This document shows positions 1 through 64,000 of a DNA stretch of 64,000 bases, in pieces (positions within the stretch are counted from its first letter, which is position 1; every line of letters starts with the position of its first letter). A model generated the notes under the pieces. That model did not search any database. It was given only the letters and a program-made list of their open reading frames with translations, and was not told the origin of the DNA. Both the position numbers and the translations under genes were made by a program. Origin of the DNA: Gracilariopsis chorda (Eukaryota > Rhodophyta > Florideophyceae > Gracilariales > Gracilariaceae); the NCBI GenBank assembly GCA_003194525.1, contig NBIV01000163.1, forward strand, positions 150,986 to 214,985, in the 5' to 3' direction.

Positions 1-191
1 CGTTGCGGCGCGAGCGGAGAGCGAAAGGAAAGGATAACAAGGCAAAGTCCGTCGAAGACGGGGAACTCAACCGAGAAGCACCGTTCTAAACAGGAAAGTT
101 TATTCAAGGGAGCAGCTAGCTCCCCACAATACTACACTACACTAACTGGCATAGCCAGGGAAAGAAGAACCAGGAAACTGGACTAGAGGGT

Positions 192-1979
192 TCACTCACC
201 CCCATCGTCCGGGGCGTAACCCCCAGCAAGGCGGTAGGCCAACGCGTCCGCCATGGTGGTGACATCCCCCGATACCTCGGCAGCGCTAAGACCGGCACCC
301 CGGAGGAAACGTGCGATGATTTCGTTTTCATTCGCCGTCAACCCGCTGGGGATAGAAGGTCCAGCACTTGCCGCCGAAGGGTCAGCAGCCGGCTCGGCCG
401 GAGATACCCCCTCTGGGAAAGCTTCCGCGCTAGCGCCGGTTTCCTCTACGTCCATCTCCCCGGGTTCTTCCGGTTCGTTATCGACCATTGGGTCATCCCC
501 GCCGTATGCGCGGTAGTAGTCGTCAGAATCGACGTACCCCACCGGGTGGTCTTCCGGCACATGCTGGGGCGTATCGCGAAGCTCGCGCGCCTCCTCGGAG
601 GAAATTTCCCGGAACTCTTAGGGGTCAAAATAGATAAAATCCCCCGCAAGGGCGGTGTTTCTACCGAGTCCCGGACCACCGGTGTTACCGCTGCCGCCAT
701 CCAGACGACCGCTTTGCTCCAGCGGGACCTCACTCCAGCTAACGCTGTCGATGTACCCAAGTAATTGGAGGACCTCTTCATTGTTGGCCTGGCCCCCAAG
801 GGGGATGCGAAGATCCAGGTTTCGGATCGCTGCCCGCACACGCGGTTGAAGGAACCAGAGACGATACTGGTCGTACGCCTCGTTGAGGATATAAGCCGCA
901 GTGCGGGCCGCCCACTCCGTAACCACTACGGACCACAACCCCGACCGGGGATCCTGCATGAGCAGCGAACCGAGATACGTAGGTACCGGCGGGAGTTCTA
1001 TGTAGCATCCCCGGCAGGCTTCATGGAAGCGCCACCACTCGGGGAGTGCTACATACCGACCTAGTCGGTGAGGCGGCGCAATCCGCTCTATCTCCACGTT
1101 CTGATACGGGATAAAATACCCGAATCGGGATCGCCAACGCCGCTCGTAGCGGATGAAGTTTTGGAGAAAGCTGGACCGGTATTGCCGGGGAAGGTACCTG
1201 AACTCCGCCCGAATAATCGGTCGCTCCCAGCAAAGGGCTTCTTGCCGCGCTGCGGGGAAATTCCTCCAAGCGAGGGTCTCGAGGCGGAACAGGTTCTCGC
1301 CGTACCCAATCTCCCGGCGAGTGCCGAAGTAGCTAACGTCGAAGCCAAACTCCGGTGGGACCGGTACATCGAATGGAGCCCGGCTCTGCCGTTGATACGC
1401 CATGCGCGTCAACGCAGTCTGTGCCGCAGCGACGGTCTCGCCCGAATTTCTTCGGAGGTGGTGACGCGGAATCGCAATCCGGTGACGCCAATCCCACGAT
1501 GTGGTGACTGCTCTGGGCAGATCCCCCGGAAGGGTGTCTGAGCCATCCGCATAAGCGGTGACCAATCCCTCATTGAGGACAGCGACCGGGTGAAACCACG
1601 GGGCAAGGCGCAGGCGCGACGCGTGATTCCGATTCATCGGGTTGAGCCCCACGAGGGTGTTGTAAGTTGGCCAGTTGGACACCGGAGTGGTTCCGGAGGA
1701 CACCACCGAAGGTGGTAATGCGAAGGGATGGTCGGCTGCAGCAGCCATATTCCCCGGTTGTACCGGATTTCGATCGCCCTGAGGCAGGGGAACTGACCGG
1801 AAACCGGTGGTGTATCGCCCGAGAAGTTTCGGAGGTTGGCTGTGGTTGTTGATGTTGTTGTCGTCGTTCGTTTTTCCCTTTTGGAGGGTGGCTGTTGTTG
1901 TTGTTTGTGCACTCGGTGACTCTGATGCAGAGGGATTTACCGGAGAACCAGAGACAGAGCACGCGCTTTTATCACCCAT
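192..1979 (-). pseudogene. Antisense accessory ORF of Gypsy element copy A, one premature stop
   Basis: This is the homologue of the intact 595-aa antisense ORF at 48781-50568, in the same position between pol and the 3' LTR and on the opposite strand to pol. The first 453 codons read from 1979; a TAA at 618-620 stands where the other copy has TGG (Trp). The same frame then continues to the normal stop at 192, so only one codon is lost. Differences from the other copy cluster in the low-complexity N-terminus; a stretch of more than 100 residues before the stop is identical at protein level. No known domain is recognised. The protein starts with a Thr/Asn-rich tail, has a Trp/Arg/Tyr-rich core and ends in an acidic Pro/Ala/Glu-rich tail. 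The product is unknown. Confidence 0.8.
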
Positions 1980-2036
1980 TTTCGTCTGGGAATCCTCCGC
2001 GTCCGCGGTCGTTTTCCCTTCTTAAGGGGGGGGATA

Positions 2037-2843
2037 TGAAGTGCAACGCCCTCACGGAGGGATTCTTGGTACTTGAACGCTTTCCCGATATTATCGGTTG
2101 TGTAGTGTGTATATGAACTACGCCCCACTATGGTGGATATGGACACGTGGGACACGGTTTTGGGTCAATTGGCGGCTGGCCACAGTAGTGGATGTTGCCA
2201 CGAAATGTGGAGTATTTTAGTTAATATCATTTATTATTTTCACACCCATTTCTGGGAAGCTAGTACTTAGTGCGACGGCGCACTGCCGTCGCACCAGTAA
2301 ATCTTCCCCAACAAGGGACCCCAACCTGGGGATTTGGCTCTAGTTGTTGCCGCTTGCGCGCGTACTCTACTCCTCCTTGGAGGGAAACGCCGTAAACCAC
2401 GGGACATCTAACCCCCTTGCACATCTAAAGAAACCCATCACTGGGAGTATAATTGTTCCAATCATATTGGTGTTTCGCCCTGTATAGGGAGTCCTGTCCA
2501 CCGGCATTGCCGTATCTGCTCCTCGCTCTCGCGACCCACTTCGTCCTTCCTTCTTCCCCTTTTTAGGGTAGCACCTCCCGCTATCCGCGGCCCTCGTGTG
2601 CGCATCCGCTCACACTTCCCCACTTACGTGGAAACATACCTCTACTGAGGATCACACCCCGCTCACGCGGATACCGATTCTTTGCCTTCACCTCCCTGCG
2701 CGAGTCGCGACAGGTGTCCCTAGTCTTACAAACCGGCTTCGCTGTGACACCTCTGGGAGGGCTCTACCCAACTGGGTTCACCTCGTGAGAGGAAGATCCC
2801 GAACGTCTTTCGGTGTTTTTCCCCTTTGGGGCATTGCACCACA
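2037..2843 (+). repeat. 3' LTR of Gypsy element copy A (807 bp)
   Basis: It begins TGAAGTGC and ends ACCACA (TG..CA). It is preceded by a polypurine tract of about eight Gs at 2026-2033. Near-identical LTRs occur at 23069-23893, 47904-48725 and 58488-59295 in the other orientation. It contains at least 18 short hairpins, for example CCAC-TATG-GTGG at 2125-2136, CCAC-AGTA-GTGG at 2180-2191, CCCA-TTTC-TGGG at 2245-2256 and CCGC-TCAC-GCGG at 2659-2670. There is also a 10-bp stem at 2270-2294. Confidence 0.92.
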
Positions 2844-2966
2844 AAACCCGTGTCAGTGGCCCCGGCTACTCACTGAGTAGTAGAAGAATCCCTCGCCCAG
2901 TAGGGGACTGGTGAAGATCAACCAAGAAGACTTCATCGTGCGCTCTCGCGTCGAGTAAGCTCCGCG

Positions 2967-5900
2967 ATGGAAGTGGACAAGGACCCTGAGTCGAGACGCA
3001 TCCCTCGTCTCAAGGGTAACGCCGACTACTATACATGGCGTATATATGTACGGGACCTTATGCATTCTCAGGACACACTTTTTGTTCTGAGCGTCCCGCG
3101 GCCCGACGACGGAACTGCCCAGGCACGCAGAAGATGGGACGACGCAGACAGGAAGGCACGATCTGCCATCGTCCAAAACCTCGGCACTCAACCCATCGTT
3201 GCCGTTTCCGAGTTGCTGGAACGGGAAACATGTTCCGCACTCGAGGTATGGAGGAAACTGGAGTCCACTTTCAAAAAGGACAACATCCAGTCGAAACTCA
3301 ACCTTCGGCAAAAGTTGAACAGCCTTTCGTTCAACGACAACGATGATGTCCAGAAGCACCTGTTGGAACTGGAAACGATATTCATCGAACTGGCTCGTCT
3401 CGGGGACCCGATGTCAGATAGAGAACGAACGGTTACTTTATTGCGTACGTTGCCTGACTCACTAATGGCAATCACCCTACTGGCCGACGCAAACAACATG
3501 GAGTGCGATCAAGGCGTATCACTTGTTCGATCGGAGATGGACCGTCGCAAACACCGGAAATCCAAGGCGACGACAAAGAGCTCCGAAAGCCAAGGAAGCA
3601 CGAAGCACCCGTACCCCTCGGCAAAGAAGTCCTCGACGAACAAAAGGCCGCGAGGAAAGCGCAACAAGAAAAAGGGTGTCAGGTGCTGGAAATGTGGCCG
3701 CATTGGACACATTCGTTCTGAATGTCGACAAAACAACAGTTTCACGCCCAATAACAAAAACCACGTAAAAAGTAGTGGAAACTCCTGGAGAGATTACAAC
3801 CAGCCCTCCGATAGAGAATATCACCACTGGGAGTCAGAACGCAACTCTCGTAACAACCATTATCGCCACCACAACAACAACAACAACAACAACCACACAC
3901 CCCGTGGTTTCGTTGCGCGCGCTCAGTCCAGTTGTCTCAGCGCAAAAGAAACTCGGACTTACCTAGATTCTGGCGCCACTCACGTTTTCATAAACGACAA
4001 GGATCTCCTTACGGATTTCGTCGAAACCAACGACGAAGTTGTGCGAACATGTGACCAACACACTGACATTAAAGGCAAAGGAACAATACTACTACCCCTT
4101 GGCGACGGCGTTAGACTGCCAGCCAAGTACACTCCATCATTTGACTCGAACCTAGTCTCACTCAAGGTTCTTTCGGACTACATGGACGTGGAGTACTTAT
4201 CCATAAACGGTTTCGAAATAAAAGATCGCTCCTCCGGTCGAATGATATACCAAGTCCCATCAAGAAACGGATTGTATATACTACCAAACCCGACTCGACC
4301 AGAACTCGCACAGGTAGCCATGCGCCGACCCGGAGACACAGCTAAGGATTGGCATGACAAACTTGGCCACCCAGGGACGGACCGACTGCTGCAAAGCATC
4401 GACAAGTCCGATGGCATCCCGAAGCTATCTCCAGATGAACTCCGGAACATTCACTGCTCTCCATGCATTGAGGGAGGAACCAGACGCGCGCCACTTACAC
4501 AATCACTTGATGTGGCACGCCGTCCATTGGAACTAACCCATACGGACCTAACTGGACCCATAAGTCCCCCGTCGTTACAAGGATCGACATATATCCAAGC
4601 CCTGCTTGACGACAATAGCAGGGCTTGCGCACTCTACTTCTTAACTTCAAAGTCGCATTTCTTCGAATCGGTCCGATGGTACAAGGCTCGCGCGGAAAAC
4701 GAACAAGCCCCAATTCGACTGTTTCGCGTTCGCCTTGACGGGGCGGGTGAGAATCGATCGGACGACTTTGTAACATTTGCAAAGGAAAACGGATTGATCC
4801 TAGAATACGCACCCCCCTATGCGCACCAATCTGACGGAGCTGCGGAAAAGATCATACAAGATCTGTGGAGGATGACACGAATATTCCTGCATGCCGCAAA
4901 ACTACCACCGGAGCTATGGGAAGAGGCAATATCCCACGCCAACTATCTGGGCAATCGCCTACCCAACTCTAGAGTTGGAATGGAAGTGCCATACACCATA
5001 TGGTTCGGTAGGAAGCCGGACTTCTCGAACTTACTCAAGTTCGTACAACACGGGCACGCTTTCATCTATCGCCCAGAGACTGCGAAGAACAAGAAGTTGC
5101 TCCCGCGTGCTCTACCGGGACACTTCGTTGGCATGCAGAGTCACCGCACTCTGTATAGGATCTATGTCCCCACTGAGCGCAAGGTCATCATCACACGCGC
5201 ACAGGACTTCAAGGTCACCAAGGAACAGCTTCCTTCAATCCATGACCTCATCGACTTCTCGTCGTTAAGGAGATCCGAGGCCGAAATGACTGGTCAAGAG
5301 AATGTCGAGGAACATTTTGACGCGGCACTAGCCCTATGCATGGTTTCTCACTCGCGCTCCAAGTACCTCAGGGATAATGGCAGCATCCCCAGGAACTTTG
5401 ACGAGGCACGAAGAATACCAATGTGGGCGGAGGCGATCGACCGGGAATATAACGCGCTCGTCGATAGGAAGACTTGGGTACTGGTGAATAGAGAACCAGG
5501 GATGCGAACACTCCCCTTTCTCTGGACATTCATCGCCAAGATTCTTGGCCCAGACCCTCACCAAATCTTACCGAAAGCACGATGTGTTGCACGGGGCGAC
5601 CTACAACGCCCATACATGGACTACGACCCGGACGGACTATATGCCCCAGTTGCAAGGCAGGAAACAATTCGCCTTCTACTTGCAAAGGCTGCTGCTCAAG
5701 GACTCATACTGGAAACGCTGGATATTAGCAATGCGTACCTGTATGGGGACCTGGAAGAGCCGCTGATCATGGAACAGCCACAGGATTCGACGGGATCGGG
5801 ATATGTTCCTGGAAAGGTCTGCTTGCTCCAAAAGTCAATCTATGGGGCAAAGCAGGCAGGACATATTTGGGGATCGCTGTTCCACAAGGAACTGATCCGC

Positions 5901-6953
5901 CTCCGATACAGGCAGTCCACAACAGACAGCCGCTTGTACATGTACAAGTCTGGCAGTGGGTTTGTTATCCTGGTAGTGGTGGTTGACGACGTTCTCATGT
6001 CATCAGACTCTCGAAGCCTCCTGGAAGATTTCAAAGAAGAAATGAAAAAACTTTTTAAAGTAAAGCTTTTGGGTGAAGCCCAGTCTTTCATTGGACTGGA
6101 AATAGAAAGGAAAGAGCGGGGAATAAAGGTCCGGCGGAGCAAGTAAATAGAGAAGATACTTAAAGAGTATGGACTCTCTCACTGCAACACCGCAAGCACT
6201 CCTTTACATGCGAATACCGACCTGTCCGCTCGTGGCGAAACTGAAAGTCGCCTGGCTCCTGCGCTTCACCGGAGGTACCGACAGCTCGTTGGTCATTTGA
6301 TGTACCTTGCCGTATCATGCAGGCCGGAAATCATGTTTGCGTCATCGATGTTGGCACGACAAGTCCATGATCCGTGCATGAGGCACGTTGGACTTGGTAA
6401 ACGGGTGCTACGATACCTGCACGGGACCAAGGGTCTTGGTTTGTTCTACCCCTCGGACACCCGTACCCCTATGGAAGCATTCTGTGATGCGGACTGGGCT
6501 GGATGTCGTGACACTCGGAAGTCTACGACTGGAATCCTAGTAAAGGTAAACAAAGCCCCGGTGCTTTGGACGACAAAGAAGCAATCTATGATTGCACTCT
6601 CGTCCGGCGAAGCAGAATACATCGCACTCTCGTATTGCGGTAAGACTCTGCGATGGCTGTGTAGATTGTTTTGGGAACTTCTTCGTGAAAAAGTATTGGC
6701 GGACGAGCCAGAGATGTACCCTGTATCCATTTTCACTGATAGCTCAACCGCTATGTCTATTGTTGAAAAGCCTAAGTCTTCGGAAAGGAACAAACATATT
6801 GATATTAAGCTCCACGACATTAAGGAGCTGGTGAAGACAGGTGTTGTAAATGTTAAGGACATATCTACAGAAATGCAACCAGCAGATGTGATGACAAAGA
6901 GCGTGGATCACGCAAAACTTCAACGACTCAGGTTTGTTTGTGGTTTACATTAA
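2967..6953 (+). pseudogene. Ty1/Copia gag-pol polyprotein, full length with one in-frame stop
   Basis: One frame encodes about 1,328 residues, broken only by a TAA at 6144-6146, where an aromatic residue is expected just after the reverse transcriptase. Domains in order: gag with a CX2CX4HX4C zinc knuckle (3684-3725); aspartic protease with the motif LDSGAT near 3963; GAG-pre-integrase (WHDKLGHPG, near 4352); integrase with HTDLTG, RLDGAGEN and QSDGAAEK carrying the D, D and E residues; reverse transcriptase with KARCVARGD and a catalytic VVDD; RNase H with CDADWAG and SSGEAEYIAL. The frame is resumed after the stop to 6953. Enzymes for reverse transcription and integration in virus-like particles are therefore all present, but readthrough would be needed for RNase H. 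The 5' LTR is not visible because Gypsy copy A lies immediately upstream; the 3' LTR could not be defined without a partner. Confidence 0.93.
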
Positions 6954-7409
6954 CGACTTATTTCTGACTTTTTTTCTTTTTTCCGTTCTATGTTTGCGTT
7001 TTGCTCATATAGTTTTAGTGGTTTTATTGTTAAGATCTTTGAGTTAGACCAGTGGCTATACCTTTTCCTTGTGTTTGGGCTTTTTATCCTACGTGGTTTT
7101 TGCCAAGCTTAAGGTTTTTAATGGTAGCTACTGTAGAAAAGTATAGTCTATGAGTTACTTTTTTCGCTAAGTCTTCGCCGTTCTTTGCCAGCTTAGCGAG
7201 GGACGGTGAAAAGTAGCTTAGTATTACTCGTTAGATTTTAATTGTAGGCATCATGGAGCGGGGGAGCTCGCCTGACAGTGAGCTCCCCACGGAGCTCACT
7301 GTACCGTAACGATAATTAAATGCTAGCTCTCCGCCGGTGGCGCCCGCCACTGTCGGGGGGGGGGAAACGAGCCCGAACGTACCATTACTGTCATGATTGA
7401 CATGTTTAC
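6954..7409 (+). other. Non-coding tail of the Copia element, with alternative hairpins
   Basis: No gene is seen. The stretch is T-rich and probably holds the 3' untranslated region and perhaps the 3' LTR of the Copia element, though no 5' partner is available to prove it. At 7261-7288 a 9-bp stem (GGGGAGCTC with GAGCTCCCC) overlaps a second 11-bp stem at 7276-7301 (CAGTGAGCTCC with GGAGCTCACTG). The shared middle strand means that only one can form at a time. Confidence 0.5.
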
Positions 7410-7695
7410 AGCTGTATATGTAGCTGTTGTCATTTCCACTGTCTGTTTGCTCCGTCATTCTGGGAAGGGCAGATCAGCGAGGTCATTTATTTACTGCAAC
7501 CAGTTGGAACGAATGGACTATAAACTACGTGGACTATAAACTACGTTCGACTATAAACTACGGTCGACTATAAACTACGTGGACTATAAACTACGTTCCA
7601 ACTGGTGGCAGTAAATAAATGACCTCGCTGATCTGCCCTCCCTGGAATGACGGAGAGGACAGACAGTGGGAAAGACAACAGCTATAGTATAGCCT
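7410..7695. repeat. Foldback repeat: ~100-bp inverted arms around a five-unit tandem repeat
   Basis: The left arm (about 7410-7511) is the near-perfect reverse complement of the right arm (about 7594-7695). The match is almost unbroken for the innermost 45 bp and weakens outward. The 82-bp loop consists of five copies of GACTATAAACTACG separated by two or three variable bases. No ORF is present. The layout is that of a foldback transposon or a MITE-like element; no clear target duplication was found at the outer ends. Confidence 0.8.
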
Positions 7696-7727
7696 CGCTG
7701 TCACCATTAGTTTGCTGCGCATCACTA

Positions 7728-8097
7728 GTGTCTATCCGCCCGGATGTAATGTTGCCAAATGATTATTTTTTGAAGGTTTTGAACCTTTCATACACGTGTC
7801 AAAAACGGTGTTTTTGAATCAAAAGTACGTTTTTGATATCAAAAAAGCCGGTTTTCTGAAGCTCTGTAGTAAATTAGCCATATTTCACAAGCACATCTCT
7901 ATCAACCCATTTGGTTGTCTTAAGTTTCTGCTTCTCACCTAGCATAAACAACAGAAGCTTAGAATTTTTGCAATACAAAAACAAGTTGCATAACTTATAC
8001 GGACTACAAACGGCGAAAAATTCCGATCAAAATAACTAAAATTAAACGTTAAGTTGATTGTTTTGACCTCATATGAGGTCAGCGGTCGGATAGACAC
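7728..8097. mobile_element. MITE with Tc1/mariner-like termini (370 bp)
   Basis: The ends are inverted repeats GTGTCTATCCG(C/A)CCG, flanked on both sides by TA (7726-7727 and 8098-8099), the target of Tc1/mariner/pogo transposases. The interior is AT-rich and non-coding. It abuts the foldback repeat. Confidence 0.7.
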
Positions 8098-8099
8098 TA

Positions 8100-8395
8100 G
8101 TCAAAACTGTCAAGTTTCGTCTTTCAGAAAATCAAGGCCTGTCATAGCGTGCATCTCTGATTGTCCATTCGTGTTGTTCTTGTATTTTATCCTCCCACAT
8201 GCAATAAGTTGCCCTCAAAAGACTTATAATAGTCAAGACAGGTATAGTTGGTGCCACACCACACACGTCTTCTTTCACATACTGTACATCATTGATGACT
8301 ATTCTACTGTTCGTCTTTGACATACATGCATTGGGCCCAAGCAGAACCACTTGTGACGTTGCGAGTAGAACTACTCAGCGTCACACACTACAGAC
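8100..8395. other. Intergenic, putative promoter region of the membrane protein gene
   Basis: No gene is recognised in this interval. It lies between the MITE and the membrane protein start and presumably holds that gene's promoter; no motif is clear enough to name. Confidence 0.35.
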
Positions 8396-9661
8396 ATGAA
8401 TAACTTCGTTTATCGCGTTCGAGCTGTCCCAGAAGGAGTTATTATTCCTCTTCGACCACTCACAACGCAGCTCATATTCACGGTCATCATGGCCGTTTCC
8501 GAGATTGTCTTTGCTTCAGCGGTATTAGTGCTTCATGCGCTTGCAGAGTGCCACGTTCTGAAAAAAGGAAAAGCGCTGAGCGTGAAATCCAATGGACATC
8601 GAATCCGGGTGATCAACGTGTTGGCGCTGCTCATGTTCGTGGGACTCGAAGTGCTCCTCTCTGTGTACACGGTCGGAACGGACACGGCGGTGAACTCGGA
8701 GCAGAATTGCGTGAGGCTGTTTCGCAGAAATGTTTCCGGCACGGAGTTCGACATTCTAGACAAATGGGCGAACCATGAGTCGATTTTCTTCGGGTGCCTG
8801 CGACCAGGATTGAATCAAACCATCTCGGTGTCAGGCGGGAGCTACAGTCTGGACAGCGGGTGGGTGCAATGCAACGAGGGAACTCTGTTATCGTACCGAC
8901 ACTTCGCAGTGTCTACGGAAATGTTTACAGGCAGGGAGCTTGAGCAAAAGAAGTGCGATGAGATTCGTTGCGCCGGCATGTTCTTCGAGCAGGGCTCGAT
9001 GTTCTCCGAGCAGGGCTCGATGTTCTTCTCGCATTCGCTGAACGTGACGGAGACGTTTCAAGGCACAGTTGCCGGCAGACGCACAAATCTGTCGTTCACG
9101 CCCAGCGCAGCGGAGCTGGAGGTGATGACAGACATGCTGTTGACTCTGTACCGCATGGGGATCTCTAATGAACACGAGCTGCGACGAGTCGTGTTCAGCT
9201 TGGTGAGGGAGCAGCGCTGCAGCATGATCACATTCTTGCGCAGACACACGGTACTGCCGGTATGGATGCTGACGCTGACGGCGCTGCTGTGCGCGCTGTC
9301 GATGGTGGCGTTCGCGGCGGCACAGCTAGGGAAGGGGTGGGTGTTCTTCGACATGCGCGACCCGGCGCATTGGAGCCGAAAAGCGTCGAGCCCGCATGCG
9401 CGCGGCGGCATCGCCACGGAGCTCGACACCACGGAGCTCGACGCCGCGCACTTGAAGCTGTACGGCAGCGGAGCGCAGCGAGAGGTGCGGGTGGTTGGCA
9501 GTGCGTATGCAAGCCGGGAGGAGGACCCGTACGCGCAAACGTGGACAGGGTATCTCGCAGCCGATTCGCGGTATGCGGAATTGCCGCGGCCGGCTTTCGT
9601 GCTGCGGGCATGTGAGTGCAGCTCGCGGACAAGGGTATCTTCACTTGACGACGTCAAGTGA
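8396..9661 (+). CDS. Three-pass membrane glycoprotein of unknown function (421 aa)
   Basis: The product is not recognised. Predicted hydrophobic segments lie near residues 28-50, 73-93 and 289-311. Between the second and third is a ~190-residue loop with several cysteines and four N-glycosylation sequons (NVS, NQT, NVT, NLS), so the loop is probably extracytoplasmic. The C-terminal ~110 residues are hydrophilic and Ala/Arg-rich and the DNA there is strikingly GC-rich. A 21-bp unit is duplicated in frame around 8977-9022, giving a repeated EQGSMF. The stop codon lies inside a long palindrome (9637-9665), so the last few residues may be a late addition from a repeat. The start is the first ATG after a non-coding stretch. 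Real gene status rests on length, coherent topology and absence of transposon motifs. Confidence 0.7.
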   Translation: MNNFVYRVRAVPEGVIIPLRPLTTQLIFTVIMAVSEIVFASAVLVLHALAECHVLKKGKALSVKSNGHRIRVINVLALLMFVGLEVLLSVYTVGTDTAVNSEQNCVRLFRRNVSGTEFDILDKWANHESIFFGCLRPGLNQTISVSGGSYSLDSGWVQCNEGTLLSYRHFAVSTEMFTGRELEQKKCDEIRCAGMFFEQGSMFSEQGSMFFSHSLNVTETFQGTVAGRRTNLSFTPSAAELEVMTDMLLTLYRMGISNEHELRRVVFSLVREQRCSMITFLRRHTVLPVWMLTLTALLCALSMVAFAAAQLGKGWVFFDMRDPAHWSRKASSPHARGGIATELDTTELDAAHLKLYGSGAQREVRVVGSAYASREEDPYAQTWTGYLAADSRYAELPRPAFVLRACECSSRTRVSSLDDVK

Positions 9662-9690
9662 AGATAAGGGTTAGCAGTGCTACCCTTGTC
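9628..9690. repeat. Nested palindrome over the stop codon of the membrane protein gene
   Basis: An inner hairpin with a 13-bp stem and 3-nt loop (9637-9665) sits inside an outer 10-bp inverted repeat (GACAAGGGTA at 9628-9637 with TACCCTTGTC at 9681-9690). The arm TTCACTTGACG recurs just downstream at 9700-9710. The TGA stop at 9659-9661 is in the inner stem. Confidence 0.8.
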
Positions 9691-9788
9691 TGTTGTACGT
9701 TCACTTGACGTCGTACTGAAAACTTTTCTCACCGCCACTCGCGTGACGCCCTGGCCTTATACAAAGGTTCCCATAGTACTGTTCACAT

Positions 9789-10233
9789 TGTGAGACGACT
9801 GGGCTACAAAAGTGTCCGGCCAGACACTGATGCGAGCTTGTCCAGCGATACTTGTAGTGAGCTTCCACGAGCGTAGGCGGAACCGAGTTTGAATGAACGA
9901 ATCAGCTTGTAGTGAGCTCCCACACTCCCCGGTCAAACTCGTTGGAGCCGAAGCGAAGCGTACGTAACGTTCTGACGATGTGTTGTGTAGATGTGTAGAT
10001 GTGTAGATGTGTAGGTGTGATTGTAGTGTAGACGTGTAATACTCCCCGGTGGTCGGTATGACTTTGTGCGACGGAAAGTGCGGAGCAGAGGCAATGGCGA
10101 CTGGTGAGAATCGAACTGTGTACCACAGCGGCAGCGATGAGGGCCCATAACCTGTGAGACGACTGGGCTACAAAAGTGTCCGGCCAGACACTGATGCGAG
10201 CTTGTCCAGCGATACTTGTAGTGAGCTCCCACA
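9789..10233 (-). mobile_element. TRIM: miniature LTR retrotransposon with target duplication CACAT (445 bp)
   Basis: Two 81-bp direct repeats (10153-10233 and 9789-9869) read TGTGGGAGC..CTCACA on the minus strand and bound a ~283-bp interior without coding capacity. The 5-bp flanks CACAT (9784-9788 and 10234-10238) match exactly. Directly after the 5' repeat is GGTTATGGGCCC (10141-10152), complementary to the anticodon region of initiator tRNA-Met and serving as primer-binding site. A second copy of the LTR start (TGTGGGAGCTCAC) at about 9908-9924, preceded by purine-rich GGGGAG, suggests that the 3' repeat carries an internal ~55-bp duplication. The interior also holds a (GTGTAGAT)n microsatellite around 9977-10020. 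Being non-autonomous, it would need proteins from a Copia-type partner. Confidence 0.85.
10141..10152 (-). other. Primer-binding site of the TRIM (half-tRNA-Met type)
   Basis: On the minus strand GGTTATGGGCCC follows the LTR end CACA without a gap. It is the complement of the conserved GGGCCCATAACC of eukaryotic initiator tRNA-Met, which includes the CAU anticodon. Confidence 0.75.
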
Positions 10234-10238
10234 CACAT

Positions 10239-11076
10239 AACGCCAGTGGCCATAACCATGTCGTGTAAGCCCATCCAGCGCTCTGACCTCCGCCACTGTT
10301 GTACACGAATCTTCTTCCCAAGCTTAATGGCGCAGAACAGGTAGCAAGTAGCAGGCACACTCGCAAGCGTGATGCGAAAAATGGGAGCACACAGCACGAA
10401 GAGCAGCAACAAGAGAAAGAAGGGTGGAGAAAGCGCCCATGGTGCGCTCTAATCCACTGAACGATTGCTTTTGGCGCGATTCAATGCCCATTTTGCCACC
10501 TGTGGCAACCTTTCCGCTGTTCACGGTGAAAAGTTTGTCTACTTGAAGCTATCAGAAGCTAATCGGAGCAAGATATGCGCACAGCCGCCAGTTTGGCATT
10601 TACCGAAAAGCTCCCGCCCGCCCTCCTCACTCCCGCTCGTCACCCCCATCTCTGCAACCATGCGCTCCGCCAAGACATCCATCAAGCGCTCACGGGCCCG
10701 CGTGGAGCCCGCTCTGCAGCACGATAGGTTCCGCTGTCACATTGGCCTGCAAAGAGACAGTGGCCATTCAACGCGGTTGATTCCAATTTGTTCAAAAGTT
10801 TGGAATCTTGGCGCCACGTACAACACGGTGGTGACGTTGCAGCCCGATAGAAAAGTTTTCTTGAGGGGTTGAAAACTTATACTGGACCTAGAACGCGGTT
10901 CACGCGTCCTCGGGGCGCGCAAGTTAACAATCTAACTCTTAAAGTTCGTGTCCTCGCACATTGTGTGAAACGCAGGTTAGCGTTCCTACCTTCGCGAAGC
11001 TCCCCCTTTCACGTTAACAGTCTAGGAAGAGGCTAAGGTGATCGATGTGTGATGTTCTGCTCAGTGGACACTCAAG
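10239..11076. other. Intergenic region upstream of the reductase gene
   Basis: No convincing gene is seen. A 135-codon frame at 10465-10872 (+) has no recognisable motif and is not called. The last few hundred bases are the likely promoter of the reductase gene; no core element is clear. Confidence 0.4.
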
Positions 11077-12462
11077 ATGCGTATTGCGGTAGTCGGTGCG
11101 GGCCCGGCAGGATTTTATGCCACCCAGTCCCTACTAAAACGCTTCCCAGACTGTACCGTTGACCTCATTGAACGCCTGCCAGTTCCTTTCGGTCTTGTTC
11201 GCTATGGCGTGGCACCAGATCATCCTGCGACGAAAAAGGTGATCAACACGTTTTCCGCTTTCGTGAATTCCAACCGCAGCAGGATTAACTTTTATGGTAA
11301 TGTTGCAGTAGGAGATGACCAACCACTCAAACCCAGCCATTTGAAAGACTTTTACAACCTTACTATTTATGCTACGGGGGCTGCACATCCCAGAACACTG
11401 CCTGGTGTGCACATCCCCTCCCGTTTTGTGTACGGGGCACAAGATTTCGCATTCTGGGCAAACGGTCATCCAGATATCCATTCAACGTCTGCTCAAGGCA
11501 AACTAAGTGAGCGCATCGAGCGCGATGTCAAAGGTACCGAAAATGTAGCTGTTATTGGTGTTGGTAACGTGGCCATCGATATTGCCCGCCTATTACTCCG
11601 TCCTGTCGACGATCTTCGCAGCACTGACATCAGTCCATCTGTCTTGGAACTGCTCAGTGAATCACCGATTAAGTCAGTATCTCTGTTTGGACGAAAGAGT
11701 CCCTCAGGAGCTGCGTGGACAACGGCAGCGCTGCGAGAAGTAGTTACCAAAATACCCGGTATAATCACCACTTGCGATCACGGGTTGCTGCGAAAGGATA
11801 TGGAGATGTCCCAGCTTTCTCGTTCAAAGAAGTCAATGCTAAAGGTCCTATCTGAAAAAACCGTGGACCTCAATTCGGCAGAACTGCACCATCACGAGCA
11901 TCAAGGGTCTAGAATTCTGCGCTTAGAGTTTCTTAAAACACCTATTGCGTTCTCTGAGAATGTCGAGTCTGTGAATCTACGGCTACAGTGCTCTCAGCCT
12001 GCCAAAGATATGGTTGGAGAACACTTGAATCCTGCCACCAAATCGTGTGAGGTTCGTGATACTATCGAAAGCGTTTGCGGAGTGGTGTTTCTCAGCCTAG
12101 GCTATGTTGGAGGACAAGGGTCAGGTTACAGAGTTGGTTGGGCAAATGGAAAGGGGGCAGGCATTATCGGGGATAACAAGTGGGATGCTGAAACCGTGAT
12201 CAGTTCATTGTCGATTCCGGACACAATGAACGCCGTTGGTATATCTCATTGGCTGTCGTCAACAGGTCATAGATTTGTAAGCTGGGAAGGATGGGAATGC
12301 ATTGACGCAGTAGAAAAGAAAAGAGGCTCCGAATATGGAAGGAAGGATGAACGTGTAAAACTTGAGTCTGTCGAAGAGATGCTGCAGGTGGCTGAACGGC
12401 AAGCGCAAAACATGAACGGGTTTAATCAGCAATTCAGGACTCACTGCGAATCACGGTCTTGA
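11077..12462 (+). CDS. FDXR: NADPH:adrenodoxin/ferredoxin oxidoreductase, mitochondrial type (461 aa)
   Basis: This flavoprotein transfers electrons from NADPH to a [2Fe-2S] ferredoxin; in mitochondria this feeds Fe-S cluster, heme A or sterol chemistry. The N-terminus is the FAD-binding motif VGAGPAGFYA (residues 6-15), followed by the family signature around FGLVRYGVAPDHP (residues 38-50). A second dinucleotide fold, VIGVGNVAIDIARLLL, with G161-V-G-N-V-A, binds NADPH. A third conserved block (FGRKSPSGAAWTTAALREV) corresponds to the usual RRGP..AFT..ELRE region. The C-terminal GWANGKGAGIIGDNKWDA matches the family's GW..RGP.G.I..N..DA block. Length is typical for the mature enzyme. An in-frame TGA ten codons upstream fixes this ATG as the first, so there is no cleavable leader and organelle targeting is unclear. 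The gene has no introns. Confidence 0.95.
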   Translation: MRIAVVGAGPAGFYATQSLLKRFPDCTVDLIERLPVPFGLVRYGVAPDHPATKKVINTFSAFVNSNRSRINFYGNVAVGDDQPLKPSHLKDFYNLTIYATGAAHPRTLPGVHIPSRFVYGAQDFAFWANGHPDIHSTSAQGKLSERIERDVKGTENVAVIGVGNVAIDIARLLLRPVDDLRSTDISPSVLELLSESPIKSVSLFGRKSPSGAAWTTAALREVVTKIPGIITTCDHGLLRKDMEMSQLSRSKKSMLKVLSEKTVDLNSAELHHHEHQGSRILRLEFLKTPIAFSENVESVNLRLQCSQPAKDMVGEHLNPATKSCEVRDTIESVCGVVFLSLGYVGGQGSGYRVGWANGKGAGIIGDNKWDAETVISSLSIPDTMNAVGISHWLSSTGHRFVSWEGWECIDAVEKKRGSEYGRKDERVKLESVEEMLQVAERQAQNMNGFNQQFRTHCESRS

Positions 12463-14917
12463 GAGACGTACGGGCTGAGGAACTCTGTGACGCCTATGTC
12501 CAGTGAGCACTTTTTCCCCTCTCGATAACGGTATTATGGCTTCCACATCTCGCCTGTGCCCCTCTGCTACATGTGATGATGATGGGGATGGTTTAGGGCC
12601 CTGGAGAGTGAAGGGTTCTTCGGTGAAGAACCTGCCGGGCATGCACAAAATGAGAGACGCAAGCCTTGATGTGTGATACATTCAAATATGATACACCACC
12701 TGCACGCGGAGATGTTTTGCTCAGCTGGATGCTGGCGCCCGGGCTTTCAATCCGCAGAACGCACAGTTTGGGCTTGGCTGCCTTGAGCTTTTTGAAAGTG
12801 GGGCTTGTCATGAAGGCCGACTAGGTCAAAGCGTGGTAGCGACTGGTGGGCATGTTTAAGGGTTCATCCCGTTTCTCCTTCAGCACATCAATGCTGGTAT
12901 TAACTTACAAAATACGACGTTGGAACAGTTCGAATGCAGGTTATGCGAGGAAAAAGTGAATCGGCAACACCTCAAGGCGCACCACTCACAGAAGACACCT
13001 TAAATCGGCCGTCTAAGTGTAGGGATATTCCAGGGCGCCAGTGGTATGGGGACACATCCGCATTCTTGAACTTCTTTGCTATCAGCTCATGAATTTTTGA
13101 TTGCGACTCTCAGCAGATGATTTCAGTCTATTGCGCTCTAGAGAAGCCAACAACCTTCACGGCCTTTCCCTTAGGAACAGCTGCGGTTTTCGTTCCTCTA
13201 TCCCACCTCCGATGCCTCATTCTCACCACAGTATCTCTTCACGTGAATATATTGAGCTGCTCCACTTTTGAGCAAAAGATAAGGTTCTAGTGGGATTGAT
13301 TTCCTTGGGATCAATCCTCTAAGAGAGGGAAGGCAATTTTCAAGCCGTTCTGTGAAGAAGGGGACGCAATAGTTTGAACCCATGCGGTAACTATGTTTCT
13401 TTTTTTTGTGTAAATCGGAGCCGAGAATAACCTACGCATGGGACGTCACTTAAGTCGGCCCCAGTGGGTGATCAGCATAATCGCCTGTGCCGAACTGCGC
13501 TTTAGAAGGCCACAGCCAGAAAGAGACCCCTGGCAATCTGTGCTTCAACAGTTGGCCACGGACAGAACGCTATCCAAGGATCTCAGCAACATGACGTACT
13601 CTTTCCCTGATGTCCTCGGGAGAATAAGAAAGGAATAGCTGATAGATAAAAGATGAAGCGAAGAGCGTCATCAGCGGCGAAATGGGTCTGACATCAAGTC
13701 TCCCTGCAGACGCTTGCTGCTCACTGACCGTGTACTATGCTGCCGTAAGTGGACGGAGAGCGCAACACGATTGTTGTACTGGGTAGAGAGATAGTGTGTA
13801 GAAGCCATTTGCTACAACGGAATGAAAGCTCACAAAGGTGTAACAGGGACCTACCTGGCTGCAACATCATGGTTCTTGAAACCCCTTAAAACCCTTTCAC
13901 TGCGTCGTAACGTAGTGTTTAGTTGAAGTATCGAAATGCAATTTGAGATGTATTAAACTGTAGTAAAGTAATGACGAACGAGAAAAACGAAATCTGCACC
14001 TGCACAGGTAAGATGCGAGGAATGCGTCAAAACTGTTTGTGTCGATTTGAGTACGCAAGTATACATCGTATTGTGCCAGATGTCGAGATGCTAGTTCCCG
14101 GCTCCCTCGCAGTGGTGCTAATCTTCCCCAGCTCCGTATCATCAGAGATGCGATACGGCAGTGAGTTAAAACAACAGTTAGAAACCCTGCTGCGTTCCAA
14201 GGACAATGCAAGTTTAAACGATGGAGTTCTTCTTTCAAACGTCATGTCTTCAACATACAAGAATTAATTACATGAGTGTATCAGCTCCACGAAACTCGAT
14301 ATTGTAGCAGTCAAACATGCAGTTAGACCGTGACGCACTCAGCTTCACTTGGCTTGAGAAAATGAAGAATGATCAACTCTGAAGAGTGTTGAGAACGAGG
14401 AAGGATCGACTCTGAAGTTGATCGCCTTGAAGTTTCAGGCCTGCGCTGGAACCTGCCGTGAAGCCCTTCAGTTGCAAGAAACCCATGTTGGGAAAAAACC
14501 TTTTTCGCAATATCAGAGCTAGTAGAGCCAAGTCTGACAACTATTCCAAGTTGATCGTTCTTCATGTTCTCAAGCACGTTCTTGTTCATAAAGTTCTTCT
14601 GCGCCAGAAGTTACGAAAGACGTTCTTTGACATCAGTGGAGTGGCTACCCCTTTAGACAATGTCGCTTCCTGTGGCTAACTCAGTATGTTACGGCTGTGC
14701 AACTAATACTGCTTTTGAATGACAAGGGATTCAAACGATACCGAAACGTTCCTCATTCTCAGTTCACAGATACAGGGGTAGCCTTCTACCGCTGTACCCA
14801 GGTATTTTGCTTGGAATCCGCCCTTTTACTTCGTACACAATTGGACCAACGTCGCGAAATACTTAATGGTCGCGAACCTACGTACATTTCTGACACGAAG
14901 GTACGATATTCAAGTAC
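12463..14917. other. 2.4-kb intergenic region without a recognised gene
   Basis: No protein family is recognised on either strand; the open frames are short and mutually inconsistent. Around 12950-13400 the minus strand has broken frames that might be an old transposase relic, but no motif can be named. The only clear structure is the inverted repeat at 14353-14574. Confidence 0.45.
14353..14574. repeat. Inverted repeat, 26-bp arms, ~170-bp spacer
   Basis: The left arm 14353-14378 (CTTGAGAAAATGAAGAATGA and on) is complementary to the right arm 14549-14574 at 24 of 26 positions. An 88-codon minus-strand frame spans it without any recognisable motif. It may be the ends of a small non-autonomous transposon; no target duplication was found. 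Confidence 0.6.
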
Positions 14918-17731
14918 CTACACGTAGAAGAAGCGCTTTGTCAGGTTCGCGTGTATTGAAGGTACCTGACCGGATGAAAACTGCACTGGAAGCGGCTCAT
15001 CGCTTTGCATAGATGGCTGTCCAGGAATTAGTTCAAACCGCGCTGAACTACGGGCCGCAAGGAAGGCCCTGCCTCGCTGTGCAAGAAGATCGGCGTAATA
15101 CACAGCAGGCACCATTGACACACTGCGCGAAGCCCTGGTGAACAAGTAACACAACCGATACGTCAAGCCTTGGATTTCATCTGGTTCAAATCCGATTTCA
15201 TCTTTCAGAACAGTGTATCGCATCGGTCGTGAGGTGCCTTGGATACCGTTATGGCTAATGAGGTAGAAGTCATAATGCTGGGGGTGGGTGACGTCGGTGT
15301 CAATGACAGTTCCCGGAACGCAATTGCTAGAGCGATCTTTTGGCCCGTCATCCATGGGGAAGAAGCGCATGTGGTGTCCACGCTGCATAACGATGAACGT
15401 GATCTTTGGCTGATAGTCTGGTACACCATGTTGTCGCCCAAACTCAATCGCACAAGTCCTTGCGCTGTCCAGCTCGCTCCTCAAGATCTTAGCAAACTGC
15501 CCATCAGCGACACCATTCCTATAAATGAGAATGTTCTCCGGACAGAACTTTTCATGCGCGTGGAAGAGGGTGAGAATAGAGTTAAGCATGGGCCCAAACG
15601 ATACGATGCCTTCTTCAGTGGGCATCTGGACTTTTATGGCACCTCCAAACCTCCCACATCTCTTATCCAGGCTACCAACCATGGAAGCAATTGACGGAAC
15701 ATCGCCCGTTTGCTCCACCGCGGAAGCATGGGAAACAGTTGCACCGACGACAAGGAATCGGTCCCCTAGGCATTGGAAATGATCCCCGGGAATACGCGCA
15801 GTGAGGCCTCCAAGCTTTGCGTTGATTTTCATGCATAGATTAAGGCAGTAGAGTAACGTTGGCTGCTTGACCTGACTCGCAACAACGCACTGTGACGGAA
15901 TTCCAAGATATGTATCACTCACATTCTTAATCTTGTTGTAATCCCTGGTTGCAGTAGTCTCTTTGATAACCATGATCAGTTGGCACTCTGGAGTTGCTGG
16001 ATCATTGTCAATCTCTTGCTTCAAGCTGATCATATCCTTGACCAGAATGGGCGTATGACTGAACTTGATTCGTGGTTCTTTCACCTCCATCCCATACCCG
16101 CGAAGAACATGAGTAACAGCGAATACAAACTGTTTCACATCAAACTTCTGAACACTCTGCGCCAACACAAGTACACCCCAAGACAGCAAAGGTTCACCGG
16201 TTTGGAACACCTCACGGTCCTTCATGCTCCATGAGTACTCATTTTCAGCATTAGTTGAAAGATCTAAAGCAACGTCCTGTCCCACGATGATCCTCGGCGG
16301 TTCTAGAATTCGGGCACGAACAGATAACTTATTCATGTTGACCTTGACACCAAACGCATTCAAGTACTCTTGCGTGGACGCGTTGACGTCTTCAAGAACG
16401 TCAGCAATTCTGCTCATACGCGAAACGGGAGCTTGCGCAGCGATGTGAGCCATGCGCTCCTTCATTGGATGACTGAGCATGGCTCGACGACGCTGGCCCG
16501 CAATGATACGGGCCATTTCCAATGGAATGTAGACGTGGCTTTTGCCGGCTGAGATATCAATACATGGCATATCAGGATGATTGAGGGTACTACCCATGTC
16601 TGCAAAATGATTCGCAACCGACATACGAGCATGCTGAGATTCGAACTCCAGATCGGAGGCTGGTACCAGCGAAAGTCTCTTGACAACATGGGGTTTGCGC
16701 TCAGTCTCTTGCACGTAGATTTGCTCGACCTTGATGCCACGAAGTTCATTCTCCAGTTGGGCAATCTGCTGTTTGGTGAGGGGACCCTTTAGGGGCGGTT
16801 CATCCATGCGATCTTCAGAAGGCGGTGCATTGGGAGCAAGAATCTCGACAGCAAAATCATACACGGTTTGTGCCGTGTAAAACGCACTGTAGTTGACATC
16901 AAAGGACAGGAACATTCCATTGTCCTTGGGACGAAATGCTTGATAGTAGCACATCCAGGCCTCACATCCCTGCCCCAGACGGTTTTCCGCGGTACCCGTA
17001 GGCTGCACGGCAAATGTCTTGCCCGTGTAAATCCATTCACGAAGTGGACAGGTGCGGAGAGCAATATCCAATACGGTGATTGCCTCCTGAGGAACGTTGG
17101 TGAGATTCTTATTAATGAACTCTGAAAGCTCACTCATGTTAATCTGGTTGACGACGGTAAAGGTGACCTTGTACTTCTTGCCTTCCCACTGGGCCATGAA
17201 TTGCTTGCGGGGGCTTTCCCAGGCGGGATGAGTGGAGGTGTATGCATTCTTGCGGCCATCATGGGCAATCCTAGAATTGCCAAAGTCAAAGGCGTAATCG
17301 GCCTCGATGCTGCGAACGAGCTTGGTGGCAATTCCAATCGGGAGCGGTTTCTCTGTCTGGCCGCCGGCGCCGCGATCGCCGCGACCGCGACCTCGTCCGC
17401 GACCCCTGCCGCGTCCTCCGCGACCACCGCGTCCTCCGCCAGGAGGCTCTTCCTCGATCTCCTCAAAGACGAGATCGTAGTGCGTGACTAGCTGGCTGAG
17501 ATTGGAAATGTCGACTGGGTAACAGTTGACTTTGACGTCGGTTGGACGCCCTAGCTTACCGAAGCGGCCGTTCCTGGTTGCAGCGCCAATGTCGCGAAGA
17601 TCGCGAAGGACTTCGGCTGGGGAGGGACGGGGCACGGGCGCAGGGGGTTGGGCTGAGCGATCGGCGCCTCGCGGTTGAAAGCCACCTCGGCCCTGAAAAG
17701 AGCCGCCTCTTGGTGGACCTCCGTATGACAT
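14918..17731 (-). CDS. AGO: Argonaute protein, predicted slicer-inactive (937 aa)
   Basis: Argonautes bind a small guide RNA and direct it to complementary RNA. The start at 17731 (MSYGGPPRGG) is preferred over an upstream in-frame ATG at 18025, whose 98 extra residues are a translated CT-rich leader. Order: RGG-rich tail, N domain interrupted by an Arg-Gly run at about residues 94-122, PAZ (VANHFADMG, IPLEMARIIAGQ), MID and PIWI. The MID pocket residues for the guide 5' phosphate are kept: Y and K in DYNKIKNVSDTYLGIPSQC, the Q of SQC, and K in LCMKINAKLGG. The PIWI tetrad is not. GADVTHP has become GATVSHA (Asp to Thr665), YRDGVS has become YRNGVA (Asp to Asn739), and the His of YYAH is Asp881, as in plant AGO2/3. 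Cleavage activity is therefore unlikely; silencing by binding or partner recruitment is inferred. No introns. Confidence 0.96.
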   Translation of the reverse strand: MSYGGPPRGGSFQGRGGFQPRGADRSAQPPAPVPRPSPAEVLRDLRDIGAATRNGRFGKLGRPTDVKVNCYPVDISNLSQLVTHYDLVFEEIEEEPPGGGRGGRGGRGRGRGRGRGRGDRGAGGQTEKPLPIGIATKLVRSIEADYAFDFGNSRIAHDGRKNAYTSTHPAWESPRKQFMAQWEGKKYKVTFTVVNQINMSELSEFINKNLTNVPQEAITVLDIALRTCPLREWIYTGKTFAVQPTGTAENRLGQGCEAWMCYYQAFRPKDNGMFLSFDVNYSAFYTAQTVYDFAVEILAPNAPPSEDRMDEPPLKGPLTKQQIAQLENELRGIKVEQIYVQETERKPHVVKRLSLVPASDLEFESQHARMSVANHFADMGSTLNHPDMPCIDISAGKSHVYIPLEMARIIAGQRRRAMLSHPMKERMAHIAAQAPVSRMSRIADVLEDVNASTQEYLNAFGVKVNMNKLSVRARILEPPRIIVGQDVALDLSTNAENEYSWSMKDREVFQTGEPLLSWGVLVLAQSVQKFDVKQFVFAVTHVLRGYGMEVKEPRIKFSHTPILVKDMISLKQEIDNDPATPECQLIMVIKETTATRDYNKIKNVSDTYLGIPSQCVVASQVKQPTLLYCLNLCMKINAKLGGLTARIPGDHFQCLGDRFLVVGATVSHASAVEQTGDVPSIASMVGSLDKRCGRFGGAIKVQMPTEEGIVSFGPMLNSILTLFHAHEKFCPENILIYRNGVADGQFAKILRSELDSARTCAIEFGRQHGVPDYQPKITFIVMQRGHHMRFFPMDDGPKDRSSNCVPGTVIDTDVTHPQHYDFYLISHNGIQGTSRPMRYTVLKDEIGFEPDEIQGLTYRLCYLFTRASRSVSMVPAVYYADLLAQRGRAFLAARSSARFELIPGQPSMQSDEPLPVQFSSGQVPSIHANLTKRFFYV

Positions 17732-18545
17732 GATGGGTTGATGAAGACTGACTGAGTAGCGAAGGGCAAAAGGAACGACAGAGTAGAACGACTGAACAGG
17801 TGGAAGGTTGATGAGCAAGGTGAGAGAAGAGTAGGGGTTTTGGGGGAGGCAGAACAGGCTGCGGAGGCTGAGATGAGAAGGCTGAGATGAGAAGGCTGAG
17901 ATGAGAAGGCTGAAATGAGAAGACGAACGGCTAAAGTGAGAATGGAGTAAGAATGGAGTGTACAGACACGGACAAGATTTATGAAGTGGGAAGTAAAACG
18001 AGGCGATATTCGGACGGATCAACAACGGAAACAGGGATCAGAGCCGGAGGAGGCGAGTGAAGGGGATGAAAACGTGTGAGGCAGAGAAGATGGGTGCTGC
18101 AGAGCTGACGACAGCAGTTTGGGTGAAATAATGATGTTGAAGGGGGCGGGGGTGGGGGTTGAGATATGGGGAGAAGACGGGCGGTAGGGGTAGCGGTCGG
18201 GGGAAGGGGGGGGGGGGGGGAGTGCTGTTGGGAAAGCGATTGGTGGGCGATGTGCGGGGGTTGGTGCAAATTAGCGGCGATTTGCGTTGATTTGCGTTTG
18301 GCGCGATTGCGGCGCTGTGAAACGAAAAAAAGGAGGGGGTGAGGGGATGGGGGGGGGGGGGGGGTGATAGGGCACGCGTGGCAGCGTATGAGCCTGTGAG
18401 GGGAGCGTGACGCGCGGCTGCACGCCCATGCAGACCAGCAGCGAAAAGCGCGCGCGTTTGACCGTTCGGATCGTCCGGGGTCTATCTTGGTGCTGATGGG
18501 CGGCGCGGCCGCAGACAGCAGCGCTCGGAGCACCAGCTGCGCCAC
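17732..18545 (-). promoter_or_regulatory. Leader and promoter region of the Argonaute gene, with G tracts
   Basis: Upstream of the Argonaute ATG the minus strand is pyrimidine-rich, with poly-C runs seen as G runs of about 14 on the plus strand near 18207-18220 and 18350-18363. A 14-bp unit (GCTGAGATGAGAAG) is repeated four times at 17867-17922. A 188-codon Pro/Ser-rich frame here (17979-18545, minus) is low complexity and is not called a gene. No TATA box is clear. Confidence 0.5.
17867..17922. repeat. 14-bp tandem repeat, four units
   Basis: GCTGAGATGAGAAG is repeated four times head to tail, the last unit with one substitution. It lies in the inferred 5' leader of the Argonaute gene. Confidence 0.9.
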
Positions 18546-19395
18546 GTACAGTAATGCCCCTTTTCGTTTGGCGTCTGCGAACGCGTTGTCGCGTTCGTAC
18601 GGAAAACCCTAAGGTGCTCCGAAGAGCCTCTTACGCAGTGCAGTTTCTACCATTTTGGCGCCAATCGCAATTTGCCGCGAATACGGCGCTGCGCCCGCGT
18701 CGTAAGCTGCTCTGTTGAGGGAGGTCTGCCCGTATCAGTGCGCAGCTGCTTCAAGCCTGAGCATACGCTGCGGTTCGCACTCGAATGCTCCCGTCGGGAT
18801 CGAAGTTCGCAAGCGTGAGGGGTGCATAGATCTACTGTACTGGCAGAAGCCGGGCGCCGAGATGAACGCTATTCCGTGCTTTTTAGCTTCCAAACAAGGC
18901 GCAAGTCGAAGGCTGCTCGGTATGAGCAGCGCCAGTTCCCGGTGCCGCAAATCAGTTTGGCGCCTCCGTTGCGCAATGTGCGTTTCCACAATTGTTTCGC
19001 AATGCCTGCAAAATCCCTTTCTCTCCTCCTATCACGCCGCTGTCGATCAGCTACGGCTTACTTCAAGCCGCGCCCCTCGCCAACACTCGCCCTGCGAGGC
19101 GCCGCACATCAACGGCCAAAGCTAACAGCGTTGAGGTTTAACCCTTTGCTATCTACGAGTTGTACTGCGAGAAGGTCAACGTTTTCGCATCTGTCACCAC
19201 ACCCGAGTCGCTTTCCTTACACGAGCGAGGCAGCTCAAGCTAAATAATTGCAGCACAGGTGCCACTGTAAGTCTTTTTCGTTTGTCTTCGTTGTCATTTC
19301 TGACGCAAGCCCACGTGGAACCTGCCAAGCATATCGCAATCCTAACAGTTCTGTCAGCACACATTAGAAAAAAACTCCAAAATTAGCTTTCTGCT
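18546..19395. other. Intergenic region between the Argonaute promoter and the old Copia element
   Basis: No gene is recognised. Plus-strand frames at 18715-19247 overlap one another and have no motif. Confidence 0.4.
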
Positions 19396-19400
19396 TACAG

Positions 19401-19543
19401 TGAAGAGATCGGCGGCTTTCTTCCCTCTTCCGGGGAGTCGAGGCTGGTGGAACCGCCGGCCGCGCGTTTACAGTGCACAAAAAAGAGTAACGTGTGGACA
19501 GCACTGCGCGTGCCAACGTATGGCTCAAGTTGCGTCATTCACA
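19401..19543 (-). repeat. 3' LTR of the old Copia element
   Basis: This is the direct repeat of 25818-25959 with about nine differences, with TG..CA ends on the minus strand. A translated MKRSAAFFPLPGSRGW appears in both copies simply because they are repeats. Confidence 0.88.
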
Positions 19544-20224
19544 CCGTCCCTCGCAAACATGCTCGATAGCAATGATTTGCGTACTAGACTAACAATACAT
19601 GGGAGCGTACGGTATCTACCGTTAAAAACCTTATGAAGCTGCAAAACCCAGTAGGAAAAATCTGCGTCATAAAGGAAAAGGTATAGTACTCTTGCTTAAA
19701 ATCGGAGACCATGTTCACCAATACGAAAAACAAAAACCAAACAACATCCGCAATAAGATTCAAAAGAAACAAATCAAAAAAAAGGTATAGGTCAAATGAT
19801 TGTAACAGAACTAATAAAAAAGAATAAGTATGGTCAACAATTTTTGCAACTTGTCACGTCGCAAAGATTTTTTTCGACAACTATGCAGGTTGCATGTCAG
19901 TTTGAATATTTTGCACATTCACCACGCCAGACTTCATCAGCTGTTTCACATGATGATAATTTAGAGCTATATATTTCTTCCCTTCCGATGTATTCGTATT
20001 TGAAGACATCGACAATGCAGTCAAGCGTACTGTAAAAATATAGATCGGGTCCATATTTGAATCATCTTGTAGAACCTTATCTCCGCGTAGCTCTCAGAAA
20101 ATCTTTCTAAGCGTTACAAGCATCTTTTAACTATATGATATTGCGATGTATTCTGCTTAACCAGACGACAAAGCAAGGAGTGTCTGTCTTCTTGTCGTCG
20201 ACATTACGGGTGCTTCATTAACTT

Positions 20225-23200
20225 TCACCAGATTTCCAGTCGTAGACCTCCTTTTCTCAACACAACCAGCCCAGTCTGCATCAAAATATGCTCCCAAATA
20301 TGCCATATTGATATAGTGATAGCGGGTAAGAACAAACTAGAACCCGCCGTACCCTCCAAGTACGGTAGTACTCTCTTTCCAAGTCCCAAGTGCCTTATGC
20401 ACGGATCGTGGACTTCTCTCACGAGCATAGAAGCTGCGAGCATCACGTCCAGTTTCACAGACACAGAAAGATACATTAGATGTCCTATCATTCTTTGGTA
20501 GCGACTTTGAAGCACAGGGGTCAGGACCGCTTTGTCTTTACTGCAACACCCCAGATCGCACCGTGCTAGTAATGGCGTTCGGGTAATGTTGGGGTTCAAA
20601 AGCCTATACTCATTCAAGATGTTTTCCAGTTACCTAGTTTGTTGAACCATAATGCCATTCCTATCAAGTTCAATATCTAGTCCAATGAAGGACTTCGTTT
20701 CAAAGAGGAGCCTGACCTAAAAAAGCTTCTGCATTTCCTTCTTGAAGTCTTTGAGGAGATAATACGAGTTCGACAACATCAAATTTTCATCGAAAACGAC
20801 GCCTAAGTTCAAAATGACACCTTCAGACTTTCAAGGGTAAAGGCGGCTGTCTGTGCTTGGTTTTGTAAAGACATGGCGCAGTTATTTGTCGTATAACAGT
20901 AATCCCCAAATTTTTTCGGCTGGCCTTGCTCTGTAAATTGACTTCTCCAAGAGAAAACCTTTCCTGGAACGTACGAAGAGCGTGAAGCGTTTGTTCGCTG
21001 TTCCAGGATTAGAGGTTCTTCTAGATAACCGTATGGGTATGCGTTACTTATATCCATCGTTTCCAGTATGAGATCTTGGGCGGCTGCTTTTATAATTGCA
21101 AGTAGAACAGTTTCCAAGCGAGCCACCGGTGCATACAGATTGTCAGGATCGAAGTCTAAGTACGGTCGTTGCATGTGACCTCGTACAACACATCGTGCCT
21201 TCAGCAGGATCCTTTGTGGAGCTGAGCTTAATTATTTGGCTAGGAAGGTCCACAAAAATTGTAATGGCCTCATTTCAGGCCTTATATCCACCAATATCCA
21301 AGTTTTAGTTTGCATGAGCGCGTTATACTCCCTGTCGATTGCCTCTGCACATCCACGCATAAATCTGGCTTTCTCAAAGTTTTTTGGGACTTTGCCAAGA
21401 TCCCTGAGATCTTTGAAGCGCGAGTGGGCGACCATACAGTGAGACTGAGCAGCGTCGAGGTGTTCCTTGTCTTCTTTATTAGTTTTCCTCTCGGCATAGT
21501 TTCTTTGCAGAGAGGAGAATTCCATTAGGTAATCAATGGATGGGAGTTGTTCCCTAGCCACTTTGACGTCTAGTTCCCGATAATTAATAACTTTCCGCAT
21601 GGACGGTATGTAGATCATTTTTAGAGTTCGTAGGCTGTGCATGCCGACGAAATGTCCGGGTACTGCTTGGGGTAACAACTTTTTGTTTGGTGCGGTTTTG
21701 GGTCTGTATATAAGAACGTGACCTTTCTGTCCGAACTTCAATAAGTTCGAGAAGTCAGGCTTTTGCCCAAACCTGAGAGTAAACGGTATTCTCATTCCTC
21801 CTCGGGAGCTAGGCAGCCGCTTGCGCAAGTAGTTCGCGTGAGAGATGGCTTCCTCCCATAGTTCGGGTGGGAACTGAGAGGCCTGCAGGAGTGTTCGTGC
21901 CGTTCTCCAAAAGTCCTGAATGATCTTCTAGGCAGCCCCATTTGATTGATGTGCGTATGAAGGAGTATTGTAGGAGAATGACCATTGGGCAGGTGCAGTG
22001 GTGAAGTAACCATGGGGCTGGGCTGGCAGAGGTCAGAGCATTGCTGGCCGAAATATTCCATGTGGCCAAGCTGGGTGCCTATGCAGGAGATACGAGGGGA
22101 CAGTGCGAGTGCCAAGGCACTAGGTTTTATTATGTAGCTAATTTTATGTAATTTGTTAGGATAGTGTCCGGAGGTCAGAGCGCATCGCCAGCCATATACG
22201 TTGGATCGAGTGCCGCCGATCTCTGAAGTGTAAAGACAAGCATTCTCACCGTCTTCTTGCCGCCATATGCAGCCAGTAGGACTCCAAAGGCCTCCAAGCC
22301 ATCGCTACCATTCTCCAGACCTGTAGGGACTTGAGGTAGCGCCCGCCCATTGCGCCTCGCTGCCAGTTGGTGCCCGCGTCACTATTAGACCCAGTGGATT
22401 GTCACCCCAGTGGCTGGCTCTCTGCCGCTACTACCCTCCAGTACACTACTACCCCAGCTGGCCAAAAGAGGTAGTATTCTACTACAAGTATATTCGACAA
22501 TCATTCCATTTTCCGTTGCAAGCGTGAGGAAGACATCCGAACGGTTTTAACCCGCTCCATCAAGGCGAACGCGGTAAACACGGTTACGGAGTACTTTTTC
22601 TGGGAGAGCCTTGTAAAACCTCACTGCTTGAAAGAATTGGGACTTCTGATCCAGGAAGTAAACGGAGCACACTCGTGTATTATTGTCCAAGAGAACCTGG
22701 ATGTATCGGGAGCCTTGTAATGAAGGTGGATTGATGGGACCTGTGAGAATCGTGTGAGTCAGTTCCAGAGGTGTGGAGGCAGTAGACGCAGATTTTTGAA
22801 GAGGTGCGCGTCTCAAACCAGCTTCAATGCACGGAGAGCAGTAAATATTATTGACTTCAGTCAAGGAGAGCTGAGGGAGACCTTCGCATAGTTCAAGGCA
22901 TGACAGCAGTCTCTCCTTTCCTGGATGTCCGAGTTTATCGTGCCAGTCTTTGACCGCTTGTCCTGGGGACGGCAGTACAATTTTTGCACGTAGTGGAGAA
23001 ACGGGATTTGGTAACGGATGTATTCCGTCCCTCGCTGAGGTCTGGTAAAGTTCCGCATTAGAAGTGAGTGTGGTGCAATGCCCCAAAGGGGAAAAACACC
23101 GAAAGACGTTCGGGATCTTCCTCTCACGAGGAGAACCCAGTTGGGTAGAGCCCTCCCAGAGGTGTCAAGGCGAAGCCAGTTTGTAAGACCAGGGGCACCT

Positions 23201-25198
23201 GTCGCGACTCGCGCAGGGAGGTGAAGGCGAAGAATCGGTATCCGCGTGAGCGGGGTGTGATCCTCAGTAGAGGTATGTTTCCACGTAAGTGGGGGTGTGT
23301 GAGCGGATGCGCACACGAGGGCCGCGGATAGCGGGAGGTGCTACCCTAAAAAGGGGAAAAACGAAGGGCGAAGAGGAGAAAAAGAGGGCGAAGTGAGTCG
23401 CGAGAGCGACGGGGACGAACGGCGATGCCGGTAACAATATCCCTATACAGGGGGAAACACCAATGCAATTGGAACAATTATACTCCCAGTGATGAGTCCC
23501 TTTAGATGTGCAAGGGGGTTAGATGTCCCGTGGTTTACGGCGTTTCCCTCCAAGGAGGAGTAGAGTACGCGCGCAAGCGGTAACAACTAGAGCCAATTCC
23601 CCAGGTTGGGGTCCCTTGTTGGGGATGTTTTACTGGTGCGACGGCAGTGCGCCGTCGCACTAAGTACTAGCTTCCCAGAAATGGGTGTGAAAATAATAAA
23701 TAATATTAACTAAAGTACTCCACATTTCGTGGCAACATCCACTACTGTGGCCAACCGCCAATTGACCCAAAACCGTGTCCCACGTGTCCATACCCACCAT
23801 TGTGGGGCGTAGTTCATATAAACACTACACAACCGATAATATCGGGAAAACGATCAAGTACCAAGAATCCCTCCTTCAGGGCATTGCACTACAGTGAGGT
23901 CTTTCAATGTGAATCATGTGAAGTCCTTTCGTGTCTCGAATGGAATGTTCACATGGCCAGAGAGAACTGAGAGCTATACCAGGTTCGAGTCAGACGAGGG
24001 GTGCAATTTGCCAGAAGAGTTATTCCGTCACCTCAAGGTAGATGGATAGTTCTGTAGACGTTCCCTATCACAAATTCTTACGGTTTGGTTCCGTGTCGGG
24101 TGGTAGTCCCAAAGTAGGGATCTGTCGTTCACAAAAACGTGTGTCGCTCCACAATCTAACCATGTCCGAGTGTCAAGAGTAAAGTAGGATGTTGCTTGTA
24201 AAATGGCGATGAAGCCACACGGTTCCCGATCGTAATCTTTGTTGTTCCGGTTATTTTGCTGAGGGTCTTTGCGGATGTTCTGGTAATTGGAACCATGTTG
24301 TGCTTCCCAGCTACTGTTGTTAGAATCATTCTGGTTGTTTTGATGCCGATTTCGTCCATCACCATTTCTGGAGTCCCCGTTCGATTAGTTGTTGTTGGAC
24401 TTTCACTTCGACCAATACTCGGCACGGGTATATCCAAGTTTTCCGCAGTTCTAACACTCAACGCTTTCATTCTTACGTGAGCGCTGATTCTCTGAGACAG
24501 ATTTACGTACCGATGTGTATTAGTGCGACTGGTCCTTTTCACCGTCCGTATTTTTCTCTTTTTTGCGGAAGCAGAGGTGCCATGGTTTCTCCTGTCTATC
24601 TCTGAACGGATAAGAGAAACTACTTGATCGTACTCCAAGTTTTTCGCCTCTGCGAGAAGAGTGATTGCCATAAGTGAGTCGGGCAAGGTTTCCAGTAAGG
24701 TAGTAGTACGTTTACGATCGGTCAGTGGACCCCCTAGACGTGTAGGCTCTATTAACGTAGTTTTGAGCTCAATTAGAGTGTGTTGCATGTCTTCGCCTTC
24801 CTCTAACAAAAACGTACTAAGCTTCTGCCTAAACTCATTTTGGACTGGATTTTGTCCTTTCTATACTTTGCTTCACGTTTCTTCCATACCTCAAGAGCAG
24901 AAAATTAATTCCGCTCTAACAGTTCAGAGACAGCCACAACTGGTTGAGTCTTTAGCTTTTGCACAAATGCAGATCTGGTTTTGGGGTCTGCGTCCTCCCG
25001 ACGACGACGTTCTTGTCCGGGTTTAGGGCGCGGTTTCGTCAGGATAAAACCGAAATGTAGAGAATGCGTTAGATCTCTTACAAATATTCGCCAAATGTAG
25101 TGGTCAGCACTTCTTTTTAGTTGGGGGATACGCTTAGAGTCTTTTTTCTGTCGGCATCTATCTAGGAGTATGCTCAACTCGAGATGGAAAAGCTCCAA
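20225..25198 (-). pseudogene. Decayed Copia gag-pol
   Basis: Fragments occur in the proper order on the minus strand and match the Copia polyprotein at 2967-6953. Gag N-terminus, 24905-25198 (RSADHYIWRIFVRDLTHS, QPVVAVSELLER); gag middle, 24156-24809 (DSLMAITLLAEAKN); GAG-pre-integrase and integrase start, 22547-23086 (WHDKLGHPGKERLL, LTHTILTGPI, RVRLDGAG), resuming near 22000 with YAHQSNGAA; integrase C-terminus, 21232-21828; reverse transcriptase, 20809-21174 (LETMDISNAYPYG); and the RNase H-proximal part, 20225-20617. No functional product can be made. The sequence places this element and the 2967-6953 copy in the same lineage. Confidence 0.9.
23069..23893 (-). repeat. Solo LTR of the Gypsy family inserted in the old Copia element (TSD GTGAG)
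   Basis: An 825-bp LTR, closely similar to 2037-2843 and in the opposite orientation, is flanked by perfect 5-bp duplications GTGAG (23064-23068 and 23894-23898). No internal Gypsy sequence is present, so the element was lost by LTR-LTR recombination after inserting into the Copia pol-gag junction. Confidence 0.95.
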
Positions 25199-25817
25199 TT
25201 AAATAGCCTTCACCAGTTGCCAAACAGATGAGGGGTTTTTCTTCAACTTCTGCACTTCGAGTGTCAGATCCTCGGCTTCGAGTGATACTCTCTCTGTGAT
25301 ACGCAATTTCTTTCCTCCTACCTGAGCCCATGCGTACCAGGGCTTTGTACTTATGTGTCTTTACGGGTGGTACAGAGAATGTAACTATTCTAAAGGTATG
25401 TGTCCACCAGTTGTAACTCTCCGCGCCCTTCCACAACCCAAAACTATTTCAAGTAGATGTTATTATTGTTGACAAAAAAGGTTGTTGTAGTTAGAGGAGC
25501 GAACTTCGAGTCCAGTATGTCAACTTCGTTACGGAGTCACGTAGTGACGTCGCCCTTCTGCAAAATGCACCTGTATGATGAGTAGGGGACCCTCTTTTGG
25601 ACGCTATAATACCTGGAATAGACTCGGTCCAGATAGCGTTTTGCAATTGTGAATGGTTCCCAGGGCGACGGACACTCGTGGCGTGGCGCTTACGAAGAGG
25701 CGGAACGGAGTCAAAACGTTGAGTGGAGGCGCGGTAATGCGCGGGAGATGGGTAGGGAGGCCGAGATGTCGCCAAGTTGGAGGGCGGTCGGAGGGGTCGG
25801 GAAGGCAATTGCTACCA

Positions 25818-25959
25818 TGAAGAGATCTGCGGCTTTCTTCCCTCTTCCGGGGAGTCGAGGCTGGCGGAACCGCAGGCCGCGCTCTTACAGTGCACAATAA
25901 AGAGTAGCGGTGGACAGCACCGCGCGTGCCAACGTATGGCTCAAGTTGCGTCATTCACA
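25818..25959 (-). repeat. 5' LTR of the old Copia element
   Basis: Partner of 19401-19543. On the minus strand its CA end is followed at once by the primer-binding site TGGTAGCAATTGCC. Confidence 0.88.
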
Positions 25960-25964
25960 TACAG

Positions 25965-28900
25965 CATCTTATCCTTCGACAGAGCCAATCCTCTTAGAAC
26001 TATTTAAATTTCCAACAAATTATATCCAAACTGCGGATTTGGCACTTTCATGCACGTTCATCCGCACCATGTGCTTCGTTCGATCCGCCGAATCTATCAC
26101 TGATCGTACGATACGAGTCGTATCATATCGTTTAAAAGGATAAAGGGCTAACCCTTGGTACCCATTACCCCCAGTGCCCACGTTCTTCAACAGTGATCCA
26201 CGGCAGATAGGCACTATAGAATCTACAGTGTATCGTAGACACCACGCTGTAAGATTTCCAGCATATCCATCGCTCTCCTTGGTGGCCGGACTGTCTCCAC
26301 TCACATTCCGAATTCGAGACCATCCCAGCGGAGTCCAAAGTTTTCCCATCCCCGTTCACAAGTGCTACAACCCTAGCTCTCAATGGATAGATAACCTCTT
26401 CGAAACACTTCCAACTTTCAATCGTAGGACCGTAGCAAGTGTGCAACCCTTCCCACCGCTCTCGAGTCAACTGCTCCGTGACCGTTGCACAACTACCGTC
26501 ACACAGCATGCTGCACAACGGCGTACATCCATGTAGCGCAATTGCATTCATGTTCCATCGCATGTATCCCGAAAACTACCTCACAGAACGCGTACTCTCA
26601 AAACATGTCAAACCCCGTCTTGTTCCGATTAGCTCGGGCATCTCGAAACGAACATTACCGCCAGCATGACGTCAAAAGAGAAAAATATTCTTGTCTGCAC
26701 AACAAACCGTTAACGCTAGAAGGATAAACGTACACACTCACTAACATAGTGTCAAATCTATTTCGCGGCACGTGAACGTGACGAATTGTAGATCATCACG
26801 GTTCAGCTGATGCAATGATTTCGCCCGGGGCACAGTTTTGTTTGTTATTTGGAAGAAAGGACATAACTTCGTAATTTTACGAAGGTAAATTGTTAAAGGG
26901 TTAGACAGCTAGGTAAAGGGTTACCGCTAACCCTACTCCAACGGTATCGACGGTACAAAGTCGTAGGTGCTATTGTACAACGACGTGCTTCGCAGTGGTC
27001 TCAGACCGCAAGCCACACGGGTGCAAACTCAACAAATGTGATTGGAAAAGAGTCCAGATTTTCTTTGCACGCAATCGTTCAATCTCGTTCCTCGCTTTTT
27101 CCGAAAAGTGAAGTGATCTCCGGCGAGTCGCGAAGACAAATATGACATGTGTGCAGGGCGTCTACGTGAACACCTCGTGAGCGTGGCAGGGGGTACACGT
27201 TCGTGCCATGCAGGGTAAACCCTGCTTTGGCACTCTGCCTGGCGTTTTCTTGACAGAGCCCAGGGAATTGACGCGTAGTTCTACCTTCTTCTTCTTCACG
27301 TCTCTCTTGCTCAAACCTGCATGTGTGGGCGTCTGGCCGCTGCACTTCGCAACGACAAATACCTCTGCGAGCCGCGGAAGGGCACTTTGCGTTTCACCTC
27401 ACGACGAACTTTCACATATCTCATGTGCAGCCTGTAAACCACAACCGTAGCAGCCACGTTTCCTCTACGCGCTCGCCAACAAGAAACCAGCATCATGCTG
27501 CGAAGCCATGATGGCTTCGCAGAACACTCAACGCTGACTTCTGAACTAACGCGACCATCAAAGTTGTCACTGTTTTCCTCCGCATTCTTGCGATGCTCTC
27601 TCGCTGTTGGGAACCAGCGCGCGATATCATTATGCTCAGCTTCACAGCCATGGCGGAGTACCGCATTGTAGTCGCCAGGGTTTCTTTCTCTGTTCGGAAA
27701 CGAACTGCAGGCAACGATTATAGGCTATCCCCACTGGACCCCGGCGCCAACAAACAAGTTCGCAGTGTACCCTGGAATGGGCACGTCTCAGCAAGGTGCA
27801 ATTCGCTTACCAAGTGCAAAAAAGCTGCTGCAGTGCTTCGAGTCTCGCAATCGTAGTAATAATATCTTCAGCCAGTTGACATTGTTTTCTCATCAAGACT
27901 TCCAACTCGACATACTCTGCACTGCCGTCCCTACAACGATGAGCCCTGCAACGGTCTCACGCAACGATGCCACTGCTCATCGGCCTCTGAATACGACCGC
28001 GTCCTGATGATGCACGTGCCAGCTACATATGAACGCTCGACCAGTGCTCGTCTCCAGCAGTACACGTGCTCTCCAAGCTGCAAGCTGGGAGTCGCACTGA
28101 CTCCGCCAACCGATCGCTGTAGCTCGCAATTCCTGTCATCAGCCAATTGCGGTGCTGGCGGGGCTCGCACTGGTTACTTTTAAACTCCGGCAACATTACA
28201 TCAATCTGCCTTGGCAATTACCGCTGTAGCTACACCAGTGATTTCCTCTTGTGTCAAGCAGCTTTTTTTCAACTCACGGTAGGATGCTTGCCCCACTTCA
28301 CAACACGACGTATCGCTCGACTGATGCGCAGTTTCTAACAATAGCCAGTGGCACCGAAAGTGTCGAGAATTAATCAATTGCAGTTTGGAAATGTGGTGAG
28401 CACCCAGCTAGACATTCAAAAAGGCCTGTCTGGGAAGATATGCTCTCCCACCATTTTTTTGCGCAATAGAAGCTTTCGCAAGGATATGCGATATTAGGTA
28501 TGAATGTACGGCGCGTGAAGAGCCACGTTGCATTTCGCCGGTTGCCTTTACCAATGGCTGTCGGCAATGGATCAACCATTTCGCACAGTGCTCTGTATTC
28601 CTTATCTACCGTTGGTACCGTCGTACTACCAACAGTACTTACAGCCTTTGTTCTCTATTCATTTCATACGTGTTATCTACTTGCCGAGCTCCACGCAGAA
28701 GATAGATAGGCCAAGGATAACCTCTTCACTGGATTCTCTTTGCGAGTTTGCGTCATTCAGCGTTGCACCAACGTGCCGCCAAATTCAATTGCCTTTATAG
28801 TAGATCTGCACTGCCACGGTCCTCAATGTTACTTCACCTCGAGCAACGTCACCGCAGTGCCGAAGAATAGTTGGCAGTTGTCGAACCGTTGTACTCCGCG

Positions 28901-29439
28901 CTCCAACTTCCTAGCACTGGCACTATGTTGCAAGAATGCATTCCATGCTTCGCTCAATGTACAGCAGTAGTTCGATACCAAAAACATTGTCAGCGCATGG
29001 ATATCGCTGTTTGCGCATTCGAAGTCTACCTCTGTATCCAACACGAATACCAGTGTCAAACCTCTCGTTCCGTAAGCACCTTCAGTCATATGCAGTCGCG
29101 AAAGACCGCGAGGTACAGCTACCATCGAGCTTCCAAGACTAAGCGATACAGACAGAGATACGTCGCAGCCCTCATGTTGTCTTCATATTATCGACGCAAT
29201 AAGGGACACCTGTTGGATGTCACTGTGAACTGAACTCCAATGATGTACCCAGGTAGCTCACCATTTTCATCCCCTTTACACCCGCATATGTTCCTTCTTA
29301 GCCGCACATCTATCTATCTTGTGAGTGACACGACTTCTCATTCCCCTCGACTACTATTTGTACCGATCACCCGATGCATTTAAGGCCAAGACTATCGAAA
29401 TGCATGAGATCCCTGCACATCAAACCAGCCTCTTGAACC
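25965..29439. other. 3.5-kb intergenic region without a recognised gene
   Basis: Short overlapping frames occur on both strands, none with a recognisable motif. The motif AAAGGGTTA/TAACCCTTT occurs at about 26141-26155 and twice near 26892-26932, as elsewhere in the window. The last few hundred bases precede the lipase-like gene and presumably include its promoter. Confidence 0.45.
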
Positions 29440-31041
29440 ATGGCTCGTTTCATCCTCATTCCCCACGTGGTGCGCGTAGCTCTTATTTTCCGTTTCCTGC
29501 TCAGTAGCGTTGAAGCATCCAAATGCAAACGAGTGAAAGATGCTGCGTACTACCTCGCCCTGCCTGATAACGAACTTCTTGCTGTTGCCGCTTCAAAGTC
29601 TCGTATCGGGGATTGCTATCTTCAGAAGACGTCCCCGTCAGCCTCCGCTACTTGTGATCTCTACGTCAAATCAGCATTTGTCGGAAATGATGGAGATAGA
29701 GGCTGGCCGAAGAGTCTTCAAGACACGGGAACTGGTTGCGTGCGTGCTCCAAGCCTTCGGCGACGAGTGCGATCATGCCCTTATGCCAACTCTGTTTATA
29801 ATATCTCCTCCTCAATTGCTCAGTTGTTTTGCACGGATGATGGAGATGCGAACGCAGTCTCCATGCTCAGACATGCCATTCGTAACAAGGCATGTAATAT
29901 TTCTTCCAGTTCACCTCAAGTGGAGAGCTGTAGACAAGGTACAACTGCTTGTCGATGTGATCTTCGAAGTTCCTGCCCTGCCCGTGGTCCACCAGTGATA
30001 CTTCCAACCACCTTAACACTTGATCGCATACGAAGATGTCGCACCAGTTCCTTTTTTTCCTGCGATTCTACACTCGTTCGCCCGGAATATCGTGTGTTTG
30101 ACGACAGTGGGATGAGCAAAAGCCATCAGAAGCAAGTTTATCTGACTCAAGTCAATTCCCCGCGCAAGAGCAAAACCAGAAATCTTGTGCTTGGAATCGC
30201 CGGTCAGCAATTTAGAGTTAATGCTATGATTGGTGATGTCCAAGTTGGCAGACTAGGAGACGCGAGTGGTGTTACCGGACAGAAGGAGGCGTACAGCTCT
30301 GGATTTGATAAAACTCAAGGATCGCTCAGGAAAGACATTAGCCCAGAAGGGTTGATATCTCAAATCATGAAGACGGGCTACTTCTCGCTAGAAGATACTT
30401 TCGTAGGCCTCATTTTCGATGCGCGGTTTAACTATGAGTTCCGAAAGAAGGCAAAGGACAGGAATGAGGAAGGCTACTACAAATTCATTATGAAGAAGCT
30501 GGGGAATGATGTTGGAACGATCTATCTCGCTGGGCACAGTAGAGGAGGATGCCTCGCAATGAGGTTGGCTTCCCGATTGAACGCCCGGTTCCCTAAGGCT
30601 AGAATAGTCGTGCACAACTTTGACGCGGTTTGCACGAAGCCCAGCATTATTACATCTAGCGAGTTTGGGGTAACTGCGTCTCCTATTCGATACAACCCCT
30701 TGAACAGAAAGTATTTCGTTTACATGACTAATTTGAAAGAACGGTTTGTTAACAGAGACTGCTTGTCGGTTCGGGCGTTTCTGTCTGGGGAACAACCCGT
30801 CAATATTGGAATACTGAACTCTATTTTCCGAAGGTTCCGAGCTTTTGGACATCTTGGATTCGTGTCTAGCGAAAAGACTGAGGATTACTTGTGGAACAAC
30901 AAGGGTATTACCTGGTACACGGAGTCAATGCACAACGATACTCACGGTCGAATCGACAACAACTACCATGACTTAGCTGTACAGCATTTTGTAGCATCCA
31001 TGAAGTTGCTACCATGTGCGTGTGGAACAAAATTAGAGTGA
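29440..31041 (+). CDS. Secreted alpha/beta-hydrolase, lipase-like (533 aa)
   Basis: A hydrophobic N-terminus (about residues 6-27, ending SSVEASKC) reads as a signal peptide, so the protein is probably secreted or enters the endomembrane system. The nucleophile elbow LAGHSRGG with Ser367 (codon 30538-30540) follows a predicted beta strand (GTIYLAG) and precedes a helix (CLAMRLASRL), the arrangement of class-3 lipases and related esterases. An Asp (HNFDAV, just downstream) and a C-terminal His (NNYHDLAV) could complete the triad; their assignment is inference. The N-terminal ~200 residues are cysteine-rich and not recognised. Substrate is unknown. The gene is intronless and stands alone. Confidence 0.8.
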   Translation: MARFILIPHVVRVALIFRFLLSSVEASKCKRVKDAAYYLALPDNELLAVAASKSRIGDCYLQKTSPSASATCDLYVKSAFVGNDGDRGWPKSLQDTGTGCVRAPSLRRRVRSCPYANSVYNISSSIAQLFCTDDGDANAVSMLRHAIRNKACNISSSSPQVESCRQGTTACRCDLRSSCPARGPPVILPTTLTLDRIRRCRTSSFFSCDSTLVRPEYRVFDDSGMSKSHQKQVYLTQVNSPRKSKTRNLVLGIAGQQFRVNAMIGDVQVGRLGDASGVTGQKEAYSSGFDKTQGSLRKDISPEGLISQIMKTGYFSLEDTFVGLIFDARFNYEFRKKAKDRNEEGYYKFIMKKLGNDVGTIYLAGHSRGGCLAMRLASRLNARFPKARIVVHNFDAVCTKPSIITSSEFGVTASPIRYNPLNRKYFVYMTNLKERFVNRDCLSVRAFLSGEQPVNIGILNSIFRRFRAFGHLGFVSSEKTEDYLWNNKGITWYTESMHNDTHGRIDNNYHDLAVQHFVASMKLLPCACGTKLE

Positions 31042-32853
31042 CTCATGTCCTTAGTGTCATCACTGGTACCTTGGTTGCTCTAGAACCCTCCCGTTGACCT
31101 TCGCGCCTCGAACACTTGAGTCTTCCGGAATCGCTCCCATCGAATTGCACTGGCCCCTTTTTCAACATCGTCGGCTACTTGTGTGAATAGAAACCCCAAA
31201 GCAGACTGCGCAGTGAACTGCCCAAAATCCTGCCTCATGACTTACCAACCTGTCGCCAGTAATGGTCGATAATTTTGTTAAGTATGCGAACCAAAAGATT
31301 TGAGGGCAGCTGGGACACAGACCACGTGTTCTTCGGATCCATGGTGCAGCAACGATTGGAATACCACATCTGGGTTCTGAAGAGCAGCCATTTGCTAACG
31401 CATCTCGTTAGGGCACGTGCATCTCGCCTTCACGTGGTGTGCCTGACTCCGACCCCTTTTCGCTGGGGCGGAGCGAAATGAGAACGCAGACGGATCTCCA
31501 ACGGAGGCCTAGAACGGATGTGAAAGGTTCAAAATCGGAAACGACATGAGCCACAGAAGTTCTTGGCCTCTCTGAAAAGAGAAAGCTTTTACTGAAAGCT
31601 CTCCTTCTGCTTAGTAATAGAAAGCTGTTGTCCACAATAAAGAAGAAGAAGAAGTGGCTAGATTGTGTAGATTTATGCATCACATGTACCTAATGTTTCT
31701 AAGGAAGATAGAAGCGCTGTTGAGCGTTTCGTTTTGATAGATGTCTAACTTATCGCACTGCTCGGGTGAGGATTACAGATACTTTAGAGGTCCATGGTAT
31801 TCACACTCAATTATGAGGATTTCAAGTGACGACTGAGCTAAAGGAAGTGCCCCGGCCAGGGCACCTGAGGGGCGGATACTACTGTACTTACATAGCAAGT
31901 TCCCACAAATGAGCGGCGGAGGAGACAAATTTGAGAGAAGGGAGCGGAGCGTAGCGAGTTCCCACATTTCATTCGGGACAACCCATGAACCTTGATTATC
32001 TTACGATATCGGTCGTTTGACTTCGATATCTTTTTCTTTTCATTTCTCAAGCATGCCTGCCTTGCTGTTGCTAACTTACCAGATGGGCAAAAGTGCGATA
32101 CCTCGTTATATAGAAGAACTCGTGCAGTTACGGGTCCTTTTAAGGGACGATGGGCAGCTAACAATCCTAACCCTTTACGGCATCCCCAACGGTATGCGCA
32201 AATCTCAACCTAAATAAGAGACGTAGATAATCCCAGTCTGGAGTTCCCCCAACATTCTGCGGTACCTTGCGCGGTGCAGAAAGCTAAATCATGTTCCGGA
32301 GGTAGCGGTCCGCTAACCCTTAGATGCAGTGTATCGACGAACGCGAATGCGGACTTCAGGGCACGAGAAGGGCCGATAGCTCGAAGCTGTTTACAGCGGA
32401 TGGGGTCTTTGTAAGTCCATAGTTATGGCCCATAACCTGTGGGAACGCTTAGAAAGGAGCCAATAGCTTGAAGCTGTTTACGAAGAGGCTTCGGCGGCTG
32501 TGCCGTGTGCCGGCTACGTGTGACAACAGGGCTGTTGGGTTTTTGCGATATGTTCTCTGATCCTGTTTTATTTTGGTGTATTTGCTAGCGGTCCCCTTTA
32601 GCCCTTAGTGGGTAGTCGAAGGGCCCTTTACCCTTCGTAGAGGGCGTGTTACAAATGACAATAAACTCTACTAGCCAGCAGTCGCCTTCAACAATGAAGC
32701 AGCGGCTGCGCAATAGACGGCTTCTACCTTGGCTTCTCGCGAGCTTCTCGTTGCATCCCTCACTCCATTCCCCTTCGTCCTCCAACGAAGGCAATCCTTT
32801 CGCTGTACCCACCACATCTGAGCCAGCTGTGGGCAATTGGACGCTCAGCTAAT
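31042..32853. other. 1.8-kb intergenic region with possible degenerate TRIM-like repeats
   Basis: No gene is recognised. GGCCCATAACC at 32427-32437 is the complement of a half-tRNA-Met primer site and is followed by TGTGGGAAC, resembling the 5' LTR/PBS junction of a minus-strand TRIM. An imperfect ~40-bp repeat of what follows (GCTTGAAGCTGTTTAC) lies upstream near 32357-32394 (GCTCGAAGCTGTTTAC). LTR-start-like TAGC(A/G)AGTTCCCACA occurs at 31893-31907 and 31952-31966. These are remnants at best. Confidence 0.4.
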
Positions 32854-35800
32854 ATGGAAGGCGTAGGTATACCAGCCGCCACCAAAGCCACTGTTTCGCT
32901 TGCGAAGATTCCGTTTGATTTTCATCGCCGAGTGCGAATAGGTAAGAGAATTCCTCAAGACCTTAAAGGTCTCCGTAGCTATCGTGATTGGCTTCTGAGA
33001 GGGATTGAGAGCTGCCGACCAGCCCTTGATAAAAAAGACGTGCAGTCATGGTTAGAGCAACTTTCGGATGCCGAAAAGCGATTAGATAAGGTAAAGCCTG
33101 AGCATAGGAAAGGCATCCGTGACCGTCACGTTGACAGGGATAATGAGAGCCTTGCCCAAGCCGAGGAGATAATATCTCGAGTTAAAGATCAACTTGACAA
33201 CACCTTTAAGTTCGTAGAGATGTCGACAGACACTTTTGAGGTTTATTACTGCAAGCCGGACATGGAACGGAAATCGTACAGTCACTGCGACCAAGCAGAC
33301 CATCAAGGTAGGACAGTTCGCGAGGGAAAGCTGCGACAGCTTTTGTTATCAGCAAAGAAACCTCCTAGCTTCACCGCGTTGTACTGCGCTTATGGACCGG
33401 GGGGAATGGGCAAAACCGTAGCCCTTGAATGGCTGTCTTCTGATTCAGATGTTCGTAAGTACTTCAAGCATGGAATTCACTGGTTTGCATTCGGATCAGA
33501 CATTGAAGATGGACAGCTCATGGAACAGATTCGAATATGTGCTCTGAATTGTGGTTGGAAACAGCTAGCAGATGATTTGATGAACGAAGCAAGTTTGAAA
33601 GTGGCTATTCACAAGCTTGGAGCCAAATTCTTGGGAAAGACGCTTCTATTCATTATTGATGATGTGTGGGACAGAAGGAGAGAAGACGTTCTTTCATTCA
33701 GAAAGGCTCTTCATGGAGGACAGAATTGTGCGATGGTAATCTCATGCCGTGAAGGCAGCGTTTCGAAGATGTGTGACAAGATTGTGCCTTTTGACTTCTT
33801 GGAACCAATGGGGGATGTTTCGAGAGATATACTTCTATCATGCGTAGATGAGAACAGGAATGGCAATCTATTGCAGTGGTTGAAGAAGAGCAAAGAATGC
33901 ACAGAAAGTCTCAAGGCGGGCCTTCAGGAGTGCGGTGGATGGGTGCTAATTCTTTCAATTGTTGGTGCGATGTTAAGAGAAGAGATTGAAAATTGCGAAG
34001 ACGTTGAGGAGGCAACAGAAGTTCTACGCCGTTGGGCACATAGCGTAGTTGAAGAAGCGGATCTCACCGGAGAAGGGACTCGAGAATATCCGGGTGGGTT
34101 ACACCACATTGTCGGACAGGGCTTGAAGCACGCGAAACAGAACTTGATTAAACGAGGCTTCCCGGAGAGTTTATCATCGTCTGTGGCGGAAAACTTCAGA
34201 CGATTATGTGTGATACAGAAACAGAAGGCGATGCCGGTACACGTCTTGATGAAAGTTTGGAGCCTCGGGTTGAGGGAAACCAGGCGAATAGCAAAGACGA
34301 TGAAGGAAATGTCACTGATAGAATTTGGTTTTGATAAGAGTACGGTAGAAGTTATTCGTGTACACGATAAGATCATTGATCTATGTCGAGAACAGATGGG
34401 GACAGAAGCGTTTCGATATCATGAAGAACTTTTGGAGTCATTTGTGAGCCATTCAAAGCGAATTCACTGGCACAAAGATGTGTGGTATCGTCCGTGGTGG
34501 GTCCTTTCCGGCAGAGATGAGTATTTGATGGAGAATCTAGAATATCACTTGGCAGAAGCAAATCTGGTGAAGGAGTTATGGGGAGTGGTATGTGACGCCA
34601 GATTCATAATGCGATGGTTGGAGGATGGACGCCAATGGGTTGGGCTGGCAGATAAATTCGCGAGAGTTGTTCGGGCTGGTCTTGGAGTTAACGAAGGTCT
34701 AGAGGAGCTGCAAAGAGCACTACAGAGCTCATGGACAAGAGTAAGAATGTCCAGGTATTCACTAGGATTCCATATGTTTGGTCATCTTGACAAGCGAGAG
34801 AATAAGCGCGGAAGTGACAGTGTTTGTCGATTTCTGGAAACCATGGAGCTTTTTGAGACTGGTCCGTGGGTTCAACCCGTAAAACCGTTCCTGGAGCCAT
34901 CAAATAGTCAAGAGAAGCAGTGCTACCGACTGGGAAACAAGGAAGACCCTCTTTGGATTTCGGAGGACGTTTCTATTGTGGTTTTATTGGATATGCATGG
35001 TCTGATTAATGTGCTTAACTTGAGAAACCAAGAGTACGTGCGTCAGTTCGAAGAACTAGAAATGTGGTGTATGGGAGTTATTGCGTTTAGTATCGATGGA
35101 AAATATGCATTGGTGGATATGAAGAGAAGAAATGGCCGCAATGCGTATGTGATGGACCTGCAAAGAAATGGAGCACCTCCATTGGTTGTCAAGGGAGTGA
35201 CCAGGAACAGGCCACTCACAGCATGTGCCATTCATTCTCGAAATCTGTATGCCATTGGATACGAGGATGGTACTCTGGTATTGACATCCATGCGCGCTGA
35301 TGGGACCGAGAAGCGCACACACCTCTCTGCACCCACAGCATGCAAATGTGCTTCGTTTAGCACAGATGGAAAGTGCATGGCTTCAGGACACCACTACGGG
35401 GCTGTGAAATTATGGAGGGTTGTGGATGGGCAAAATATGTGCTCGTTCTCATGCGGCTGGGGTAACGTGACGTGTGTATCGTTCAACGCAGATGGTAACC
35501 GCATTGCTTCAGCATCAAGTGGCAACATCGTGCATGTGTGGAGCATTAGTGATAAAGAAGGACTTTGCTGGCTCTCCGGACATGAGGGTCGGGTGAATTG
35601 CGTGGTGTTAAGCTCGGATGGGACTATCGTAGCTTCAGGATCGGACGACTGGACCGTGAGGGTGTGGAGAGTGAGCGACAGGAAACAACTGTGCTTGTTC
35701 TCTGGACACTACCGACCAGTTAGAACCTTGAAGTTCAGTGCGGATGGGAAATTCCTTGCAATAGGTGGCGGTGACCACACCGTGCGAGTGTGGAGCGTGA

Positions 35801-37068
35801 GCGATGACCCAAAGCATCGTTCGCTCTCTGGACATAAAGAGATTGTATATGGTTTCAAGTTCTGCGAGGATGGGATGCGTGTGGCTTCGCTGTCAAGCGG
35901 CAAAAACTTGCGAGTATGGAACGTGAAGGACGGCAAAAAGCGTTTCGGGGTCTCTTGTGGACAACTGTATCTGGGTTCGGAAAGATGGGACATAAGTGCG
36001 GATGGGACGCTTGTAGCTTCAGGGTGCAGCGACAACACCGTACGGTTGTGGAGTGTGAATGACGACAAACAGCTGTGTTCGCTCCTTGTCCAAGGAGGAG
36101 GGGTGAAATCCGTGAGGTTCAGCGCGGATGGGACGCGCCTAGCTTCAGAATCGTGGAACAACGGCTTGCGGATATGGAGAGCGAGTGACGGCAAACAGTT
36201 GTGCTCGCTTCATGAAGATCGGATTAATCTCTGGACCTTAAGCGCGGATGGGACGCGTGTGGCCTTTGTGTCGGCTGATAACGTCGTGCAGGTGTGGAGC
36301 GTCAGAAACAGCAAACAGCTGTGCTCTCTTTCTGGACATGAAGGATATGTACATTGCGTCACGTTTAACGCGGATGGGACGCGCGTGGCGTCGGGAGCGG
36401 CGGACAATACCGTTCGCGTATGGAGCGTACACGAAGACAAACAGGTGTGCTCGCTCTCCGGACACGAAGGACATGTGGTTTCCGTTGCGTTTAGTGCGGA
36501 TGGGAGTCGCGTGGCTTCAGGGTCGAAAGACAAAACGGTGCGTATATGGCGTGTTGAGAGTGATACCTGTGAAGCAGAACATGTACGCCGCTTACCAGCT
36601 GAAGCTTCGGAAATACGTTTTGTGTCAGGTGGTGGAGAGATTGCGGCTTTCTTGGATGACGGCAGTGTTTTGACGTTGAACTTTCCGCACTCTGCATACA
36701 GCACTTCGACGAGCGACGAGCAATCACGGACAGGCGGCGCAATATGTTGGCAAGTCACAAAGGACGAGATTTGTGTTCGGCGCGAGACTGATGGACAACG
36801 CAATGTTTCTGTAGCTACTTTCCCGCCGTCACGTAATTTTGCATCAAATTGGCGCTCGAAGAGCACCGCGCATCAGATGCTTGATGGAAAACTTGTCATC
36901 TGCCGGTTGCGAGGTGCGGAAAAGGGCTCAGTCAGGCACTCTCTTCGTTGGTCCAGTCAATGCTCTATGTACGTATGTATCTTTCTATGTAGTTTACTTG
37001 GAATTGTGGTTTACCGGAGTATGCGGGAAATCTTAGACTCCAGGTGTGTTTTGCTGCGTTTGAGTTGA
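32854..37068 (+). CDS. NB-ARC/WD40 STAND ATPase, NLR-like (1,404 aa)
   Basis: STAND ATPases are nucleotide switches that oligomerise on sensing a signal; APAF-1 and many fungal and algal immune-type receptors have this NB-ARC plus WD40 layout. An N-terminal ~150-residue helical, charged region resembles a signalling or coiled-coil domain but is not identified. The P-loop YGPGGMGKT has Lys187, Walker B is TLLFIIDDVWD, and the sensor-like VISCREGS follows. A winged-helix/ARC region ends in VHDKIIDLCRE (Val503-His504-Asp505), the MHD-type motif. At least ten WD40 blades fill the C-terminal half, the clearest with ADGTRVASG..DNTVRVWSV and CSLSGHEG repeats. A hydrophobic segment near residues 1369-1387 could be a membrane anchor. 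No LRR is present. The ligand is unknown; a role in recognition or programmed cell death is inference. No introns. Confidence 0.93.
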   Translation: MEGVGIPAATKATVSLAKIPFDFHRRVRIGKRIPQDLKGLRSYRDWLLRGIESCRPALDKKDVQSWLEQLSDAEKRLDKVKPEHRKGIRDRHVDRDNESLAQAEEIISRVKDQLDNTFKFVEMSTDTFEVYYCKPDMERKSYSHCDQADHQGRTVREGKLRQLLLSAKKPPSFTALYCAYGPGGMGKTVALEWLSSDSDVRKYFKHGIHWFAFGSDIEDGQLMEQIRICALNCGWKQLADDLMNEASLKVAIHKLGAKFLGKTLLFIIDDVWDRRREDVLSFRKALHGGQNCAMVISCREGSVSKMCDKIVPFDFLEPMGDVSRDILLSCVDENRNGNLLQWLKKSKECTESLKAGLQECGGWVLILSIVGAMLREEIENCEDVEEATEVLRRWAHSVVEEADLTGEGTREYPGGLHHIVGQGLKHAKQNLIKRGFPESLSSSVAENFRRLCVIQKQKAMPVHVLMKVWSLGLRETRRIAKTMKEMSLIEFGFDKSTVEVIRVHDKIIDLCREQMGTEAFRYHEELLESFVSHSKRIHWHKDVWYRPWWVLSGRDEYLMENLEYHLAEANLVKELWGVVCDARFIMRWLEDGRQWVGLADKFARVVRAGLGVNEGLEELQRALQSSWTRVRMSRYSLGFHMFGHLDKRENKRGSDSVCRFLETMELFETGPWVQPVKPFLEPSNSQEKQCYRLGNKEDPLWISEDVSIVVLLDMHGLINVLNLRNQEYVRQFEELEMWCMGVIAFSIDGKYALVDMKRRNGRNAYVMDLQRNGAPPLVVKGVTRNRPLTACAIHSRNLYAIGYEDGTLVLTSMRADGTEKRTHLSAPTACKCASFSTDGKCMASGHHYGAVKLWRVVDGQNMCSFSCGWGNVTCVSFNADGNRIASASSGNIVHVWSISDKEGLCWLSGHEGRVNCVVLSSDGTIVASGSDDWTVRVWRVSDRKQLCLFSGHYRPVRTLKFSADGKFLAIGGGDHTVRVWSVSDDPKHRSLSGHKEIVYGFKFCEDGMRVASLSSGKNLRVWNVKDGKKRFGVSCGQLYLGSERWDISADGTLVASGCSDNTVRLWSVNDDKQLCSLLVQGGGVKSVRFSADGTRLASESWNNGLRIWRASDGKQLCSLHEDRINLWTLSADGTRVAFVSADNVVQVWSVRNSKQLCSLSGHEGYVHCVTFNADGTRVASGAADNTVRVWSVHEDKQVCSLSGHEGHVVSVAFSADGSRVASGSKDKTVRIWRVESDTCEAEHVRRLPAEASEIRFVSGGGEIAAFLDDGSVLTLNFPHSAYSTSTSDEQSRTGGAICWQVTKDEICVRRETDGQRNVSVATFPPSRNFASNWRSKSTAHQMLDGKLVICRLRGAEKGSVRHSLRWSSQCSMYVCIFLCSLLGIVVYRSMREILDSRCVLLRLS

Positions 37069-37510
37069 AGAAATAGCAAGCCCAAGATTATGAGGGACGC
37101 GGAAAAGATTTAGTCGCAGGTTTAAGCGCAAGCCTTCGCAGCTCTGTCATCATCGGCTGCCGCGTCGGAGCCGACGGACTGCGTTGTGGAGCGGCGGCGC
37201 TTGTCTCGTTCCTCGAACTGTGCGGGTGCACTCGTTTTTTCTTCTCTCTTTCCCAGCCCTCTGCATCTTAGGCTATCGCTTCCGCTGGGCCCCGGAAATA
37301 CTGGCAACGCGGTAAGCTCCTTTTCGCCGTATCAGGGCCAGCAGGGCACGATCGCCTTGTTTTCCAAAGCCTCAAACCGATAAACATAATGTACATTAGA
37401 TACTCAATCGACTGACGCACTATGCTGTTCACCAGAACTGGGACAGCACTTCCCCGCGCACACTTGTTCGCGGTAGGTACTTCACGTACCAATACTATAC
37501 TGGGTTCTGT
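37069..37510. other. Intergenic, between convergent NLR-like and methyltransferase genes
   Basis: The two genes point towards each other, so this holds their 3' ends. No gene and no clear terminator is seen. Confidence 0.45.
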
Positions 37511-38950
37511 TTAAGCTTGCGTTCGCTTGAACGACAAAGTCTTCGTTAGAAGATTCTGGTTTTTCAAGTACGGCTCAAAGTTTCCGCTCGAGCACACAAC
37601 GTCTCCAAAATTCTCGTCAATATAGGTTCGGTACCACGGTTCATTGAAGTCACCAAATGAAGCTAAATCAAAGTCTTCCAGAACCCTGTCTCCCCGCTGA
37701 ACTGAATCTGTCAACACAAACAAACCTCCCGGCTTGAGTACACGTGCAGCTTCGTTAATTACAGCCCTTCTTGCCTCCGGGGGGAGCTCATGGAACACGT
37801 AAACCGCGTACAGAATATCGGCAGAAGCGCTTTTTAACGGCAGTTTCTCACCCGGGGCGTGAACGTATCGGACTGAACCCAAATTGCTGTACTTTTTGCC
37901 TTGCGTCTTTTCCCAGTAGTTCATATTCTCACGGGCCTTCTGCAGATAAAATGGACTCAAGTCTGATATAACATAATCGGCTTGAGGCCAGTTGTCCCTT
38001 GTAAAAGTGGCAAAGCGCCCGGTTCCAGCTGCTACCTCCACTATGTTCAGTTTCCGTGTTGGCTTTGCCTCGCGAATATACGGAGACATGGCGCAGAATG
38101 CGGTTCTTTCCATAGCATCTTGAAGACCGGTAAAGAATAGCTCTGTTTGAGCATCATAAATGTTGGCGGAATCCGAAGACATCCAGCCGTCAGCCTGAAA
38201 ATGATATGTCTGTTTGTAGTACTTGGGGAAAAAAGCGCCGTCTAACCACACCGAAATATCTGGTTCGCTCTGCAGCATATTATCTGCTTGTCTCTGGGAC
38301 ATTCTGGAGAAGGTTCCCAGGAGTTTTAGCACGGAGAAAACGTTTTGGGAACTGTGCTGGAGAGTGAGGTCCCAGGGTAGCTTGTACGTGCCTCTGGTGA
38401 CGTTTTCGTAGTCTTGTCGTAGTGTATGCAGTGCCTGATCCAGTAACTTAAGTTGGGCGGTGATCATAGCTCCTGTACTAGCGTGTCGACGGCCAACAAT
38501 GGTGTCTTCATTAGTCTGTAAGTAACGTAGGCCATTTCTTGCAGCGCTCAACACGGTAAATCGAGTCAAGGTGTGGAACCAATACTGAGCGTTGGCTGGG
38601 TCGTTGGTAACGAACGAAGTGATCTGACGTATATGTTCAGCCAAATTGGACGATTCAGCGGGAACATAGCTTCTCCAGAATTGAACGGAGTCAGGGATGC
38701 CGAAATAGCCATCATCGATATATCCCGGCGATTGGAGACCCTCTACGTGCTCGACCGGTAACTGAACTGGAGATGCTGGGCTGACGGGAATAGTCGGCTC
38801 AACTTCCTTCTCGATTGTGGTGGCGACACAAGCTTGTACTGTGGAATCCTGAACACTACTGAAAGCGAGAGGGCGAGAACGGATGTTGACCGAATATCTA
38901 CAGGCGCGATGATGTCTTGATGAGAAGGCGGGAACATGAACAAAAGCCAT
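37511..38950 (-). CDS. SAM-dependent class I methyltransferase with putative plastid leader (479 aa)
   Basis: The C-terminal half is a Rossmann-fold methyltransferase. Motif I is IVEVAAGTGRFATF (about residues 303-316), the motif II region is YVISDLSPFYLQKAREN, and later blocks include SADILYAVYVFHELPP and AARVLKPGGLFVLTDS. The upstream block YHFQADGWMSSDSANIYD is typical of a family shared by cyanobacteria and plastid-bearing eukaryotes. The first ~60 residues are rich in Ser, Arg and Ala with few acidic residues, as expected for a plastid transit peptide, followed by a Pro/Val-rich linker. The substrate is not evident: quinone or pigment methylation is possible but unproven. The Copia element at 38996 is inserted only 45 bp upstream of the start, so the native promoter is displaced. 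Confidence 0.88.
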   Translation of the reverse strand: MAFVHVPAFSSRHHRACRYSVNIRSRPLAFSSVQDSTVQACVATTIEKEVEPTIPVSPASPVQLPVEHVEGLQSPGYIDDGYFGIPDSVQFWRSYVPAESSNLAEHIRQITSFVTNDPANAQYWFHTLTRFTVLSAARNGLRYLQTNEDTIVGRRHASTGAMITAQLKLLDQALHTLRQDYENVTRGTYKLPWDLTLQHSSQNVFSVLKLLGTFSRMSQRQADNMLQSEPDISVWLDGAFFPKYYKQTYHFQADGWMSSDSANIYDAQTELFFTGLQDAMERTAFCAMSPYIREAKPTRKLNIVEVAAGTGRFATFTRDNWPQADYVISDLSPFYLQKARENMNYWEKTQGKKYSNLGSVRYVHAPGEKLPLKSASADILYAVYVFHELPPEARRAVINEAARVLKPGGLFVLTDSVQRGDRVLEDFDLASFGDFNEPWYRTYIDENFGDVVCSSGNFEPYLKNQNLLTKTLSFKRTQA

Positions 38951-38995
38951 TGTTTGCCACTTGAAAAGATTCAGGACTGCACAAAGCGATGCAAG

Positions 38996-39261
38996 TGTAA
39001 CAGCCTGTCCTACTAGACAGTCCTATCACTAAGATCACTATCACTACCTAGATGTAGTTCAGTGAGCTCGGGCGCTGCTCGCGCTGCTGAGGAGGATACT
39101 CGGAGCAATTTTGGCTTGGACTACTCAATAAATTGGGCCGGACCAACCGGCCCGGGGAAGCGAAGGCAAGAAGCCCAAGAAGAGATTCAATCGCTCCTCG
39201 TTCCCCTTTCTGTGCGCTGACGAAGAAGTCCTCGAGCGCGACCATGTCCAACTCTACCCCA
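38996..39261 (+). repeat. 5' LTR of the young Copia element (266 bp)
   Basis: TGTAACAG..CTACCCCA. It contains an inverted repeat GGGCCGG/CCGGCCC near 39134-39153. The first gag ATG (39244) lies in its last 18 bases. Confidence 0.96.
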
Positions 39262-40569
39262 GTTATGGGCCCAGCTCCAACACTCCCAAAGTCGCTCGCT
39301 CCCAGCGACCCGCCAATGTTTGACCCGCAAGGCGACTTCCAAGAGTACAGGAAGGATGTTACGCGATGGGTCGAAACTATTCAGGCAGCTGCAAACCTTG
39401 GAGAGGACAAAATGTACAAAACCGTGTACGCTACAATTGGTCGCCAACTATACGACCGCGGTTTGTCCAGAGAGCAGAAACGTGTTGTTGACGAAGCACA
39501 AAGAAGTAAGCTCATCGATTACAAACAAGATGATCAACTTCAGGCTGTCAAGGAAATCGTTCAGCTGATTGCTGTCGACCCTCCTATTGCAGTAGTCACT
39601 CGCCTCATCACCTCTTTTACACAGGTCATGCAGTGCAAGCGTCGCCGTAGTGAAGATTTGAAGGCTTTCGTCGCTCGTTTCCGAAGTCTTGCTGCCGATC
39701 ATTTGATGCATGTGGGTGTCTCGACTTCGTCACAGGTTAGCGAAGTATTGGCCATTACACTCCTCAATAATGCCATGCTGAGTGAAGAAACATTGACGAA
39801 TGCGATTCTTCAGTTGGTTGCTTTAGCTGAATCTCGCAAAAAGGTGGACGCTGATCTTAAAATGTCGATCAACTCCTCAACGCATCAGGCTCTGCTCCAA
39901 ATGTTCGATAGGTTATCCGATCTTGTGGAAAATGACGAAACAGTACCACAGCCTACCGACAACGCTAATACCGTTCGTCGCAAAGCTACTGACATGGTAC
40001 AAGGTGTTAGTCAACTCCTGGACTCGAACAGAGAGCAGATCGATCATCTTAAAACTGGAAGCAACGAAACGCATACTAACGACGATATGTTCTCGACAAC
40101 TCCTCGACGTCGCTTGAATCTCGATGACGCAGTCACGGTGATACGAAACCTTGCTTTCACTTCGAAAAAGATGGAAAAGCAGTACACCAAGAACGACATC
40201 GAGAACATTGCTACTCAGCGCGTCGACAACCTGGTTGAGAACCGTATCCAAAGAGCTCTCGCTGCCTTCCAAAAGCATTCCGATAACCCTGGTTCAGCCT
40301 CGTCTCGCAGACCATCCGATCTCAGTTCTCGTAATCGCTTGTCGAAAGGTAAACAAGGTTCGAACAAGAAGCGCAGAACGGACATCAAGGATACGTACTG
40401 CTACGATTGTGGGAAGAGGGACCACATCAGAGGCGACTCGCAATGCAAAGAACCGAGTTTCCAGACCAAACGTCTTCGAAAGGAAAAATACGCTCATCAA
40501 AAGCCACCTGACACCAACGACAAGTCTTTTCGTCAGGGCTCCAACCCCTCTCAACGCAGTCATCTTTAA
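39244..40569 (+). CDS. gag: Gag of the young Copia element (442 aa)
   Basis: This forms the virus-like particle and binds the RNA. The frame opens in the LTR; the ATG at 39244 (MSNSTPVMGPAP) is the last in the LTR, and a second ATG at 39265 lies inside the primer-binding site, so either could be used. The capsid-like region (GDFQEYRKDVTRWVETIQ, DLKAFVARFRSLAADHL) resembles UBN2-type gag. The C-terminus has a zinc knuckle with unusual spacing, CX2CX4HX6C (YCYDCGKRDHIRGDSQC), inside a basic stretch. It ends at 40569, with pol continuing in the -1 frame. Confidence 0.88.
   Translation: MSNSTPVMGPAPTLPKSLAPSDPPMFDPQGDFQEYRKDVTRWVETIQAAANLGEDKMYKTVYATIGRQLYDRGLSREQKRVVDEAQRSKLIDYKQDDQLQAVKEIVQLIAVDPPIAVVTRLITSFTQVMQCKRRRSEDLKAFVARFRSLAADHLMHVGVSTSSQVSEVLAITLLNNAMLSEETLTNAILQLVALAESRKKVDADLKMSINSSTHQALLQMFDRLSDLVENDETVPQPTDNANTVRRKATDMVQGVSQLLDSNREQIDHLKTGSNETHTNDDMFSTTPRRRLNLDDAVTVIRNLAFTSKKMEKQYTKNDIENIATQRVDNLVENRIQRALAAFQKHSDNPGSASSRRPSDLSSRNRLSKGKQGSNKKRRTDIKDTYCYDCGKRDHIRGDSQCKEPSFQTKRLRKEKYAHQKPPDTNDKSFRQGSNPSQRSHL
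39262..39275 (+). other. Primer-binding site of half-tRNA-Met type
   Basis: GTTATGGGCCCAGC follows the LTR with no gap. It is complementary to the anticodon stem-loop of initiator tRNA-Met (GCTGGGCCCATAAC), not to a tRNA 3' end. Drosophila copia is known to prime from a 5' half of this tRNA at an equivalent site. The ATG inside it is in the gag frame. Confidence 0.85.
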
Positions 40570-43500
40570 CTGCGGGGGAAGGAGCCAATTCGGACATCAT
40601 AAGCTTTTCAACTGATCCGAACCCCATTATCGACCCTGGTTGTCCAAAAAGTGTTGGTGGACTCGACTCTATTGCCCAACTTTGCACGTCAATGGGGATA
40701 GAAATAGTTCTGGAAGATCTTGACTGCTCGCCTTTCCTCCATGGTTTTGGCAAAGACTGTGTAGATGCCAAACCAACGTTCGCCAAATGGACTCTCCACA
40801 GCAGTGATGAGAGAGAAAATTCGTTTTCCATCCATTTCTACGTCGTTGAAGGAACCTGCCCTTTGCTCATTGGACTTGACGTTCTTTCACAATGCGACAT
40901 TCTCGGCGAACAAAGCCAGATCAAAGCCCCAACAGGAACTGTCTCGAACTCTGTCCCGGTTGTTATACCAACTTACCACACAGGAAGTGACTTGAATAAA
41001 AGAATTCATATCCTGCTCGTTCCTTCATGCACAACTTCCGTAAGATCGATGTTGGCTCAACCCAGGAAAGGACGCTCTGCCAAGAAACTAATCGAAAATG
41101 AGGAACGATTCGCGAAGCGTTTCCACCTCTACACACACTTCAATCCAAGGGACATGAAAAGGATTTGTAGCCATGCAGGAGTACTAACCAGAACCTTGGA
41201 GTCACTGCTAAGTGAGGCGTACTCATCTTGCAAGACCTGTGCCTCAACAGGAAGGCCACTTGCATCTCGCAAGGTTTCGTTTTCTCGGTTGTTGAAAGAG
41301 TTCAACGAACATGTGCAGTTGGATTTCATGTTCATCGCGGAACTTGGAAACCTTCCAATTTTACACATGAAGGACGCTGCAACGGGTTTTTCTGCAGCGG
41401 CCCTGTGTTTCTCACGCACAATGAAAGAAGCGTCGAAGTGTCTCAATACCCACTGGATTAGCATCAACGGACCACCCGTTGAACTATCAGCGGACCCTGA
41501 GTTCTTCAAGGGCGACTTCTTAACCATGTGCGCCTCACACAACATCCAATACAAACCTCGGCCTGCACGACGCCACAACAAGTTAGGCATTGCAGAATCA
41601 TCTCATGAAGCTATTCGATATTTTGCCCAAAAGCTCATTAAGGAAAGAGGCTTCGCTGCCGCTAACGGACTTCCAGTTCACTCTGATCAAGAGATTGTCG
41701 CTCGAGCGGTCTTTCTTAAGAACAGTCTCACAGGCTCAAGATTCATGTCAAGTTTTGAACTTGCGCGTGGATACCGTCCCGCATTGTCAGGACTCGATCA
41801 GACCCCCGTCAGCAAGCAGCTTCTCTCCGCATATTACGAGAAAACTGCTCGCCATGCTCTCCATCGCTTCATTCGTTCGAGGAATGTGAACTGCCTCCAC
41901 CGAACTCTCCTTAAACCTAGCACCCCTGTGTACTTCTTCAAAAAGGGAACCAAACGAGGAAAATGGTATTCCGGATTCGTCAAGGAAGCGAGTGAACACT
42001 ATGTAATCGTATCCTCGACAAAGAATCTCAAAGGATACAGCCATACGGTAGCGTATGAAGACTTACGCCTCCAACCCAAGTCTAACCTACTTCGCGAAGT
42101 GGAAGAAATAGAACTTGGATGGAATGAACTTGTCCTTGACCGGGCCACAAATCCAACCTCGGAAAGTCCAATTTCACCACCCGTTGACAACACACAAAAC
42201 AACGAGTTAGTGACAGTGTCAGATGACCTACCAACTCTTTTTCCATTCGACACTGACTTCAACCAATCCGACTATGCCGATTGGAATGATCATCCCTCTA
42301 GCGTTGCTTACCTTGCTCAAAGCGCACTGGTCACACCAGTCAACCACCCGTCAAAGGATATTGGTCAGTACGCCTCAGTCAAGAGCACCGTGCCTAAATC
42401 CACGACCTTGACCTCCGCAAAGCAGACAATACTCCGAAACCTCTATCAATGTCTCGGCAACGAACCTTTGTCGGAGCATAAACTTCAATGTGCCCCACGT
42501 TGGTTGCTAGATGAGGCTATTGAAAAGGAAAAGAAGTCATATGCCGAACGGAAGGCCTATGTACCTGTTTCCATACGCTCTCTTCCTCGTAATGCCAACT
42601 TGATTTCGTCACATCACTTCTTCGTAATCAAGCACGATGGGGAAAGCAACCAGTTGAAACTGAAGTGTCGTCTTGTTCCTCATGGTAACAAAGACAAGCA
42701 GAAGCACGATTTGCGCTCTGATTCCTCAACGGCCCAGTTTCCTACTCTTAGATTGCTTCTATCTCTTGCGACAGTGTTTCATTTCACTCTCGCCTCCCTT
42801 GATGTAAAATCCGCATATCTTCAAGCTGGAAAACTGAATAGGGACATTTACATGAAACCTCCACGAGGATGGACGAAATTTGTCGATGAGGTATGGAAAC
42901 TCCTAGCCCCAGCCTACGGCCTCGTAGAGTCAGGCCGGCTTTGGCAACTCTGTGTTGAGAACTGGCTCTTTGAGCAGGGATTCGTCGATCTTCCTGGTGT
43001 TCCTCAGTTCTTTCTTCTGTGGAAGAGAAGTAAGCTCACGCTTATCCTTGCCAAAGTTGTCGACGACATGATCTTCGCTGGAGAGCCTGAAGCTATCCAA
43101 CAATTCCAGAAGTCCATATCTGCGAAGTTTGATGTTGGAAGATTCAGCTCTGAGTCAGACATCGTGTTCAATCGTCTTTTCATTCGACAACACCCAGACT
43201 TCTCCGTATCCATCAACATGGATGAATTCCTGAGCTCAATTACCCGTATTGATCTCACCCCTTCGCGCAAGAAACAAAACGATGAACCTTGCACGCTACA
43301 GGAAATCAGGGAATATCAGAGACTAACTGGCAAACTGAATTTCCTGGGACATGGCATACTCCCGCAAGCTTCTCTTGTCGCTAGCAAGATGCAGCAATAT
43401 GTGTCGAAACTCAAAGTGTCAAACATTCGTCAACTTAACGCTGCCCTGACACACATTCGTTCCCTGAAACCTCACCTTTACTTCAAATCTCCGCAAGAAC

Positions 43501-44054
43501 CACTTCAAAGCAAACCTGAGCTTCTCCAAGTACTCAGCCTGAGTGATGCAGCCTCTGGAACGTCATCGTATGGACAAACCGGCTCGCTAACTGGCGTAAT
43601 ATTCGACTCGAAGAATGGCATTGTGCACCACCACATCGATTGGCATAGCTCAAAGCAAAACCGTGTTTCATTCTCATCGGCTGGCGCAGAAATCCTGGCA
43701 GCTGCGTACACAGCTGATCGAGCAATCCACATGTCTGAAACCCTTGCCTACATTATGTCAATGAATGGGAATCGACCACGCCCTCGTCTGACACTCCTGG
43801 TCGACTCAAATGGTCTTTTCACCACCATTTCGACTCTCCACGAGCAAAAGGACTTTCGATTGAGACCCACGGTCGCTCGACTACGTGATTCTTTTGAATC
43901 GAACGAGATCAACAAGTTGATTTGGATACCGGGACCCTTGAACCTAGCTGACGCATTGACAAAGATCAACCCTCACGCCTTCAAGTACTTGAACCAATCG
44001 ATGACGGAGGGACTCATTCCGGAATCATTGCAAAAGTTTCTCAACGCTTCCTAG
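40569..44054 (+). CDS. pol: Pol of the young Copia element: protease, integrase, RT, RNase H
   Basis: The frame is one base back from gag and is already open before gag ends, so -1 frameshifting or a similar device is inferred; no heptamer slip site can be named with confidence. The first in-frame ATG (40692) lies after the protease motif IIDPGCPKSV, so it cannot be the true start. Integrase carries QLDFMF, ELSADPEFFKGD and KLGIAESSHE as the D, D, E blocks. Reverse transcriptase has KCRLVPHGNKDKQ, LASLDVKSAYLQ and KVVDDMIFAG (VDD catalytic pair). RNase H has SLSDAASG, SSAGAEILAAAY and LVDSNGL. About 1,160 residues, uninterrupted. The protease Asp sits in D-P-G rather than the usual D-S/T-G. 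Confidence 0.9.
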   Translation, partial: TAGEGANSDIISFSTDPNPIIDPGCPKSVGGLDSIAQLCTSMGIEIVLEDLDCSPFLHGFGKDCVDAKPTFAKWTLHSSDERENSFSIHFYVVEGTCPLLIGLDVLSQCDILGEQSQIKAPTGTVSNSVPVVIPTYHTGSDLNKRIHILLVPSCTTSVRSMLAQPRKGRSAKKLIENEERFAKRFHLYTHFNPRDMKRICSHAGVLTRTLESLLSEAYSSCKTCASTGRPLASRKVSFSRLLKEFNEHVQLDFMFIAELGNLPILHMKDAATGFSAAALCFSRTMKEASKCLNTHWISINGPPVELSADPEFFKGDFLTMCASHNIQYKPRPARRHNKLGIAESSHEAIRYFAQKLIKERGFAAANGLPVHSDQEIVARAVFLKNSLTGSRFMSSFELARGYRPALSGLDQTPVSKQLLSAYYEKTARHALHRFIRSRNVNCLHRTLLKPSTPVYFFKKGTKRGKWYSGFVKEASEHYVIVSSTKNLKGYSHTVAYEDLRLQPKSNLLREVEEIELGWNELVLDRATNPTSESPISPPVDNTQNNELVTVSDDLPTLFPFDTDFNQSDYADWNDHPSSVAYLAQSALVTPVNHPSKDIGQYASVKSTVPKSTTLTSAKQTILRNLYQCLGNEPLSEHKLQCAPRWLLDEAIEKEKKSYAERKAYVPVSIRSLPRNANLISSHHFFVIKHDGESNQLKLKCRLVPHGNKDKQKHDLRSDSSTAQFPTLRLLLSLATVFHFTLASLDVKSAYLQAGKLNRDIYMKPPRGWTKFVDEVWKLLAPAYGLVESGRLWQLCVENWLFEQGFVDLPGVPQFFLLWKRSKLTLILAKVVDDMIFAGEPEAIQQFQKSISAKFDVGRFSSESDIVFNRLFIRQHPDFSVSINMDEFLSSITRIDLTPSRKKQNDEPCTLQEIREYQRLTGKLNFLGHGILPQASLVASKMQQYVSKLKVSNIRQLNAALTHIRSLKPHLYFKSPQEPLQSKPELLQVLSLSDAASGTSSYGQTGSLTGVIFDSKNGIVHHHIDWHSSKQNRVSFSSAGAEILAAAYTADRAIHMSETLAYIMSMNGNRPRPRLTLLVDSNGLFTTISTLHEQKDFRLRPTVARLRDSFESNEINKLIWIPGPLNLADALTKINPHAFKYLNQSMTEGLIPESLQKFLNAS

Positions 44055-44079
44055 GTTGTCTTTCTTCTACGTTCTATCG

Positions 44080-45294
44080 CTAGCTCCTAGCTCTCTTTCG
44101 CATTCGCTTCGACGAACCATTTCTACTCTTCCGGTGCGAGACCATTCGCTCCACTATCATGCGTATCTCGAGTACTTTCTCGAAATTATTGGTATCTCCC
44201 AAACAACACCTCAACGATTCTTCGCTCAGCTGAAGCGGATATTGTTCGACAGCATCCAAGATCTGTCTCAACTTCGCGTCAACACAGACAACGTGATCCA
44301 CATTCCTTCCTCGCAGTCGAACAAGGAAGACCCCGTCGGTTTGTCCTAACAACCAACCAATTCTGTCTACCGACCGCTCCTTGCTGATGCATACCCTGTT
44401 CAGCGCCACCCTTTTCGCGTTGTTGTTGATCCATTTACTTGCACTGGTAAATGAGATCATGACCGGGATCGTTCCGTTGAGCATCACTTCCCGAGCGTAT
44501 TCGTGACCGATTGCCCTGGCAATTCCATTAACCAATGATGCCTGCAAGCATAGTTCCCTTGTTCGGCAAATCTCCATACGCTCCTCCTTAAGTGCGAACC
44601 TTTTTGATTCTTCAGTCACAGGTCGCGCTCCGCAACTAGAGACCCGAATCGGCACAAACGGATTACGGACGCAGTAGTAGTCAAGGCATTCAACTGCATC
44701 CACACAATTGGTGGGATGTATTGTGGTGGAGTCCGTCAAGTAATCGTGCTCAGTACTGAAGGGTATGCCCCCATTCCAAATACCCTGATGTGCCAATACA
44801 TTCACCAGTCCAACTCCACTAAGGGTATACAAGTTCACTTCATGCCAACCATAACGCGGTTCATCATGATTTCTACCATAGTACCGGGGACCAACTACTC
44901 GCTGTACACCTACTGAAGTTCGCAGCACCGTACTGTGCGGGATGAACATAACCGTGTCCACACCCCACTCTTCTGCACTCTTCTCCTGTTCATACAACCC
45001 CATGCGGAATGCAAGATCATGGTGCAAGTATTTTCCTGGCCGCTCGAAGCACCACTGGGTTATGGCACTCCCTGCAATTTTCTTCATTTCTTCTCTTCTG
45101 ACCAGACGATGGTCGCCACACAAATTCTCCAGCATGTACCGCTCACGTCCATTACAGTCCCGTCTCGCAATCCTAATTACTTCTTCCATGACCCATTTCA
45201 CATCCGACGATCGTGTACACGTAAGCCTCGACTGGCTATTGTCACCATGCTCATATAGCACCACCCCGCTGTGGTCTCCTGCAGCTTTGGCCAT
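44080..45294 (-). CDS. Antisense accessory ORF of the young Copia element; putative papain-fold protease (404 aa)
   Basis: It lies inside the element, between the end of pol (44054) and the 3' LTR (45755), and reads towards pol; the two stops are 25 bp apart. The family is not recognised. CLQASLVNGIARAIG (Cys249, codon 44548-44550) has the look of the N-terminal helix of papain-fold cysteine proteases. About 85 residues later comes GVFLVRLRGRNVDHVVCVD (His334, with Asp339 or Asp347 after it), the usual His strand. A Cys-His-Asp triad is therefore possible; this is inference from pattern only. The C-terminus is strongly basic (SKRMRKRARS). The intact 404-codon frame in an element with identical LTRs is compatible with function but does not prove it, because there has been no time for decay. 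A captured host gene is the main alternative. Confidence 0.7.
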   Translation of the reverse strand: MAKAAGDHSGVVLYEHGDNSQSRLTCTRSSDVKWVMEEVIRIARRDCNGRERYMLENLCGDHRLVRREEMKKIAGSAITQWCFERPGKYLHHDLAFRMGLYEQEKSAEEWGVDTVMFIPHSTVLRTSVGVQRVVGPRYYGRNHDEPRYGWHEVNLYTLSGVGLVNVLAHQGIWNGGIPFSTEHDYLTDSTTIHPTNCVDAVECLDYYCVRNPFVPIRVSSCGARPVTEESKRFALKEERMEICRTRELCLQASLVNGIARAIGHEYAREVMLNGTIPVMISFTSASKWINNNAKRVALNRVCISKERSVDRIGWLLGQTDGVFLVRLRGRNVDHVVCVDAKLRQILDAVEQYPLQLSEESLRCCLGDTNNFEKVLEIRMIVERMVSHRKSRNGSSKRMRKRARS

Positions 45295-45754
45295 GAACGT
45301 TCAAACACTTCGTGATTCTCCAAGCGCGCCGAGTCGCGCATCGTGCCATGCTCCCCATTTCTTTATCATGCGTTTCATTCTGGCTCTGCCTACTTCTGTT
45401 GTTCGGTTATCGCACTGCTTCGCTACGCCGCCCTTGTTTCGCTTTGGTATCCACAAAGAGATGCACGGCAATGCCTCCAAGCCCCTCCTAGTTACTCAAC
45501 TAGTGGGCTATTCACTGGCGTTGCTACCGAGACAAGCACACGACTCGACGGCGGCGGCGGTGGCTTCTTATATATTGTCCACACTACCGCGCCGTGTCGG
45601 TCAAAGCCGACCGCTGTTCAAATTTTCCTGTCGGTTCTACTGTTTCAAATCGCTTTGTTCTACTAAGAAGTTTTTTTTTTTGTGTGCGAACTGCATATCG
45701 TTCCGTCCGTTATTGTCCGCAAAGTTCTGCCCCGTTCCGCACAAAGGAGGGGGG

Positions 45755-46020
45755 TGTAACAGCCTGTCCTACTAGACAGTCCTATCACTAAGATCACTAT
45801 CACTACCTAGATGTAGTTCAGTGAGCTCGGGCGCTGCTCGCGCTGCTGAGGAGGATACTCGGAGCAATTTTGGCTTGGACTACTCAATAAATTGGGCCGG
45901 ACCAACCGGCCCGGGGAAGCGAAGGCAAGAAGCCCAAGAAGAGATTCAATCGCTCCTCGTTCCCCTTTCTGTGCGCTGACGAAGAAGTCCTCGAGCGCGA
46001 CCATGTCCAACTCTACCCCA
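45755..46020 (+). repeat. 3' LTR of the young Copia element (266 bp)
   Basis: Identical to 38996-39261; followed by the target duplication GCAAG. Confidence 0.96.
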
Positions 46021-46025
46021 GCAAG

Positions 46026-46842
46026 AGAGAAGAAAGTGAGCGAAAGCAGCGAACGTGCCAGACGATTCTATGCAAGGTGCTAAAGATTTGCTCACGGACA
46101 GGAATTTATCACAGCCATGGTGATAGCACTCCTAACCCTTTAGCCAGGAAAATGGGCTGTCGCGTGGTCATTTCATTCTTGAACGGCTGGGAGAAGCGGA
46201 ATGTGTGTCAACCCGTAGGTGTCAACGGGTCTGACCAATGGCAGAGTGTGAAGAATGGTGGCTGTCTGGCCTACCCTTGTTCCACTGGTCGAAGCTCCAG
46301 AACCATCGTCCTCCAACCTTTGTTCATTCGACGCGAGACTCTCAGCCACCAACCAGTAAATGTTATCCCTTTCAGTTCAGATAAATATCTTGAAGTAAGC
46401 AAGCTGGGCTTCACGTAGACTACCGTTTGCACCACATCTGAAGAACGTACGTGTCCCTAAAGATTGATCTTTCCTTATCACCATTCAATATCAATTTGCT
46501 GGTTCTCAGACAATGATAAATATGGCTTCGGTCTGTCCTAGACGTGCGGCTCTAATGCTCTCTGGCTTGAGAGCGCGCAGTAAAATGGGAGAACTTCAAA
46601 ATCAAGAGTACCTTAGAAGTAATTTTTCAGTTTTGAGATACAGGCCAAAACATCCAGAAATTGGCGTTTTGTGCTCAAAACCGAAGTTGGAGGGCTGTTT
46701 GAGCTTTTTCCAACAAGATAAAGCACTCCGACTAACTCGAGCCTGTTGCAGAGATACGTCCAAAACGCTCTGAGGCTGCCGATGTACGCTCAAAAAGCAT
46801 CTCGAGGAGCCTCTGCACGCCTCACTTATTGATGCTCATGCT
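46026..46842. other. Intergenic, no recognised gene
   Basis: Open frames are short and carry no motif. CCTAACCCTTTAGC at 46131-46144 is one more instance of the recurrent TAACCCTTT motif. Confidence 0.4.
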
Positions 46843-47903
46843 CTACACCACTACTGAAAAGTTCTGCCTCATGTCGCAGTCATTTGCGTAGTAGCGGTCG
46901 AGGATGTTGACCTCGAGGTACTGCTTCCTTGTTTTATGCTTAGCGGAAGCAATGTCGTCAAGTAGAACCATTAAACTTTCATAGTCCTCCTGCCTCATGC
47001 GTGTTGCCCATTCTCTACGGAATGATTCCGACGTTTCCATGCTAGTTAGTGCAAAGCTTTTCGATATTTCCTCCATACTGAGGCGACGACATGACACACA
47101 TCCCAAAGAATCTTTGCGGAATGTGAAAACATGAAACTTAGTTATGGCAAGTACACTAGGTATTCGGAACTGTGTAGACAGCATAGTCTTCCAATCCTTC
47201 CAGTCCACGTGTACACTGGGCACACACTTCGTTGTAGAGCTACTGTTCTCTATAACAATCATCATATCAGAAGGCGTGTGGGTATTAGTCTCATTTAAAC
47301 GGCCCTTGACGTGACCGAAGGCACCATCGCAGACGTTCTTTGTGTGGCCGGCAATAAGGAAGCACAACTCGATGCTATCATTCAAATCCATGAGTACTCT
47401 CCAACATAAATACCAAAGCAGATATCTGTTCTTATCCTGCCCGGCACAGTTATCCGCGTGAAGCTTTAGGTGGCGTGCAAAAGCGCCCGGGGCGTTGGTA
47501 GCCTTTTGAGTTTTTAACACGTGGTGTAGCATTGATATTACCACGTTGGCGGTTTTTTTCATTCGGCCAGTGACCCTCTGGGAGCCTAAACACGTATTTC
47601 TTTTCTTCGTTACTCTACGAAACTCCGAAAATGACAAACTTTAAACCAGTTACGAAATGAAGCTGTCCTGGCTACTTTAAAAGCTTTGGTAGGAGCACTT
47701 TTTCGGCAAAGTCGAAAACAAAATGCTGCGTTCCCCCGTTAGGGTCCTCATGAGCTTGACGTTGGCATTCTTTGTAAAACAAAAACTCTTCCTTTGCTTC
47801 TTTTCTGTGTTGCTCCAACACATCTCTTAGAATCTCTAGCTGTTCCTGTCCGCCTTCTAAAACATGCAATGTTACCCTCCATCGTTGTACAGAAGTCACA
47901 GAA
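46843..47903 (-). pseudogene. Degenerate transposase-like gene (DUF7869-type), cut by the Gypsy LTR
   Basis: A 264-codon frame (46843-47637) carries LKLHADNCAGQDKNRYLLWY, FLIAGHTKNVCDGAFGHVKG and a C-terminal CVSCRR. These are hallmarks of a widespread eukaryotic repeat-associated family that I recall as DUF7869, thought to have an RNase H-like core with the Asp of HADNC as a candidate catalytic residue. The preceding part lies in another frame (47672-47900: CDFCTT, then a charged helix and HFVFDFAEKVLLPKL), with a stop in between. The reading frame is interrupted at 47904 by the 3' LTR of Gypsy copy B, so the N-terminus is missing. It does not continue recognisably beyond the far LTR at 59295. 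No function is assigned beyond a likely transposon origin. Confidence 0.65.
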
Positions 47904-48725
47904 TGTGGTGCAATCCCCAAAGGGGAAAAACACCGAAAGACGTTCGGCATCTTCCTCTCACGAGGTGAACCCAGTTGGGTAGCCCTCCCAGAGGTGTCAC
48001 GGCGAAGCCGGTTTGTAAGACCAGGGACACCTGTCGCGACTCGTGCAGGGAGGTGAAGGCGAAGAATCGGTATCCGTGTGAGCGGGGTGTGGTCTTCACT
48101 AGAGGTATGTTTCCACGTAAGTGGGGGTGTGTGAGCGGATGCGCACACGAGGGCCGCGGATAGCGGGAGGTGCTACCCTAAAAAGGGGAAAAAGGAAGGG
48201 CGAAGAGGAGGAAGGAAGAACGAAGTGGGTCGCGAGAGCGACGAACAGATACGGAGATGCCGGTAACAATATCCCTATACAGGGCGAAACACCAATGCAA
48301 TTGGAACAATTATACTCCCAGTGATGGGTCCCTTTAGATGTGCAAGGGGGTTAGATGTCCCGTGGTTTACGGCGTTTCCCTCCAAGGAGGAGTAGAGCAC
48401 GCGCGCAAGCGGCAACAACTAGAGCCAATTCCCCAGGTTGGGGTCCCTTGTTGGGGAAGGTTTACTGGTGCGACCGCAGTGCGCCGTCGCACTAAGTACT
48501 AGCTTCCCAGAAATGGGTGTGAAAATAATAAATGAAATTAACTAAAATACTCCACATTTCGTGGCAACATCCACTACTGTGGCCAACCGCCAATTGACCG
48601 AAAACCGTGTCCCACGTGTCCATACCCACCATTGTGGGGCGTAGTTCATACACGCACTACACAACCGATAATATCGGGAAAACGATCAAGTACCTAGAAT
48701 CCCTCCCTGAGGGCGTTGCACTTCA
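47904..48725 (-). repeat. 3' LTR of Gypsy copy B (822 bp)
   Basis: Same family as 2037-2843 and 58488-59295. On the minus strand it is preceded by the polypurine tract TTAGGGGGGG (48729-48738). Confidence 0.92.
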
Positions 48726-48780
48726 TATCCCCCCCTAAGACTGGAAAACGACCGCGGACGCGGAGGATTCCCAGACGAAA

Positions 48781-50568
48781 ATGGGTGATAAAAGCGCGTG
48801 CTCTGTCTCCGGTTCTCCGGTAAATCCCTCTGCACCAGAGTCACCAAGCGCACAAACGACAACAACAGCCACCCTCGACAAGGGAGAAATGAACGACGAC
48901 AACAACATCAACAACCACAGCCAACCTCCGAGGCTTCTCGGGCGATACACCACCGGTTTCTGGTCAGTTCCCCTGCCTCAGGGCGATCGACATCCAGTAC
49001 AACCGGGGAATATGGCTGCTGCTGCCGACCATCCCTTCGCACTACCACCTTCGGTGGTGTCCTCCGGAACCACTCCGGTGTCCAACTGGCCAACCTACAA
49101 CACCCTGGTGGGGCTCAACCCGATGAATCGGAATCACGCGTTGCGCCTGCGCCTTGCCCCGTGGTTCCACCCGGTCGCTGTCCTCAATGAGGGCTTGGTC
49201 ACCGCTTATGCGGATGGCTCAGACACCCTTCCGGGGGATCTGCCCAGAGCAGTCACCACATCGTGGGATTGGCGTCACCGGGTTGCGATTCCGCGTCACC
49301 ACCTCCGAAGGAATTCGGGCGAGACCGTCGCTGCGGCGCACACCGCGTTGACGCGCATGGCATATCAACGGCAGAGCCGGGCTCCATTCGATGTACCGGT
49401 CCCACCGGAGTTTGGCTTCGACGTTAGCTACTTCCGCACTCGCGGGGAGGTTGGGTACGGCGAGAACCTGTTCCGCCTCGAGACCCTCGCTTGGAGGAAT
49501 TTCCCCGCAGCGCGGCAAGAAGCCCTTTGCTGGGAGCGACCGATCATTCGGGCAGAGTTCAGGTACCTTCCCCGGCAATACCGGTCCACCTTTCTCCAAA
49601 ACTTCATCCGCTACGAGCGGCGTTGGCAATCCCGATTCGGGTATTTTATCCCGTATCAGAACGTGGAGATAGAGCGGATTGCGCCGCCTCACCGACTAGG
49701 TCGGTATGTAGCACTCCCCGAGTGGTGGCGCTTCCATGAAGCCTGCCGGGGGTGCTACATAGAACTCCCGCCGGTACTTACGTACCTCGGTTCGCTGCTC
49801 ATGCAGGATCCCCGGTCGGGGTTGTGGTCCGTAGTGGTTGCGGAGTGGGCGGCCCGCACTGCGGCTTATATCCTCAACGAGGCGTACGACCAGTATCGTC
49901 TCTGGTTCCTTCAACCGCGTGTGCGGGCAGCGATCCGAAACCTGGATCTTCGCATCCCCCTTGGGGGCCAGGCCAACAATGAAGAGGTCCTCCAATTACT
50001 TGGGTACATCGACAGCGTTAGCTGGAGTGAGGTCCCGCTGGAGCAAAGCGGTCGTCTGGATGGCGGCAGCGGTAACACCGGTGGTCCGGGACTCGGTAGA
50101 AACACCGCCCTTGCGGGGGATTTTATCTACTTCGACCCCTGGGAGTTCCGGGAAATTTCCTCCGAGGAGGCGCGCGAGCTTCGCGATACGCCCCGGCATG
50201 TGCCGGAAGACCACCCTGTTGGGTACGTCGATTCTGACGACTACTACCGCGCATACGGCGGGGATGACCCAATGGTCGATAACGAACCGGAAGAACCCGG
50301 GGAGATGGACGTAGAGGAAACCGGCGCTAGCGCGGAAGCTTTCCCAGAGGGGGTATCTCCGGCCGAGCCGGCTGCTGACCCTTCGGCGGCAAGTGCCGGA
50401 CCTTCTATCCCCAGCGGGATGACGGCGAATGAAAACGAGATAATCGCACGTTTTCTCCGGGGTGCCGGTCTGAGCGCTGCCGAGGTATCGGGGGATGTCA
50501 CCAGCATGGCGGACGCGTTGGCCTACCGCCTCGCTGGTGGTTACGCGCCGGACGATGGGGGTGAGTGA
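48781..50568 (+). CDS. Antisense accessory ORF of the Gypsy family (595 aa), unknown function
   Basis: The frame starts 55 bp inside the element from the 3' LTR and runs against pol, ending 187 bp before the chromodomain ORF stop. A second copy is at 192-1979 with a single stop, so it is a fixed part of the family rather than a chance insertion. Many nucleotide differences between copies are silent and the C-terminal half of the core is almost unchanged, which suggests selection on the protein. No known domain is recognised. Residues 1-60 are low complexity (Ser/Thr/Asn/Pro); the core is rich in Trp, Arg and Tyr (PWFHPVAVLNEG, PEWWRFHEACRGCYIELPP, EAYDQYRLWFLQPRVRAAI); the last ~110 residues are acidic. 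Transcription could start in or near the LTR on the plus strand; this is inference. An extra structural, regulatory or anti-silencing protein are all possible. Confidence 0.78.
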   Translation: MGDKSACSVSGSPVNPSAPESPSAQTTTTATLDKGEMNDDNNINNHSQPPRLLGRYTTGFWSVPLPQGDRHPVQPGNMAAAADHPFALPPSVVSSGTTPVSNWPTYNTLVGLNPMNRNHALRLRLAPWFHPVAVLNEGLVTAYADGSDTLPGDLPRAVTTSWDWRHRVAIPRHHLRRNSGETVAAAHTALTRMAYQRQSRAPFDVPVPPEFGFDVSYFRTRGEVGYGENLFRLETLAWRNFPAARQEALCWERPIIRAEFRYLPRQYRSTFLQNFIRYERRWQSRFGYFIPYQNVEIERIAPPHRLGRYVALPEWWRFHEACRGCYIELPPVLTYLGSLLMQDPRSGLWSVVVAEWAARTAAYILNEAYDQYRLWFLQPRVRAAIRNLDLRIPLGGQANNEEVLQLLGYIDSVSWSEVPLEQSGRLDGGSGNTGGPGLGRNTALAGDFIYFDPWEFREISSEEARELRDTPRHVPEDHPVGYVDSDDYYRAYGGDDPMVDNEPEEPGEMDVEETGASAEAFPEGVSPAEPAADPSAASAGPSIPSGMTANENEIIARFLRGAGLSAAEVSGDVTSMADALAYRLAGGYAPDDGGE

Positions 50569-50755
50569 AACCTCTAGTCCAGTTTCCTGGTTCTTCTTTC
50601 CCTGGCTATGCCAGTTAGTGTAGTGTAGTATGGAGCTTGCTGCTCCACTGGGTAAACTTTCCCGTCTCGGACGGTGATTTCCAATTAGACTTCCCCGTCT
50701 TGGACGGACTTTCCCTTGCTATCCCTTCTTCCTGCCCTTCGCTCGCGCGGCAACG

Positions 50756-51913
50756 TTACCCGACTTGGGCATTAACCAGCGTGGCTGGGGCTGCAGTTCC
50801 CGTTTGACGGTGGTATTGCACCACCTGCGACCGTGGGAGGTGTTCAATTGGCTCCCACGTATCCCCACTGGGGTCATACCCGTACCAGCGGACGCGGTAT
50901 TGTAGAATACCATCTTGGTCCCAGGTGTGTCCGACAAGTCGGTCTACTACGAACTCTCGTTCGTAGACCTGCCGGCCGTGCCGGGTGGTGGTTGTAATCC
51001 CTGGCGAGGGTTGCCCGCGGTGCGGTATAATGTCCTTTAGCAGGGTGTTCGGCGATAACTCCGACGTTGCCGTGCGCTGTCCTAGTGGCCGCTGCTCATG
51101 CGGGAAAATATCCCTCAAGAGGGTGTGTGGCGTCACGGTTTCCACCGGCAAGTCGTTCCCCAGAGGGGTGTCGTTGTTCCCGTCTTCACGGTAGGCCAGG
51201 CGAACCGCCAACTGGCGGGGGACTTGAACTCCGCGAGTGCGGTCTTCTTTGCGAACCGCGAGCTTGCGGGGTCTTTGCCGCGTATGCGGGGACGGCGTTT
51301 GCGACATCCCCTGCGGGGTCCCGTGCGACACAGTGATTGGTAAGCGTTCCGCCTCCCTGCCAGGTGCACGAGCGCTCTGCACCATACGTTCCGGCGACGC
51401 CGTGGTGTCCCCGGTTACTGACGGGTTGCCTGGGGCTAACTCCGGTACACCGGTATTTTGGTCAAAATTCCCCATTGGGGGGTGCCGGGCAGGTGCCGAT
51501 GACACCCTTTTCAGGGGAATTGCCGCTAAGCGCGGTGCACCATCTCCATGAGGAGGAGCAGCGTCCGGTACGACCGGTTTCGAGCGTGCGATGGCGCGCG
51601 TTATTCCCGAGCTCCTCGGTTCTTCGCCGCAGCGTTGCGGGGGTTGGCGCAAATTATTCCCCGTAGCGGGGGCTTCGATTCCGTCAACGACGGGAGGCGT
51701 TTCCGGTGCTTGCGAGCCAGGGCTTGAAGCTTCGACTGCGGCTTGGCTGCCTTTTTCCCCAAGAGGGTGTGGGTATTTCCCTGTGAGGCCGGCATATCTG
51801 GGCGCCTCTTCTCCGCGGGGCGCGGGTCTGCTGGACCTAATTGAACCGCTTCCGCGGGGGCATCCGCCAATGGCGGCTTCGATGCATCGCTCTGCCGAGG
51901 GGATTGGGGGCAA
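50756..51913 (-). CDS. Chromodomain ORF of Gypsy copy B (385 aa)
   Basis: The C-terminal part carries a chromodomain: YEREFVVDRLVGHTWDQDG, then LQYRVRWYGYDPSGDTWEP and IEHLPRSQVVQYH. In chromoviruses this module sits at the C-terminus of integrase and steers insertion to marked chromatin. Here it is separated from the integrase frame (stop at 52263) by about 350 bp with frame breaks, so it is either a split product or a broken integrase tail. The N-terminal ~300 residues are Pro/Arg-rich and low complexity, and their codons are dominated by the short hairpins of this family (for example CCGC-GAGT-GCGG at 51231-51242 and CCGC-GTAT-GCGG at 51278-51289). Confidence 0.75.
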   Translation of the reverse strand: MPPIPSAERCIEAAIGGCPRGSGSIRSSRPAPRGEEAPRYAGLTGKYPHPLGEKGSQAAVEASSPGSQAPETPPVVDGIEAPATGNNLRQPPQRCGEEPRSSGITRAIARSKPVVPDAAPPHGDGAPRLAAIPLKRVSSAPARHPPMGNFDQNTGVPELAPGNPSVTGDTTASPERMVQSARAPGREAERLPITVSHGTPQGMSQTPSPHTRQRPRKLAVRKEDRTRGVQVPRQLAVRLAYREDGNNDTPLGNDLPVETVTPHTLLRDIFPHEQRPLGQRTATSELSPNTLLKDIIPHRGQPSPGITTTTRHGRQVYEREFVVDRLVGHTWDQDGILQYRVRWYGYDPSGDTWEPIEHLPRSQVVQYHRQTGTAAPATLVNAQVG

Positions 51914-52262
51914 TCGTCACCATACTCCCTTATCGGGGATCCCTCCCTGACAGGGGTGTGCGGTAGCTGCGTTTTGACTTCCCGTTGCGACGGCGATATC
52001 GTTCCTCGAAAACGAGTGTTCTCCTCCCCCTTCTTAGACGGAGTGGCGGGATAAGGGATAACATTCCCCGCCTGGCGGGTGTAAATTCGCGCCAGGGGGG
52101 CGGGCGCTGAGAGGCCCGAATTACCCGGCTGAGCCGGTGAGTCCGACAGGGTCGGTAGGTCTGGGAATCCCCGGCTGGGGTGTGGTAGTACCGTAGGCCT
52201 AGTACTCCCGGAGGATTCCGGTGTTGCAGAGTCCGTAGAAACGGGATGTTTTGAATCCAGGA

Positions 52263-55200
52263 TTACCTCTGAGGAGGGAGGGGGGCGAGTACGACACGAT
52301 CGCGGGAGATCCGCTCGTGTGCTCCACCTATCTCTACAACGACATTGTCGGCATTAACAGAGATGACCTTGAAGGGTCCGTCCGCCACAGGCGAGAGTTT
52401 GTGACGCTTCTCTCGTTCCGGGTTGTAGTACTCCTTCCTGATGAAGACGTAGTTATTTGCCCGAATCAGGGGGGTCTTTCCTCGCAAGCGAGCGTCAAAA
52501 TCCCGCTTGCAAGCGGCTTGGGCCCGTGCCATCGACATCCGCGCAGCGGGGACCAGCTTGGAAAGCCATTGCTTCCATTGCTGCCGGTAGATACCCACAG
52601 ATGGGAAATTGTCCAAGGTAACTTGGGGTTCCAGCGCCACAGGCGGGGGTGTTCTAGATAGAACCAACTCGAATGGCAAAACTCCGGTAGTCCGGTGTAC
52701 CTGCGTATTGTACGCGTAGGTTACCGCATCAGCGTACATGTCCCAGTTCTTTGGGTGGTCTGCGACGTAGGAACGTAACGCCGCGAGTAACGTCCGGTTA
52801 AACCGTTCAACTTGCCCATTACACTGGGGGTGGTAGGTAGTCGTGAACAAGTTCTTGACATCCAGGATGCGACAAACATCCTGGAAGAACTTGCTCACGA
52901 ACTGTTTCCCGTTATCCGAGAGCACCTCCACAGGGGGACCGTAGACGAAAATCCAGTGCGTCACCAGAGCCTGGGCCACCGTGAGAGCGGTTATCCTCCG
53001 AAGAGGGACAGTCCGTACCAGCTTAGAAAAGCGGTCGGTAATGACAAGTAGAAACTTGTTTCCACGTTTCGTGGTGAGTAGTGGTCCGAGAATATCGATC
53101 GCGATAAACTCAAGCGGCGCCCTTGCGGGGAATAGTTTCATCTTCTTCGCATTTTTGCGGAGTTTGACGCGATTCTTCGCGCATTCGCTACAAAACCGCA
53201 CGGTTGCGTAGCAATCCACCGCCATGGCGGGCCAATAGAAATCCCTTCGCAGGGTTAGGTAGAGTTTCCTCCCACCTGGGTGACCTCCAATGGGGGCGTA
53301 GTGTGATAGATGTAACACCCGCGACTGCAGGGAATGAGGTACCACAATGTGTGGGCAGGCTTCGACCTTCCTTACGAGGTAGCCTTTGTCGTTTACCCCG
53401 AAAGGGAGATCTTCACCACCGTTGATACGGGCACGAATCCTCGTACAGAATGGGTCGCCGAATTGTTCTCGGATCATTTCTTCCGGTGATACCGGTATAA
53501 AGTTTCCCGGTAACGGGTTCTCAGATTTATCTTGCGATGCGAGTAGTTCGTCAAAAGTCAGCATCCTCGTCCCAGTTTTCTGGCCCAGCCTCGATGGCAC
53601 ATTCTGGATCATTGGGTCTGTGGCCATGAAACATGGGACTTCATCATCCTCCGTTGGGAGTGCTTCCCCACTTGTGGGTAACCGCGACAGAGCGTCGGCT
53701 TGGGTGTTCTGCGCGCCCTTTTTATAAATGACTTGAAAGTCATATTCCGCGAAGCGGAGTCTCCAGGGCATGAGGCGTCCCGACGGGTCGGAGATATTCA
53801 TCAACCACCTCAATGAGGAATGATCCGTGTACACGGTGAAGTGAATTCCCATAAGGTAGGGGCGCAGAGTGGTCATCGCCCATACGACGGCGAGGCACTC
53901 TTTCTCCGATACGGAGTAGTTCCGCTCATGAACATTGAGCGGGCGCGACCAATAACCAATTGGATGTCGTTCCCCCTCGGGGTTGGTTTGAAAAAGAGCA
54001 CACCCGACTTGGTAGTCGCTCGAGTCCGTATCTACGGAGTATGGCAACCCAAGTTTTGGGAGATGTAGGATTGGTGCTGATGTGACAGCCTCCTTCAAGG
54101 AGTTGAAGGCTTCCGATTGCTCGGGCGTAAATGTTCCCAGTTTTGGGGGTTCCCCTTTCGCAACAACGCGTTCAGGGGCGCCGCGGTATCCGAGAAGTTC
54201 GGGATAAACCGTCGATAGACGTTGACCAGCCCCAAAAAGGAGCGCAGTTCCGTTTGATTATGGGGCTCTTTCGCCTTAACGAGGGATTTGACTCGAGCTT
54301 TCTCGATCGCTAACCGTCCAGGACGGATAATGTGACCCAGATACTTCACAGTATCTGTGAAAAACTCGCATTTCCTCAACTTGAGGGTAATTCCCGCATC
54401 GCGGAGTACGGTCAGCACGTCTCGGACGTGAGTGAGATGGTCGTCCAACGTTGGAGAAGATGATAATATCATCAAGGTAGACCAGACAACTCCGCCACTT
54501 AAAGCGGTTGAGTAGAATATCTACTGCACGCTGAAAGGTGGCGGGGGCGTTGGTTAACCCAAATGGCATCCGCTTGAAGCGGTACGTTCCTGCATGGCAG
54601 GTGAATGCGGTTTTGTCGCGATCCTCCTGTCTGACAGGTACTTTCCAGTATCCCCAATTGGCATCGAGGGCCGTGAACACGGTGGCGTCTCCAAGGGAGT
54701 CAATACACTCGTCCATACGAGGGATAGGGTACGTGTCCCTACTGGTCACGGCATTGAGCCGGCGGTAGTCGACACAGAACCTCCAGGTTCCGTCGGCCTT
54801 TAAAGCCAGTACAACTGGGGATGCCCAGGGTGATTGAGCGGGCTCAATCACACCTGCGCGGAGCATCTTGTCCACTTGGGACTGCTCCTCTTCCCGAGCT
54901 TTCGGACCTGCCCTGTAAGGGGGTTGTGCAACCGGTCGCGCACCGGGGATTAAATCGATCCGGTGTTCCGTTGCGTTAATCTCGCGAAGCGAGCCATCCC
55001 ACATTGTGGTGAATTCCCGTAACATGGTACGGAGTTTGTCGCGGTGCGACTCTGGCACGTTGCTAAAGTCCAGCGCTTCAAGTGCCTTTTCCGGATCAAT
55101 CCGGTCGTTGCTCGATGGAGCATTGTCCTGTGGAACAGGTGTGGTTCGCAATTCCGAGTTACTCGGTATTTTCGACGCTGAAGTAGCGGTTTCCTCCCCC

Positions 55201-56193
55201 TCCTTAGACTTGACGTCTTCGGACGGCGGGGCGAACTCCTCAGAAGAGGTGGTAACTCCGAGTACATCGGCGGCCGTCATCTTTGTTGGCAGCATTCCCA
55301 TAGAATGGGGGGTTACACTCCCAATTACTTGGTGTTTTATCAGATACTGGGGGTGTTTGCCAAGGTTGGCAACCAATATCCGGAAAGGAACATCCGGGGA
55401 AATGGAGACAATTCCATTAGCCAGCGCCAGCTGGGATTTTCGTACAACGAGGCGAGGGGTTGTATAACCCGAAGACCGTGTTGACGGGAATTTACCTGCA
55501 CCCAGACTTGGGACTCAGCCGGTATAGAAACCGAGGCAGCGACGCGGAGTTTGGTGGACTCGCGGGACGCGGGCGGTGGTTCCTGCGCAGCAGGGAGCGG
55601 AACTTGTTTCCGAGAGGACCGCTTTAGCGGGCGGCGAACAATCGGAACCGACGATCCGTCGTCAAGTTCTACACGCCTGAGGCGGGGCCTGATTGCGTCG
55701 ACAAATCTGTCGCAGTAATCACATCCCAGTATCACTGGTGCTGCCAATGAACGGCAAACGATGAAGTCCAACTTCACCACAGAGGTACCAAGTCTCACGA
55801 CGAGGTCCACTGTGCCCACCGTTTGTAACGGATTGTTGTTCGCATCCGAAATGTCGGGACCGCGTCAGAGCGGATACGCGACCGCACAAGCGGGGGTAAC
55901 AATGATTCCACAACAAAGTTGGGGCCTGCACCTGTATCCAGGACGGTGAGAAACCTCACCATAAACTGGGGGTCAAGGCCAAGGTCGGCATAGACCTTAT
56001 AATTGCGCTTGGCCAAGACCAAGACTCTACCGGGAATCCGGGGATTTTTACTCCGTATCCACGGGCGACGCAACACACCGAGGTGCGCAGAGTCCGCGTC
56101 AGCGGTGTCTTTCCTCCAGAGGACTTTCACCGGGAAGCGAGGCGAGGACGCCTCGGGCGCCAACAGCCTCGTTCTTGAGGACGCCTCTCCCAA
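52263..56193 (-). pseudogene. pol: Pol of Gypsy copy B: protease, RT, RNase H, integrase (frameshifted)
   Basis: Protease: FLTVLDTGAGPNFV (in 55795-56193), continuing in another frame at 55340-55819 (VILGCDYCDRFVD). Reverse transcriptase (54276-55376): WASPVVLALKADGTWRFCVD, RMPFGLTNAPATFQ and the catalytic YLDD; the frame then shifts to 54095-54475 (LGHIIRPGRL, SFLGLVNVYRRFIPNF). The last frame, 52263-54098 (611 codons), is intact. It has RNase H (VDTDSSDYQVGCALFQ, YTDHSSLRW, ADALSRLP) and integrase with the H-H-C-C zinc module (HYAPIGGHPG..CSEC) and D, D, E in AIDILGP, LSDNGKQF and QVERFN. The frameshifts disable the copy; the intact RNase H/integrase frame suggests they are not very old. 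Confidence 0.9.
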
Positions 56194-56210
56194 AGGGGAG
56201 ACTCCCTCAG

Positions 56211-58459
56211 TTAGTTTTCCGCCTTCGGCGGTGGGTTAGTTTCCTCGACAACGAGTGCTTCATCCCGTTGACGGGGGTGTCTATCCGCATAAGCGGAGGT
56301 TGCAACGGATGGTTGCGTGATCTCCCGAATCGGGGTGTATGAAGCTTGCCGCGCACGCGGGGTCTGTGGTAGGGCATGGGAAAAGTCCGTTTTAGCACGG
56401 AGGTAGGAAGCCGTCGGGACGGAACGTTTCTCCTCTGGAGTGAGGGCCTCATAATTTGCCACCACCTTGGCCATATCCTTCAGTGAACAAATACACTGAG
56501 GTGAGGTATGGCCATGGGCATAGCACAGGTGGCAAATGAGAGCCAACACCGCGACACGCGGATTATTATTCCGAGTATCGGAGAAGCGAACCGCAGGGCG
56601 GGTGTCAGTCCATCCAGGCCGTTGATAACGGGATTGACCGTTTGAAAACGGGAGTCGTTGGGGTTGAACCCGACTGTTACAACCGTACAGAACGGGATTT
56701 CTGTTCCCGTATCACGGGTCATCTCCGTCGTTGACGGTAACTCACTGGTGGGTATCGACACACCATCCTCCTGCACTAAATGCACGGTATCAAATCCCTG
56801 TCCAGGGTTCCCATCCGAGGTGAGCGGGAGAGAGGAAGCTTCGCTTTCCAGCAACAACGCCTTGGCGGATTTAGACCGATTGTTCGGAGTTCTTGCACGA
56901 AGTGCATCCCCTTCCGCTCGGGCGTGTTGGACCAGCTCGAGATAGGTGATCCTCCGCTTGTCCTCCCGATAACGGGTAACTAAACTCCGGATTGCCGGGT
57001 CAAGACCATCGAATGAACATGGTACTGCGCTCCCCAGTGGGGTATACGTTACCACATATGTGGAAAGCCTTGTTAAGGCGCACCGAGTAATCGGTCTCGG
57101 TCTCTCCAGCACGCTGGCGTGTATCTCGCAAAGCGAGGATAGCCTGCTGAATAGCGGTGTTTGTGGCGTAGGAGCGCAGTAGATACTGCACAGCCTCCGG
57201 CCAGCAAGTAACTCCTCCCTCGGAGGCGCGAGAAGATCCTCTGACAGAGTTGTATTGGTCCTCCGCCATCCCCGTAAGAAATACGGTAAAGCCAAATAGG
57301 CTTGTCCCTCATTCATACCGAGGATATCGGCCTCCGCTACAAAGCTGGATAGGAAATCCAGTACTAGGACTGGGTCCTCTCCAGTAGAATACTGGTTGCG
57401 GAGCGAGAGCTGCATTCGCTTAATGCATTCTCGCACCTTTCCCGTACCACGGGGTGTACGTCCAAGTGACGAGTCTTCGAGCCGGTAGTACCGGTATGAT
57501 AAAAGCTTCCGGTAATCCGGGTTTGTCGGTTTCAATTCCCGAAGACCGGGGTGTCTTCTCCCCTTCTGGCGGGTTCGGACCACACCTTCAGTGGCCGATG
57601 ACCGCTTCGAGCGGGAGGAGTAGCCTCGCTTCTCGTCCTCCGAGTCGGAGTCCGAGGAGCTCGAGCTAACCGAATGGTTTCGGGATGAGTCCGACGATGT
57701 CGAAGAATCGGAGTCCGAATATTTTCGGTGGTGTTCCGTCGATGACGGCGTTTCTTCTTCCCAGCAAGCTGGTCGTTGTGCGATGCCTCGTTTACCGGAT
57801 CACCCGGGGATGGTTTGTCCATGAGGACGAACTGCTCCAGCGTCTCCAGGCGGGCACCAATCCGATCAAATCGGGCTTCAACTCCTTCGATGAAGGTGGC
57901 GGGTTGTCCCAAACTCTCCAACACGGAGTTGACGTCAGACCGTAAAATACGGAGTTCCTCGGCGACCTCCTTTACGGGGGTTGCCAAGACCACCTCTTGG
58001 AGGATTTTAGTTCCCCTACAAGGGTGTCATGGGCGGTCCACAGAGCGCGGACCTGGGATTCCAGGGAAGTCCCCTGGGGGGTGTTATCGCCCGTTCCACG
58101 GGGCTTGAAGCCGCGACAGCGGGAGCAGGCCGGGGTGCCTGGGGCACTGCGGCAACAGCCGGAGCCGATGCTGCATTACCCTGCGGGGGTGATAACGAGG
58201 GCAAAAGGAGGTTCCGGGGTTCCCGGTCCGGGGTATCGTTCCGCGATGAAAGCGGCGCCAGCACGGCTGGAACTTGTCCGTATAGGGATACGGGTACGAA
58301 CCGAACTTCGGAAGTGTCCGCGTTGTCGCGGGAGCGACTACGCGTAACCACTGGCTCCGCGTCGAAGGGATTTCTCGACATGAGAAAAATACCGTTACGA
58401 CGGGAAACGATCACGGAACTTCCGGTAAATAAAAACAAACCTCGTAAGAGGGAAAACAA
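56211..58459 (-). pseudogene. gag: Gag of Gypsy copy B (frameshifted)
   Basis: Pieces in three frames read in order. First, 58016-58459, a Pro/Ala-rich start. Next, 57532-57993, with a helical ELRILRSDVNSVLESLGQP stretch. Then 56480-57583, a capsid-like region (EDPVLVLDFLSSFVAEADIL, ALPYFLRG, with a shifted insert RDTRQRAGETETDYSVRLNK in 57000-57269 and return at FDGLDPAIRSLVTRYRED). Last, 56211-56549, with a CX2CX4HX4C zinc knuckle (CHLCYAHGHTSPQC). The RQ..ET..DY.VRLN signature is that of Ty3-type gag. Translation of a full protein is impossible without correction. Confidence 0.82.
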
Positions 58460-58462
58460 AAA

Positions 58463-58484
58463 CCGATTCTAAGTCAGGAGACCA
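58463..58484 (-). other. Primer-binding site of Gypsy copy B (tRNA 3'-end type)
   Basis: On the minus strand, three bases after the 5' LTR, the sequence starts TGGTCTCCTGACTTAG. Its complement ends ..GGAGACCA, as a tRNA 3' end with CCA. The tRNA identity was not determined. This contrasts with the half-tRNA site of the young Copia element. Confidence 0.7.
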
Positions 58485-58487
58485 CTT

Positions 58488-59295
58488 TGTGGTGCAATGC
58501 CCCAAAGGGGAAAAACACCGAAAGACGTCCGGGATCTTCCTCTCACGAGGTGAACCCAGTTGGGTAGAGCCCTCCCAGAGGTGTCACGGCGAAGCCGGTT
58601 TGTAAGACCAGGGACACCTGTCACGACTCGCGCAGGGAGGTGAAGGCGAAGAATCGGTATCCGCGTGAGCGGGGGTGTGATCCTCAGTAGAGGTATGTTT
58701 CCACGTAAGTGGGGTGTGTGAGCGGATGCGCACACGAGGCCCGCGGATAGCGGGAGGTGCTACCCTAAAAAGGGGAAAGAGGAAGGACGAAGTGGGTCGC
58801 GAGAGCGACGAGTAGATACGGCAATGCCGGTGGACAAGACTCCCTATACAGGGCGAAACACACCAATATGATTGGAACAATTAGTACTCCCAATGATGGG
58901 TCTCCTTTAGATGTGCAAGGGGGTGAACTTCCGTGCACTATGGTGCTTCCCTCCAAGGAGGAGTTGAGAACACGCGGAGGCGGTAAAGCTCAGAGCCAAT
59001 TCCCCAGGTTGGGGTCCCTTGTTGGGGAAGGTTTACTGGTGCGACGGCAGTGCGCCGTCGCACTAAGTACTAGCTTCCCAGAAATGGGTGTGAAAATAAT
59101 AAATAAAATTAACTAAAATACTCCACATTCCGTGGCAACATCCACTACTGTGGCCAACCGCCAATTGACCCAAAACCGTGTCCCACGTGTCCATACCCAC
59201 CATTGTGGGGCGTAGTTCATATACACACTACACAACCGATAATATCGGGAAAGCGTTCAAGTACCCAGAATCCCTCCTGAGGACGTTGCACTTCA
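58488..59295 (-). repeat. 5' LTR of Gypsy copy B (808 bp)
   Basis: TGAAGTGCAACG..ACCACA on the minus strand; same family as the other three LTRs. The hairpin CGGC-GAA-GCCG at 58587-58597 is intact here. Confidence 0.93.
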
Positions 59296-59465
59296 AGTAT
59301 CGAGGAAGCTTATACGCAGAAATTTCTACCGTGCTATCAATAATCGTCTACTTTGCGTGGTGGATGCAAATGATGGACCTTCTGGCTATTGATTGTGTGG
59401 TTTTTGTCTACAAAGTTGTTTTTGGACTTGAAGAGCATGCCTCGTAAGAGGGACATCTGGGGACT

Positions 59466-60276
59466 TGTTAATTTTCCCGGTCGCACCGGCTTTCATACAT
59501 GTTCATACATGACTTTTCCCCATGCCATGTGGCACTGCCTGCGAGAAGGAGTTGGCCCGGTACACCGGTGGTACACGTAGAACACGGGCGTTGGCAAGGG
59601 TTGCAGGCAAGAATAGATAGTGAATGGGTGGTTGTTATTTATTTATTTAACTATCTTTTTAATTAGTTATTACACTAGGGAAGCTACACTACTTAGTGCG
59701 CCGGCCTCGCGGCTACCACACCATTAAATCTTCCCCACCAAGCATGTTCTACTCCAATAACTTGGCTCTGAGCTCATTCGCCTTCGGCGGTACTCGACTC
59801 CATTTAGGAGAGATATCCCGTGCCTACGGTGTGCTCAAACCCCCTTGCTCGCCAAGATACCCCACTTGAAGATTGTTCCCATTGTTGTGGTTCGCCCTTG
59901 TATACGGTATATTTCTCGGCAGTGCCGGGCCTCCCCCGAGCCACTCGCGTGACTCGTTGTCGTCCCTTTCCTTTGTCCATTCCCCCCATATTCCTTTATA
60001 TTTCCCCTTTCCTATTTGGGATAGTTCCCGCTACCCGCAGCTCATACCGACATCTGTCGTGTGTGCGCCACTGTGTGGATTCATCCCTCCTCACCGGAGT
60101 ATTACACTGTGTTACAGGTTTACCTATTCACCTTCCTGCGCTAGTCGCGAAGGTGACCTCTGTTACACACGACTTCGTCGTGTCATCCCTGGAAGGCTCT
60201 TTCGCTGTGCTACCCTCGTGAAAGGAAAATTCGGAACGTCTTCGCGCGTTTTTCCATCACTGGGCATTGCACCACA
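59466..60276 (+). repeat. Solo LTR of a diverged Gypsy subfamily (811 bp; TSD GGACT)
   Basis: TGTTAATTTTCC..CACCACA, flanked by perfect GGACT duplications (59461-59465 and 60277-60281). It aligns block by block with the main LTR family (shared end GGGCATTGCACCACA, common CTTCCTGCGC..AGTCGCGA segments) but is substantially diverged. Hairpins are present with different stems: CCGGT-CGC-ACCGG at 59477-59489, CCGGT-AC-ACCGG at 59557-59568 and ACACGAC-TTC-GTCGTGT at 60167-60183. Confidence 0.92.
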
Positions 60277-60281
60277 GGACT

Positions 60282-61339
60282 TATTGAAGTTCGTGATTTA
60301 TGCTAAATTTTACATAGTAAAGTATAAATATGTTGTTGTTTGAGTTGGAATTTGTCTTTTTGCTACTACCAATGCAAACAAATCTACTCTTGTACATGTT
60401 CTGAGCTACTCAACAGATCCTCACTGGCCTTGCTCTTCACGAGCAAGGTCGTTGGTCCTGTTGGACCTATTTGAATTTCAGGAGTGTACAGTACCCTTCA
60501 TATACATGTACTCTTTGTAGATATCGACGCTTGCCCATCTGCGTTCGTTCGTTGTCTATAGATAAGTTACCAAACTCTGAACGTATCTCATCGCGCACAC
60601 CTCTCCGCCAACTTCACAGTGTGAACTTTGCGAAGCTCACATGACCGGGACACTGCGAATGGACTGACTGTGGCCGCTCATTAGAACAAGCCACAGGGTC
60701 CACACACTAGACTTTTGGATATAGAATAAATAGACTGACCGTTCTCACTCTGCCCAAGGAGAAAGAGGCGGACAGAGTGACAACCGCTACAAACCCGATG
60801 CTTTGCCAAGTCACTGTCAGTCATGTGATGCCCGGATGTGGTAAAGTTACAGATTAGATCGTCTTGAACACGTTAAAACCGTGGATACGTTTCAAGATAA
60901 AGCGGGTCATTGTTGAATGCAAGTGAAGCGGCATTACGCTACATCGCACAATGGAGAACGAGCGCGGCATGAAATGAAGGTCGCAGGGAGATGCTCGTTG
61001 CGAGGAATGCAGAGTTCCATTCGAACACCCGGAGTGGGGGTGTGAGAAACGCATATCGTAAGTGCAAGAGACACTTGAGGACGCTCCAGTATTGCGGACC
61101 TGAGTGAGGCGTTATTTTTCTATAAAAGTAAGAGAGTATAGCGCACCTCGATAGAGGAAGGAGGGAGCCAGCGACTTGTGCCAAATCGTGTCTTCGCAAG
61201 ATCCATTATTAGTCCGAGTACTCGTTCATTTGATCAGGCCCGCAAGGTAACATCTACCATCTCTAGTTCCTATTGACTCATCGTCGAGTGTGTCTGTAGG
61301 CTCTCACTATCGCTCGACTACAGTTGTTAGACATCTATC
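60282..61339. other. Intergenic, no recognised gene
   Basis: No motif-bearing frame is seen on either strand. It lies between the solo LTR and the Tc1/mariner relic. Confidence 0.4.
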
Positions 61340-61341
61340 TA

Positions 61342-62708
61342 CAGTGCTCGTCAAAAGTAAAAGACCAGCCACTCAGAACCACAAGCATAGAGGAAACACC
61401 TCAAACTGGCATCAAATTTAAGCTTTTTAAAACCGTAGTTTAATAGAACAAAAACTGTATACAAATCAGAAGTACTTACTATGAAATATTTAGAACGTAC
61501 TACAGAGTAAGACATAAGTATAGGACCAAAACAGTTCCGCTCATATTCGCACCAATTTGGAACGATAGCAAGCAGTCCAACGATCGACACTGCTTCCTAC
61601 CCACCTCCCCCGTTCTCTCAGTTCCACCGCAGAGCTGTGGAAAAAGCCCATCGTGTTTCGTGGACGCTCTCTTACCGAAAAAGAGAAAGGAGCAATTGTT
61701 GCTCTCAGCCAACAAAACATGAAGCACAGAGAGATTGCTGCAATCATCAAGCGCTTCAAAACTGTTGTAACAAACTATTTAAAGGCCCTAGAAACGTACG
61801 GTACCAAGAAAAGGAGAGACCACAAAAACGTACTTCTGCGGATAGACGGAGGCTGTTTCGTGAAGCAAAGCAAACCAGTGAGAGTAATTTAGTGCTCAAA
61901 ATAATCTGGAACTTTCTCTATCAACCTTTACTATTCGTCGTGCGTTGAAAGCAAACAACCAGTTTGTTCACAAGAAGCCCCAGCAAACGTTTTTTCTAAC
62001 ACCCGATCATAAAACATTTCGTCAAGAATAGGCTACAGAACAAATCACATGGAGCACTATGCAGTGGTGCAAAGTTATTTTTTCAGAGGAGAAGAAGTCT
62101 AACTTGGACGGTCCGGATGGCTTCACATCACATTGGAATGTCGTTGGTTCAAAAGAGCGTTTTTGTTCTAAATGACAAAAAGGAGGATGTGGAATCATGG
62201 TATGGGGCAGTTTTTCCTACTTTGGTAGAGGTTCTTTGGTTGTTTAGAATATAAATCAGGACTCTAAGAAGTATACGAAGTTACTCGAAGATTGTTTATT
62301 GGATTGGCTGCTGTAACACACGAGGAATCGTGGTTGTTTCAGCAATAATACTGTTCAATTCACGTGTCTAAGCACTCTAAGGACTTGTTTGCTTCAAAAA
62401 ACATTTCTTTATTGAACAATCCTAGTCGTGCGCCGGATATGAATCCAATTGAAAACCTATAGGCTACACTAGCGCGCCGTGTGTACTACAATGCAAGCCA
62501 GTTTAGCTCCTTGGTGTAGCTAAAGAAACGATTTTTACTTAGTGGAAAGCTTAATGATGAGGTACTGCAAGCTCATATCAACAGCATGCAGCGTAGCTGC
62601 ATTGCTTTACTCACTCCCCAAGGTGCGAAAACAATGTATTGACTGCGTAGTGTAGCCTAAGGTATGCAGCAATAAAGTGGTCGTATACTTTTGATTGATT
62701 AAAAGCAG
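61342..62708 (+). mobile_element. Tc1/mariner-type DNA transposon relic (1.37 kb)
   Basis: Imperfect inverted ends (left CAGTGCTCGTCAAAAGTAAA, right in complement CTGCTTTTAATCAATCAAAA then GTATACGACCA) are flanked by TA at 61340-61341 and 62709-62710. The length is typical of the superfamily. It encloses a decayed transposase gene. Confidence 0.8.
61653..62640 (+). pseudogene. Tc1/mariner transposase pseudogene
   Basis: The N-terminal helix-turn-helix region is open (61653-61892: RGRSLTEKEKGAIVALSQQ, HREIAAIIKR). Downstream, several frames carry broken parts of the catalytic domain: near 62075-62130 a FSEEKKSNLDGPDG block (the second-strand DDE region) and near 62185-62225 a GIMVWGSFSYFG block. 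Multiple stops and frameshifts follow. The start ATG (61653) is the first before the HTH region. Confidence 0.85.
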
Positions 62709-62969
62709 TATTTTATTGATTGTTAGCCTACTACAGAGTAAAGTCTCGATGAAATGAGTACGCCATAGAGTGAACAGTCACGGTACAACGAACCCAAGCA
62801 TTCAAAAGAGGGGCCACATGCGTGATTATAGGTACAGACGCAGGTTCACGACAGCTAATATGAACTCGTCTTCCTAAGATGAACATCTCGACAAATTGAA
62901 CATTCGACCTCCACCAAACCATAAAGTTCACACTACAAAGACTATAAACCAAATTCTTTTGGTGCCTTT

Positions 62970-64000
62970 TTACTCCTTGCAAAAAGCATCAAGGCGTGAT
63001 TGCCTCATATTATCACGCTGTAGTTTTCTGGCCCTGTCAAGCTCCTCAGGAAGAAGCTTCAACTTCATAGGAGTCTGAGATTGAATAAAGTCCTCTTGCA
63101 ACATTGCACCGTCCAATTCTGTAAACGCACCTTGCAATGCGCTTCGATACCGCAGCAGGGACGGTTTGCTGTGTCTCGGAGTTTCTGCGGGTACAAAAAG
63201 ACGGTTCATCGTCATGGCAATTCTGGTCCTCAACAGTACTTCCCGCTTCGTTGAATGCTGATATATCCTGAAACCCGATCGCTACAGCCTCCATGAAGGC
63301 TGTTTTATCTGAAATAGTCTCCGCAACAGGGAGACTTTGCTCCACCTCCATCATGTGCCCCATCTCCTGCGAGTATACCTGAGGCAACACGCCAGTAGCA
63401 TTTAGCTCTGCTATATCGCTTGCCAAACTAGATGTAGGGTGATCTTGCGTATCCTTGTACTGTAGAGCATTAAGTACATCACCCGACCACAGTTTCTGGA
63501 CCCTTCTCCGCATTCAAGTACAGCTCTCCTCTGTAGAGAGCCGTTTGGGCAGTCTTCTTATGCTAATGGCGTATATATTGCGATAGAAAAATGAAGGAGA
63601 ACGTGCAGCACATCTAGTAACATCACCACGCTCCTGGCTCAACTTCAGGACAGCCTCTCTGTGGAACGGCGAGAGAATGTCTGTTGCGAGCCATGAGTTC
63701 AGTATTAAACTGTCGGGCACCAGATTCCAGGTCCTCGCCATGACCCGTACCCGTTCATACACCCTGACAATCTTTCGAAGATTGAACGCCTGCCGCTCCA
63801 ATGGCACGCGATCCAATTGCGTTTCAATCTGCTTCTAAATGTGTCGCACGAGGAGACGGTGAAAATGACACTTGAATGAGCCTCCGACAGCAGCATCGAG
63901 GGCTGTAACTGCGACGTAAGATTTAGGGGAAGGAATGAGTTAAGATTTGCAGAGCTTTGGTACTCAATGTTATGTGCTGAGCAATTGTCAATGACATCAA
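62970..64000 (-). pseudogene. pogo/Tigger-like DDE transposase pseudogene, truncated by the window end
   Basis: Read on the minus strand from the right edge: VIDNCSAHNIEYQ (a catalytic Asp block), FLPLNLTSQLQP, then after a frameshift LDAAVGGSFKCHFHRLLVRH, then a stop. This is followed by a third frame (63514-63816) with VYERVRVMARTWNLVPDSLI and NSWLATDIL, and further frames at 63046-63513 and 62970-63233 for the variable C-terminus. The sequence DNC-AH..LPLN-TS-LQPLD..SFK is the standard DDE core of pogo/Tigger/jerky transposases. The N-terminal DNA-binding part lies outside the window. Confidence 0.8.

Follow-up and report, generated by a model that had tools for sequence, protein, structure and literature searches.

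The window, i.e., the whole 64-kb stretch of Gracilariopsis chorda DNA that was analysed, carries Gypsy sequence in three places. The 3' part of one element, copy A, occupies positions 1 to 2843 on the plus strand, its 5' part lying to the left of the window, and it terminates in an 807-bp 3' LTR (positions 2037 to 2843, plus strand) that starts with TG and ends with CA. A purine run, AAGGGGGGGGA (positions 2024 to 2034, plus strand), lies just 5' of this LTR and presumably serves as the polypurine tract. A solo LTR of the same family (positions 23069 to 23893, minus strand) includes repeats D1, D2, D4, I3, and I5. Element B extends from LTR to LTR over positions 47903 to 59296 on the minus strand, its putative ends having been placed by mapping to the LTR of copy A; it was analysed as positions 47915 to 59277, with the minus strand as sense. 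The window also contains an Argonaute gene (positions 14918 to 18025, minus strand; Pfam Piwi, PAZ, and ArgoN), which was used as a coding control, and a 1404-amino-acid gene with many WD40 repeats (positions 32854 to 37068, plus strand; Pfam, best 25 of 44 families), the N-terminal part of which we take to be NB-ARC. Identical 268-nt direct repeats at positions 38995 to 39262 and 45754 to 46021 flank a Copia pol and are the LTRs of a very young insertion. Downstream of Copia 1, 91-nt inverted arms (90%) surround short tandem ggactataaactacg-like units at positions 7421 to 7684, an arrangement that is MITE-like or terminator-like, and an 80-nt direct repeat (99%) is located at positions 9789 to 9868 and 10153 to 10232 with a spacing of 364.

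The carrier is a Ty3/Gypsy chromodomain LTR retrotransposon, as seen from the gene order, the TG..CA LTRs, the polypurine run before the 3' LTR of copy A, and the CCHC gag. In element B, the gag region (positions 56214 to 57993, minus strand) comprises several open frames and encodes a single CCHC knuckle. On the same strand, Pfam identifies the reverse transcriptase (RVT_1, positions 54276 to 55376), RNase H and integrase with its zinc-binding domain (RT_RNaseH, Integrase_H2C2, and rve, positions 52263 to 54098), and an ORF with a C-terminal chromodomain (PF00385, positions 50756 to 51913). This Gypsy order, with the chromodomain after the integrase core, bears out the Gypsy identity proposed for the LTR at positions 2037 to 2843 in the preliminary description. 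A 595-residue antisense ORF (positions 48781 to 50568, plus strand) matches no Pfam family, and its homologue in copy A (positions 618 to 1979, minus strand, inverted repeat I1) is shortened by a stop.

Families were sampled from the window and from six stretches chosen among 150 listed RVT_1 matches, which gave three families besides B: C575 (L061 and L062), C70 (L063, L065, and L066), and C1 (L064). L062, L065, and L066 are near-copies of L061 and L063; they entered the first counts and the pol comparison and were then dropped. One element per family was used from the shape and synonymous-shuffle analyses onward. The C575 element is cut off by the end of its contig. The reverse transcriptases of the three families are 60 to 70% identical to that of B at the protein level, and a 2.4-kb part of pol is 65 to 72% identical among the four families at the DNA level. 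The gag of all four has one CCHC knuckle, and Pfam Retrotrans_gag (PF03732) was found in 3 of 14 listed gag relatives. The antisense ORF is present in the 3' part of three of the four families (56% identity to B in C1 and 44% in C70), and no relative was found within the part of the C575 element examined. Since C575 is nevertheless rich in the hairpins described below, the antisense-ORF protein was rejected as their obligatory reader. Named relatives of this ORF come from Gracilariopsis chorda and Gracilaria domingensis, and named pol relatives among the 120 best matches listed come from Agarophyton chilense and Chondrus crispus; a search of viral contigs found no relatives. The B subfamilies L051/L067 and L060/L068 look mosaic, with near-identical reverse transcriptases, approximately 76% identity in RNase H-integrase, and then 88 to 98% identity, beyond which they are unalignable where the element of L051 may end. 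This pattern suggests recombination between element genomes.

The preliminary description had reported that the LTR of copy A is tiled with perfect mini-hairpins that start with CC and end with GG (CC..GG), and all 14 of the hairpins that it listed are present. The LTR contains 34 maximal perfect inverted repeats (stem of at least 4 bp, loop of 1 to 5 nt), 21 of them CC..GG and none GG..CC; the longest (positions 2270 to 2294, plus strand) has a 10-bp stem and a 5-nt loop. Among 1000 dinucleotide shuffles of the same LTR, the means were 12.6 in total, 1.4 for CC..GG, and 1.5 for GG..CC, with maxima of 24, 9, and 7, respectively, and neither the observed total nor the observed CC..GG count was reached once. 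The density is therefore far above that of shuffled sequence, the comparison on which the preliminary description had been staked; the observation is confirmed and is in fact larger than first described. What had been presented as an architecture of the LTR spans the whole element, including its coding parts, and recurs in several Gypsy families, and a view restricted to the LTR was thus ruled out.

The window was scanned for 4-bp stems with loops of 3 to 6 nt, and CC..GG starts were counted per 1-kb bin. There are 15 to 27 starts per bin within Gypsy sequence and 0 to 2 elsewhere, with a sharp stop at the element edges; the dense bins lie at 1 to 3 kb, near 23 kb (solo LTR), and at 48 to 60 kb (element B), where the terminal bins have 13 (right) and 4 (left) starts. 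The hairpin-dense parts of the window are thus element B, the 3' part of copy A throughout its length, and the solo LTR. In element B, to which the loop-length profile, evenness, stem-position counts, and inner-base variety refer, CC..GG stems number 49, 93, 75, and 26 at loops of 3, 4, 5, and 6 nt (4.7 expected for each), whereas GG..CC stems number 9, 4, 7, and 6. The CC stems fall off at loops of 7 to 12 nt (15, 11, 9, 5, 3, and 3), and hairpins with loops of 10 to 14 nt are at background. Non-overlapping CC..GG hairpins number 217 in element B, against 16.0 in 30 shuffles, and are distributed fairly evenly (6 to 14 per 500 bp).

All four families share the excess. At loops of 3 to 6 nt, CC..GG stems number 243 in B, 156 in C575, 119 in C1, and 89 in C70, and GG..CC stems number 26, 18, 14, and 31, respectively. 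The non-overlapping CC..GG counts also exceed the shuffled ones in C575 (134 vs 9.7), C1 (117 vs 14.8), and C70 (74 vs 15.2), and the host control, i.e., positions 29000 to 45700 of the window including most of a Copia element, gives 10 vs 10.2; this control was used for end pairs, pairing, and non-overlapping counts. Hairpins with any ends number 355 vs 117 in B, 231 vs 94.7 in C575, 305 vs 121.4 in C1, and 310 vs 119.0 in C70, with 168 vs 170.8 in the host, while GG..CC hairpins are little enriched (20 vs 17.4, 14 vs 10.7, 12 vs 12.7, and 26 vs 14.9 in the four families, in the same order). The end pairs depend on the family: B and C575 use mostly CC..GG, C1 also uses CG, TC, CT, and CA, and C70 uses CC, TC, AC, and CT and has C in pairs two and three. 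Hairpin positions mostly differ between families, 10 of 44 being common to L051 and L061. The coding parts were compared with 200 synonymous-codon shuffles by counting CC hairpins, and the excess is found in pol and gag of C575 (60 vs 8.1 and 43 vs 6.2), pol of C70 (34 vs 7.1), RNase H-integrase and the antisense ORF of B (31 vs 6.0 and 36 vs 7.1), and the antisense ORF of C1 (23 vs 4.1); gag of C70, at 8 vs 3.2, stays within the shuffled maximum of 10. The same shuffles gave 2 vs 3.6 for the Argonaute gene and 4 vs 1.6 for the NB-WD40 gene. The excess is absent from the host regions and the two Copia elements tested (1 vs 2.8 and 2 vs 1.9 CC hairpins in copia1 and copia2), which agrees with the earlier remark that Copia elements lack the feature.

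The repeating unit is a Watson-Crick stem of 4 to 5 bp closed by a loop of 3 to 5 nt. Among the CC-based maximal stems of at least 4 bp in element B, the commonest combinations of stem (bp) and loop (nt) are 4/4 (88), 5/3 (57), 4/3 (33), 5/4 (17), and 4/5 (15). Stems tend not to extend beyond their ends: a Watson-Crick pair flanks the hairpin in 10.6% of cases in B, 5.4% in C575, and 9.8% in C1, compared with 24 to 28% expected from base frequencies. CC/GG stems of C70 show no such depletion (30 vs 27% expected), in agreement with ends that lie one pair further out in this family. In B, an A directly follows about half of the hairpins, and the flanks are strand-asymmetric (+1 A 104 vs -1 T 31, p=1e-13), with the same sign across gag-pol, the antisense ORF, and both LTRs; the asymmetry is also seen in C1 (p=5e-7), with weak signals in C575 (p=0.09) and in C70 (p=0.13). 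Loops have no clear asymmetry. The third and fourth stem bases vary, with 15 kinds among 237 hairpins of B. Fixed-site double-stranded DNA palindromes for one binding protein were rejected, since the inner pairs differ between sites and match within a site, and the flanks of B and C1 are asymmetric.

When one pair of the stem was left free, Watson-Crick combinations occurred at 2.7 to 6 times background, whereas G-T/T-G and A-C/C-A combinations were near background; the exception is the 5-bp stems of C575, with G-U at 48 vs 26.0 (approximately 1.8 times) and A-C at 42 vs 21.3 (about 2 times). In B, C575, and C1 pooled, the more stable a Watson-Crick stem is as RNA, the more enriched it is (0.8 at 0 kcal and 6.4 at -5 kcal), whereas sense G-U stems of equal energy remain at 1.0 to 1.5. 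With the CC..GG ends given, Watson-Crick inner pairs are enriched up to 8.7-fold in B, whereas the values for sense G-U between -4 and -2 kcal are 0.6 to 0.9 (B and C575) and 0.9 to 1.4 (C1), and antisense G-U is at 1.3 to 2.6 in the stable bins. In the stems of element B (positions 47915 to 59277; four stem positions, loops of 3 to 6 nt, CC-based), C-A mismatches outnumber T-G mismatches by 115 to 48, as would be the case if sense-strand G-to-A changes either arose more often or were tolerated.

The folding excess resides mainly at short range. At a span of up to 16, folding is 30 to 49% above shuffles on both strands (host, i.e., the first 9000 bases of the host control, 1 to 2%) and 41 to 69% above when G-U is disallowed (host 4 to 5%); at a span of 150 it is only 2 to 12% above with G-U and 3 to 19% without. 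Both strands fold about equally well. Over long windows, computed for the four families only, the sense folding-energy excess over shuffles is 10.0% in B, 6.8% in C575, 2.6% in C1, and 4.5% in C70. Hairpins form with a probability of 0.31 to 0.37 in local RNA ensembles of approximately 160 nt, which is not above that with shuffled flanks and is lower in C575 (0.306 vs 0.378). Under DNA parameters, native flanks favour formation of the element B hairpins over shuffled ones (p=0.0012 for the sense and 0.012 for the antisense strand), and no clear gain was seen in C575 (p=0.31 and 0.053) or C1 (p=0.18 and 0.10). Two features that would have pointed to RNA folding, insulated folding and a choice of mutually orthogonal stems at adjacent sites, were sought and not found. 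The pairing pattern is unlike that of usual conserved RNA structure; it is in keeping with single-stranded DNA, with a requirement acting on both strands, or with a reader that accepts only perfect pairs.

The hairpins are also ordered along the element, as the preliminary description had anticipated in expecting non-random spacing. Centre-to-centre distances of CC..GG hairpins have peaks near 20, 40, 60, 85, and 100 nt and troughs near 30, 50, and 70 nt. This period was not predicted beforehand and emerged from B, C575, and C1 viewed together; the top period is 20.0 to 20.5 nt in each of them separately, and a jitter null, in which each hairpin was moved by up to 12 nt with a minimum distance imposed, matched it in 0 of 300 runs each. 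After near-duplicates were merged, a finer grid gives 20.7 to 21.0 nt as the top period in these three families. The order is local and fades beyond about 130 nt. C70 has no clear period, and with hairpins of any ends approximately 21 nt stays the top period only in C1, not in B or C575. For the host hairpins, the top period is 10.9 nt, from a small number of pairs (n=201). Helical-face phasing was rejected because the pooled distances of B, C575, and C1 peak at 20, 40, and 60 nt with a trough at 30 nt and show no 10.5-nt signal. Imperfect hairpins tend to fill the empty slots in phase (183 gaps of at least 60 nt): they peak 18 to 23 nt downstream of a perfect hairpin, with 65 in two 3-nt bins vs 9 in the bin at 30 nt, and the modulation is weaker when distances are measured upstream from the following perfect hairpin (64 vs 18).

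Polymorphism was analysed in family B only, with 33 LTR and 30 pol copies; 40 genome matches to the LTR of copy A, out of 1887 candidates, had been scored at 96 to 100%. Singletons disrupt CC hairpins at roughly the rate seen for matched random changes (33 vs 38.0 in the LTR and 45 vs 52.2 in pol), whereas shared variants, counted as cells, break them less (17 vs 29.4 and 16 vs 45.0). Counted as events, the singleton/shared ratio is 41/9 in stems vs 129/68 outside stems for the LTR (p=0.026) and 51/21 vs 306/277 for pol (p=0.0037), with a combined Mantel-Haenszel OR of 2.26 (p=3e-4); restricted to C/G sites, the test gives p=0.07 and 0.09. Since stems are struck at random by recent mutations yet avoided by shared variants, the hairpins are apparently maintained by selection. 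In the RNase H-integrase part, where the B subfamilies are 76% alike, there are 27 and 29 hairpins with 13 places in common, 11 of these 13 having identical stems (3.8 expected from shifted masks). Stem sites overall are no more conserved at this identity than base- and phase-matched sites (170 of 216 vs 169.5), so hairpins are either retained whole or lost. Compensatory changes are rare; among copies, a single case in which both bases had changed to form a different Watson-Crick pair was found, in pol, and the LTR had none.

An origin by mutation, in which template switching of the reverse transcriptase perfects near-palindromes (quasi-palindrome correction), would account for the nearly exclusive Watson-Crick pairs, for stems that are kept in shared variants and not in singletons, and for occurrence in Gypsy families with related reverse transcriptases and not in the two Copia elements. 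It is nonetheless quite improbable. New variants do not clearly create CC hairpins beyond chance, with singletons making 0 vs 0.5 in the LTR and 3 vs 3.2 in pol, and 2 vs 0.5 and 0 vs 4.9 gained in shared cells, all of these being small numbers. Candidate gains agree: only 7 of 32 are unambiguous, and 5 of these 7 need a single substitution, the C1 row being weak because its outgroup stretch is too wide. The identical stems of the common hairpins at 76% identity, the scant enrichment of GG..CC, the avoided outward pairing in three families, and the approximately 20-nt phase also argue against it, and the earlier suggestion of a footprint left by a process that makes mini-palindromes is disfavoured by the mutation tests, the CC..GG polarity, and the outward pairing. 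Taken together, the comparisons of copies, subfamilies, and families indicate that density is kept while position turns over, with no sign of mutation making hairpins. An artefact of composition, coding, or chance might be sought in the somewhat high G+C content of the elements (0.53 to 0.58), and it was ruled out for composition and codons, leaving practically no probability to this explanation, by the dinucleotide and synonymous shuffles, the internal control of GG..CC, the background level at loops of 10 to 14 nt, and the host and Copia controls.

The Gypsy elements of this genome thus appear to carry a selected, quasi-periodic array of mini-hairpins, in which one slot of approximately 20 nt comprises a hairpin of 12 to 13 nt, with CC/GG at or beside its base, and a linker of approximately 8 nt. 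Slots hold perfect or imperfect hairpins, and a high density is maintained across families while positions turn over and end pairs differ. A protein with a footprint of approximately 20 nt is the most likely reader. We tentatively propose, from the analyses above and as a possibility somewhat short of even, that the array is a distributed binding code for the element's own Gag. The Gag/nucleocapsid would read it on the single-stranded genome (gRNA, or cDNA within the particle) at about one hairpin slot per Gag, each family would thereby coat, condense, and package its own nucleic acid, and family-specific ends would keep families from packaging one another. A still more tentative generalization is that LTR retrotransposons may use a whole-genome assembly code, with a mini-hairpin per slot of approximately 20 nt, a slot per Gag, and the ends as a family password, written over coding and regulatory sequence and selected for density rather than position.

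The scarcity of G-U pairs weighs against a plain RNA reading, so the earlier idea of a role in RNA packaging is borne out by the pitch and strained by the pairing. The same observation favours hairpins that act in single-stranded cDNA, where they would organise or protect the minus-strand DNA during reverse transcription under a DNA pairing rule. Strand-symmetric folding, the gain of the B hairpins over shuffled flanks under DNA parameters, and the weak antisense G-U excess at -4 and -5 kcal are consistent with this explanation, whereas C575 and C1 lack a clear gain under those parameters, the A-rich flanks are on the sense strand, and the antisense G-U excess may reflect G-to-A decay; action in cDNA is rather unlikely taken by itself and stands close behind the Gag model. 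It is likewise doubtful that some RNA-binding protein besides Gag, encoded by the host or the element, reads the array on sense or antisense RNA for export, stability, or translation, or that the array shields both strands from Argonaute and small RNAs. A host Argonaute gene does lie within the window, the pitch is near the length of small RNAs, and a two-strand requirement would account for the loss of both G-U and A-C pairs. This explanation predicts neither the CC..GG polarity, nor the family-specific ends, nor the avoided outward pairing, and simple arithmetic indicates that a 20-nt pitch leaves some 21-mers without a whole hairpin. The earlier proposals that the hairpins mark dsRNA or resist small-RNA targeting likewise leave the end code and the pitch unexplained, and the earlier interpretation is accordingly only partly supported.

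The means by which LTR retrotransposons and retroviruses choose their genomes are commonly looked for in a single leader structure or a handful of them. If Gag reads the array, the whole genome would be the signal, legible from sequence alone; if another reader such as cDNA or small RNA is involved, an unrecognised constraint on retroelement genomes would still be indicated by the excess at LTR positions and synonymous sites. Genome-scale ordered RNA structure (GORS) is a folding excess over shuffles along a whole genome. The Gypsy elements resemble it in having such an excess along the whole element and differ in that the excess is mainly at a span of up to 16, that the strands are about equal, and that a sequence code is present at the stem ends. 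Palindromic repeat families, known from organelle and bacterial genomes, also consist of numerous short hairpins, with sequence common to the copies; here, on the other hand, the stems vary in sequence and have no more than shape and end pairs in common.

Rfam gave no match over the gathering score in the 64 kb, and among open-licence papers, judged by title and abstract, no description of such tiling in a retrotransposon is apparent. In the parts of the literature considered here, packaging-signal assembly proposes hairpins with shared features that are dispersed over the genome, as in the single-stranded RNA viruses MS2 and picornaviruses and the HBV pregenome (PMC6281560), and the present elements likewise have many short stem-loops genome-wide with a shared recognition feature and otherwise varied sequence. 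Unlike the viral signals as described there, the array is denser (217 CC..GG and 355 any-end hairpins per 11.4 kb in B), has a quasi-period of approximately 20 nt, places the shared feature at the stem base, admits almost no G-U, has family-specific ends, and belongs to LTR retrotransposons; RNA-like pairing, with G-U tolerated and the sense strand favoured, was not observed except in the 5-bp stems of C575. A further counterpart is the packaging of Ty3, also a Gypsy-type element with one CCHC knuckle, for which the portions of the accounts drawn on give two 5.2-kb genomes in 540 Gag, i.e., approximately 20 bases of gRNA per Gag, compared with about eight in HIV-1 (PMC6525542), and a CCHC finger that is critical for packaging (PMC4974528). 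Hairpin tiling goes unmentioned in those portions (PMC6525542, PMC4974528), the comparison being one of descriptions rather than with the Ty3 sequence itself, and the agreement between the Ty3 figure and the pitch of approximately 20 nt may be a coincidence. Because no such description or Rfam family was found, the pairing is not RNA-like, and the stems are unlike those of sequence-sharing palindrome families, the array appears to be new as a feature, and its function may prove to be an extreme form of a known one.
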